Shown here in pieces: positions 1 through 43,450 of a DNA stretch of 43,450 bases (position 1 is the stretch's first letter; every line of letters starts with the position of its first letter). This DNA comes from Candidatus Thermoplasmatota archaeon (lineage in GTDB: Archaea; Thermoplasmatota; SW-10-69-26; JACQPN01; JAIVGT01). The notes under the pieces were generated by a model. The model saw only the letters and a list, made by a program, of their open reading frames with translations, did no database searches and had not been told where the DNA came from. The stretch covers positions 1-43,450 of the forward strand of contig DATLFM010000112.1 in the NCBI GenBank assembly GCA_035541015.1. The letters are read 5' to 3'. Made by a program: the position numbers and the translations under genes.

Positions 1-854
1 AGGACGATGATGACCGCGCCCACCTTCCCCAGGATGGGCAGGACGATGTCGTCCATGGTGGTCTCGGTGCGCTTGGCAAACACCAAGGCGATCGCAAGCG
101 CCGCGCGGAAGAGCTTGTAGATGACGTACACCCAAACGAGGATGAGGGCAGCGTCCACGATGCGGATCGCAAGCCCGACATACCCGACCGGCGGCAGGGT
201 TTCGAACGACTGGCGGAACCCGTAGAACAGGACGCCCACGAACACGGGCACGCGCAGCATCTGCACGATGCGCAGGCTGGCGCGCCGGCTCGCGTGGCGG
301 GTGAACCACTTGAGGATCGGCTCCTGGAAGGCGATCGTCATGGCGGCAAAGAGCACCCAGAAGCCGAAGGTGAGCAGGAACGCGCCCATGGAGCCGTCAA
401 GCGGCGGGGGAAGGGGGTTCTCGAAGAAGCCGAGCACCAGCGGGTTCCCTTCCACGACGAGGCCGACGCGGAGGACCACCGGCGCGTGCACGGCGCCTTC
501 CTCGACGGCGCGGAGGGCGACCGACGCGGCCGCGCGCGTGGACTCGAGCACCTGCGGCGACTGGACGCGGAAGAGGAGCTCCGTGGCCTGCTCGGGCTCG
601 AGCACGAAGCTCGAGGGAAGGACGGTGGCGTTCCAATCGAGGCCCGGAAGCGTCGTGTCGGCGAGCACGACGAGACGCGTGGTCCCTCGGTTGACGATCC
701 ACCAGCGGAAGTCGGCCACGCCGCCGGGCCCGATCGTCTTCTCGTACGATTCGCCGTCGAGCGTCTCCACGAGGAGGGGGCCGGCGTCCTGCGCCCCGGC
801 CGCGGGCACCGCCAGAAGCAGGAGGATGGCCCAGGCGGCCGCTGCCCGTCGCAT
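1..854 (-). CDS. MscS-like membrane channel, 3' end cut by window edge
   Basis: The frame opens at ATG 854 and runs off the left edge, so about 284 N-terminal residues are visible. Residues 1-21 form a signal peptide (two Arg, then a hydrophobic stretch ending in Ala-rich sequence). Roughly residues 22-140 look like a secreted beta-rich domain. After that come hydrophobic helices with the segment RIVQMLRVPVFVG, and then IALVFAKRTETTMDDIVLPI, which resembles the start of the MscS pore region, where a charged TTMDD segment precedes the pore helix. The start is supported by a TATA-like box 24-31 bp upstream, which suggests a leaderless mRNA. Known of the family: small-conductance mechanosensitive channels release solutes on hypo-osmotic shock. 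The extracytoplasmic N-terminal domain is not part of minimal MscS. The pore and cytoplasmic vestibule lie outside the window, so the assignment is moderate. Confidence 0.65.
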   Translation of the reverse strand, partial: MRRAAAAWAILLLLAVPAAGAQDAGPLLVETLDGESYEKTIGPGGVADFRWWIVNRGTTRLVVLADTTLPGLDWNATVLPSSFVLEPEQATELLFRVQSPQVLESTRAAASVALRAVEEGAVHAPVVLRVGLVVEGNPLVLGFFENPLPPPLDGSMGAFLLTFGFWVLFAAMTIAFQEPILKWFTRHASRRASLRIVQMLRVPVFVGVLFYGFRQSFETLPPVGYVGLAIRIVDAALILVWVYVIYKLFRAALAIALVFAKRTETTMDDIVLPILGKVGAVIIV

Positions 855-877
855 GGACGGGCGAACGAGGGGTATCT

Positions 878-885
878 GTAATAAA
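878..885 (-). promoter_or_regulatory. TATA-like box of the MscS-like gene
   Basis: On the minus strand this reads TTTATTAC and lies 24-31 bp before ATG 854. That is the expected archaeal TBP-site distance for a transcript starting at or next to the start codon. Confidence 0.5.
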
Positions 886-1127
886 TGGAACGGTTGGACC
901 GCGAGGAAAAGGTGCCGCTGTGCCCGCCTGCTAACAGTCCGGCATCACAGCAGCCGTACGGCTTTGCTCGCCATCCTGACCCGCAGACGGCTCGTCTCGC
1001 GGCATTTTGGGAAACGCGTTGTCCCGCGGTCAGCGCATAAGCCCTGAGGGCTCGCTCGCGCGGGGGCCCATGGCGTTGCCCGCTTCGCCTAGGGACCCGC
1101 GGTACTTGAAGGTTGGGACGCTCGCGT

Positions 1128-1688
1128 TCAATAGGCCGGCGGGCGGACGCCCAAGTACGCGACCGCGTCCACGGTGTTTGCGCGCTGGGGCTCGACGAGG
1201 CCCACGTCCACGAAGGAGACGAAGTTGTAGGCCGCGCCCGCCGTCCGGTCGAAGGCGCGCGGGCCGGCTTCCGACACGAACGCGCGGTGCGGACCGCCCT
1301 CGCCCGCCCGCGCGCCGCCGTACGCGTACTCGACGACGCGCCAGCGCAGGCCGTTTGGGTCCGTGAAGGGCACGACAAGCCCGGTCGGAGCCAGGCTCGC
1401 GTCCCCGCGCGGGTCGGGCGCGCCCGGCGCGGTCACGTACACGTACCGGCGAAGGCCCAAGCAGTCCGGCTGCGCTTCCACGAGCGCGTACATGGGGCCT
1501 TCGCGGTGCCAGGATGCGGACGCGTCCGGCGCGCAACGCACCATGCCGACCACGGCGACGGGGGCCCGCACCGTCGTCCGCCCGACCTCCGCGTACGCGG
1601 CCTTGCTTTCCTCGAGGAGCACCTGCGCCCCCGCCGCAACCGGCAGGGCGCTGGCTAGCGCTACGACGACCATCACCCACGGCCTCAA
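1128..1688 (-). CDS. Secreted protein of unknown function
   Basis: The product is 186 residues. I chose TTG 1688 because GGAGGG lies 7 nt before it; TTG 1694 in the same frame is too close to that site. Residues 1-21 are a signal peptide (hydrophobic VMVVVALASALPVAAGA). The mature part has two Cys (in MVRCAPDAS and QPDCLG) that could form a disulphide, and it is rich in beta-forming residues. I do not recognise the family. It sits upstream of the MscS-like gene on the same strand, but a 270-bp gap and a separate TATA box for the MscS-like gene argue against one operon. The 273 bp at 855-1127 hold that TATA box and a short hairpin near 1039-1053, and I see no gene in them. Confidence 0.6.
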   Translation of the reverse strand: MRPWVMVVVALASALPVAAGAQVLLEESKAAYAEVGRTTVRAPVAVVGMVRCAPDASASWHREGPMYALVEAQPDCLGLRRYVYVTAPGAPDPRGDASLAPTGLVVPFTDPNGLRWRVVEYAYGGARAGEGGPHRAFVSEAGPRAFDRTAGAAYNFVSFVDVGLVEPQRANTVDAVAYLGVRPPAY

Positions 1689-1694
1689 ACCCAA

Positions 1695-2164
1695 TCCCTC
1701 CCTGGGGAACGCGCGAGGCCGCGGCGCGTCGGAGCCGACGCTCTAGCGCGCTTTGCGCCGGAGCGTCCGCTCAGCCCGCAAGCGTCCGATCACCCCGGCA
1801 AGGGCAAGAGCGGTCGCTGGGAGAGCGATCCCGACAGGTACGGCAACACGAGTTCCCGCGGCGTGCCGCAAGCACGCATCGCGAGCGGCATGTCACGGTT
1901 TGACAGGACGATATTGAAGGTTTTGAAACCGGGCCCACCGAAATCGACGATTTGCCGATCTTGAGCGGATCAGGGCCGACTTTCGACAGAGTCTAGTCGG
2001 TTTGATCGATGATTTTCCGAGATGATGCAAAACCGCCGCCTTTTGCCAACGCGGCCCGGCCTGCGATGATCATTCATCGCAGGACGGTGGCCGCGCCGCA
2101 GGGCAGGCGCTGCTAGCCGGCCGGCGGCGGCGTGCCTTCGGCTTGCGACCTTCCGCGCGAACGC
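1695..2164. other. Non-coding stretch of about 470 bp
   Basis: There is no convincing reading frame on either strand. Positions about 1905-2045 are visibly poorer in GC than the surroundings and contain several similar short words (GATCGATGATTTTCC, ATCGACGATTTGCC). The right part contains the perfect hairpin listed separately. The stretch lies downstream of the thioesterase gene and upstream of the secreted-protein gene, so it should hold a terminator and a promoter. I could not place a clear TATA box. Confidence 0.4.
2060..2083. terminator. Perfect 10-bp inverted repeat, possible terminator hairpin
   Basis: Arms CCTGCGATGA and TCATCGCAGG are separated by TCAT. The element lies about 80 bp past the end of the thioesterase/acyl-CoA dehydrogenase operon. 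There is no long T-tract, so a dyad operator for the downstream secreted-protein gene is an equal alternative. Confidence 0.35.
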
Positions 2165-2608
2165 CTACGGCCGCTCCGGCCGCTCCACCTTCGCGATGGT
2201 CTGCAGGAGGACGGCGCAAGGCACGGACTTGGCCCCGTCCACTTGCTCGACCACGGCTTGCGTGACCGTGAGCGTTCGCCCCGCGCGGACGACCTCGCCC
2301 ACGGCGCGGAACCGCCGACCCGCGGCGGGGCGCAGGAAGTTGATCTTGAACTCGGCCGAGACCACCGAGGAGCCGGCGGGTAAGACCGACTGGCCCGCGT
2401 AGCCGGCGGCCACGTCGGCGATGGCCGTGACGGCGGCGGCGTGCAGGGTGCCGTGCTGCTGGAGCAGATCCTCCCGCGCGTCGAGCGCCACCACCGCGCG
2501 GCCCGCCGAGACCTCCGCAAGCGTGGCGCCGATCAGGCGCAGGAACGACTGGCGTCGGAAGCTGTCGCGGATCTCCCTCTCGACCACCGGGGAAAGGACG
2601 GCGCCCAT
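2165..2608 (-). CDS. PaaI-type hotdog thioesterase
   Basis: The 147-residue product has the size and pattern of PaaI/YbgC-like hotdog thioesterases, which hydrolyse acyl-CoA or aryl-CoA in the cytoplasm. The segment DLLQQHGTLHAAAVTAIAD matches the family's hotdog-helix region (HG, then small residues, then an acidic residue), followed by the strand SVVSAEFKINFLRPA. ATG 2608 was chosen because it begins 1 bp after the stop of the acyl-CoA dehydrogenase gene. The two form a tight operon, which suggests that the thioesterase acts on CoA thioesters from fatty-acid or branched-chain acid breakdown. The exact substrate cannot be read from sequence. Confidence 0.85.
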   Translation of the reverse strand: MGAVLSPVVEREIRDSFRRQSFLRLIGATLAEVSAGRAVVALDAREDLLQQHGTLHAAAVTAIADVAAGYAGQSVLPAGSSVVSAEFKINFLRPAAGRRFRAVGEVVRAGRTLTVTQAVVEQVDGAKSVPCAVLLQTIAKVERPERP

Positions 2609-2609
2609 C

Positions 2610-3764
2610 TCACTCCGCCGGAAGCCCAAGCTCGCGCGCGATGACCATGCGCTGCACTTCGCTTGTGCCCTCGCCGATCTCGCCGAGCTTCGCGTCGCAG
2701 AAGAACCGGTGCACGGGGAATTCGGTCGTGTAGCCGTTTCCTCCGTGGATCTGGATGGCCTGGTTCGTGGCGCGCATGGACGCCTCGGTGGCGTAGAGCT
2801 TGGCCATGCTCGCCTCCTTCTTGAACGGGCGGCCGTGGTGCTTGAGCCACGCCGCGCGGTAGACGAGCCAGCGCGCGGCGTCGATCTCCGTCGCCATCGT
2901 GGCAAGCTTGAAGCCGATGGCCTGGAAGGCGCCGATGGGCTTTCCGAACTGCTGGCGCTCCTTGGCGTACGCGAGGCTCGCGTCGAGCGCGCCCTGCGCG
3001 ATGCCAAGCGCCCACGCGCCAATCGCGATGCGGCCGGAGTCGAGCGTCTTCAACGCGCCGACGAAACCCGCGCCCACGCCCGCGTCCCCGCCGACGACGT
3101 TTGCGTGCGGGACGCGAGCGTCCTCCAGGAAGAACTGGCTCGTCGCGGATCCGTGGAGTCCAAGCTTTTCCTCGAGCTTGCCCATCTTCAACCCGGGCGT
3201 GCCCTTGGGCACGATGAAGGCGGTGATGCCTTTGGTGCCCTTGCCCGGATCGGTCTTCGCCATGACGGTGATGACGTCGGCGAAGTGGGCGTTCGTGCAG
3301 AACGTCTTCTCGCCGTTTAGGATCCACTCGTTGCCCTTTCGCACGGCCGTCGTCGCAAGCGCGGCCGCGTCCGAGCCGGATCCGGGCTCGGTCAAGGCCC
3401 ACGCGCCGATCCTCTCGCCCGAGGCGAGCTTCGGAAGGTACGCGCGCTTCTGCTCCTCGGTTCCCTGCGCGATGTGGCTTGTGCCAAGCCCGCAGTGGGC
3501 CGCAAGCGTGAGCCCCGTGGAGCCGCAGACGCGGCTCACCTCCTCGATCATGATGCAGTAGGACACGAAGTCCGTGCCCGTGCCGCCGTACTCGGAGGGC
3601 ACGGTCATGCCAAGGAGCCCAAGCTCCGCGGCCTTGCGGATCACGGGGGTGTGGAAGACACCCTTCTCGTTGATCTCGTGGATGCGCGGCTCGATCTCCT
3701 TTGCGGCGAACTCGCGCACCATCTTGCGGATGGCTTCCTGCTCCTCCGTGAGCGCGAAATCCAT
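2610..3764 (-). CDS. Acyl-CoA dehydrogenase
   Basis: The 384-residue product has the usual family length. It carries both classic signatures: AWALTEPGSGSDA (FAD/substrate region) and QIHGGNGYTTEFPVHRFFCD near the C-terminus. The following IGEGTSEVQR places a Glu at the usual catalytic-base position of medium/short-chain enzymes. The family oxidises acyl-CoA to trans-2-enoyl-CoA with FAD, passing electrons to ETF. ATG 3764 is supported by a TATA-like CCTTAAGG 28 bp upstream, which overlaps the stop codon of the preceding gene, so this operon has its own promoter. The downstream thioesterase gene starts 1 bp after its stop. Chain-length specificity is not determined. Confidence 0.95.
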   Translation of the reverse strand: MDFALTEEQEAIRKMVREFAAKEIEPRIHEINEKGVFHTPVIRKAAELGLLGMTVPSEYGGTGTDFVSYCIMIEEVSRVCGSTGLTLAAHCGLGTSHIAQGTEEQKRAYLPKLASGERIGAWALTEPGSGSDAAALATTAVRKGNEWILNGEKTFCTNAHFADVITVMAKTDPGKGTKGITAFIVPKGTPGLKMGKLEEKLGLHGSATSQFFLEDARVPHANVVGGDAGVGAGFVGALKTLDSGRIAIGAWALGIAQGALDASLAYAKERQQFGKPIGAFQAIGFKLATMATEIDAARWLVYRAAWLKHHGRPFKKEASMAKLYATEASMRATNQAIQIHGGNGYTTEFPVHRFFCDAKLGEIGEGTSEVQRMVIARELGLPAE

Positions 3765-3787
3765 GGAGCGGGGGAGGCGCGCGATCG

Positions 3788-3796
3788 CCTTAAGGA
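3788..3796 (-). promoter_or_regulatory. TATA-like box of the acyl-CoA dehydrogenase operon
   Basis: TCCTTAAGG on the minus strand, centred 28 bp before ATG 3764. It overlaps the TAA stop of the upstream ATPase-TPR gene. Confidence 0.5.
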
Positions 3797-6450
3797 TTTT
3801 GTGGCGCCGCGGGCTTGGCGTCGGCCGCCAGGCCCGCGGCGGCAGGGCGCGCCTGCGCGGCGTCGAGCACGTAGCCGCCGCGCTCGAAGACGGCAAGCGC
3901 CGCGGCGGCAAGCTGGCGCCCTTGCGCGCCGCCGACGACCCTGGAGCGCGTGAGCTGCACGCGGGCCGCCTCGCCTTCCATGCCAAGCTCCTGGCAGGTC
4001 GCAAGCGCGAGATCCAGCTGCCGCAGCGCCTCCTCGCGCTCGCCGCGGGCCGCGTGGGCAAGCGCGAGCGTGCGACGGCCCTTGGGTACGACGTGGAGGT
4101 GGTGCCGGCCAAGCTGCAGCGCCTCCCGCGCGGCGGCCTCGGCGCCGTCGAGGTCGCCCGCGGCGAGCCGGGCCTGGGCAAGGTCGCACAGGTGGCGCGG
4201 GACGAAGAGGTGCTCCGAGTCGGCGCGGTCGCCGGCGAGGCCGCGCTCGAAGGCGGCGATGGCCTCGGCCGTGCGCCCCTCGGCAAGCTCGATGCGGCCG
4301 CGGATGGGCTCGTTCTCGCCGGCGTCCACGAGGTTCATCTTGCGAAGCGAGAGCTCGACCTTGGCCAGGCACGTGCGGGCCTCCGCGAGCTCGCCTGCGT
4401 CCACGAGACAGAAGCCAAGCTCCCGGCCCAGGAGGTCCACGAACTGGTGGCGACCCGTCTTCTCGGCCAGGGTGAGGCCCTCGCGCAGCGTGGTGATGGC
4501 CTCGGTCAGGCGCCCGAGGCCCGCCAGCGCCATGCCGACGTTGAGATGGGTCCGCAGGCGCACGGAGACGTCCGGGGACCCGGCCGCTTCGAGCTCGCGC
4601 GCCCGCGCGCAGGCTTCGAGCGCCTCGCGGAAGCGGCCGCTGTAGTTGAGCGTGGAGGCGTGGCGCGCAAACGTGCGCAGCATCTCCTCGCGCGGGGCCT
4701 GGAGGTCCGTGAGAAGCTCGAGCGCCTGGGCCGTCGCGTCCACGGCCGCCTTCACGTCCTCGCCCAACGTCAGAAGGTAGTAGTTCTTGACCGAGAGCGC
4801 CCGCGCGCGCTGGGCCGGGTCCATGCTGGGCAAAAGCGCGTCCATCTCCTCGAAGGGCTTGTGGGCCTCGCGCATCTTCCCTAGCGAGCTCCACATCTCG
4901 ACGATCTTGACGAGCACGCGCGCCCGGCGCGCTCCGTCCTCGGGCGCCGTGGAGATCGAATCCCGGTACAACCGCTCGGCCTCGCGGTACTCGCCGTTGG
5001 CGGCGGCGAGGTCGCCTCCCTCCTCGGCCACGGTCGCGCGCTCGCCGTCGGGCTCCATGAGCGCAAGCGCGTCGCGGTAGCATCGCAGCGCCTCCTCGTT
5101 CGCGTACTTGGCGCGAGCTCGTCGCGCCGCCTCCACGGACCATCGGATGCCAAGCGCCGTGTCCTTGCCCGCGATGGCGTGGAAGGCCGTGAGCGCGACC
5201 TTCTCGTCGGTCGCAGGACCCTGGCGGTCCAGCACCTTGGCGATCTGAAGATGGTATTGCCGCCGGAGGGCCGGCGAGAGGGTCGCCTGGAGGTACTCGC
5301 GCAGGCTGCCGTGCGAGAAGGCGAGGTGGTCCTCGCCGGCGGGCAGGAGGACGCGGTGCGCGCGCGCGATCTCCTCGAAGCGCTGGAGGACCTGCAGCGG
5401 GGGCTGTGCGAGCACCTCGGCGACGAGCACCGGATCGAAGTACGTGCCAAAGACGGCCGCGCAGTCGAGCAGGAGACGCTCGTCGCGCGAGAGGCGCTGG
5501 CTGCGGCGCGCCAGCACGTCGGTGACCTTCTGCGGCAGGTGCACGCGCGAACCTTTCTTGAGACGGTAGCGCCCGTCATCCTCCTCCAGGGCCGACTCCT
5601 CGCGCAGCATGCGCAGGGTCTCGACGCAGAACAGCGGATTGCCGTCGGTGGCCGCCGACAGCGTCGAGGCAAGGTCGGGGGTCGGCGACGCTCCAAGCTC
5701 GATCGCGGCCAACCGCGCCACCTCCTGGGGACCCAGCGGCTTGAGAGCAAGGCGCTCGACGAGCCCCTCGCGCGACATGATCGTGAGAGCCTCGTTCGCC
5801 GGTCCTTCGGCCTCCTCGGCCCGCACGGTGGCCAGCAGCAGGATCGGGTGCTTGGGCACGATGCGGGCGAAGTAGTGGAAGAACGCGAGCGAAGAGGAAT
5901 CGGCCCACTGCAGGTCGTCGACGAAGACGACCACCGGCGTCTCCGGCTTGGCCAGGCCGGACAAGAACCGTCCCATCGCTTCGAAGCGGCGCTCCCGCTC
6001 CTCGCGCGGGTCGGCGGGCGTGGCGTCCCGAACCTGGGCAAGACGCTGCGCGCGGTACAATCCGGCGCCTGCCGAAAGCATGTTGCCCACGACGGGCACG
6101 AGCTGCAGGAGCTCGGGCGAGGCGTCCTTGAGCCGTTCGCTGATCTTCTTGGTCCGGTTCTCGCTGCTGTCGTCCTCCCGCAGCGCAAAGTAGCTCGTGA
6201 GCGCGTCGTGAAACGGTAGGAACGGAACGCTCGCTTCGGGCAGGCAGGCGCCCTCGAACCAACGCACGGAGCCCGACTTGGCGCGGGTTTCGAACTCTCG
6301 CACAAGCGTCGTCTTCCCGAGCCCCGCCTCGCCCAACAACACGACGCACGACCCGCGACCGTGATCGCGCGTGGCCGCGAGCTTCTGCCACAGGAGCGAC
6401 AGCTCCGCGTCGCGACCTACGAGATTGGGCGTCCCCGCTTCCGCCGGCAT
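3790..6450 (-). CDS. AAA-type ATPase with C-terminal TPR repeats, MalT/adenylate-cyclase-like STAND regulator
   Basis: The product is 886 residues from ATG 6450; this start is favoured over an upstream in-frame one because a TATA-like CCATATAC lies 28 bp before it. Residues 8-50 hold NLVGRDAEL and the Walker A motif GEAGLGKT (40-47). Walker B is FVDDLQWAD (176-184). A winged-helix-like region and the segment HGSLREYLQATL follow, as in AAA_16/STAND ATPases. From about residue 440 to 860 the sequence is helical with TPR-like periodicity (ALRCYRDALALM, LAQARLAAGDLDGAEAAAREAL). Family members bind ligands through the TPR part and switch with ATP. No DNA-binding or cyclase domain is visible at either end, so the output is unknown. 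Cytoplasmic. Confidence 0.85.
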   Translation of the reverse strand: MPAEAGTPNLVGRDAELSLLWQKLAATRDHGRGSCVVLLGEAGLGKTTLVREFETRAKSGSVRWFEGACLPEASVPFLPFHDALTSYFALREDDSSENRTKKISERLKDASPELLQLVPVVGNMLSAGAGLYRAQRLAQVRDATPADPREERERRFEAMGRFLSGLAKPETPVVVFVDDLQWADSSSLAFFHYFARIVPKHPILLLATVRAEEAEGPANEALTIMSREGLVERLALKPLGPQEVARLAAIELGASPTPDLASTLSAATDGNPLFCVETLRMLREESALEEDDGRYRLKKGSRVHLPQKVTDVLARRSQRLSRDERLLLDCAAVFGTYFDPVLVAEVLAQPPLQVLQRFEEIARAHRVLLPAGEDHLAFSHGSLREYLQATLSPALRRQYHLQIAKVLDRQGPATDEKVALTAFHAIAGKDTALGIRWSVEAARRARAKYANEEALRCYRDALALMEPDGERATVAEEGGDLAAANGEYREAERLYRDSISTAPEDGARRARVLVKIVEMWSSLGKMREAHKPFEEMDALLPSMDPAQRARALSVKNYYLLTLGEDVKAAVDATAQALELLTDLQAPREEMLRTFARHASTLNYSGRFREALEACARARELEAAGSPDVSVRLRTHLNVGMALAGLGRLTEAITTLREGLTLAEKTGRHQFVDLLGRELGFCLVDAGELAEARTCLAKVELSLRKMNLVDAGENEPIRGRIELAEGRTAEAIAAFERGLAGDRADSEHLFVPRHLCDLAQARLAAGDLDGAEAAAREALQLGRHHLHVVPKGRRTLALAHAARGEREEALRQLDLALATCQELGMEGEAARVQLTRSRVVGGAQGRQLAAAALAVFERGGYVLDAAQARPAAAGLAADAKPAAPQNP

Positions 6451-6474
6451 GCGTCGTCCGAGGGGCGGACAACG

Positions 6475-6482
6475 TATATGGA
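6475..6482 (-). promoter_or_regulatory. TATA-like box of the ATPase-TPR gene
   Basis: CCATATAC on the minus strand, centred 28 bp before ATG 6450. It decides the start of that gene. Confidence 0.55.
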
Positions 6483-6519
6483 GGTTACGCGACGGGGAGT
6501 AGGGCACGGCGCCAACGGC

Positions 6520-7692
6520 CTACCCAACGACCGACTCGTAGCACCTCACGTTGGGCGTTTGGGTGGGCGGCTGCAGGATCGCGGGGAAGCCGGGCACCTG
6601 ATCCACCACATCCAACGTGCACGACGCTGCGCGACCGGCAACGCCCGAAGCCGCGCCGAAGAGCTGCCCCGGCATCGCCGTCGCGCAGCCAGGCTTGAGG
6701 AACGCGACGTCGATCGCGCAGAACGCGGCATCCAACGCTACGTCCACGACGAGGAACGCCGCATCAAAGGCCACGTCGACGGCCACGAAGGCAGCGTCGA
6801 AGGCAAGTCCCACGGCAATCCACGACAGGTTCACCGCGTGCCGCTGCATCTGGCACTTGATCGAATGAAGATCGCCTTGGGCTTCCTCCACGCGATCCTC
6901 CACGAACCCGGCGGCCTGGCCGGGGAAGGTCTCGGTCATGTTCACGGCACAATACAGGATGCGGTCCACGTCGCGCGCGACGGCGCAAGCCAGTTGCAGG
7001 GGAACGCGCGGGCAGACCGTCTGGTTGACCATGCCGTTGTTGGGATCGCCACCGGAGCCAAAACCCGGAACGGGCAGGGGACCGGCCGCAGACGACGCCG
7101 TCGGGGTCGAGGGGGGATCCTCCAGCGCCTCCTCGACGTGCGAGCGCGTGTTGTTGCGAGCCTCCTGGATCGCTTGGGGCGCGCGGCACAGCGCGCGCTC
7201 GGGAGCGTCCTGGCCCAGCACGACGCCCTGGATGGCCCAATGTCGGGCCGCGTTCCAGTCTGCCGCGGCGTGGTCGATCCACGGGGCCTCCAACGCCAAG
7301 GCCGCCTGCCCGGGATCCAGGGCCTGGTAGGTCGATGTGGCGTCGGCGTCGGCCTGGGCAGCGCGCGCGTCGGGATCGGCTGCAAGACCCAGCGGGTCGG
7401 TGGCGGCGTCCACGGCGTGGCGCGTCGCCGCATCGTAGGCGAGCTCCGCGGCCGCAAACGCCCGGCCGCTTGCGCCTTGGGCGCGTGCGTTTGCCCCCTG
7501 GTGGGTTGCAAGCGGCGGGGCGCGCAGAAGGCACCGGGCCTCCTCGATCGCGTCCTCTGCGATGCGGTCTGCAAGGTCTCGCGCGTCGCGCTCGACGCCT
7601 CCGAGGGTCTCGCGCGTGTCGTCGACTGCGTCGGCGGCGGCAAGACCGGGCAGCAGGATGGCAAGGGCCAGTATGGTCGCGGGTGTTCTCGT
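6520..7692 (-). CDS. Secreted Ala-rich protein with 11-residue tandem repeats, unknown function
   Basis: The frame encodes about 390 residues if read from ACG 7692. That codon is preceded by GGAGGG with 6-nt spacing, and the ribosome site overlaps the TAG stop of the caspase-like gene. Read this way, residues 1-22 form an excellent signal peptide (RTPATILALAILLPGLAAADA). The only in-frame ATG, at 7752, overlaps the upstream gene by 49 bp and gives an unusually long Arg-rich leader. The mature protein is helical, with scattered Cys and several possible N-glycosylation sequons. Around residues 290-330 there are about 3.5 copies of the unit A-F/L-D-A-A-F-x-x-V/I-D-V. I recognise no family. Position and direction make it the last gene of the secreted caspase-like cluster. 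Confidence 0.6.
   Translation of the reverse strand, partial: TRTPATILALAILLPGLAAADAVDDTRETLGGVERDARDLADRIAEDAIEEARCLLRAPPLATHQGANARAQGASGRAFAAAELAYDAATRHAVDAATDPLGLAADPDARAAQADADATSTYQALDPGQAALALEAPWIDHAAADWNAARHWAIQGVVLGQDAPERALCRAPQAIQEARNNTRSHVEEALEDPPSTPTASSAAGPLPVPGFGSGGDPNNGMVNQTVCPRVPLQLACAVARDVDRILYCAVNMTETFPGQAAGFVEDRVEEAQGDLHSIKCQMQRHAVNLSWIAVGLAFDAAFVAVDVAFDAAFLVVDVALDAAFCAIDVAFLKPGCATAMPGQLFGAASGVAGRAASCTLDVVDQVPGFPAILQPPTQTPNVRCYESVVG
6701..6810 (-). repeat. Tandem 33-bp coding repeat
   Basis: About 3.5 diverged 33-bp units within the preceding gene encode AFDAAFVAVDV, AFDAAFLVVDV and ALDAAFCAIDV. The protein repeat is much better kept than the DNA, which implies selection on the amphipathic 11-residue unit rather than a recent DNA duplication. 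Confidence 0.7.
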
Positions 7693-7703
7693 GAAAATCC
7701 CTC

Positions 7704-10181
7704 CTACACGGGACAGTTTGGATTTGCGCCGCCGAGCATGGCCCACGACCATTGGTGGAACCCGCAGAACAGGCCGCCGACTCCGTCGAAGCTCTCGTAC
7801 CATTGCGTCAATTGCCGGTCGATCCACGTGACCGTGTCGTAGGTGCGCGGATCGGAAATGTTGACGGCGCCCCCGGCGCCGGCGTCGCACGCGAGGGGAA
7901 TCCCTCCGGGCGGACACAATTCCACGGCGACGCTCCAGGCGTCCTTGTTGGCGTCCACCGAAAGCACGGTGGTGGCGACGTGGAAGCGCCCCGCGTGGTC
8001 GGGGGCGAGAAAACCTCCGGCCGTGGCCAGGCGGTAGTGGTAACAACCAAAGGCCATGGTTCCGGTGGGACCGATCCAGGGCGTCGACGTCCCGTTGGCG
8101 AACTGGCAAACGTGTCCGGGGTCCGCGTCGGTCTCGTCATAGGCCGGGTGACCCTTCTCGCATGCGAAGGCGAGCGTGTCGTTGCCGGCGCCTCCGGGCG
8201 CAAGGCGGGAAGCGTCCTTGCACGTTTGGTTCCACCGTGCATGGAACTGGTCGTCCACCGTGCGCTTGGTGTCGTGTGCGCGAGCGAAGGCTTCGCCCGC
8301 GGGCTCGCGCGTTTCCAGGGACGCGCCCGGCTTGCCACCGGTCTCGGCGCAGGCGCGCGAGCCTTGCCACGAGGCGCACGTGGGCGCCGACTGCGACGTT
8401 GCCTTCGCTTGGCCGTCGCAGGCGGCGGCGACCGCGACGGTCAGGAGCGGCGCGCAGGAGGCAAGCTCCCGAGCTTGGAGGCCACCCACGCGCGGTTGCA
8501 CGCCGGAGCCCAGCACGTAGCCACCGGGCAGGCGCAAGGCCGTGTGCAGTGGCTCGCCGTCTCCCACGAACAGCGCGTGGAACGTCGGGTCGGACAAGTC
8601 AAGGACGGTGCCAGCCGGAACCTCTTCGAGGGAGCGGCCCAGGCGTCCCTCGAGCGCGGCGCGCTTGTCGGGGTCGCGCGAAAGCCCGGCCAGGTGTCCT
8701 TCGGCCAAGGCCAAGAGGATGGCGCGTTCGGAGCCTTCCACGGCACCGGGCAACGTAGGCGTGACCGGCCCGAGGCTGGACGAGGAAGCCGCGTTTGCTT
8801 GGCCGTTTTCTCCGAAGGTCCAGCTTCGGTGGAAGGGGCCCCATAGGCGTTTGGCGAAGGCGCCGGATTTCCAGCCGATGGAGCCGTGGGCGACAAAGTC
8901 GAGGTAGGCTTCCAGCGTGAGCACGAGCGAGCCGGAGCTCACGCGTGCGGAAAGGTCCACCGTGACGACGATGCCCACCCACGATTCGACGCGGATCTTG
9001 ATCTCCTTTCCCCACCACAGGCGTCCGATCTTGAACTCGTAGGCGTGGGGGTGGCCGATCTGGGCCGCCAAGGATCCGCCTCCCCCGGCGCTGCGGTTTT
9101 CAAGCACGCCGCCGTACACGGCGCCGCAAAGGTCCAATCGGACCACGTCGAACTCGACCTTTCCCGTCACGGCGCCGTTGCGGGCCGCGAACATGTCGAG
9201 CTTCTGCTTGTTGATCGTGTACCCGGGAATGACAAGATCCATAAGCCCCAGCACGGGCACGCAATCGAAGGCGCCGGGGGGCCACTTGCCAAAGATGTAC
9301 ACGTAGTTCCAGTTCTTGTTGAATTGCGGGCCCGTTTCGCGCGTGAGGACGCCAAGTCGCGTGAGCGTGTCGAGGCTTGCGGTAAGCGCCTGCTTGGCGA
9401 CCATCTGCGCCGCGGCGCCGGCTTGGGCTTTCTTGCTGAGCTTCTCGTCGTCCTCGCTGGTTTGCTTGTCGCACTCGAGATCGTTGGGCGCGGTGTGCTT
9501 GTCGTAGCACTTGTCGCGCGCGTACCAGTTCCAGCCGCGGCTGACTTGGCTGTCGTGGTGCAGGGGCTCTTGCGGCAGGAACAGGCGGCCAAAGTACGCG
9601 TCGGCGCCGCCATATCGTTGCAGGAGGTCCTCGAAGGCCGCGGCCATGCGCGTAACCGTGGACGGCTCTCCGTAGAGCTGGCTCCAGCCTTCGATCGCGT
9701 GAAGCGTGGCCACGCGCGCGTCCACGGGACCTGCAAAGCTTGTCACGTCCGTGTCGCCCACGCGCGCGGGCAAGCCCAGATCGCAGGTGGCGAAGAAGAC
9801 GTGGCGCGCGCCGGATTGTTCCAGCGCCGCGAGGAGTTCGTCGCGAGGAACAAGCGCTCCGCCCACGAAGAGGCCCAGGCCTTCCTGCCCGTGGGCGACC
9901 ACGATCACGAGCTTGGCGTTGGAACGTGCAAGCGCGTCCAGGAACTCGCGTGGGGTGGCGACGTCCACGCGGTCCAAACGAACGTCGCTTTGGCGCGCAA
10001 CGTCCGCAAGGTCGGCGGCCACGCTTTGGGCAAGCCGGTCGCCGTCGGAGAGCAGCGTGACCTCCTGGAAGCGCTCGCTGCTTCCGGCGCCCGACTGCAC
10101 TTGGGAGCCGCCTGCGGCGCCCAACAGGGCAAGAGCCAGACACAGCGTGAAGGCGCGGTAGGTGGGGGAGCGCTTGAGCAT
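7704..10181 (-). CDS. Large secreted protein with an N-terminal caspase/CHAT-like peptidase fold
   Basis: The product is 825 residues from ATG 10181, which follows GAGGCGA. Residues 1-25 are a signal peptide. The next 150 residues alternate strand and helix as in caspase-fold (clan CD) peptidases. The hydrophobic strand LVIVVAHGQ ends in H97-G98, and the strand RHVFFATCDLG ends in C133. A His-Gly after one strand and a Cys after the next are the family's catalytic-dyad arrangement. The remaining 630 residues are Cys-containing, rich in beta structure and unlike anything I recognise. Several NxS/T sequons fit an exported archaeal glycoprotein. It is fifth from last or later in a co-directional run with five tiny secreted proteins upstream and an Ala-rich secreted protein directly downstream. 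Peptidase activity is inferred from motifs only. Confidence 0.7.
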   Translation of the reverse strand: MLKRSPTYRAFTLCLALALLGAAGGSQVQSGAGSSERFQEVTLLSDGDRLAQSVAADLADVARQSDVRLDRVDVATPREFLDALARSNAKLVIVVAHGQEGLGLFVGGALVPRDELLAALEQSGARHVFFATCDLGLPARVGDTDVTSFAGPVDARVATLHAIEGWSQLYGEPSTVTRMAAAFEDLLQRYGGADAYFGRLFLPQEPLHHDSQVSRGWNWYARDKCYDKHTAPNDLECDKQTSEDDEKLSKKAQAGAAAQMVAKQALTASLDTLTRLGVLTRETGPQFNKNWNYVYIFGKWPPGAFDCVPVLGLMDLVIPGYTINKQKLDMFAARNGAVTGKVEFDVVRLDLCGAVYGGVLENRSAGGGGSLAAQIGHPHAYEFKIGRLWWGKEIKIRVESWVGIVVTVDLSARVSSGSLVLTLEAYLDFVAHGSIGWKSGAFAKRLWGPFHRSWTFGENGQANAASSSSLGPVTPTLPGAVEGSERAILLALAEGHLAGLSRDPDKRAALEGRLGRSLEEVPAGTVLDLSDPTFHALFVGDGEPLHTALRLPGGYVLGSGVQPRVGGLQARELASCAPLLTVAVAAACDGQAKATSQSAPTCASWQGSRACAETGGKPGASLETREPAGEAFARAHDTKRTVDDQFHARWNQTCKDASRLAPGGAGNDTLAFACEKGHPAYDETDADPGHVCQFANGTSTPWIGPTGTMAFGCYHYRLATAGGFLAPDHAGRFHVATTVLSVDANKDAWSVAVELCPPGGIPLACDAGAGGAVNISDPRTYDTVTWIDRQLTQWYESFDGVGGLFCGFHQWSWAMLGGANPNCPV

Positions 10182-10249
10182 GGTTTCGCCTCGGTCGCCG
10201 CAAGGGCGCTACGGAGTCTCGGGTCACGACCGCCGTCGGCTGGCGTGTC

Positions 10250-10507
10250 CTACGCGTCGCCTTCGCCCTCTGTGGCTGGTTCTTCGGCCGGGCAAGGGCT
10301 CGTGGTGTCGGGATTCTTCTCGAGGACGTAGGGATACACGAGGAGGATGCTGTGATCGTCGCCCTGGCAGCGCCAGACGCCGACGCCAATCCAGCGCCCT
10401 TCGGTGGCCTCCGCCTCGTTCACAAGCAAGCCCGGGACCATGGTCGCGGCCGCCACGCCCGCAAGGGCGAGCACCGCGAAGGTCGTCTTCGTGGTTCGGT
10501 GGTTCAT
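10250..10507 (-). CDS. Small secreted protein 1 of the caspase-like cluster
   Basis: The product is 85 residues from ATG 10507, chosen because GAGGG lies 7 nt upstream. A signal peptide (TTFAVLALAGVAAATMVPG) is followed by a short mature part with GRWIGVGVWRCQGDD and a Pro/Glu-rich tail; it has two Cys. I know of no family. It is the last of five small secreted proteins before the large caspase-like gene, separated from it by about 70 bp. Confidence 0.55.
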   Translation of the reverse strand: MNHRTTKTTFAVLALAGVAAATMVPGLLVNEAEATEGRWIGVGVWRCQGDDHSILLVYPYVLEKNPDTTSPCPAEEPATEGEGDA

Positions 10508-10536
10508 GTTCAATCCCTCGTTTGGTGTCGGGTGAT

Positions 10537-10761
10537 CTAGAGTCGGAATCCGACGGTTCGCTTCTGACCCAAGAACTCGAGGAGCCCGCGGCCCTCGCCG
10601 CAGGGGTCGGCTTGGTCGTCCCAGTCGCAGCCGTCGGGCGGCACACGGCAGACGAGCCCGTCGCCGGCAGGCTCGCAGCCCAGCGGGTAGGCCGTCGCGC
10701 CCGGGGACGAAGCGGCGACCAGGGCCAGCAGGAGTCCGGCGGTGAAGATCCGTGTAGTCAT
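10537..10761 (-). CDS. Small secreted Cys-rich protein 2
   Basis: The product is 74 residues from ATG 10761, with GAGGGG upstream. It has a clear signal peptide (IFTAGLLLALVAASSPGATA) and a mature part of about 50 residues with four Cys (LGCEPAG, LVCRVPP, DGCDWDD, ADPCGEG), likely two disulphides outside the cell. No family is recognised. It lies in tandem with the neighbouring small secreted genes. Confidence 0.55.
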   Translation of the reverse strand: MTTRIFTAGLLLALVAASSPGATAYPLGCEPAGDGLVCRVPPDGCDWDDQADPCGEGRGLLEFLGQKRTVGFRL

Positions 10762-10771
10762 TCGAATCCCC

Positions 10772-10990
10772 TCACAGGCGCATCCTAAGGTGCCCGCGGC
10801 AGTTGCTCGGCTCAGGCGGGAAGCCGCTCACGTCGCAGCAGTACTCGGTGCCGCTCAAAGGATGGGCTGGGAGCCCAGGACCTTCGCATGGATCCGTTCC
10901 GTGGCCGGCAACGGCGCCGCCGGCCAGCATGCCAAGGGCCAGGAGCAGGGCGATCGACGACAGGCTCGCAAGACGCGGGTTCTGGTTCAT
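10772..10990 (-). CDS. Small secreted Cys-rich protein 3
   Basis: The product is 72 residues from ATG 10990. Signal peptide ALLLALGMLAGGAVAG. The mature part has four Cys, including an adjacent pair in TEYCCDVSG, plus DPCEGPG and SNCRGH. Only 10 bp separate it from the next gene downstream, which points to co-transcription. Function unknown. Confidence 0.55.
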   Translation of the reverse strand: MNQNPRLASLSSIALLLALGMLAGGAVAGHGTDPCEGPGLPAHPLSGTEYCCDVSGFPPEPSNCRGHLRMRL

Positions 10991-11018
10991 GGACTCACTC
11001 CGTCGATGAGATGGAAGT

Positions 11019-11222
11019 TCAAGGCGGAAGGCCGGGCAGCGGCCGCTCGTAATTGCACGTTTCTTTGTGAAGGCGGTCGTACAGGCAGATTACGAGGTCG
11101 CAGCCCGTGCCGATGCAGACGAGGCTGCCGTTCTTGGAGCGGCCGCCCTCCTGGGCAAGGACCGTGCCCGAGCCAAGGAGCAACATCGCGGCGAGCAGGC
11201 AGATTGCAGTTCGAGCGTGCAT
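11019..11222 (-). CDS. Small secreted Cys-rich protein 4
   Basis: The product is 67 residues from ATG 11222. Signal peptide TAICLLAAMLLLGSGTVLA, then a mature part of about 44 residues with four Cys (LVCIGTGCDLVICLYD and KETCNYERPLPGLPP). The C-terminal ERPLPGLPP and the Cys spacing match the next gene upstream (11241-11477), so the two look like diverged paralogues. Function unknown. Confidence 0.6.
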   Translation of the reverse strand: MHARTAICLLAAMLLLGSGTVLAQEGGRSKNGSLVCIGTGCDLVICLYDRLHKETCNYERPLPGLPP

Positions 11223-11240
11223 GGTTCGACACTCCAGCGT

Positions 11241-11477
11241 CTAGGGGGGACCCGGAAGCGGCCGCTCGCAGCCGTCGCGGCGCGCGTCGTAGACGCAGTC
11301 ATAGGCTCCGACGAGCGTTTCGCACAACCCCGCGTCGCTGGCGCAGACGAGGACGCCGTCCTTGCTGGTGATCCTGTGCGACGCTTCCGCGCCGCCGGGA
11401 ACAAGACTCGTCGCAAGGAGCAGCGCAAGCCACGCGACCGTGGCGCCGGCCAAGATTCGGATTCGGGTCTTTGTCAT
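11241..11477 (-). CDS. Small secreted Cys-rich protein 5, paralogue of protein 4
   Basis: The product is 78 residues from ATG 11477, with GGAGAG upstream. Signal peptide VAWLALLLATSLVPGGAEA, then SKDGVLVCASDAGLCETL, a third Cys in YDCVYD and the C-terminal GCERPLPGPP. The order SKxGxLVC, then G-x-C, x-C-x-YD and C-x-x-RPLPG-PP is shared with the downstream gene. It is the first gene of the minus-strand cluster and is divergent from the membrane wHTH gene, a natural candidate for its regulator. Confidence 0.6.
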   Translation of the reverse strand: MTKTRIRILAGATVAWLALLLATSLVPGGAEASHRITSKDGVLVCASDAGLCETLVGAYDCVYDARRDGCERPLPGPP

Positions 11478-11776
11478 GCGGTTCTCTCCACCGGCGCGCG
11501 GCCGTGCCGCCGCCGGCGGCGTTGCGTTCCACGCCGTCGCCCATCAACCTTGGCTGGGATGTCCGAACGGTCGCGCAAGACACGTTCAAGGCCGGGTCGG
11601 GCCTTGCGCGGCAGGCGTTCCATACGTCATTTCAAGGCTCCTGCCGAGAATGCCGTCTGCTTTCGATGTCCGGGGTCCAATCTCTTTGCGCCCTTCGGCG
11701 TGTCGCCGCGTTCGGGCGTCCGCGCATAACCTTTTGTACTGGCAAGCGGACCTTCCGGCGGGAGAGGTGTTCGCGA

Positions 11777-12955
11777 CTGCGCTTCAGCGTCGTCCCCGCA
11801 GCGGTGGCCGTCCTCGCGCTCTCGTTCGTGATGGCCGGCCCGGCTTCCGCGCTCATGTTCGTTTCGTCCTGCGAGGGCCTGCCGACCTGCTCGGCCCACG
11901 AAGAGACCACGGAGTTGCTCAACGCAGGCTACCAAGGGGCGCGGGGCGCCGTTTCCGAGGCCCGAGACGAAGCCCATTCGAACTCCAGGGAGCGTCTCGA
12001 TTCCACGTCCGAGGAGGTCGCGACCTTGCGCGAGCAAACGCGCGCCACCGATCTGGAGACCCCCTCGCCCGAGGCGCCCGTCCTGGAGACGCCCGCCGTG
12101 CCGGAGCTTCCCGGCGCCGACGTCCCCGATCTTCCGCACCTTCCCGACCTCGGCGTCCCCAGCGCGGATCCTGCGGCGCACGTCGGGCGCGCGCACGCGG
12201 CCCTGACGCTTGGGGGGCAGGCCGGATCGGCGCCGACCTCAAACGAACTGCAAGGCGCCCGGGAGCGGGCCCTCACGCGCGCGGAGGCTTTCGTCACGCG
12301 AGTCGCGGTTCCAAGGTCGGACGGCGACGCATCGCACGCTGGCCTCTCGCAGACGTACGCAACTGCGGAGTTCCCGCCGCTTCCGGCGATCCTGGGTCTT
12401 GTCGCAGGCCTCCTCGTCCTTGCCCTGCCCCTGCTCCATCGTCTCCTGCCCAACGAGGCCCTCGACCACCGTCTGCGGCAGCGGCTCTACGAGCTCGCGC
12501 AGCGGGACGAGGGCGTCACGGCAAGCGAGGCGGCGCGGGCGCTTGCCGTTTCCGCCACGACGGCAGGCTATCACCTCCGCCGGTTGCAGGCCAGCGGCAT
12601 GCTGGCGGCCGAGAACGTCGGCAAGCGCCTTTGCTTCCATGTCCCGGGCCGACCCCCGAGCGCCCGGCGCGCGCGGCGGCTCCTTCGCGACCCTTCGGCG
12701 CGAAGATTGCTCGGAGCCCTCCGGGAAGGCCCCGCCGGGAGCCTGCGCGAGCTGGCGGCGCGCTCCGGCGTCTCGTTGGCGACGGCGCACGCGTGCGTCG
12801 GTCGTCTCGCGAGCGAGGGGCTCGTTGAGGTTCAACCGCGCCCAGACGCAGCCCGCTCCTACGCGGCAACGGAGCACGGGCTTGCGCTCGCGGCGCCCGC
12901 GGAGGGTCCCGGCGACGCCCTGGCGCCGCCGGCCTCGGCGGCCGCAGCCTTTTAG
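11777..12955 (+). CDS. Membrane-anchored regulator with tandem C-terminal winged helices
   Basis: I place the start at CTG 11777. AGGTG lies 7 nt upstream, and the resulting residues 1-25 (RFSVVPAAVAVLALSFVMAGPASA) form a proper signal peptide. In-frame ATG 11666 would read through apparently non-coding sequence, and GTG 11804 would remove the positive n-region. The exported part (about 25-190) has a few Cys and a Pro/Glu-rich linker. One membrane segment, PAILGLVAGLLVLALPLLHRLL, is followed by two cytoplasmic winged helices: VTASEAARALAVSATTAGYHLRRL and GSLRELAARSGVSLATAHACVGRL. This architecture is common in Thermoplasmatota and haloarchaea, where such proteins presumably relay an outside signal to DNA. 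Its divergent position suggests control of the secreted caspase-like cluster. Confidence 0.7.
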   Translation: MRFSVVPAAVAVLALSFVMAGPASALMFVSSCEGLPTCSAHEETTELLNAGYQGARGAVSEARDEAHSNSRERLDSTSEEVATLREQTRATDLETPSPEAPVLETPAVPELPGADVPDLPHLPDLGVPSADPAAHVGRAHAALTLGGQAGSAPTSNELQGARERALTRAEAFVTRVAVPRSDGDASHAGLSQTYATAEFPPLPAILGLVAGLLVLALPLLHRLLPNEALDHRLRQRLYELAQRDEGVTASEAARALAVSATTAGYHLRRLQASGMLAAENVGKRLCFHVPGRPPSARRARRLLRDPSARRLLGALREGPAGSLRELAARSGVSLATAHACVGRLASEGLVEVQPRPDAARSYAATEHGLALAAPAEGPGDALAPPASAAAAF

Positions 12956-12984
12956 GTGCGGGGCGCCCTGTGCCCTCGATCCGC

Positions 12985-13263
12985 ATGACGGCCCCCGCCT
13001 TCGAGCTCTTCATCTTCCGCTGCCGCGCGTGCGGTCGCGTGGCGCCGGACAAGTTCTGGGCCCCGCGCGGCACGAAGTCGGGCTCCCAACCCGGCGCTCT
13101 GCTCTCCTATCCCTCGCCCGAGTGCCCCAAGTGCCACAGCGCGGACGTCGACGTGAACCACGACTACAAGGACGGGGCCGAGGCGCAAGCGTGGCTCAAG
13201 GCGTGGCGGGCGGAGAACATTCCAGTGGGCGGGGCGGCGACGAACACGAACGTGAAGCTGTAG
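12985..13263 (+). CDS. Small zinc-ribbon protein
   Basis: The product is 92 residues from ATG 12985; GTG 12970 is an in-frame alternative. A TATA-like CCTTTTAGG at 12948-12956, overlapping the stop of the wHTH gene, lies about 33 bp upstream and fits a leaderless or near-leaderless transcript. Two CxxC knuckles, RCRACGRVAP and SPECPKCHSAD, are spaced as in a zinc ribbon. No enzymatic motif is visible. The downstream MDR oxidoreductase starts 9 bp after its stop, so the two are probably co-transcribed. Confidence 0.6.
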   Translation: MTAPAFELFIFRCRACGRVAPDKFWAPRGTKSGSQPGALLSYPSPECPKCHSADVDVNHDYKDGAEAQAWLKAWRAENIPVGGAATNTNVKL

Positions 13264-13272
13264 GGTTCGATC

Positions 13273-14304
13273 ATGCGCGCAGCCTTCATCGAGAAGCACG
13301 GCGGGCTCGACGAGATCCGGCAGGGCGAGATCCCGCGGCCCGAACCGGGCCCGGGCGAGGTCCTTGTCAACGTGAAGGCCGCCGCGCTCAACCGGCTGGA
13401 CCTCTTCACGCTTGCGGGCATCCCAGGGCTCAAGCTTGCGATGCCGCACGTGCTTGGCGGCGACGCGGCAGGCACCGTCCAAGCGCTGGGCCCGGGCGTC
13501 GCGGGCGTTCGACCCGGCGACCGCGTGGCGATCAATCCCGGCCTTTGGTGCGGCGAGTGCGAGGCCTGCCGCGCGGGCGAGGAGAGCCTCTGCCGGAGCT
13601 ACCGCATCGTGGGCGAGCACGCGCGCGGCACCTTGGCCGAGTTTGTGGCGGTCCCCGCGCGAAACCTGCTTCCCATGCCCCTCGGGTTCCCGTTCGAGCA
13701 GGCCGCCGCCGCGCCGCTTGTCTACCAGACCGCCTGGCGCGCGCTTCTCAATCGTGGCCAGCTCCGCTCGGGGCAGACGCTGCTTGTGGTGGGCGCCGGC
13801 GGCGGCCTGTCGCCCGCCGCCGTCCAGATCGCCCGCCACGTCGGCGCGCGCGTGATCGCGCTCACGAGCAACGAGGAGAAGGCCAAGCGCGTGAAGGAAC
13901 TGGGCGCCGAGCACGTCGTGAACTACCGCGAGAAACCCGACTGGGACCGGGAGGTCTGGCAGCTCACGGGAAAGCGCGGCGTGGACGTCGTCTTCGACAA
14001 CGTGGGGAAGGAGACGCTTGCCAAGAGCGTCCGCAGCTGCGCCAAAGGCGGGCGCGTCGTCGTGTGCGGGGGCACGACGGGTTACGACGTTTCGTTCGAC
14101 CTCGCGCCGATCTTCTGGCGCCAGGTGTCCGTCGTCGGCTCGACCATGGGAAGCGACCGGGAGACGCGGGCGGTCATGGATCTCGTCTGGAAAAAGCAGC
14201 TTCGCCCCGTCCTCGATCGCGTCGTGCCGCTCCACCAGGCCAAGGAGGCCCTCCGCGCCATGCAGGCCGGGGAGACGTTCGGGAAGATCGTGCTGACGAT
14301 CTAG
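13273..14304 (+). CDS. Zinc-containing MDR alcohol dehydrogenase/quinone oxidoreductase family protein
   Basis: The 343-residue product matches medium-chain dehydrogenases. It has an N-terminal GroES-like domain with GGDAAGTV and a structural-zinc-like cluster of Cys (WCGECEACRAGEESLC), then a Rossmann fold with LLVVGAGGGLSPAAVQIA. The typical catalytic Cys in the first strand region is replaced by Asn (NRLDLFTLAG), as in many quinone-oxidoreductase-type and alkenal reductase-type members. It is cytoplasmic and NAD(P)H-dependent by family. The substrate cannot be inferred. It starts 9 bp after the zinc-ribbon gene. Confidence 0.9.
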   Translation: MRAAFIEKHGGLDEIRQGEIPRPEPGPGEVLVNVKAAALNRLDLFTLAGIPGLKLAMPHVLGGDAAGTVQALGPGVAGVRPGDRVAINPGLWCGECEACRAGEESLCRSYRIVGEHARGTLAEFVAVPARNLLPMPLGFPFEQAAAAPLVYQTAWRALLNRGQLRSGQTLLVVGAGGGLSPAAVQIARHVGARVIALTSNEEKAKRVKELGAEHVVNYREKPDWDREVWQLTGKRGVDVVFDNVGKETLAKSVRSCAKGGRVVVCGGTTGYDVSFDLAPIFWRQVSVVGSTMGSDRETRAVMDLVWKKQLRPVLDRVVPLHQAKEALRAMQAGETFGKIVLTI

Positions 14305-14322
14305 GCCCGGGATCGGCCGCCT

Positions 14323-14772
14323 TCAGCGATACATCCGCTCGAGGCTCTCGTACTCCCGCTTCTTCTGCGGCACGGGGGCGAGCTTGCCTGCAAATTCGCG
14401 GCGAGCCTCCAGGAGCGAAAGCAGGGCCTCGCGCTCGGCTTCGCGACCGGCGAAGAGCTGCGGCGACCGCACGATCGCTTCGATCTCGCGGTTGCTGGCC
14501 TCGACGAGCCCCTCGCACTTGGCAAACAGCTGCGCGCCAAAGTCGTTCGTGACGTTCTCGTCCACGACCTGCGTGGAGATGCGCAGCCGCTCGATCGCGA
14601 GAAACGAAGTCTGCGCCATGATCGCGTTCATTGCGGTGAGCAAAGCCAGCCGTTCGACAAGGCCCTCGAGCGATTGCGGGCGCGCGTCCATGGAGGGCCG
14701 AAGGCCGACCGCGACGAAAAGCGTGCTGTGTCCGTATTGCGTTCGGAAAACCTTCGAAATGACCGCCCTCAT
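14323..14772 (-). CDS. Conserved-looking hypothetical helical protein
   Basis: From ATG 14772 the product is 149 residues; ATG 14826 is an upstream alternative. An A-rich TATA-like patch (GGAAAAAAACC, minus strand) about 28 bp before 14772 favours the shorter form. The sequence starts MRAVISKVFRTQYGHSTLFVAVG and is then mostly helical with heptad-like stretches and a charged C-terminus. There is no signal peptide or membrane segment. I do not recognise the family. It converges on the MDR gene and diverges from the membrane wHTH gene. Confidence 0.5.
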   Translation of the reverse strand: MRAVISKVFRTQYGHSTLFVAVGLRPSMDARPQSLEGLVERLALLTAMNAIMAQTSFLAIERLRISTQVVDENVTNDFGAQLFAKCEGLVEASNREIEAIVRSPQLFAGREAEREALLSLLEARREFAGKLAPVPQKKREYESLERMYR

Positions 14773-14843
14773 GGCAACATTACCATGCAACGTCCGGTTT
14801 TTTTCCGGTCTTTGCGGCTGATTCAAAGGGAGTATCCATAACT

Positions 14844-14852
14844 CCTATATAG
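14844..14852 (+). promoter_or_regulatory. TATA-like box of the second membrane wHTH gene
   Basis: CCTATATAG, 33-41 bp before ATG 14885, giving a predicted leader of only about 10 nt. Confidence 0.5.
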
Positions 14853-14884
14853 CGTCCAGCGCACGTTCCACCGGGCTTTGGGCC

Positions 14885-16012
14885 ATGGCGCGCAGCATCC
14901 TCGCGGGCGTCCTCGTTTGCATCCTTGCGGCAAGCGTCGCCGCCGCCGCGCCCGGCGATCTGCCCGGGCTTCCCGTCGAGCCGGGGTCCGGGCCGCCCCA
15001 CGCGGCCAAGGACGCGCCCGCACCGGTCCGCCAGATTTCGAGCAAGGCCGCGCCCCCCGTGGAGAAGGCCCCGCCCGGGCTTGTGGAGCAAGTCGCGGCG
15101 CTTCTTTCCGGCGCTGGCTTGGCGCTCTCCGGCGCGGCCGGTGCGCTCGGAACGGCACTGGGCGCGGCGGGCTCCGCGCTGCTCGCATTCCTGGAGGCCG
15201 TCGTCGCGGCGCTCTCGTCGGCCGCGTCCTGGCTTGGCGCCGCGCTTGCCAGCGGAACGATCGTGGTCACCGACGGGCTCGCGCGGGCCGCGGACGCGGT
15301 GGTCTCCGGCCTCGTCGCGTTTGCAAACGCGGTCGCCCGAGGCCTCCTCGTGTTTGCCTCGGCCGTGGCGGCTGGGATCGCCGCGCTGGGATCCGCCGCC
15401 GCAGCGGTTCCGTCCTCGATTCCCCCCGAGCACCACGCGCTCGCCGGCGGCGCCGCCGGCGCCGCGGCCGCCGTCGCGGGGCTCTCGCTCCTGCACTACC
15501 TCGGCTTCCTCGCTCCGCTCTACTCCCGCCTGGCGCCCCGCGAGCTTCTCGACAACGGGGCCCGCGCGCGGATCTTCGAGCTCATCCGCGCGAATCCGGG
15601 CACCCACGCAAGCGCTATCGCGCAGGCGGCCGGCACGGGCTGGGGCACCACGATGTACCACCTCGCGCGGCTGCGCGAGGCTCGCATGATCGTCGCCAAC
15701 CGGCACGGCAACAAGACGTGCTACTTCCCCATGGGAATCCCCGAGGGAACCCGCGCGCGCCTGGCCGCGACGCGTCACGACCGCGCGCGCGAGATCGCCG
15801 ATTTCGTCCGGTCCCGGCCGGGCGCCACGCAGAAAGAGGTGGCCGCCTCGCTTGGCATGTCCCCCGCGCTTGTCTCCTGGCACGTGCGCCGTCTCCAGCA
15901 GGCCGGCGTCCTGGGCGCACGCCGCGAAGGACGCGCGACGCTGCTTGTGCCCGCCGCCGCGGCGCCCGCCGCGCCGCCGGGCCTTCCGGCGACCGCGCCG
16001 GCCGCCGCGTAG
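14885..16012 (+). CDS. Membrane-anchored regulator with two C-terminal winged helices
   Basis: The product is 375 residues. Residues 1-21 are a signal peptide (ILAGVLVCILAASVAAAA). A Pro-rich region is followed by a very long Ala/Gly-rich hydrophobic section (about 65-200) that could form several membrane helices or an amphipathic bundle. After HYLGFLAPLYSRL come two winged helices: GTHASAIAQAAGTGWGTTMYHLARL and GATQKEVAASLGMSPALVSWHVRRL. The plan matches the regulator at 11777-12955. The MFS gene follows 36 bp later in the same direction and could be its target or sensor partner. The DNA target is unknown. Confidence 0.75.
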   Translation: MARSILAGVLVCILAASVAAAAPGDLPGLPVEPGSGPPHAAKDAPAPVRQISSKAAPPVEKAPPGLVEQVAALLSGAGLALSGAAGALGTALGAAGSALLAFLEAVVAALSSAASWLGAALASGTIVVTDGLARAADAVVSGLVAFANAVARGLLVFASAVAAGIAALGSAAAAVPSSIPPEHHALAGGAAGAAAAVAGLSLLHYLGFLAPLYSRLAPRELLDNGARARIFELIRANPGTHASAIAQAAGTGWGTTMYHLARLREARMIVANRHGNKTCYFPMGIPEGTRARLAATRHDRAREIADFVRSRPGATQKEVAASLGMSPALVSWHVRRLQQAGVLGARREGRATLLVPAAAAPAAPPGLPATAPAAA

Positions 16013-16048
16013 GGAAGCCTTAACGAAGCGTCGCGCCTTGCCGGCGCG

Positions 16049-17146
16049 TTGCAGTTCGCGCGCGGCCCCACCTACGCGGTGCAGATCGCAAGCCATCTTG
16101 GCCTCTCGGCCGTGGGCCTGTTCGTCCCGCTGCACGCCAAGACCCTTGGCGCCTCGGACGTGGAAGTGGGTTTCATCGTGGCCGCCTACGGCGCCGCCGT
16201 GTTCTTCGCGGGGTGGCTCTCCGGCCGCGCGGCCGACCGGCTGGGCGCCAAGCGCCTGGTCCTGCGGGCGGGCCTCTTGGTGGCGGGCCTCACCTCGCTT
16301 CTCGTCGCGGTCGCGACGGATCCGGTGTCGCTCGGTCTTGCCCGCGTCGCTTTTGGCATCGGGTCCGGCGCCTTTCCGGCCGCCTTGATCGCGTACGCGT
16401 ACGATCAAACGCGCCGCCCGGGCCGTTTCGCCGCCTGGGGGAGCCTCGGCTTTGCGCTTGGCAACGTCGTCGCCGGGCTCCTTGGCGATCCGCGCGAGGT
16501 GTTCGTGGCCGGAGGGGCGCTCCTGCTGGCCGCGCTTGCCGTCTCGTTCCTCCTGCCGCCACGCCCCGAAGTCCGCGTCCAGGTGCCGTTGTTCCCGCGC
16601 GAGGTCATCGCCCGCAACCTTCCCGCGTACACGGCCATGACCATCCGGCACACCGGCGCGGCGGCCGTGTGGGCCGTCTTCCCGATCCACCTTGCCCTTC
16701 TCGGCGCGACCCACCTCGAGATCGGGCTCCTGTACGCGGCGAACGGAATCTTTCAGTTCACCTTCATGCACGTCTCCGACCGCTTCGCGAGCGTCCCCAT
16801 GGTCGTGGGCGGGCTTGCGACCTCCGCCCTCACCTTCCTCCTCCTTGCTGCGGCGGCGGACCTTCCGGCGCTCTTTGCGATCCAGGTCGTCCTGGGCCTG
16901 TCGTGGGCGCTTTTGTACGTGGGCACGCTCAAGTACGTGATGGAGCGAAACGTCGAGCGCGCCACCTCGACGGGCCTCCTGCAGAGCGCCCAGTCCATGA
17001 GCAACGTGCTGGGCCCCCTCATGGGAGGCGTCGTCGCGCAGGCGGCCGGCTACACGGCGACCATGTGGGTGGCGCTTGCCATGAGCCTCGTCGCGATCCC
17101 GATCTTCGTCTGGGAGAGACGCGTGCTTGCGCGCGCGAATCAGTAG
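16049..17146 (+). CDS. Major facilitator superfamily transporter
   Basis: The product is 365 residues, about 11-12 hydrophobic helices. The loop between helices 2 and 3 carries the MFS signature GRAADRLGAKRLVLRAG. TTG 16049 is the best available start, because no ATG occurs between the previous stop and the first helix. Family members move small solutes or drugs using ion gradients; the substrate cannot be told. It ends in a 7-bp convergent overlap with the ketopantoate reductase-like gene. Confidence 0.8.
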   Translation: MQFARGPTYAVQIASHLGLSAVGLFVPLHAKTLGASDVEVGFIVAAYGAAVFFAGWLSGRAADRLGAKRLVLRAGLLVAGLTSLLVAVATDPVSLGLARVAFGIGSGAFPAALIAYAYDQTRRPGRFAAWGSLGFALGNVVAGLLGDPREVFVAGGALLLAALAVSFLLPPRPEVRVQVPLFPREVIARNLPAYTAMTIRHTGAAAVWAVFPIHLALLGATHLEIGLLYAANGIFQFTFMHVSDRFASVPMVVGGLATSALTFLLLAAAADLPALFAIQVVLGLSWALLYVGTLKYVMERNVERATSTGLLQSAQSMSNVLGPLMGGVVAQAAGYTATMWVALAMSLVAIPIFVWERRVLARANQ

Positions 17147-18048
17147 CGCGTCGTGCGCTCGATGCCGTGCACGAGCGCAAGCAGCGTCGCGTTGACGGGC
17201 GTCGGGACGCTGTGCTGGGCGCCAAGGGCGACGATGCGCCCGTTGATGGCGTCGATCTCCGTCCGCCGGCCCCGCTCGAGATCCTGGAGCATGCTGCACT
17301 TGTTGGCCGCAGTCCGTTCGGCCGTGATCCGCGCACGCTCCAGGAGATCGTCCTCCGGCAGCGGGGCGCGCGCCGCCGTGGCCACGGCGATCGCCTCGCG
17401 GCAGGCCGCCTCCATCGCTCCTTGGAGCTCCGGATCGGAAAGGAGTGCGCCGTTGGGAAGTCCCGCGATGGCGGCGACCGGGTTGATCCCGGCGTTCACG
17501 ATGGCCTTGGCCCACAGCTCAGCGTCGATGGAGTCCACGGGCTCGGTTGCAAGCCCGCACGCGGAGAGCTCGTCGGCCAAGCGCGCGACCTCGTCGCGCG
17601 GCGCGCCGCGCGATCCCAGGCGCGTGTAGCCCGCGCCCGCGTGCTCGACGTGCCCGGGCGCCACGAACGTGACGCCATGCGTGGTCACGGCCGCAAGCGC
17701 CCGCGAGGGGCCCACGGCCTCCTCCACGAGGTCGAGGTTCGAAAGTCCGTTCTGCATCGAGAGCACGAAGGGGCGCGAGACGAGAAGGGGCGAGGCCTCC
17801 GCAAGCGCGCGCTCGGTGTCGTACGCTTTCGTCGTGAGGAGGACAAGATCGGCGGGCGGCGCCTGCGCCACGGAGATGACCGCGTTCGGCTTTGAACGAA
17901 GATCGGTTCCACCCGTGACCCGAAGCCCGGCGGCGGCGACGGCTTCCGCGTGCGCCCGCCGGGCCACGAGCGTCACCTCGTGACGCCGGGAAAGGAGCGC
18001 GCCCACGAAGCTTCCGACCGCTCCGGCGCCCAGGACGACGACCCTCAC
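17140..18048 (-). CDS. Ketopantoate reductase (2-dehydropantoate 2-reductase) family protein
   Basis: The product is 302 residues starting at GTG 18048, which overlaps the stop of the upstream ThiI-like gene as GTGA and follows GGAGGT. The N-terminus has the dinucleotide motif VLGAGAVGSFVGALL. Downstream are LLTTKAYDTERAL, SMQNGLSNLD and the catalytic-region segment ELWAKAIVNAGINPVAAIAG with its Lys and Asn. The family reduces ketopantoate to pantoate with NADPH for CoA synthesis. Archaeal versions also feed CoA, but paralogues with other 2-keto acids occur. Cytoplasmic. Confidence 0.85.
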   Translation of the reverse strand: MRVVVLGAGAVGSFVGALLSRRHEVTLVARRAHAEAVAAAGLRVTGGTDLRSKPNAVISVAQAPPADLVLLTTKAYDTERALAEASPLLVSRPFVLSMQNGLSNLDLVEEAVGPSRALAAVTTHGVTFVAPGHVEHAGAGYTRLGSRGAPRDEVARLADELSACGLATEPVDSIDAELWAKAIVNAGINPVAAIAGLPNGALLSDPELQGAMEAACREAIAVATAARAPLPEDDLLERARITAERTAANKCSMLQDLERGRRTEIDAINGRIVALGAQHSVPTPVNATLLALVHGIERTTRY

Positions 18049-18950
18049 GCGAGGACCTCCCGCGCGACCGCATACGGCGGCAACTGCCCGCGGACCACGG
18101 CCGACAGCCGGGCCACGTCGCTGTCGCGGAGCGCCACGAGCGGCGCAAGGAACGGCGGATCGCCGGCCGGAAGCGCGACCGCCTGCTCCAGCGAGGCGCC
18201 GACGAACACGGCGCTTGCGCCATGGCGCGAGGCGATGGAACGCCACTCGAGCGGATCGTCTCCCGCGGCCGGCAGAACGCGAAGAGGCGGATGCCACGCT
18301 CGCAGGGCCGCGATCGAGTCGTCGCCGCCCGGCGGCACCGGCAGGGCGAGCACGTCGCAACCGCGCCGCAACGCCATCCACGCGGCGCAGGCGCCGCGAA
18401 GGTCCCCCACGGCCGCCGCCGCAACGCCTTCCACGCCAGCCGGCAGGCCGCCGGGTCCCGGCTCCACGGATTCGTAGTAGTACGCGCGCTCGTCCCGGAT
18501 CTCGAAGAAGAACTCGCGCTCGGGCGCCGAGAGGTCCACGCGGGCGGCCGGAACGCGCGCCAGCACGGCCGCGCCGATCTCGCCGGCCACCTGCGCGCTC
18601 GTGAAGGCGTGCTCCCCCGTGCGCCGCGCGCGGATCGCAAACCGCGTTCCCGCGCCAAGGAGCGCGCCCGCGCGCAAGGCCGCGTGCTCCTTCAGCGCCG
18701 ACGGGTCGGCGGGAAGCTCCGTGACGCGGCTCCAGGAGACGAGGCCAAAAAGATGCGAGAGCGCGTCGGAGGCGGCCGCATCGTCGTCGCACCGCAGCCG
18801 CAGGCGCCCCCATTCGCGCTCGATGCCGCCCTTCGCGCCGCGGGCCGACAGGAGCGCAAGGAGGTTGTCGCCGAGCTTGCGCTCGAAGCGCGATCGGACG
18901 ATCGCGCTTTTCACGCCGATCTCGCCGTACCGCAGGAGGTAGACGGGCAA
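18045..18950 (-). CDS. ThiI-like THUMP protein with degenerate PP-loop
   Basis: The product is about 301 residues from TTG 18950, 7 bp after the MFS stop and preceded by GAGGCG. The start LPVYLLRYGEIGVKS matches the N-terminal ferredoxin-like domain of ThiI. A THUMP domain follows (RFAIRARRTGEHAFTSAQVAGEIG, then VDLSAPEREFFFEIRDERAYYY). ThiI normally next has SGGxDSPVAA, the ATP pyrophosphatase loop for 4-thiouridine formation in tRNA. Here the aligned place reads AVGDLRGACAAWMALRRGC, so the loop residues are gone while the flanking helix is kept. It probably binds tRNA but should not adenylate it. It is translationally coupled to the ketopantoate reductase gene. Confidence 0.75.
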   Translation of the reverse strand: MPVYLLRYGEIGVKSAIVRSRFERKLGDNLLALLSARGAKGGIEREWGRLRLRCDDDAAASDALSHLFGLVSWSRVTELPADPSALKEHAALRAGALLGAGTRFAIRARRTGEHAFTSAQVAGEIGAAVLARVPAARVDLSAPEREFFFEIRDERAYYYESVEPGPGGLPAGVEGVAAAAVGDLRGACAAWMALRRGCDVLALPVPPGGDDSIAALRAWHPPLRVLPAAGDDPLEWRSIASRHGASAVFVGASLEQAVALPAGDPPFLAPLVALRDSDVARLSAVVRGQLPPYAVAREVLA

Positions 18951-18957
18951 CGGCGCC

Positions 18958-20139
18958 TCATGCGGGAACGCCGGATATACCTTTTTGGGCCTCGCGCCGC
19001 GCCCACGCCAATACGACGGCGGAAGCAAGCGCCACCGCCGCCGCAAGCGCGAAGGCGACCGGCGCGCCAAGGAGCTGCCACACGGCGCCAAGCGCGGTTC
19101 CCGCCGGAAGGGCGGCAAAGGCGAGGACCGCGCTGTGGGCGCCAAGCGCCGTCCCGCGCAAGCCGGCGGGCGAAAGCTCGCTCACGGCCGCCCGCGCGAC
19201 CCCGTCGGAAAGTCCCAGGAAAAGCCCCGCGGCCGCGAACCAGACGGGAAGCGTCTCGCGCGTGGCAAGCGCAAAGCCCGAGGCGACGACCGCAAAGACG
19301 AGGAAAGACGCGAGAAGGACCGTCAACCGTCCGACGCGGTCGGCCAACCGCCCAGCCGGAATCGCGGTGGCGGCAAAGACGATGTTCAGGAGCACGTAGA
19401 GCGCGAGAGCCTCCGCCAATCCGGCGCCCAACTCGTGCGCGCGCACGAGGAGGAAGGCGTCGCTCACCCGGGCGACCGCAAAGAGACCCGACGCGGCAAG
19501 CACGAGCCTGAGCGGGCGCGGAAGCGCGGCAAGCGCGCCGCGGAGACGAAGCGGAGCGCGCGGCGTGCCGGGAACCTCCCGCACGAGCGTCGCCACGAGC
19601 ACGGCGGCCAACGCCGGCACGGCGGCCAACACGAAAACCGACTGGAACGGCGTCTGGCCGGCCGCGAGCACCACGACGGCCAACGCCGCCGCGGACCCGC
19701 CCACGGCGCCCAACGTGTCCATCGCGCGGTGGAAGCCGAAGGTCGCTCCGTACCGCCGCGCGTCGGAGGAGTCGGCCAACAGCGCGTCCCGAGGCGCGGT
19801 GCGCACGCCCTTGCCAACGCGGTCGAGGAACCGCGCGGCAACGACGTGCGGCCAGACCGAGGCAAGAGCGTACAGCGGCTTGGCAAGACCGGAGGCGGCG
19901 TAACCGGCCACGACAAACGGCTTGCGCCGACCGGTCCGGTCGCTCGCGTGCCCGCCGCCCAGCCGAAGCGCGGCCGAAACGGTCTCGGCGAGACCCTCCA
20001 TGAAGCCGACCGCGACGACGGGCGCGCCAAGGGGCCCCACGAGAAAGAGCGGCAGGAGCGGGAAGACCATCTCGCTTGCGAGATCCTGGAGCGCGCTCAC
20101 GGCTGCGAGGATGCGGACGTTGCGGGGGCGAGACGGCAA
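18958..20139 (-). CDS. Major facilitator superfamily transporter
   Basis: The product is 393 residues with about 12 hydrophobic helices. It carries the MFS loop GGGHASDRTGRRKPFVVAG between helices 2 and 3 and a second copy, AGRLADRVGRLTVLLAS, in the C-terminal half. The segment RFLDRVGKGVRTAPRDALLAD is typical of a group of uncharacterised prokaryotic MFS permeases. TTG 20139 is the most upstream plausible start. It is first of a three-gene run with the ThiI-like and ketopantoate reductase-like genes; why they are together is unclear. Confidence 0.85.
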   Translation of the reverse strand: MPSRPRNVRILAAVSALQDLASEMVFPLLPLFLVGPLGAPVVAVGFMEGLAETVSAALRLGGGHASDRTGRRKPFVVAGYAASGLAKPLYALASVWPHVVAARFLDRVGKGVRTAPRDALLADSSDARRYGATFGFHRAMDTLGAVGGSAAALAVVVLAAGQTPFQSVFVLAAVPALAAVLVATLVREVPGTPRAPLRLRGALAALPRPLRLVLAASGLFAVARVSDAFLLVRAHELGAGLAEALALYVLLNIVFAATAIPAGRLADRVGRLTVLLASFLVFAVVASGFALATRETLPVWFAAAGLFLGLSDGVARAAVSELSPAGLRGTALGAHSAVLAFAALPAGTALGAVWQLLGAPVAFALAAAVALASAVVLAWARREAQKGISGVPA

Positions 20140-20193
20140 CGCAGGCCCGAATCGAATGCGAGCGCAAGAAGCAAGCGGTCGTACCGGTCGAGC

Positions 20194-20715
20194 CTAGCTG
20201 CCCGACGCGTCGGTCGAGGACGGCAGCCACTCGAGCAGGACCCGGATCAAGCCTCCTTCCTCGCCCGACAAGGGCGAGAACGTGAAGGTCCACTCTCGCG
20301 CGCTGCCCATGTCCTCGCGGAGATTCCAGGTGAACTCCTGCGGGCCGCCGCGGCCAAAGCCGTATCCGCCCAGGCTCCAGCCGCCTTGGTCGAGCATGTG
20401 CTCGGCCTGCGGCGCCACGTCCGAAAGTCCCGTCGCGCGAGCGCCGTAGCCTCCGGCCAGCTGCGAGCCCAGCGTCATGCGGTAGCCGCGGGCGCCCTCC
20501 GGTGCCACGAACCGCAGCGCCGCGCAGGGCGAGTAGGCCTTGCAGTGGAACTCGAACGTCTCGCCGACGGGCGCCGTTTGAACGCCCGACCGCTCGGCGG
20601 CCCACTGTTGGAACCAGGGATCGTCTTGCAACGACGGCGCGTCCGCCGGCGTTTCGACGAGCACGGGAAGGCCTGACACGCCGGCCGCCAGGACTAAGAC
20701 TGCCACGCGAAGCAT
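20194..20715 (-). CDS. Secreted protein of unknown function
   Basis: The product is 173 residues from ATG 20715. Residues 1-15 or so are a short signal peptide (LRVAVLVLAAGVSG). The mature part has two Cys close together (FHCKAYSPCAALRF), Gly-rich turns and a strand-rich C-terminal half (REWTFTFSPLSGEEGGLIRVLLEWL). A beta-sandwich is likely, but I recognise no family. An A-rich patch about 28 bp upstream (minus strand) could be its TATA site. Confidence 0.6.
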   Translation of the reverse strand: MLRVAVLVLAAGVSGLPVLVETPADAPSLQDDPWFQQWAAERSGVQTAPVGETFEFHCKAYSPCAALRFVAPEGARGYRMTLGSQLAGGYGARATGLSDVAPQAEHMLDQGGWSLGGYGFGRGGPQEFTWNLREDMGSAREWTFTFSPLSGEEGGLIRVLLEWLPSSTDASGS

Positions 20716-20828
20716 GACGAAGCTACGGCGCCCTCGCCCGTTTGAACTTTTTCACCGCGGATGGCGATTTCCGAACGGAAGCGGCCAGACGGCGGGCTTC
20801 CGGGCGCTCAGGCCGGACGTCGGCAGAT

Positions 20829-20854
20829 GTATACGTATGTATACATGTGTATAC
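20829..20854. repeat. Three GTATAC palindromes with exact 10-bp spacing
   Basis: GTATAC begins at 20829, 20839 and 20849, with 4-bp spacers GTAT and ATGT. Each copy is self-complementary, and all three would face the same side of the helix. It lies about 115 bp upstream of the secreted-protein gene at 20194-20715. Confidence 0.7.
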
Positions 20855-21020
20855 GTCGTGCTTCGCTGCCGCTGGCTCTCCAGCACTCGCGCAGGTGCCC
20901 CGATGGGCCTGCCGCCGCGCCGACCCGCGCTCGGCTACCGATGAGTTCGCTCGCTTGCGCCTGCGGCGCAAGCGTCGCTCCTCATCCTCGCGCACTGTTG
21001 GCTGCCGCTGGCAGCCAAGA

Positions 21021-21038
21021 AGTGCGCGGATCAGGATT
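21021..21038 (-). repeat. 18-bp copy of the tRNA-Leu 3' end
   Basis: The plus-strand AGTGCGCGGATCAGGATT is identical to 21163-21180, which is the 3' part of tRNA-Leu plus two downstream bases. The offset is 142 bp. It looks like an attachment-site remnant or a duplicated tRNA tail. Confidence 0.7.
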
Positions 21039-21134
21039 CTCCGTGGAACCTCGCTTCGCTCGGTTCCACGTCGCCGTCGGCCGCGCCCCGCGCGGCCTCC
21101 GGTGAACCTCCGGTCAATATCCTGACCGCAACAT

Positions 21135-21159
21135 GGGCCGTCGGCTGCGCCGACGGCCC
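21135..21159 (-). terminator. Perfect 10-bp hairpin just downstream of tRNA-Leu
   Basis: Arms GGGCCGTCGG and CCGACGGCCC with a 5-nt loop, starting 5 bp past the tRNA 3' end. It may end or protect the tRNA transcript. No T-tract follows. Confidence 0.4.
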
Positions 21160-21164
21160 CATAG

Positions 21165-21249
21165 TGCGCGGATCAGGATTTGAACCTGAGAACTCCTTCG
21201 AGACTAGACCCTCAATCTAGCGCCTTAGACCAAGCTTGGCTATCCGCGC
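21165..21249 (-). tRNA. tRNA-Leu(GAG)
   Basis: An 85-nt class II tRNA. Acceptor arms GCGCGGA and TCCGCGC pair fully, with discriminator A. The anticodon stem is CTAGA/TCTAG around the loop TTGAGGG, giving anticodon GAG. A long variable arm (TCTCGAAGGAGTT region) is as expected for Leu. The T-arm is TCAGG-TTCAAAT-CCTGA. CCA is not encoded and there is no intron. Reads CUC/CUU codons. Confidence 0.95.
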
Positions 21250-21283
21250 GATTGGGCGCTTGGCGTGGGCGGTAAGCCATTCA

Positions 21284-21296
21284 GGTATAAAAAGGG
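21284..21296 (-). promoter_or_regulatory. TATA box of tRNA-Leu
   Basis: On the minus strand this is CCCTTTTTATACC, one of the clearest archaeal TATA/BRE-like sites in the window, centred about 40 bp before the mature tRNA 5' end. A short leader is therefore expected. Confidence 0.65.
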
Positions 21297-21305
21297 ACAC
21301 GACGG

Positions 21306-21836
21306 CTAGGACGGGCGCGGGAAAAACGGCGGAAGCCACAGCGCCACGGCCATGAGCACGATCGTGGCAAGCGTGACGACGGGCAGGAACGGATAGTACT
21401 GCCCCTTGCGAAGCAGCCGGCCCAGCGGGTAGCTCAGCGCCTTGGCGAACAGGAAGAACAGGACGACGAGGAAGGCGGAGAGCAGGCTTGCCGCGGCGGC
21501 AAGCGCGGCGACGTCGGCCCGCGCAAGGGCGAAGACGCCGCCCACGCGCTCCCACGAAAGGACGGAGAGGAGGGCCACGAGAGCCCACTTGGCAAGAAGC
21601 GGCGCGCCAAGCGCAAAGCCTGCGGCGGCCGCGTCGAGGACGAGCATGACAAGCGCAAAGACGATCCAGAACTCCATGAACTCGCGCTGCGCGGAAAGGT
21701 GCCGGATGTCCGAGAGGCTTGCGACGGCGAAGCTTCCAAGCAGGAAGAACAGGCCGTAGGTCTGCCACTCGCTCAACGAGACGACAAGGTAGGGCGCGAG
21801 ATCGGCAAGCTCGGCCAAGGCCACGGGCGCGCACAT
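21306..21836 (-). CDS. Integral membrane protein of unknown function
   Basis: The product is 176 residues from ATG 21836, with about five hydrophobic helices (YGLFFLLGSFAVASLSD, EFWIVFALVMLVLDAAAAG, AKWALVALLSVLSW, ASLLSAFLVVLFFLFA, VVTLATIVLMAVALWLPPF). The loop SLSDIRHLSAQREFMEFW after helix 1 is charged and slightly recalls the Asp-bearing loops of prepilin-peptidase-like proteins. The evidence is too weak to name it so. It is read towards tRNA-Leu on the same strand. Confidence 0.6.
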   Translation of the reverse strand: MCAPVALAELADLAPYLVVSLSEWQTYGLFFLLGSFAVASLSDIRHLSAQREFMEFWIVFALVMLVLDAAAAGFALGAPLLAKWALVALLSVLSWERVGGVFALARADVAALAAAASLLSAFLVVLFFLFAKALSYPLGRLLRKGQYYPFLPVVTLATIVLMAVALWLPPFFPRPS

Positions 21837-21870
21837 GCGCGGCGAGGCTTCACCTTGTCGAAACGAGTCG

Positions 21871-22296
21871 CTACCGCGGGGCGGTGACGGCGGCCTCCCA
21901 CGCGACGGGCGCGGCCTCGCGGATCGTGCCGGCCACCGAGCAGTACTTGTCCACTGAGAGCCGGACGGCCTCCTCGAAGGCCGCCGACGGCACGTCGCCT
22001 TCCACCTCGAACCGGAGCTTGAGGGAGGTGAACGAGCGGGGGTAGGGCTTCTCTCGCCGCTCGCCCGTGCAGGTCACGCGCAAGTTCCGGAAGGAGAGGC
22101 GCTTCTTGCGAAGGACGATGCCGACGTCCACGAGCGCGCAGGCTCCAAGCGATGCGAGGAGGTGCTCAAGCGGGCTTGCGCCGTGGCGGCCCTCGGGCGG
22201 GTTGTCGAAGGTCATGACGGCTCCCGAGGGCGCCACGCATTCCATCGCGTCGCGCTCGGGGTCGAGGTTCCGGACGACAAGCTCCATCGTTGCCAC
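21871..22296 (-). CDS. OsmC/Ohr family thiol peroxidase-like protein
   Basis: The product is 141 residues from GTG 22296, preceded by GAGG overlapping the previous stop; ATG 22287 is an alternative. It has the family plan with two conserved Cys in helices: HLLASLGACALVDVG and RLSVDKYCSVAGTI. OsmC/Ohr proteins reduce organic hydroperoxides. It starts 9 bp after the Ubl-E1-rhodanese gene, so the JAMM, Ubl-E1-rhodanese and OsmC genes form one operon. A link to sulphur or thiol chemistry fits both neighbours. Confidence 0.85.
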   Translation of the reverse strand: MATMELVVRNLDPERDAMECVAPSGAVMTFDNPPEGRHGASPLEHLLASLGACALVDVGIVLRKKRLSFRNLRVTCTGERREKPYPRSFTSLKLRFEVEGDVPSAAFEEAVRLSVDKYCSVAGTIREAAPVAWEAAVTAPR

Positions 22297-22305
22297 GCTC
22301 GCGCC

Positions 22306-23754
22306 TCAGTACATGGGCATTTCAGGGTCAACTTCCTGGCCCCATGCCGCGATTCCGCCATGAAGATTCCGCACCTTCCTGAAGCCAAGGTCGAGCAGGA
22401 ACTTCGTCGCGTTCATGCTGCGCATGCCCGTGTGGCAGTACACGACGATCTCGTCGGCTGTGGAAAGCTCGTTCACGCGCTCCGGGAAGACGGGAAGCGG
22501 GATGAGCGTCGCGCCCTCGATGCGGTTGATCTCCCACTCGTTCGGGTTGCGGACGTCCACGAGCCGGATCTTCTCGCCCGCCGAAAGGCGCGCGGCAAGC
22601 TCCGTGGCCGTGACCGAGGGGACGCGCCCCTGGGGCGCCTGCGGCTCCTGTCCGCGCAGGCCGCAGAACTCCTCGTAGTCGATGAGCGCGCGGATCTCGC
22701 GCGTTCCGCACGCGGGGCACTTCGCGTTCTTGCGAAGGGTGAGCTGCGTGAAGGTCATGCCAAGCGCGTCGTAGAGGATCAGGCGCCCGACGAGCGAGTC
22801 GCCCTTGCCCAAGAGGAGCTTCAAGGCTTCCGTGGCCTGGATGGCGCCCACGACGCCCGGGAGGACGCCGAGCACGCCGCCCTCCGCGCAGCTTGGAACG
22901 AGCCCGGGCGGCGGCGGTTGCGGGTACAGGCACCGGTAGCAGGGGCCCTTCTCCGCCCAGAAGACCGACGCTTGCCCCTCGAACTGGAAAATGGAGCCGT
23001 ACACATTGGGCTTGCCCAGGAGAACGCACGCGTCGTTCGTGAGGTAGCGGGTGGGGAAGTTGTCCGTTCCGTCCACGATCACGTCGTAGTCGGCGAAGAC
23101 GCGAAGCGCGTTCCCGCTCGTGAGCCTCTCTTCGTGCGCGACGACCTCGATTCCGGGATTCAACGAAAGGAGCCGCTCCTTGGCCGCCTGCACCTTGCTC
23201 TTGCCGACGTGGTCGGCCGAGAACAGGATCTGCCGCTGGAGGTTCGTCTCGTCGACGACGTCGAAGTCGACAAGGCCGATCGTTCCCACGCCTGCTGCGG
23301 CAAGGTAGAGCGCGACGGGGCTCCCGAGGCCGCCCGTGCCGATGACGAGCACGCGGCCCTCCTTGAGCTTGCGTTGGCCCTCGAGCCCCACGTCGGGCAG
23401 GATGAGGTGGCGCGAGTAGCGGCGGATCTCGTCGCGCGTGAGACCGTAGGGCGAAGCGACCGAACGTCCACCCCCCACCTGGCCGCCCGCCACCGCCGGC
23501 ACGATCACGAGCGTGTCCCCGCTCTTGACGGGCGTCGCGTCCTGCTGCAGGTGCCGCACGTCCTCGCCGTTCACGTACACGGCCACGAAGGGACGAAGCG
23601 CGCCCGATTCGTCGAAGAGATGCTTGCGAAGCTCGCCGTGGTCGGCGGCAAGCGCGCGCAGCGCCTCGCCCACGTTGGCGGCCGAGACGGTCACGCTCGC
23701 CTGCCCCTTGGCGTAGGCGCGAAGCGGCGTGGGGATGCGGACGGTGACAGTCAC
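22306..23754 (-). CDS. Ubiquitin-like (MoaD/ThiS) - E1/ThiF - rhodanese triple fusion
   Basis: The product is 482 residues from GTG 23754. Residues 1-91 are a beta-grasp MoaD/ThiS-like domain ending IVPAVAGG, so a diglycine lies inside the chain, followed by a Gly-rich linker. Residues about 100-350 are an E1/MoeB domain: LVIGTGGLGSPVALYLAAAG, DFDVVDETNLQRQ, two zinc CxxC pairs (CYRC and CPAC) and PSCAEGGVLG with the Uba4-type Cys. Residues about 375-482 are a rhodanese with active-site C440 in VYCHTGMRS. E1 enzymes adenylate the carrier C-terminus, and rhodanese then loads sulphur for thiocofactors, tRNA thiolation or protein modification. It overlaps the JAMM gene by 4 bp. Having the carrier fused ahead of its own E1 is unusual. 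Confidence 0.9.
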   Translation of the reverse strand: MTVTVRIPTPLRAYAKGQASVTVSAANVGEALRALAADHGELRKHLFDESGALRPFVAVYVNGEDVRHLQQDATPVKSGDTLVIVPAVAGGQVGGGRSVASPYGLTRDEIRRYSRHLILPDVGLEGQRKLKEGRVLVIGTGGLGSPVALYLAAAGVGTIGLVDFDVVDETNLQRQILFSADHVGKSKVQAAKERLLSLNPGIEVVAHEERLTSGNALRVFADYDVIVDGTDNFPTRYLTNDACVLLGKPNVYGSIFQFEGQASVFWAEKGPCYRCLYPQPPPPGLVPSCAEGGVLGVLPGVVGAIQATEALKLLLGKGDSLVGRLILYDALGMTFTQLTLRKNAKCPACGTREIRALIDYEEFCGLRGQEPQAPQGRVPSVTATELAARLSAGEKIRLVDVRNPNEWEINRIEGATLIPLPVFPERVNELSTADEIVVYCHTGMRSMNATKFLLDLGFRKVRNLHGGIAAWGQEVDPEMPMY

Positions 23755-24179
23755 GGAAGGACCAACAACTCCTCGGATTTAAAGGTCCTGTCCGCGGAAA
23801 GCGCGAAGCTCGCCGCCTCGCCCGGCCCCTTGGCGGTCACGGCCACGATGAGGTACGATTGGCCGGCGAACCCCGCGTGCAGGCGGTCGTACTCGCTGGG
23901 CCGCGCCACGCCCGTCGGGTGGCTGTGGTAGAATCCGACGTGCTCAAAACCGCGCGCGGCCTGCTCCTCCTCCGCGCGCACGAGCGCCAAGGGGTCGTAC
24001 GCGTAGTGGCGCGCCCGAAGCTCCGGAGGCGCAAACGTGTTCGCGGCGCGCACGACCGCGCGCACGGTGCGATCGTCGCCCGCCGCCTCCCCCAACAGAA
24101 ACCCGCAGCACTCCTCCGGAAACGTCGCGGCGGCGTGCGCGCGAACCTCCGACAGCAAGGCGCGGGAAATGCGCAGCAA
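23751..24179 (-). CDS. JAMM/MPN+ metalloprotease
   Basis: The product is 142 residues from TTG 24179. This start is chosen because a TATA-like GGGCTTAAGCCC lies about 28 bp upstream, suggesting a leaderless mRNA; the frame stays open to 24266. The JAMM signature is complete: an early Glu in PEECCGFLLG and H85-S-H87-x10-D98 in HSHPTGVARPSEYD, the zinc ligands of AMSH/Rpn11/HvJAMM/Mec-type peptidases. These cut after the diglycine of ubiquitin-like proteins. It is translationally coupled (GTGA) to the Ubl-E1-rhodanese fusion, whose internal GG is the obvious candidate substrate. Confidence 0.9.
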   Translation of the reverse strand: MLRISRALLSEVRAHAAATFPEECCGFLLGEAAGDDRTVRAVVRAANTFAPPELRARHYAYDPLALVRAEEEQAARGFEHVGFYHSHPTGVARPSEYDRLHAGFAGQSYLIVAVTAKGPGEAASFALSADRTFKSEELLVLP

Positions 24180-24201
24180 CGCGGGAGCACAACGCGGGCG
24201 C

Positions 24202-24213
24202 GGGCTTAAGCCC
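24202..24213 (-). promoter_or_regulatory. Palindromic TATA-like promoter of the JAMM operon
   Basis: GGGCTTAAGCCC is a perfect 12-bp palindrome, centred 28 bp before TTG 24179. It overlaps the TAA stop of the upstream nuclease gene. Confidence 0.45.
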
Positions 24214-24670
24214 CTCGACAGTGCGGCCGCGCCCACTCCTCGCCCGCAAACGCGCTCACCGCGCAAAACTGCGGCAGGAACCGCGCGTGGCCGGCGTCAA
24301 GCAGCGCGGCGTTGAGATTCACGCCTCCGCACTCGACGACCGCGACCATGCGCGTGCCCGTCGTGTCCGTCGGCTGGCCCGCGTCGCGCCGCCACGTCGC
24401 CTCGCCGCCCACGGGGCACGTCGCGTTGGTGAAGCCCGTCGCCTCCTCGAAGCCCGCTTCGCCCCGTTCCGGCGAGTCGACGAGCGCAAGACGCACGCGG
24501 CCGCAGCCCGCGGCGTCGAGCGTGTCGCCGTCGACCACGCGCGCGACGGGAGCGAGGAACGTGCCGGTGCAGATGCCTTCGCTGGGAAGGGAAGGGGTGA
24601 GGCAGCCGGGGGTGAGGGTAAGCAGAATGAGCAGGCCAGCTGCACCGGGCTTCACGAAATGCGCACCCAC
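24206..24670 (-). CDS. Secreted lipoprotein of the staphylococcal nuclease (SNase) family
   Basis: The product is 154 residues from GTG 24670. A hydrophobic leader ends in the lipobox-like LTPGCL, so the mature protein would start at Cys and be lipid-anchored outside the cell. The rest fits SNase-like nucleases: ARVVDGDTLD, RVRLALVDSPERGEAG (active-site Arg and Glu region), and TTGTRMVAVVECGGVNLNAALLDAGHARF with the second catalytic Arg. Members cut DNA or RNA with Ca2+. It is shorter than some family members and has extra Cys. Role unknown; extracellular nucleic-acid use or defence is possible. Confidence 0.75.
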   Translation of the reverse strand: MGAHFVKPGAAGLLILLTLTPGCLTPSLPSEGICTGTFLAPVARVVDGDTLDAAGCGRVRLALVDSPERGEAGFEEATGFTNATCPVGGEATWRRDAGQPTDTTGTRMVAVVECGGVNLNAALLDAGHARFLPQFCAVSAFAGEEWARPHCRGA

Positions 24671-24903
24671 GTTTTGCTCGAAAGAGTTTCGGGCGAGCGA
24701 GGGGTTAGAGTTTCAAGAGCCGCTGCGCCCGACGAGTCGGTCGCAAGGAGCGCGAAGCAGGGTCATGATCGCCGGATAGAATTCAAGCGTGGTGAACGCC
24801 GGGCGGACCGACTGCCTGCTTGCCGCGCCCGGCGCAATTTCAGGATGACCTTTCGCCGACCCAGCGGGGAATCTCTTCTTCCGCCCGCAAACTCCGAAAC
24901 CGA

Positions 24904-25029
24904 ATGCGGGCGAAGAAACCCAGACGGTGCCAATGCGGGCGCGTGGTGCTGTCAACTGTCGATGAACCCGTCGATGGCGAGCCTTACTGCATCTTTGGCA
25001 TGTGCCCGCCGGTGGCCCCTCATGCCTGA
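24904..25029 (+). CDS. Possible tiny zinc-finger protein
   Basis: A 41-residue frame from ATG 24904 begins [15 protein letters not shown] and ends with [12 protein letters not shown], giving four Cys as CxC and Cx4C. A basic N-terminus plus a Cys quartet resembles small archaeal zinc-finger proteins. There is no clear ribosome site or TATA box. The 3' end overlaps the hsdR stop convergently by 10 bp. The remaining 233 bp (24671-24903) show nothing further. Confidence 0.35.
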
Positions 25030-28000
25030 AGCCAGAAGTCCGTGAGCGTCTCGGCCTGTTCCAGCACGAGATGGGTGGCCCGCTCCTGCTTGTCCGGCGG
25101 GTATCCGTACTTGCGAAGGATGCGCTTGACGATCACGCGGAGCTTGGCTCGCACATTTTCGCGGACGGTCCAGTCGATCGTGACGTTGTCGCGAACTGCC
25201 TCCACCAGCTCACGGGCGATCGTCTTTAGCGTGGGCTCCCCCAAGACCTTCACGGCGCTGTCGTTGGCTTCAAGCGCATCGTAGAAGGCGACCTCGTCGT
25301 CGGACAGACCAAGGTCATGCCCGCGCGCCGCGGCCCTTCGCATCTCCTTGGCAAGCTGGATGAGTTCCTCAATCACTTGCGCGGCCTCGATCGCCCGATT
25401 CTGGTAGCGACGAACGCTTTGCTCCAGGAGCTCGGCAAACGACCGCGCTTGGACGACGTTCCGCTTTGACCTCGTCCGAATTTCGCCCAAAAGCAGCTTG
25501 CGCAGCAGTTCCACAGCCAAGTTCCGCTGCGGTAGTCCTCTTACCTCGGTCAAAAACTCGTCCGAGAGAATGGAAATGTCCGGTTTCTTGATCCCCGCGG
25601 CGGCAAAGATGTCCACGACGTCGCCGGACACGACGGCTTTGGACACGATCTGGCGAATGGCGCGGTCGAGTTCCTCGTCCGTCCGGCGCTCGCCGGGATC
25701 GCCCTTTGCGAGCACCGAGCGAACGGCTTGAAAGAACGCCACGTCGTCACGGATGCGGATGGCTTCCTCGTGCGGGACCGCAAGCGCGAAGGCGTGGGAG
25801 AGTTCGGTGACGACGCGAAGAAGGCGGGCCTTGCCGTCGCGCTGGGCAAGGACGTGCTCTTGAGCGGCCGGGAGGAGACCCAAACGGTCCTGCGGTGTCC
25901 CGGACGACCAGTCAGACCAATCGAAACCGTGGAAAAGCCCGCGGCAAATGTCGTACTTCTCCAGCATTACCGCGACCGCTTCCTCTTGGTCCACCGCAGT
26001 CTTTCCGGTCCCGCCACTCTCGGTGTACGTGGCAAGCGCTTGCTTGAGCTCGTCCGCGATTCCCAAATAGTCCACGACCAAGCCGCCGGGTTTGTCCTTG
26101 AACACGCGATTGACGCGCGCGATGGCCTGCATGAGGCCATGGCCTCGCATCGGCTTGTCCACGTACATCGTGTGCAGGCTGGGCGCGTCAAAGCCCGTCA
26201 GCCACATATCGCGGACGATCACGATCCGGAACGGGTCCTTGGCATCGCGGAACCGCTTGGCCAGCGATTCGCGGCGAGCCTTGTTGCGAATATGGCGTTG
26301 CCAATCCAGCGTGTCGGACGCCGACCCCGTCATGACGACCTTGAGGATTCCGCCCTCGTCGTCCTCATGGTGCCAATCGGGACGAAGGGCCACGATTTCG
26401 CGGTAGAGCTCGACGCAGATTCGGCGGCTCATGCAGACGACCATGGCTTTGCCATCCAACGCGGCAAGCCGCTGTTCGAAGTGTTCCACGAGATCGCGGG
26501 CGACTCGCTTCAAACGATTCTCCGAGCCCACGACGGCTTCGACTTGCGCCCACTTGGTCTTGAGCTTTTCCTTCCGTTCGACTTCCTCACCCTCGGTGAC
26601 CTCTTCGAACTCGGAGTCGATTCGTGGGCGCTCGGACTCCTTGAGCTGCAACTTTGCCAAGCGCCCCTCGTAGTAGATTGGCACCGTGGATTGATCGAGA
26701 ACCGCCTGCCGGATGTCGTAGACGCTGATGTAGTCGCCAAAGACGGAACGCGTGTTCTTGTCGGTCGCCTCGATGGGCGTTCCGGTGAAGCCGATGAACG
26801 ACGCGTTGGGCAACGCGTCGCGCATGTGCCTTGCAAAGCCGTCGATGAAGTCGTACTGGCTGCGATGGGCCTCGTCGGCGATCACCACGACGTTCCTTCG
26901 ATCCGAGAGGATGGGATGCTTGTCGCCCTTGATCTCGGGCAAGAACTTCTGGATCGTCGTGAACACCACGCCGCCGCCCGACACGCGCAGCTTCTCCCGC
27001 AAATCGCCGCGGTCGGCCGCTTGGACCGGCGGCTGGCGGAGAAGATCCTTGCACTTGGCAAACGTTCCGAAGAGCTGGTCGTCCAGATCGTTGCGATCCG
27101 TGAGGACCACAAGCGTCGGATTCTCCATTTCCGGATGGAGGATCAAACGGCCGGCGTAGAAAGCCATCGACAGGCTTTTGCCGGAACCCTGCGTGTGCCA
27201 CACGACGCCCACGCGGCGGTCGCCCGGGTCTCCGCCATGTGGCTTGGCGGGGAGACCTTCCTTCCCCGCCGTGCTTTCCGCTGTCCGTGGGCCCTTGGCG
27301 CGCAACGTCTCCCCGAGGGCGACGTTCACGGCGTGGAACTGGTGATAGCCTGCGAGAATTTTCGTGAGCTTGCCCCCGCCTTCGTCCTGAACCACGACGA
27401 AGTGGCGAACCAAGTCCAAGAATCGTCGCTTCTCGAACATTCCTTCAAGAATCACCTGCAACGCGGGCGTCTCGGCCGGCGCTTGCTCGGCGCCGGTCGT
27501 CGTGCGCCATGGCTTGAACCATTCCTTCCCTGCACCAAGTGCCCCCACGCGCGCCTGGACGCCGTCCGACGCGACGAGCGCGACGTTATGTCCAAACAGG
27601 GCGGGAATCTGCGCTTGGTAGGTTTGCAATTGCTGGATTGCGGTCTCGACGGTCGCGTTCTGGCTCGCAGCGTTCTTGAGTTCGAGCACCGCAACGGGCA
27701 AACCGTTGAGGAAAAGGACGATGTCGGGCCGTCGAACGTGCTGGCCTTCCGCGACCGTGAACTGGTTCACAGCAAGCCAGTCGTTGCGCTCGACTGAATT
27801 GAAATCCACGACGCGCGCTTGGGCACCTGCGATCGAACCGTCGGGGCGCCGATACTCGACCGTGACCCCGTCCACGATCATGCGGTGAAGGAGACGGTTC
27901 CGCTCCAGCGGCGATGGCGCGTCCGTCCGGGTGATCTTGCGGAAGGCTTCTTCCACGGCTTCGGGCGGAAGGTCCCCGTTGAGGCGAGAAAGCGCGTGGC

Positions 28001-28157
28001 GCAAGCGCCCTTCGAGAACGACGTCGCGGAAGCCCGGATCCGTGCGCTCGGCGGCGGCCTCACCGTAGGCGATGTCGGGCCCGTGGAGAACCGCGTAGCC
28101 CAGCTTCTGCAGCCAGGCGAGGGCCGCATCCTCGACGACGGACTCGGTGAAGCTCAC
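25020..28157 (-). CDS. hsdR: Type I restriction enzyme, HsdR subunit
   Basis: The product is 1045 residues, the normal HsdR length, starting at GTG 28157. The N-terminal PD-(D/E)xK nuclease is present: D145 in RRPDIVLF and E159-L-K161 in VLELKNA. The motor has Walker A HTQGSGKS (321-328), a DEAH box (428-431), FIGFTGTP and the later helicase motifs including [23 protein letters not shown]. The protein translocates DNA and cuts unmodified molecules in complex with HsdS and HsdM. hsdS-hsdM lie 5 kb away on the same strand with unrelated cargo between. A TATA-like AAATATCC lies about 23 bp upstream, so hsdR has its own promoter. All key residues look intact. Confidence 0.95.
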
Positions 28158-28175
28158 GCATTGTGGATATCTTGG

Positions 28176-28183
28176 GGATATTT
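28176..28183 (-). promoter_or_regulatory. TATA-like box of hsdR
   Basis: AAATATCC on the minus strand, 19-26 bp before GTG 28157. The flanking 28164-28220 also carries four spaced GGGGATA or close words. A second AT-rich patch at 28267-28291 could be another promoter or a terminator. Confidence 0.4.
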
Positions 28184-28378
28184 GGGGTTATCACCCGCGG
28201 GATGGGGATACCCACCGGCGCCCCCGGCCGGATGCCCCGTAATCATGGTCCACCTGTCGAACTCGCAACTTTATTATACTTTTATCATACCAGTTCAGCC
28301 GGAAGCCTTATTCCATCGCGGGCAGCCGTCGGCGCCGGAGCGAAGCGGAGGCGCCAGCCTTTCACGCCACGCGGAGCC

Positions 28379-28642
28379 CTAACGAATCCCAAGGTACGGA
28401 GACACGACAAGAACAAGAAAGGCGGCGGCCAACAATGCGAGAAAAAGCGAAGTGGGATCCAGCCACGCCGGCCGTTCGTGCTCGATCGCTTTCCCGATAA
28501 CATCTGCCGCCCGCTCCGCATTTGCCTCGGTATCCCTTGGATTCGTGACGGTGCCAATTCCGAAGTTGAGAACGGACAGGATCAGTGGAACGGCGAGAAT
28601 CGCCATTGCCACGGCCCATATCTTGACCAGCACGGCTTTCAT
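28379..28642 (-). CDS. Small two-helix membrane protein
   Basis: The product is 87 residues from ATG 28642, preceded by GGGGGA; ATG 28684 is possible but less likely. Helix 1 is IWAVAMAILAVPLILSVLNFGIG and helix 2 is SLFLALLAAAFLVLVVSPYLG, joined by a charged loop with ERAADVIGKAIEHE. No family is recognised. It lies directly upstream of hsdR on the same strand and diverges from the PRTase gene. Confidence 0.5.
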   Translation of the reverse strand: MKAVLVKIWAVAMAILAVPLILSVLNFGIGTVTNPRDTEANAERAADVIGKAIEHERPAWLDPTSLFLALLAAAFLVLVVSPYLGIR

Positions 28643-28843
28643 AATCCCCCGCGCACGGCGACTAGCATCCGCTCGGGCGGCCAATCATGATCCGTGGAAT
28701 GAACGCTTGTGTAGGATCACTGAAAGTGTTCACGGTGGGACGAGACACGAAACCTTGATCGGTGGGCGACTGAATAGGGGCACGTGCTGCCCGGCGCCAG
28801 CGCCATTTGGAAGACCCGCCTCGTCTCAAGCTACGCGGTGCCA

Positions 28844-29506
28844 ATGATCGCCTATCGCTGCAACCAATGTAGCTCACCCATGCTGGAAAAGTTCTGGGCC
28901 GCAACCGGACTATGCGCGATCTGCTACAACCGGAATTCTCCGATCTATTCGCCAAAGGGCATTTCAAAGGCTTGGAGCCTGACCACGTACCTGAAGGCCA
29001 AGAGCGAGCACCCGGGCACCGCTATCATCCAACGCGCCAAAACGGATCGCGCATTAACGGAAGCCATGATGACGGCATCGGCGCAGGCCTTCCTGGACGA
29101 GCTGACATGGCAGGAGGAACCTTGGCGGCCGGAACTTGTCGTGCCTTGTCCCAGTAGTCGCCAGCGAGGCACGACCCGGTCATTTGCAATGGGAAGTGCG
29201 GTAGGCAAGGTGCTGGACCTTCCAGCCCATGACGTCTTGGTCCGCGTGGACGACAACCCTCCACGGTCAGCGCAGGAAGGCAAGAGGGAGCCCGAAACTT
29301 TCGGCAAGCTCTTGGATGAAGTTAGAATTGAGGCGCAAGCGCAATTCATGGGCGAAAAGATCCTGGTGGTCGACGACCTTGCAACCATTGGAACTACCGC
29401 TGCTTCAGCCGCCCACGCGCTCCGGCAGGCCGGCGCAAGCGACGTCCGCCTGCTCGCCTTCGCGAAGTTCTGCACCAAAGAGCACTTGGAGGGCTACTGT
29501 GACTGA
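28844..29506 (+). CDS. Zinc-ribbon phosphoribosyltransferase, ShosT/ComF-like
   Basis: The product is 220 residues from ATG 28844; GTG 28784 is in frame but adds unremarkable sequence. The N-terminal zinc ribbon has C6, C9, C24 and C27 (CNQC, CAIC). The C-terminal PRTase domain has the PRPP motif ILVVDDLATIGTT (173-185) and the preceding VVPCPSSRQRGTTRSFAMG, as in ComF-like enzymes. The next gene, a DprA-like protein, overlaps it by 8 bp. A PRTase paired with a DprA-like protein is, from memory, the ShosTA toxin-antitoxin antiphage module, in which the PRTase is the toxin. The alternative is a plain competence-type ComF, less likely next to restriction genes. Confidence 0.75.
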   Translation: MIAYRCNQCSSPMLEKFWAATGLCAICYNRNSPIYSPKGISKAWSLTTYLKAKSEHPGTAIIQRAKTDRALTEAMMTASAQAFLDELTWQEEPWRPELVVPCPSSRQRGTTRSFAMGSAVGKVLDLPAHDVLVRVDDNPPRSAQEGKREPETFGKLLDEVRIEAQAQFMGEKILVVDDLATIGTTAASAAHALRQAGASDVRLLAFAKFCTKEHLEGYCD

Positions 29507-30395
29507 AGCCGATCCGGCGCTTGTTGCCTTGGCTGCGGCAAGCGACCTGCAGGCGTCCGCTTGGGAACGGTGGGGCCCGACGCTTACGCCTCCCTTGACA
29601 ACGCTCCCGGCCGCGCTCCCGCCTGAGGCGCTCGCAGGCATGATCCACGATTGGGGCAAGCTACAGCCCGAGTGGCAAAAGCAGGTCGAGCGTACGCGCG
29701 AAGCTCTCGAGCGGATGTGGAGTCAAGGCGTCGTCTCCATCCCGATCACAGATCCGAGATACCCCCCGCAACTTCGATCGATCGAACTGCCCCCACTCGT
29801 CCTGCATGTCCAAGGCTCGCTTCGCCATCTCAGCACTGGAGTCGCAATCGTGGGAAGTCGCGAACCAAGCGAACGGGGCCAAGCAATCGCGCGCAGCTTT
29901 TCGGAGAAGCTGGCACACCTTGGAATCCCAATTATCACCGGAATGGCGCGCGGAACTGACCAGCTCGCTGCCCGACACGGTGCCAAGGCGGGCGGCGTCG
30001 TGGTGGGCGTGGTACCGGGGAGCCCACTCGACACGATCCCATTGCTTTGCAGCGACGAATACGCCATGGTCCGCGCCTCGGGCTGCATCGTGAGCGAAAC
30101 GACGCAAGCCGTCGAGGTGACCCCCCGATCCTTCCTGCGCCGGAATCGGATCATCAGTGGACTCGCGCGCCTCCTCGTGGTCGCAGCAACGCGAACGTCC
30201 GGCGGAACGATCAACCAGTTGGAATGGGCGTGGCGTCAGCAGCGGCCGAGCATCGTGTTCGACCGCGGCGCGGAACCGGGATTCCAACAAAAGGTCAAGA
30301 AGCCCGCCTACCATTTCGTTCCCGAGCACCGGCTTGTCCCGCTGGCCGAGGACTTGTGGACGGCGCCGCGAATGTCACCGCAGACGGCGCTATAG
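29499..30395 (+). CDS. DprA/Smf-like SLOG protein, ShosA-like
   Basis: The product is 298 residues from GTG 29499, with GGAGGG 6 nt upstream inside the PRTase gene. After a helical N-terminus comes a DprA Rossmann fold: VAIVGSREPSERG (116-128), GIPIITGMARGTDQLAARHGA, then RSFLRRNRIISGLARLLVVAATRTSGGTINQLEWA. These are the single-stranded-DNA/SLOG signature blocks of DprA. The C-terminal DprA winged helix is absent. Tight coupling to the PRTase matches the ShosTA arrangement, where the DprA-like member neutralises the toxin. It converges with a small membrane-protein gene 4 bp downstream. Confidence 0.8.
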   Translation: MTEADPALVALAAASDLQASAWERWGPTLTPPLTTLPAALPPEALAGMIHDWGKLQPEWQKQVERTREALERMWSQGVVSIPITDPRYPPQLRSIELPPLVLHVQGSLRHLSTGVAIVGSREPSERGQAIARSFSEKLAHLGIPIITGMARGTDQLAARHGAKAGGVVVGVVPGSPLDTIPLLCSDEYAMVRASGCIVSETTQAVEVTPRSFLRRNRIISGLARLLVVAATRTSGGTINQLEWAWRQQRPSIVFDRGAEPGFQQKVKKPAYHFVPEHRLVPLAEDLWTAPRMSPQTAL

Positions 30396-30399
30396 CTCG

Positions 30400-30693
30400 C
30401 TACCTCTTCGCGAGAGCGGCCACGACAAGCACGAGCAAACCGATGGCAATCAAGCCTTTCAGGGCGTCTTGTAGTTGCTCGTCGGAGAGCGGCTGACCGG
30501 CATTTCGTAATTCCTTTCCAAAGTTGTACGCTGCCACGAACTGTTGCGCATTGCGAAGGCTCGATGGGTCTTGCGCATTTCCGAACGATTGCAGAATCTT
30601 CTTTCGCCACCTTCGAAGCCGGGGATCATATTCGTCTTCGACTGCAACGACGTATTCGTAGCCGCCGCTTGGGCGCAGTTCGACGCGGGCCAT
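30400..30693 (-). CDS. Small protein with C-terminal membrane anchor
   Basis: The product is 97 residues from ATG 30693, preceded by GGGGTGGGGAG; TTG 30771 in frame would add 26 residues but has no ribosome site. A charged N-terminal half (YEYVVAVEDEYDPRLRRWRKKIL) and a helix with two NAQ words are followed by a single C-terminal membrane helix, LKGLIAIGLLVLVVAALAKR. This tail-anchored layout would place the body in the cytoplasm. It is divergent from the 51-residue membrane-protein gene at 30823 and shares its control region. Function unknown. Confidence 0.5.
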   Translation of the reverse strand: MARVELRPSGGYEYVVAVEDEYDPRLRRWRKKILQSFGNAQDPSSLRNAQQFVAAYNFGKELRNAGQPLSDEQLQDALKGLIAIGLLVLVVAALAKR

Positions 30694-30724
30694 CTCCCCA
30701 CCCCAGAAAGGATCTGCTTTCTGA

Positions 30725-30806
30725 GGTTTTGGCTGATATCTTCCAAAACCCTTATAGTCTTCGACGGGCAATCAAGCTTGGATGATATCGCCCAATCGGG
30801 TTTTGG
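30725..30806. promoter_or_regulatory. Shared divergent control region with three GGTTTTGG boxes
   Basis: GGTTTTGG occurs at 30725-30732 and 30799-30806, and inverted as CCAAAACC at 30743-30750. CTTATAG at 30751-30757 can serve as TATA on either strand. The flanking octamers are likely operators for the divergent small membrane-protein genes. Confidence 0.5.
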
Positions 30807-30822
30807 GAGGAGGTGAACCAAA

Positions 30823-30978
30823 ATGACTCACATCCCGCACCAGCACGCAGGCCAATTCGAGCTGTGCTACGACAAGCTCTGCGCCCGCGTGCACACGTCG
30901 CAGGAGAGCGCCGATGCGCTCGGCGTGCTCGCGGTCGGCCTGATCGCCGTCGCCATCTTCGCGGCGCTCAGCGGCTAG
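30823..30978 (+). CDS. 51-residue membrane protein
   Basis: The frame starts at ATG 30823 with a near-perfect ribosome site, GGAGGTGA, 7 nt upstream, the strongest in the window. The N-terminal half has three His and two Cys (IPHQHAGQFELCYDKLC). The C-terminal half is one membrane helix, ALGVLAVGLIAVAIFAALSG. A hairpin follows 18 bp after the stop. It is divergent from the tail-anchored gene. No family is recognised; the size and design resemble small membrane effectors or TA toxins, but this is inference. Confidence 0.6.
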   Translation: MTHIPHQHAGQFELCYDKLCARVHTSQESADALGVLAVGLIAVAIFAALSG

Positions 30979-30995
30979 CCGCACGTCCTCGGCAA

Positions 30996-31011
30996 CGACA
31001 ACAAGTTGTCG
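30996..31011 (+). terminator. Hairpin after the 51-residue membrane protein gene
   Basis: CGACAAC-AA-GTTGTCG, a 7-bp perfect stem extended by flanking GGC/GCC-type pairs. It sits between the small plus-strand gene and the convergent CARF gene. The rest of 31012-31156 holds no gene that I can see. Confidence 0.4.
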
Positions 31012-31156
31012 CCCGCGGTGTCATTCGGAGCGGTCCGAACGTAGCGGGTCCCGTTGCGTTCTGCGTGAACCAGGCGGGGCCCGCCCTCGGAGCCGCTCCG
31101 GATACAACTGCAGGTAAACGAACTGGGCATTGCGGCCGAATCTCTCAAGGTGCCGC

Positions 31157-31933
31157 CTACGACCCCATGCAGAGGTGCGCCACGTAGTCTCCCTCGCTCG
31201 TAAGTAAGATCTCGCGCCGCTGGCCTCTCGGCCGTATCTTGACCAGATTCTCCGCGAGCAACTTTTGCAGAATGCCCTTGTTGAATCGAACATTCAAGCG
31301 GTTCTTTTCCGCCCGTGGAGTATTTTTTTCGTACTTGGCGCCTTCAAAACCGCTTACGCCAGCGTCGCGAAGAAGGTATATTGCCTCCTTGTAAGTCAGG
31401 GGATTCGGTAGACGCTTTCTTAATTCACGCAAGATAAGTTGTCCATCCTCGGGCGGGAGTCGCAGATCGAATCGCGGAAGGGGAACTGGCTCACCCTTCA
31501 TTCCCCGGGTGAGCCCGTACTTCTTTACGTCCTCATCCGTATGCACGTAGCTCTCAGGCCGGACGTAATAAACAACTCCACGGTCACGAGGCAGATGCGC
31601 TAGAGCAGCGATGGTAGCTGCGGCCGCGGCAACCTTTCCCGCGGCGGACATGTTTACGTACACCCGGTCGCCGTTTTTCAACGCGGCCTTAATCAGGCGC
31701 GTGGTCTCCCTGAGAATCCCGCGAATGTCGTCGTTTGCATCGACAATCACGAGCGAAACTTTCGCGCCGGTCGCCTTTAACGCTTTCTCGACCTGGCGAT
31801 AGGCTTGCTTCTGCTCTGGCCGGGACTCCGGGTTGCACAGGATATGCACTTCGTGAGCACGGTAATGATGGATCGGCAAAACGGCTCGATCGATTTCCCA
31901 GCCCAACGGAACAATGTGCACAAGTCGATCCAT
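31157..31933 (-). CDS. CARF-wHTH regulator of the HFX_2341/DUF6293 type
   Basis: The product is 258 residues from ATG 31933. The first 130 residues form a Rossmann-like CARF domain: MDRLVHIVPLGWEIDRAVLP at the N-terminus, then KVSLVIVDANDD and the ligand-type loop VYVNMSAAGK (91-100), typical of CRISPR-associated Rossmann folds. Residues 165-258 form a winged helix (LTYKEAIYLLRDAG, NKGILQKLLAENLVKIRPRG, EILLTSEGDYVAHL). CARF domains sense cyclic oligonucleotides or other nucleotides, and wHTH versions act as transcription factors. The family assignment is from memory of haloarchaeal proteins. No cas gene or CRISPR array is in the window. Divergent with the ParB-like gene. Confidence 0.75.
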   Translation of the reverse strand: MDRLVHIVPLGWEIDRAVLPIHHYRAHEVHILCNPESRPEQKQAYRQVEKALKATGAKVSLVIVDANDDIRGILRETTRLIKAALKNGDRVYVNMSAAGKVAAAAATIAALAHLPRDRGVVYYVRPESYVHTDEDVKKYGLTRGMKGEPVPLPRFDLRLPPEDGQLILRELRKRLPNPLTYKEAIYLLRDAGVSGFEGAKYEKNTPRAEKNRLNVRFNKGILQKLLAENLVKIRPRGQRREILLTSEGDYVAHLCMGS

Positions 31934-31945
31934 GCTTTCCTTAAC

Positions 31946-31974
31946 CAGCTTAGCATTATTGCTTAGCTAAATAA
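31946..31974. promoter_or_regulatory. AT-rich divergent promoter/operator between the CARF and ParB-like genes
   Basis: GCTTAG at 31948-31953 and 31961-31966 are direct repeats 13 bp apart. CTAAATAAG (31966-31974) can act as TATA for the plus-strand gene at 32010. Its complement TTATTTAG lies about 40 bp before the CARF start. A site for CARF autoregulation is plausible. Confidence 0.4.
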
Positions 31975-32009
31975 GTTTGACTATGAACGACCCGCCTTAG
32001 CCAGAATCG

Positions 32010-32873
32010 ATGGCAACCCGAATTTTGCCGATCAAGCCAACCGGAGCGAGCAACACGAACACCAGCCGCCTTCTCTACGCATGGATGGACCCGGTCCACC
32101 TCGAACAACAAGTCGGGCCGCACGTCTACCCGTCGATCCAGGCGCAACACGCCGCTGCGTGGCAAGCGCGGCTGGCGTTGCCGCAGGCGGCGCCGCCGCG
32201 ACCCATTCTCCAGTCGCTGACGGATGCCGCGGAACTCGCATGGGCTCAGGAAGTTGCAAGCCAGCCCGCATTCCAGAAAGCGTTTGGACACCCGCCGGGC
32301 GCGTTTTCCTTCGCGCGCGTTCCGATCGAGGCGCTTGTCACGTTCCAGCCGTGGCTTCACCCCTACCACACGCCGGTGCCGACGGAAGGCCTGGATATCT
32401 TCAAGTGGTGCCTACCCAAGGAATTCACCGTAACCAGTGAGATGAACGTGGAGGCCGGCACCGACGGAATCCCCCGACGCATGGTGATGGCCACGGACGA
32501 CCCCAGCGCGATCCTCCAAGTCGCCATGACGCCTGTAGGTTTGGCGCTTGGCGCTGGACCCCGGCTCAACTGGGTGCAGGTTGTGGACGTTCAGGGCATG
32601 TACGTGCTGAAAAACGGCTACCACCGCGTTGCGGCGCTTCACGCAGCCGGCCACACGGAGGTTCCAGCCGTCGTGACATCGGCGGCCCGACTCGAGGAAG
32701 TCGTTTTACCCGCCCCCGGATTCTTCAACGCGGGGTACTTGGCGGGACTTCCACGAAAACCGATGGTGGCCGATTTCCAAAACCCGTCCTTCGTGGTCGA
32801 CGTTCCGCATGGCAAGCAGAAACGGGTGATCGAGGTTCGCTTCGATGTGGCCTCGTTCAATGTGCCCGTGTAG
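32010..32873 (+). CDS. ParB/sulfiredoxin-fold-like protein
   Basis: The product is 287 residues from ATG 32010. The recognisable part is near residues 195-217: YVLKNGYHRVAALHAAGHTEVPAVV. This matches the G-x-H/R-R-x-x-A-x-x-x-x-G-x-x-x-V-P-A-x-V pattern of ParB/Srx-fold domains, which bind or hydrolyse nucleotides and in some families cut DNA. The preceding region (PKEFTVTSEMNVEAGTDGIPRRMVMA) may supply the first strands. No HTH is seen. The small membrane-protein gene starts 9 bp after it, so the two are an operon. The role is unknown; the defence-island setting suggests nucleotide or DNA processing. Confidence 0.55.
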   Translation: MATRILPIKPTGASNTNTSRLLYAWMDPVHLEQQVGPHVYPSIQAQHAAAWQARLALPQAAPPRPILQSLTDAAELAWAQEVASQPAFQKAFGHPPGAFSFARVPIEALVTFQPWLHPYHTPVPTEGLDIFKWCLPKEFTVTSEMNVEAGTDGIPRRMVMATDDPSAILQVAMTPVGLALGAGPRLNWVQVVDVQGMYVLKNGYHRVAALHAAGHTEVPAVVTSAARLEEVVLPAPGFFNAGYLAGLPRKPMVADFQNPSFVVDVPHGKQKRVIEVRFDVASFNVPV

Positions 32874-32882
32874 GAGATTAGC

Positions 32883-33062
32883 ATGTCGAGCATCCCTGAA
32901 TCGGTGATTTATCTCGCCGTCTTCGTGGTGGCCTTTGTGATCATGTTTGCCCTTGGTTCGTCCTTTTGGCCAGAACCAAATAGCCGTCCGCTCTTCGGCC
33001 TGATCTTCGGAATCTGTGCAACGGGCGGTGGTACCGTGGTGATCAAGTGGATCATTAAGTAG
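32883..33062 (+). CDS. 59-residue two-helix membrane protein
   Basis: ATG 32883 follows GGAG in the 9-bp gap after the ParB-like gene. Helices VIYLAVFVVAFVIMFALGSSF and LFGLIFGICATGGGTVVIKWI are joined by a short polar loop (WPEPNSRP). The 3' end overlaps the hsdS stop convergently by 8 bp. No family is recognised. It is the fourth tiny membrane protein of the island. Confidence 0.55.
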   Translation: MSSIPESVIYLAVFVVAFVIMFALGSSFWPEPNSRPLFGLIFGICATGGGTVVIKWIIK

Positions 33063-34375
33063 TCCGCACGGCCACCTTCGATGGAACACGAACCTCTCCC
33101 GAAATGAGCTTCGGCAGCAGCGCGTCGCGAAGCGCGGCAAGCGTGTAGCCTTGCTCGCAGTTCGCTCGAATGCGCGCGAAGAGCCGGTCCGCCGCCTTCG
33201 CGAAAGCCCGCATCGGCTCGGGAGGAGGTACGACCACCTTTACCGAATCAAATGTGGCGCGCGTGATCGTGCTGAAGACCGACCCATGTGTATTCTGCTT
33301 GAGCACACGGATGGCTTGGCGAAGCACGTAGTACGTGAAGACGTCCGAGCAATCCGTGCCGCGCACGCCGAAGCATGACTGGTTCATCGCCATTGGGACC
33401 CCCACAAGCGCGAGTTTGCCCACCGTGCCTCGGGCGGTGATTATCGTGGTTCCCACAGGCAATACCTGCGCTGCGCTGTTGTCCACGCCTGCCTGTGTGA
33501 TGCCTTCCTCTGTCCAGAGGACGAACACATCGGAATCCGCCGGGGTATCCCGAACGGAGAACCACGGAATCTCGCCATTCCAGTAGGACGGGTCACTACG
33601 TTTCGGAGTGCCGCCGCTCAGGATGTGGATGAAGGACGAGAGCGGCGCCACCCCCCACCCCCCTGGCACCTCCCCAATCTCCGACTCGACGAACCGATCC
33701 GGAAACAGCGCCTCCACTTCCGGCGGCAACCCCGTTTCCCGCCTCTCCATCTTCGCCCGCACTGGCTCGAAGTCCACAAACCAGCTCTTGAAAATGGCCC
33801 GCGCCATCTCTTCGAGCGTCTGATTCATGCGCCGGTTGAGTTCGATCTTGTCGTCGAGGGTGCCAAGGACGTGGGCGATGGCGCGTTGTTCGTGGACGGG
33901 CGGGAGACCAAAGGTGAAGCCTTCAATTCGCGCGGGGGAAGTGTGGAGAATCTTGGTGCCGCTCGCAGATATGACAAGCTCACGGTTGAAGGCGGGAGAC
34001 AGGAAAAGCCAATACAGGTAGGAGGAATCGACGCGAGTGCTATCGCGAACAACCACCCGTCCCAGGCGCTGATTGTGCAAGTACACGCGGCCATCTTCTG
34101 GGACGCGGGCGGGAATGCCCAAAATCTCACCACCGGGTGTTTGACAGGTCATAATGAGAAGCGTATCTCGCGGTTCCAACTCGAATTCTTTCGGGTAGTC
34201 ACCTCGATACTCTTTGAATTGAGTTTCAGCGAAGCGGAAGCCGCCCGTGTAGCGAAAATTCCCGACGCCAACCACAATCGGCCGGCCAGTGAGTTCTTCA
34301 TTGTAGAACTCGCTTTTGAAAGGCCATCCATGCTTGATCTCCACGAGGTCGCCGAGTCGGGTCAGGGTCCATCCT

Positions 34376-34386
<11 letters not shown>
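33055..34386 (-). CDS. hsdS: Type I restriction-modification specificity subunit HsdS
   Basis: The product is 443 residues from ATG 34386, which overlaps the hsdM stop by 11 bp; the longer in-frame start at 34413 is less likely. It has the standard two-target-recognition-domain plan. TRD1 starts [19 protein letters not shown]. The first conserved helix region is [32 protein letters not shown] (as motifs around residues 175-210) with [16 protein letters not shown]2 starts [22 protein letters not shown], and the C-terminal conserved region has [21 protein letters not shown]. HsdS sets the DNA target for both HsdM and HsdR. The frame is intact. Confidence 0.95.
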
Positions 34387-35977
<1,591 letters not shown>

Positions 35978-36004
35978 TTCCCTCCCCCCGATGCCACTTC
36001 TTCC

Positions 36005-37462
36005 CTACCCGTACCTCACGCTCACGTTCTTCACGCGCGTGTAGTGCTGCAAGGCCCCAATCCCTTGCTCTCGTCCCAACCCCGATTCCTTGTACCCGCC
36101 AAAGGGCGTCATGGGGAACGTGACGGGGCCCTCGTTCACCATGACCATGCCGGACTCCAACTGGCGCGCGACGGTGTGCGCCGTGCCGACGTTGCCCGTC
36201 CAGACGGAGGCGGCAAGGCCAAAGCTCGAGTCGTTGGCGATCTTGACGGCCTCCTCGGGCGTCTCGAAGGTGAGCACGGAGAGGACCGGGCCGAAGATCT
36301 CCTCGCGCGCGATGCGCATGGACGGTTTGACGCCGTCGAAGATGGTGGGCGTCACGAACGATCCCTTTGCAAGGGCGCCCTCGTCGAGCGCTTTGCCGCC
36401 CGTGGCAAGCCGCGCGCCCTCGTCGCGTCCGGTCTTCACGTAGTCGAGCACGCGCCGCTGCTGCTCGGGCCCGCACACCGGCCCCATCTGGCTCGTCTCC
36501 AGGACGCCCGGGCCCACGCGCAGGCCTTCGGCGAACTTCCGCACGCGCGCCACGACGTCGTCGTGGACCGAGGCGTGCACGAGCAAGCGCGACCCGGCCC
36601 AGCACATCTGGCCGGCGTTCGCAAAGATGCCAAAGCCCACGCCCTTTGCAGCCTTGTCGAGGTCGGCGTCCGGGAAGACGACCTGGGGGCCCTTTCCCCC
36701 AAGCTCGAGGCAAACCTGCTTGATGCCGCGCGCGGCGACCTCGAAGACCTGGCGGCCCGTTTCGACGCTTCCGGTGAAGGTGACGCCGTCGACCATCGGG
36801 TGCGAAGCGAGCGCTTCGCCCACCGTGCGACCGCCGCCGGTCACGACGTTGAACACGCCGGGCGGGAAGCCGGCCTGCTCCGTGAGCTCGGCCAGGTGCA
36901 GGAGCGACAGCGGCGTGAGGCTCGCGGGCTTGGCGACGACCGTGTTGCCGGCGGCAAGCGCGGGCGCGATCGAGCGCGACGAAAGCAGGAGCGGGTAGTT
37001 CCAGGGCGCGATGTGCGCCGTCACGCCAAGCGGCTCGCGCAGCGTGTAGTTGACGCGCGGGCCGGGCACGGGGATGGATTCGCCCTCGATCTTGTCGGCA
37101 AGGCCGCCGTAGTACTCGAAGAGCCAAGCCGTGTAGGCGACGTCGCCCTTGGCCTCGCGAAGCGTCTTTCCGTTGTCGAGCGTTTCGACCTCGGCGAGCT
37201 TGTTGAGGTTCGCGCGGACGAGCGAGGCGAGCTTCCAGAGAAGGCGCCCCCGCTCGGACGGGTCCATGCGCGACCACGCCTGCGAGCGGAACGCCTCGTG
37301 GGCGGTGCGCACGGCCTGGTCGGCCTCGTCCTTCCCGCCGGAAGCGACCTTGGCCAGAAGCTCGCCCGTGGCCGGATCGCGCGTGTCGAAGGTCTTGCCG
37401 CCGGGCGCTTCGATCCACTTTCCGCCGATGAACATCGGGTAGCTCTTGCGATCGAGGGGCAT
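36005..37462 (-). CDS. Aldehyde dehydrogenase family protein
   Basis: The product is 485 residues from ATG 37462. This start is preferred over ATG 37486 because a TATA box at 37495-37506 predicts a transcript start near 37474, and GGAGG lies 7 nt before 37462. Family motifs: LELGGKGPQVVFPDAD (catalytic Glu), FANAGQMCWAGSRLLV (nucleophile Cys in the Q-M-C segment), GPEEIFGPVL-type REEIFGPVLSVLTF, and NDSSFGLAASVWT. It oxidises aldehydes to acids with NAD(P)+ in the cytosol. The EGPVTFPMTPFGGYKESGLGRE ending (motif around residues 455-475) is like betaine or gamma-aminobutyraldehyde dehydrogenases; substrate not proven. Confidence 0.95.
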   Translation of the reverse strand: MPLDRKSYPMFIGGKWIEAPGGKTFDTRDPATGELLAKVASGGKDEADQAVRTAHEAFRSQAWSRMDPSERGRLLWKLASLVRANLNKLAEVETLDNGKTLREAKGDVAYTAWLFEYYGGLADKIEGESIPVPGPRVNYTLREPLGVTAHIAPWNYPLLLSSRSIAPALAAGNTVVAKPASLTPLSLLHLAELTEQAGFPPGVFNVVTGGGRTVGEALASHPMVDGVTFTGSVETGRQVFEVAARGIKQVCLELGGKGPQVVFPDADLDKAAKGVGFGIFANAGQMCWAGSRLLVHASVHDDVVARVRKFAEGLRVGPGVLETSQMGPVCGPEQQRRVLDYVKTGRDEGARLATGGKALDEGALAKGSFVTPTIFDGVKPSMRIAREEIFGPVLSVLTFETPEEAVKIANDSSFGLAASVWTGNVGTAHTVARQLESGMVMVNEGPVTFPMTPFGGYKESGLGREQGIGALQHYTRVKNVSVRYG

Positions 37463-37494
37463 GACCTGCCTCCGGATGCGCCCCATTGCTACCT

Positions 37495-37506
37495 GGGTAT
37501 AAAAGG
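37495..37506 (-). promoter_or_regulatory. TATA box of the aldehyde dehydrogenase gene
   Basis: CCTTTTATACCC on the minus strand, a strong archaeal site with CC before the T-run, centred about 39 bp before ATG 37462. Confidence 0.65.
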
Positions 37507-37609
37507 AATCGGTCGGCGTCTATCAAAATGCGCAAGTGAAACCGCGATCGCGGTAGGGCTTCCGCGCGGCCACACGAATGTGCGCACGAGGCGGCGAGAT
37601 TCCGACCAG

Positions 37610-37664
37610 CGCTGCATCAGAAGAAGGGGTTCGAATGAATCCACTCGATCGAGGTGATGCAGCG
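37610..37664. promoter_or_regulatory. 10-bp inverted repeat upstream of thyX
   Basis: CGCTGCATCA (37610-37619) and TGATGCAGCG (37655-37664) are perfectly complementary across 35 nt. The remainder of 37507-37783 holds a TATA-like TTCTTAAAG at 37681-37689, which is the likely thyX promoter. The dyad lies just before it, so it is a better candidate for an operator than for a leader structure. Confidence 0.35.
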
Positions 37665-37783
37665 GAAATGAGGGGGTGGTTCTTAAAGTCGAGGAGTTCC
37701 CTCAAGAATCCGCTGGCCGCACGCCGGGCGAGTCTCGTCGGTTCCCGACCGAGGATGGGACTCAATTGAAAAGGGGGGAGGGG

Positions 37784-39364
37784 ATGGGTAGTACGTTGCA
37801 AATGAAGTCGGGAACCGGGACCGCCGACGCCCCGCTTGTGACCGGGGAGCCCATCGTGAAGCTCCTCGCCTTCACGGACCAGCCGTTTGGCATAAGCGTC
37901 GCCTCCGCACGCACTTGCTACAGCCCCACGCTCCGATTTGCGAGCGAGTCGACGCCCGAGCAGCGCGAGCGCATCGGAAAGAGCATCTACGAAGCGGGCC
38001 ACCACACGCCCTTCCAGCACCCCACGTTCGTGTTCGGCCTCGAGAACGTGAGCCGCCAGTTCGTCTGGTCGTTCCTTCACAGCCACCCGTTCTACAACAG
38101 CGAGCAATCGAGCCAACGGTACGTGGTCTTGCACGAGGCCAAGGTGCACGTCCCGCCATTGTCGGGCGAGGCCCGATCCGTCTACGAGCAGGCCGTGCTG
38201 CAAGCCTGGCGGGCCTACGCCGACCTGTCGCGCATCCTCGATCGGGACACGCGCCGCATCCAAGCCCCGCTGTCGCGCATCAAGGGCCAGAACGAGAAGC
38301 AGATCGCCAAGGAGGCCGAGAAGAAGGCCATCGAGACCGCGCGCTACGTCGTGCCGGTCGCCGCGTTCACCTCGATGTACCACACGGTGAGCGGCATCGA
38401 GCTCAAGCGGTACGTTCGCATGGCAAATTCGGGCGACTGCCCGACGGAGACGCGGGCCATCGTGGCCAAGATGGCCGACGAGGTCCGGCGGGTGGATCCG
38501 GATTTCTTCCTCGTGGGCGACGACGCGCTCCCCGAGGGGGACGTCGTCGAGAACCGCGCCATCGTCCCGCCCGATCCCGAATTTGCCGCCCGCTTCGACC
38601 GCGAGCTCGGCGAGGGCTGCGCGAAGCTCGTCGCGTTTGACCCCAACGCCGAGACGATCCTCGCGCAGGCCGTGCGGGAGGTCCTGGGCGCCTCGCCCGC
38701 CGAGCTTTCCGACGACGCGGCCCTCGCGCTTGCCCTCGATCCGGCCAAGAACCCGCATCTCCTGGACACGCTCAACGCTTGGACGCACAGCCCGATCCTG
38801 CGCGCGCTGTCGCACGTCAACTACACCTTCCGCAAGAAGATCAGCCACGCGGCCGACAGCCAGGACCAGCGCCACCGCACGGTACCCGCGAGCCGCCCGC
38901 TCCTCACGCGGGTGCACACGCGCGAGCCGGACTACATCACGCCCGAGATCGTCGCGCGCAACCCGGAGGCCAAGCGCGTGTACGACGCGACCATGCGCGC
39001 GCTCTGGGACGCGAAGAACCGCCTGCTCGACCTTGGCGTGCCCGCCGAGTTCGCCTGTTACCTCCTCCCGAACGCGACGGCCGTCCGCTACACGCAGACG
39101 GGAAGCCTCCTGCACCTCCTGCACAAGTGGCGCATGCGCACGTGCTTCCTCGCGCAGATGGAGATCTACCAGGCGAGCATGGAGGAGATCGCGCAGGTCG
39201 CCGCGGTCCACCCGCGCTTGACGTCCCACATCGGTCCGCCTTGCTATTTCCGCAAGGGCTTTGCAAGCCTCCACAAGGAGCTCGAAGGGCCCTGCCCCGA
39301 GGGGCCGCGGTGGTGCGGCATCCGCGTGTGGAACAACTTCCCGAAGGTTCGAAGGCCGATCTAG
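37784..39364 (+). CDS. thyX: FAD-dependent thymidylate synthase, tandem-domain ThyX
   Basis: The product is 526 residues from ATG 37784, preceded by a very strong GGGGGGAGGGG; the frame is open further upstream but without support. Classic ThyX is about 220-250 residues, so this is a two-copy form. The first half has YEAGHHTPFQHPTFVF and SRQFVWSFLHSHPFYNSEQSSQRYV, where the RHR of the ThyX motif has become HSH. The second half has DQRHRTVPASR (RHR at 363-365) and the C-terminal dUMP-site region LLHLLHKWRMRTCFLAQMEI. ThyX methylates dUMP with methylene-folate and FADH2. The split of motif residues between halves suggests one pseudo-symmetric functional unit. Convergent 4-bp overlap with the next gene. 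Confidence 0.9.
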   Translation: MGSTLQMKSGTGTADAPLVTGEPIVKLLAFTDQPFGISVASARTCYSPTLRFASESTPEQRERIGKSIYEAGHHTPFQHPTFVFGLENVSRQFVWSFLHSHPFYNSEQSSQRYVVLHEAKVHVPPLSGEARSVYEQAVLQAWRAYADLSRILDRDTRRIQAPLSRIKGQNEKQIAKEAEKKAIETARYVVPVAAFTSMYHTVSGIELKRYVRMANSGDCPTETRAIVAKMADEVRRVDPDFFLVGDDALPEGDVVENRAIVPPDPEFAARFDRELGEGCAKLVAFDPNAETILAQAVREVLGASPAELSDDAALALALDPAKNPHLLDTLNAWTHSPILRALSHVNYTFRKKISHAADSQDQRHRTVPASRPLLTRVHTREPDYITPEIVARNPEAKRVYDATMRALWDAKNRLLDLGVPAEFACYLLPNATAVRYTQTGSLLHLLHKWRMRTCFLAQMEIYQASMEEIAQVAAVHPRLTSHIGPPCYFRKGFASLHKELEGPCPEGPRWCGIRVWNNFPKVRRPI

Positions 39365-39897
39365 AACACGACCTCGCTCTCGGCCACGCCCGCTTCGTGG
39401 TTGGCCTCGCGCGCCATGAGGAACAGGAGGTCCGAAAGCCGGTTGAGGTAGACGACGGCCTCGGGCGCCACCGCGTCGGGCTCGGCCTCCCGCAGGCGGA
39501 TCACGGCCCGCTCGGCGCGACGGCAGACCGTCCGCGAGAAGTGGAGGTGCGAGCCCGCGGGCGAGCCGCCGGGCAGGACGAAGCGGCGAAGCGGCGGCAG
39601 GACCGCTTCGAGGACGTCGATCTCGGCGTCCAGGCGCTGCGCGTGCGCCTTGCCCAAGCGCGGCCCCCCTTTGGCGCTTGAAAGGTCCGCGCCAAGGTCG
39701 AAGAGCTCGCGTTGCATCCGACGAAGGGACGAAGCGATCTTGCGCGGCGCGCCGGCCGCAAGGGCGACGCCAAGGGCCGCGTTGAGCTCGTCGACGGCGC
39801 CAAACGCCTCGATCTGAAGCGACGTCTTTCGGACGCGCCGGCCGTCGGCAAGGCCGGTTTCGCCCTTGTCACCCGTGCCCGTCGCGATGCGCGACAT
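39361..39897 (-). CDS. PduO-type cob(I)alamin adenosyltransferase
   Basis: The product is 178 residues from ATG 39897. It matches PduO-type adenosyltransferases: the N-terminal ATP motif TGTGDKGETGL, the DELNAALGVALA helix, ELFDLGADLSS, RTVCRRAERAVI and YLNRLSDLLFLMAREAN. It transfers adenosyl from ATP to cob(I)alamin to form coenzyme B12. It starts 7 bp after the MetE-like gene and ends the three-gene operon. Its presence implies that the cell makes or salvages B12, although the two upstream genes are the cobalamin-independent MetE type. Confidence 0.92.
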   Translation of the reverse strand: MSRIATGTGDKGETGLADGRRVRKTSLQIEAFGAVDELNAALGVALAAGAPRKIASSLRRMQRELFDLGADLSSAKGGPRLGKAHAQRLDAEIDVLEAVLPPLRRFVLPGGSPAGSHLHFSRTVCRRAERAVIRLREAEPDAVAPEAVVYLNRLSDLLFLMAREANHEAGVAESEVVF

Positions 39898-39904
39898 GCG
39901 TCTC

Positions 39905-41062
39905 CTAGAGGCTCTTGCGCGCCCGCTGCGCGCCCTCGGCAAGCGCCGCAAGCTTCGCAAAGGTGGTCTCCCACGTTCGCGTGCGCAGGCCGCAGTCGGG
40001 GTTGGCAAAGACGCGCTCGGCGCCGAGCTTGTCGGCGGCGTACAGCAGGCGGTCGCGCACGAGCTCGGGGGTTTCGACGAAGTCCGAGTGGACGTCGAGC
40101 ACGCCAAGGCCGACGGCGCGGTCGTCGTTGTACTCCTCCATGAGCTCGAGGAACGCGTAGCCGGGCCGGTCCTCCCGCCGCGTGCCGGGCTTGCGGCTGT
40201 CGCGGTTGGCAAACTCCATCGCGTACTGCTTGCAGCTGCGCATCTCGAGGATCTGGGGGAAGAGGCGCTTGTACTCGGAGAAGCAGAGGTGCACGGAGTG
40301 GTAGCCCGGAAGGCCCCGGACGGTCTCTTCGAAGCTTTCGACGAAGATGTCCGTCTCGTCGTACTTCGTCGTGGCCGCGGGCTCGTCGATCTGGATCCTT
40401 GTCGCGCCGGCCTTCACGAGGGCCTCCACGGTCGGGCGGACGAGGTTCTTTGCGATGGCGACGGCAAGCTCGCGCTTGGCGTCGTGGCGGGCCTGCTTGG
40501 AGAGGCGGTCGCCGTGGGCAAGCTTGCGCTCGTAGAACTCGTTGAAGCTCCAGTCGGCAAGCGTGAAGGCGCCCGTCACGGGGACCTTGATCTCGCGCCG
40601 CGCGTTCGTGCGGATGAAGTCGAACTCGCTCGTGTGGTAGGGCTTCTTCAAGCCGGGCGTCGCGACGCAGGCGGCCTTGAGGTAGTACTTGTTGTCCCAG
40701 CTTCGGACGTGGCCCAGGAACTTGAAGCCCTTGGCGTTCTCGATGGGGTACTGGTACATCTCGGCGCGGCGCTGCTCGCCGTCCCAGACGAGATCGAGGC
40801 CCGAGGCCTCGAGGAAACGGATGCCGTAGAGCGCGGAGAAGTCCTCCACGGCCTTCTTGTCCTTGGCGCTGCGCGTGCGCTTGCGCAGGAGCTTCCCGAG
40901 GGTCTCCTGCTCGGCGGCGGGGATCCCGATCTTCTTGCCCCACTTTCGGGCCTCGGAGAGGTCCTTGTCCTCGATCTTCTTGCCCTGCCGGTACTTCACT
41001 CGCCAGCCGGGCTTGGCGATGCTTCCGATCTCCTGCGTCGCAAACTGCCGCGGGACGGTCAT
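39905..41062 (-). CDS. MetE C-terminal-type catalytic protein, methionine synthase
   Basis: The product is 385 residues from ATG 41062, overlapping the previous stop as ATGA. The zinc site of cobalamin-independent methionine synthase is complete: H258-x-C260 in VHLCFSEY, E283 in MEFANRD and C357 in NPDCGLRTR. The substrate-site IQIDEPA (224-229) and the final DVHSDFVETPE are also present. It methylates homocysteine to methionine. The short archaeal form lacks the folate-binding N-terminal domain; such core enzymes (Mes families, from memory) are thought to use donors other than methyl-folate. Its partner is encoded immediately upstream. Confidence 0.88.
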   Translation of the reverse strand: MTVPRQFATQEIGSIAKPGWRVKYRQGKKIEDKDLSEARKWGKKIGIPAAEQETLGKLLRKRTRSAKDKKAVEDFSALYGIRFLEASGLDLVWDGEQRRAEMYQYPIENAKGFKFLGHVRSWDNKYYLKAACVATPGLKKPYHTSEFDFIRTNARREIKVPVTGAFTLADWSFNEFYERKLAHGDRLSKQARHDAKRELAVAIAKNLVRPTVEALVKAGATRIQIDEPAATTKYDETDIFVESFEETVRGLPGYHSVHLCFSEYKRLFPQILEMRSCKQYAMEFANRDSRKPGTRREDRPGYAFLELMEEYNDDRAVGLGVLDVHSDFVETPELVRDRLLYAADKLGAERVFANPDCGLRTRTWETTFAKLAALAEGAQRARKSL

Positions 41063-42039
41063 GCGGCCACCGCCTTCTGGCGCGCGACCTTGGCCGCCGC
41101 GCGCGCGAGGTTCGAGAGCTTGCGGTCCGCAAGCGCGCGGGGGAGGAACTCGAGCTCGCAGGTGGGCGCAAGCACGAGCTCGCGCACCCCGGCCTCGCGG
41201 GCGAGGTTCCGCGCCGTCTCGGCGATCTCGTCGGGGGTCTCCAGCAGGCTCGACCGGGCGTCCACGATGCCGGCCTGAAGGCCGCGCGTGAGGCGCGCGG
41301 CGCGAAGCTCGGGAAGGGGCGTCTCGTACAGGTCCACGCCGACGTAGTCGACCGGCAGGTCGTCGAGGTCGCGGAGGATGGGGCCCGCGTTTCCAAACTG
41401 CGTGTGGTAGACGGTCGTCGAGCCGTCGGCCGCCTCCACGATGCGCGAGACGGCGCGACGCAGGGCCATCCATTCCTCGCGGTCGGGCGGGAGGACCGAG
41501 ACGGCCGGGTCGGTGAGCTGGATCCACGAGGGGCCGGCCGCGTGGATGCGGGCGGCTTCCTTCGCCAGCACCTCGCCGAAGGCCGCGATGAGCTCGACCG
41601 AACTTCCGTAGTGCCGGTCGTCGCACATCTTGGCAAAGGCGTAGGGCGACGGGAGAAACGCCTTCCAGGCGACGGCCTTGGGGCGCGGGGCAAGCGTCGT
41701 GACGACCGGGCGCTTGGACGCGGCGAGAGCGCCGTTCACGACCGGGCGCTTGTAGAATGTGTTGTTGTCGAAGTACCGGGTGAGCGAGCCCACTTCAAGG
41801 CCGGGGACGGACTCCGCGAATGGGCGGAAGATGTCCTGGGTCGCGAACTCGCCGTCCGTGACGGGATCGATCGCGAGCTTCTTTTGCAGGGCAAGGAGCG
41901 CTTTCACGTCACGCGAGCGGACGCGGTCCAGGGCGGCGTCGTCGATGCGGCGGCGGTCGTGGTCGCGCGTGGCAGCGACGAGTTCCTCGGAACGTGCATG
42001 GATGCCGGAAAGCGCGGCGCGGACGGACGTACTCGTCAC
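41059..42039 (-). CDS. MetE N-terminal-like partner protein
   Basis: The product is 326 residues from GTG 42039, preceded by TTGAGG. It is a beta-alpha-barrel of the MetE/UROD-like type with VTDGEFATQDIF, SWIQLTDPAVSV and LVLAPTCELEFLPR. The catalytic metal motif is degenerate: HTQ at 212-214 instead of HxC, and LTDPA instead of IDEPA. It therefore likely supports the downstream catalytic protein, perhaps by presenting the methyl donor. The 4-bp overlap gives strict coupling. A TATA-like TACTAATAG lies about 45 bp upstream on the minus strand. Confidence 0.82.
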   Translation of the reverse strand: MTSTSVRAALSGIHARSEELVAATRDHDRRRIDDAALDRVRSRDVKALLALQKKLAIDPVTDGEFATQDIFRPFAESVPGLEVGSLTRYFDNNTFYKRPVVNGALAASKRPVVTTLAPRPKAVAWKAFLPSPYAFAKMCDDRHYGSSVELIAAFGEVLAKEAARIHAAGPSWIQLTDPAVSVLPPDREEWMALRRAVSRIVEAADGSTTVYHTQFGNAGPILRDLDDLPVDYVGVDLYETPLPELRAARLTRGLQAGIVDARSSLLETPDEIAETARNLAREAGVRELVLAPTCELEFLPRALADRKLSNLARAAAKVARQKAVAA

Positions 42040-42219
42040 CTCAAGCGGCCCGGGTCGGGCGCGCCGGGAACCCTCGGCACGCTATTAGTACATTTCGAGC
42101 CACCGATGCTTGCAATGCATATCGCGCGAATGCAGTCATGCGCGTTGAGGCGGGCGCGCGGGGCTCCTGCGGGGCGCGTCCCCCAAAGTTCTTCCGAAGG
42201 CGCGACCCGCCCCGATCGC

Positions 42220-42942
42220 ATGCGTCAGCGTGCCGTCGAAACCGGCGTGCTCGGGGTTCGGGAAGAGACGCCGACGGTGCGATCGATCCGGGTTCCCCGG
42301 CCGCCCGCGCTGCGTTGGGTCGCCGGGCAGCACGCCTCGGTGGGCCTGGCGACGCCGGCGGGGGTCGAGCGCCGGCTGCTTTCGATCGCAAGCTCGCCCC
42401 TTCGGGACGAGATGTGGTTCGCAAGCGCGCGCGGAAGCTCCACGTTCAAGCGCGCCTTCTTCGCGCTTGCGGAGGGGGGCTCCGTCCAAGTGGCCGCGCC
42501 CGAGGGAGACTTCGTGCTCGATCCGGACGCCGCCTCGCACGTGCTCCTCACCGAGGGCATCGGCGTCACGGCTGCGCTTGGAATCCTCGAGTACGCCATG
42601 GACGCGAGGCTGCCGCAACGCTTCGCGCTCGTGTACGCGGCGGCCGACCCGCGCGAGTTCGTCTTTGCCGACCGCATCGACGCGCTTGCCGCCGCGCGGC
42701 CGGGCTGGAGCGTCGTCTACACGGTCACGGAGCCCAAGGAGCACGACCTCGCGTGGCCCGAGTTCGGCGGGCGCGTGGGCCGCATCGACGCAGACCTCGT
42801 GAGCACTGTGGCCCCGCCCGACGGGCGGACGACCTACTACGCGTCGGGGCCGCGGAAAACCGTGGAGCGCTTGCGCGAGACGCTGCTGTCGCTCGACGTG
42901 CCCGAAGCGCGGATTCGGCAGGAAGTGTTCCTCGGGTACTGA
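42220..42942 (+). CDS. Ferredoxin-NADP reductase-like flavoprotein
   Basis: The product is 240 residues from ATG 42220; an in-frame upstream extension looks non-coding. The FAD part has AGQHASVGLA and RRLLSIASSP (the RxYS-type FAD motif with Leu in place of Tyr). The NAD(P) part has LLTEGIGVTAALGILEYA, and the end has YYASGPRKTVERL and RIRQEVFLGY. This is the FNR/oxygenase-reductase plan without a 2Fe-2S domain. It passes electrons between NAD(P)H and a small carrier that cannot be identified. The 180 bp before it (42040-42219) are shared with the divergent MetE-like operon. Confidence 0.82.
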   Translation: MRQRAVETGVLGVREETPTVRSIRVPRPPALRWVAGQHASVGLATPAGVERRLLSIASSPLRDEMWFASARGSSTFKRAFFALAEGGSVQVAAPEGDFVLDPDAASHVLLTEGIGVTAALGILEYAMDARLPQRFALVYAAADPREFVFADRIDALAAARPGWSVVYTVTEPKEHDLAWPEFGGRVGRIDADLVSTVAPPDGRTTYYASGPRKTVERLRETLLSLDVPEARIRQEVFLGY

Positions 42943-43005
42943 CGGGGGACCGGAGCCGACGACGGACGCGCCGCCCGCCCAGAGCCCGACGAGGCCCTGC
43001 CACGG

Positions 43006-43450
43006 CTACCGATCGCACACCAGAAGCGGCATGCACGTCGGCAGGCCCACGCGGCTTCCGGCAAATGCGTTGGGCGCGGTGAGCCACGGCGTGTAATCGA
43101 TGGTGGCGTTTCCGTCGGGTCCAGGTTTGCCGTCCGTGATCGCAGGATCGCAGCCCGTCGTATTGGGCCCCGTCGCGCAGCCCCACCAGTTGTCGGTGGC
43201 GTTCAGGCTTCGGAAGGTTTCCGTGAGCTTCACGCCGAAACCCGCGTTTCCGAAGATGTTGTTGAAGTGAGCTTCCGGCGGAATTCGGCGCTCCGCCCAG
43301 ATTCCACCGCCCGCGTTCCCGGAAATGACATTTCCTTCAATGCGGTTGGGCGTAGGTTCCACCGAACCCACGTCGTAAAAGTACACGCCTACGCCGCTGT
43401 TGTTGGCGATCGTGTTGTTGCGAATGAAGATGCGGTCGCTGTCCCGGGTT
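43006..43450 (-). CDS. Right-handed beta-helix (NosD-like) surface protein, 5' part beyond the window
   Basis: The frame enters from the right edge and ends at 43006, so only about 147 C-terminal residues are seen. It has beta-helix rungs with the Asn-rich pattern NNTIANNSGVGVYFYDV, NVISGNAGGGIWAE and NNIFGNAGFGVKL, followed by NATDNWWGCATGPN, a common closing motif of NosD/parallel-beta-helix repeat proteins, and a Cys pair near the C-terminus. Such archaeal proteins are exported and often large. The 63 bp between it and the FNR-like gene hold nothing else. Confidence 0.8.
   Translation of the reverse strand, partial: TRDSDRIFIRNNTIANNSGVGVYFYDVGSVEPTPNRIEGNVISGNAGGGIWAERRIPPEAHFNNIFGNAGFGVKLTETFRSLNATDNWWGCATGPNTTGCDPAITDGKPGPDGNATIDYTPWLTAPNAFAGSRVGLPTCMPLLVCDR

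Follow-up and report, generated by a model that had tools for sequence, protein, structure and literature searches.

We find that one strand of the window, by which we mean the whole contig analyzed here (G000:C112, 43,450 bases), carries an operon of seven genes for exported proteins, and that its large product is best read as belonging to a new, highly divergent clan-CD-like family. Low-confidence models suggest that the N-terminal domain of this protein has the caspase/haemoglobinase fold. We tentatively consider it an extracellular caspase-fold protein that may process itself or its co-exported partners, a reading we hold to be possible. The operon, the export signals, the fold-like topology, the catalytic dyad and the exported genes around the one relative can all be read, as predictions, from the sequence. 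The source genome (G000; 2.2 Mb, 96% complete) was compared with six others of its class, seven genomes in all.

The seven ORFs occupy minus-strand positions 11477-6520 and encode, in this order, five small proteins (sp1-sp5), the large protein and an Ala-rich protein (Table 1). As the original prediction had it, they are co-directional and all their products carry export signals, and all seven lie where it placed them; the start of sp5 has been refined to the ATG at 10507. An SD motif (GGAG or GAGG) lies 7-9 nt upstream of the ATG of each small gene and of the 825-aa gene, and the intergenic gaps from sp1 to the large gene are only 18, 28, 10, 29, and 68 nt. Because of these SD sites and short gaps, there is strong evidence that sp1-sp5 and the large gene are real genes on one transcript. 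The Ala-rich gene, with its start near the ATG at 7752, shares ~49 nt with the 3' end of the 825-aa gene; we looked for a ribosome site in front of it and saw no clear one. The window has a run of five small exported genes, whereas none of 40 control sequences of window size, generated by an order-2 Markov model, gave a run of more than one, so the run is not due to chance. Elsewhere in G000, across 610 kb, small exported Cys genes occur at most two in a row.

Table 1. The seven-gene operon and its flanking genes in the window
Feature	Positions	Strand	Details
Membrane one-component regulator	11777..12955	+	Signal peptide, ectodomain, TM, two wHTH; Pfam HTH_24/HTH_20 twice
sp1, 78 aa, exported	11241..11477	-	ORF, signal peptide, SD GGAG at 8 nt
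sp2, 67 aa, exported	11019..11222	-	ORF, signal peptide, SD GGAG at 9 nt
sp3, 72 aa, exported	10772..10990	-	ORF, signal peptide, SD GGAG at 7 nt
sp4, 74 aa, exported	10537..10761	-	ORF, signal peptide, SD GAGG at 8 nt
sp5, 85 aa, exported	10250..10507	-	ORF, signal peptide, SD GAGG at 8 nt
Large protein, 825 aa, exported	7704..10181	-	N-terminal caspase/haemoglobinase-fold-like domain (modeled), Cys-rich remainder
Codons H97-G98 to C133 (dyad)	9783..9893	-	Kept in relative P0001 (L003)
Ala-rich protein, ~410 aa, exported	6520..7752	-	ORF overlapping 3' end of large gene
AAA_16/TPR STAND-type ATPase	3790..6450	-	Next gene downstream of operon

The AAA_16/TPR gene is unlikely to be an eighth member of the operon: it has no SD, and a TATA-like box lies ~25 nt before its ATG. 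From archaeal promoter spacing, we expect it to form its own leaderless transcript. A tRNA-Gly predicted inside this gene is probably spurious. Farther along the window, a lower-GC island (25023-36000) holds a complete type I restriction-modification system (HsdR 25026-28187, HsdS 33061-34452, HsdM 34379-35878), together with a CARF-domain protein (31160-31966) and a ShosT/PsyrT-like protein (28778-29503).

Sequence searches place the large protein in no known family. The whole protein matches no Pfam family, Peptidase_C14 included, at E-values up to 1, and the domain gives no Peptidase_C14 match even at a limit of E ≤ 10. The N-terminal domain lies directly behind the signal peptide (residues about 33-225) and contains H97 and C133, the two residues that the original prediction had picked out, at the positions it gave. 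When this domain was searched alone, CHAT (PF12770) matched it at E = 0.047 with 13.6 bits against a cut-off of 24, which is below threshold and suggestive only; the match falls in the same region as the caspase-like fold. Searches of PDB sequences with the domain or a two-sequence profile returned nothing relevant. A PADLOC match to BovA within the domain (E = 0.0037) spans just 57 residues and was judged to be chance.

Structure models were built with AlphaFold2 from a two-sequence alignment and are of low confidence (mean pLDDT of 45.8 for the domain model and 29.5 for the full-length model). In both, a strand at residues 91-97 ends on H97 and is followed by a small hairpin, a helix, and a strand at residues 127-133 ending on C133; the full-length model adds b1, a1, b2, and a2 ahead of the first of these strands, giving a predicted core order of b1-a1-b2-a2-b3(H97)-hairpin-a3-b4(C133). 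In the minimal caspase/haemoglobinase core, strand 3 carries the His at its C-terminal end and strand 4 the Cys (PMC4357240), and in our low-confidence models His likewise precedes Cys at the ends of these two strands. Foldseek searches of the PDB with the domain model placed caspases (caspase-2 and caspase-8 chains) at all of ranks 1-11, with a best E of 0.022 and probability 1.00, and with the full-length model placed the MALT1 paracaspase at ranks 1-3, 6, and 7; PDB redundancy inflates the numbers of such matches, none reaches E ≤ 0.001, and the models behind them are of low confidence. Matches in a viral library include caspase-like and clostripain proteins as well.

With a pLDDT of 46, Foldseek E-values of 0.02 at best, and no Pfam family at threshold, the resemblance might be a coincidence of a Rossmann-like fold with low-confidence models, the protein being some other exported protein. 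We regard this as very improbable, since two separate models have caspase-fold proteins as their top matches, the His and Cys fall exactly at strand ends, both dyad residues are kept in a relative, and CHAT, below threshold, matches this part of the protein as well. Agreement between the two models, combined with the catalytic positions, would be hard to obtain by accident. The original proposal of a caspase-like N-terminal domain thus finds support, at the level of modeling, in the predicted topology, in the Foldseek matches of both models and in the conserved HG/C dyad.

Across 390 genomes from the phylum, the relative in question is the only homologue of the large protein that we found; a search of GTDB contigs also gave one relative, and IMG/VR gave none. 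It is an exported protein of 897 aa (P0001, L003) encoded by G004, the nearest informative relative, which belongs to the same order as G000 (public record JAJPHT010000003.1). The title of that record (L006) reads "Proteobacteria" and is probably a mislabel: G004 is archaeal, since it has the gene for a TFIIB that combines a zinc ribbon with cyclin repeats (L045). A 776-aa protein of G004 that matches CHAT weakly toward its C terminus (L045 5824-8154; C47) has no evident signal peptide, and we rejected it as a relative of the window protein.

P0001 is 36% identical to the window protein over the N-terminal domain, and H97, G98, and C133 are all conserved between these two sequences. The domain has five His, of which H97 alone is conserved; C133, the sole conserved Cys of the core, lies within a TCD motif in the window protein and an ACD motif in P0001. 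Four further Cys residues are common to the middle parts of the two proteins. From residue 480 onward (the C-terminal 345 residues), similarity does not rise above that of shuffled controls. The number of mature Cys is odd in both large proteins (17 and 19), as would be expected if one catalytic thiol stays free and the others form disulphides; this is suggestive only.

The P0001 gene also sits in a co-directional run of genes for exported proteins, of about 180, 141, 897, 196, 233, and 541 aa. None of its neighbors has a Pfam family or shows similarity to the neighbors in the window, and no sp1-sp5 homologues lie beside it; in both genomes, an Ala-rich exported gene is directly downstream of the large gene. 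The window's Ala-rich protein consists in part of hydrophobic 11-residue repeats (FDAAFVAVDVAFDAAFLVVDVALDAAF...), and we found no relatives of it in the class. At residues ~312-350, its 11-residue repeats have regularly placed Asp (FDAAFVAVDVAFDAAFLVVDVALDAAFCAIDVAF), perhaps as a membrane- or assembly-forming element.

The mature parts of sp1-sp5 contain 4, 4, 4, 4, and 2 Cys, respectively, all even numbers; where mostly three to four had been claimed, four of the proteins have exactly four, and sp5 has two. sp1 and sp2 are paralogues (41% identical), and their best-conserved part is the C-terminal tail, CERPLPGPP in sp1 and NYERPLPGLPP in sp2, with ERPLPG(L)PP, or ERPLPGxPP, in common. The tail is missing from sp3-sp5, of which sp3 has the weakest codon signal of the five small genes and sp5 has an acidic tail. 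No known relatives were detected for any of the five, a search of the class for relatives of sp1 and sp2 included, and Pfam, NCBIfam, PHROGs, and PADLOC searches of all parts of the operon gave no usable family match. Three tiny exported proteins scattered elsewhere in G000 (C6:8604-8822, C8:14736-14996, and C84:2559-2738) look alike by eye (C..A.V..NC...C.Y.VLG.C) and possibly form a small exported family of that genome.

Arrays of this kind also occur in G004. One array (L003:17406-17977 with L009) encodes five tiny exported proteins of 58-74 aa with 6-10 Cys and lies 8 kb from the caspase-like gene on the opposite strand, with a phosphoglycerate mutase-like gene and a large multi-pass membrane protein in between. 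Another (L087:3882-5397; C40, ~184-185 kb) encodes five tiny Cys-rich exported proteins of 90-100 aa with 4 Cys, on a contig where no relative of the caspase-like gene was found. No family match was found for the array proteins of G004 that were tested. Since arrays are present in G004 apart from the caspase-like gene, they are a trait of the lineage, and their linkage to that gene has so far been seen in the window only. We therefore reject a conserved linkage, the relative having no sp homologues and its own array being on the other strand. The idea of a fixed system of peptidase plus small disulphide peptides does not survive this comparison; separation of the small genes from the large gene in relatives, which the original prediction had named as evidence against itself, is found in part, in one relative (G004).

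These results bear on the strongest rival to a processing role, an island of exported genes. Here the large protein would belong to the surface or matrix, with a caspase-like domain that does no more than bind or self-process, and the small genes would have no task in common with it. We think this possible, if somewhat unlikely. The differing exported neighbors of the relative, the tiny exported Cys genes, single or arrayed, that occur elsewhere without a caspase-like gene, and the dissimilar C-terminal 345 residues all speak for it, whereas the dyad is intact in both proteins despite their low overall identity, and a tightly spaced, SD-bearing operon argues for co-production.

Divergent from the operon lies a gene for a membrane regulator whose start codon is uncertain (11666-11804). 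It shares a signal/TM segment and a wHTH with archaeal membrane wHTH one-component regulators (HTH_HVO_0163_N-like) and differs from them in its two wHTH, its ectodomain of roughly 150 residues, and its ~50 copies in the genome: 51 BLAST matches in G000, and 54 ORFs matching its profile (847 kb). In the rest of the class, each of the six genomes gives 9-30 matches. A second member of the family is encoded in the window (14885-16012), and many members have signal or TM segments. The regulator gene at the head of the operon, as originally described, is real; since it has ~50 paralogues in the genome, its position there is weak evidence and the argument drawn from it loses force.

In G000, seven of 13 clusters of small exported Cys genes lie beside a member of the regulator family, compared with 12% for genes generally (binomial p ~3e-4), an association that is post hoc, the idea having come from the same data, and that depends on a crude gene caller. 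Larger exported genes adjoin the family in 24 of 94 cases (13.5% expected). Five relatives, in which cases are few, do not reproduce the pairing with small genes. Peptide signaling, in which the caspase-like protein would trim exported pro-peptides outside the cell for the regulator ectodomain to sense, would fit the association in G000, a regulator with an exported ectodomain divergent to the array, and the strong conservation of the ERPLPGxPP tail in sp1 and sp2. Yet the family has ~50 members, the association is not replicated, with small numbers, and sp3-sp5 have no such tail; we consider signaling quite improbable. A more inclusive reading, in which a regulator, disulphide pro-peptides, and a caspase-like maturation peptidase make up an extracellular peptide system, with many such units in the lineage serving signaling or antagonism, seems to us unlikely.

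Among known systems, clan CD (C14 caspases/orthocaspases, C11 clostripain, C25 gingipain, C50, C80, and CHAT) is the closest to the large protein, sharing the H-then-C order, the HG and (A/T)C motifs, a dyad placed where strands 3 and 4 end, and the predicted core topology; some known members (gingipains and clostripain) are exported, as this protein is. It differs in matching no family model above threshold, in its long, Cys-rich, non-homologous C-terminal part, in being archaeal, and in having genes for tiny exported Cys proteins beside its own. Few archaea encode prokaryotic metacaspases (five of 114 genomes, with a few in Euryarchaeota), and a minority of prokaryotic metacaspases/orthocaspases carry possible signal peptides in the form of N-terminal helices (PMC3501461). 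The window protein has the H/C dyad in common with them, and neither a Peptidase_C14 match nor the partner domains surveyed there (NACHT and other signaling domains; PMC3501461). Our literature search found no description of an archaeal operon of this form.

Caspase-like peptidases serve as releasing peptidases of exported polymorphic toxins (PMC3482391), and the operon resembles such systems in its exported caspase-like domain and fast-evolving context. Antagonism, either by bacteriocin-like small proteins or by a large protein that is a toxin freed by caspase-like self-cleavage, would also agree with a conserved N-terminal domain followed by an unconserved C-terminal part, and with small proteins that have no detectable relatives. 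Against this, the domain is N-terminal here and is next to a C-terminal toxin in the usual polymorphic toxins, polymorphic toxin systems are sparse in archaea (PMC3482391), and no toxin, immunity gene, bacteriocin, defense family, or dedicated secretion gene was recognized. Searches of Pfam, NCBIfam, PHROGs, and PADLOC gave no toxin or immunity match, nor did we find a known bacteriocin family, a dedicated exporter, or an immunity protein; export appears to use ordinary signal peptides. Antagonism is thus distinctly unlikely, and the bacteriocin or toxin-immunity system suggested at the outset gains no positive evidence.

The reading we tentatively prefer remains that of a processing protein outside the cell, in which proteolysis, the identity of its substrates, the regulator's role, and the biological purpose are inferred. 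One transcript would give rise to seven Sec-exported proteins, probably switched on by the membrane wHTH regulator upon an outside cue. The large protein would combine a divergent clan CD domain, with intact His97 and Cys133, and a large Cys-rich part for binding or structure, and outside the membrane it would most likely act as a processing peptidase that cuts itself, its co-exported proteins, or both. The small proteins and the Ala-rich protein would be the likeliest substrates or partners: fast-evolving, extracellular, disulphide-stabilized products whose set varies between species. Low model confidence, no clan CD family at threshold, and partner genes that are not homologous between species count against this reading.

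Little has been written on exported caspase-fold proteins of archaea, and no existing family model includes the window protein. Should this protein indeed mature co-exported disulphide peptides, the operon would represent an archaeal system of extracellular processing, and peptide maturation would be a starting point for learning what the lineage's ~50 membrane regulators do. Otherwise, the window would still hold a new clan-CD-like family, together with a fast-evolving archaeal secretome of tiny Cys-rich proteins.
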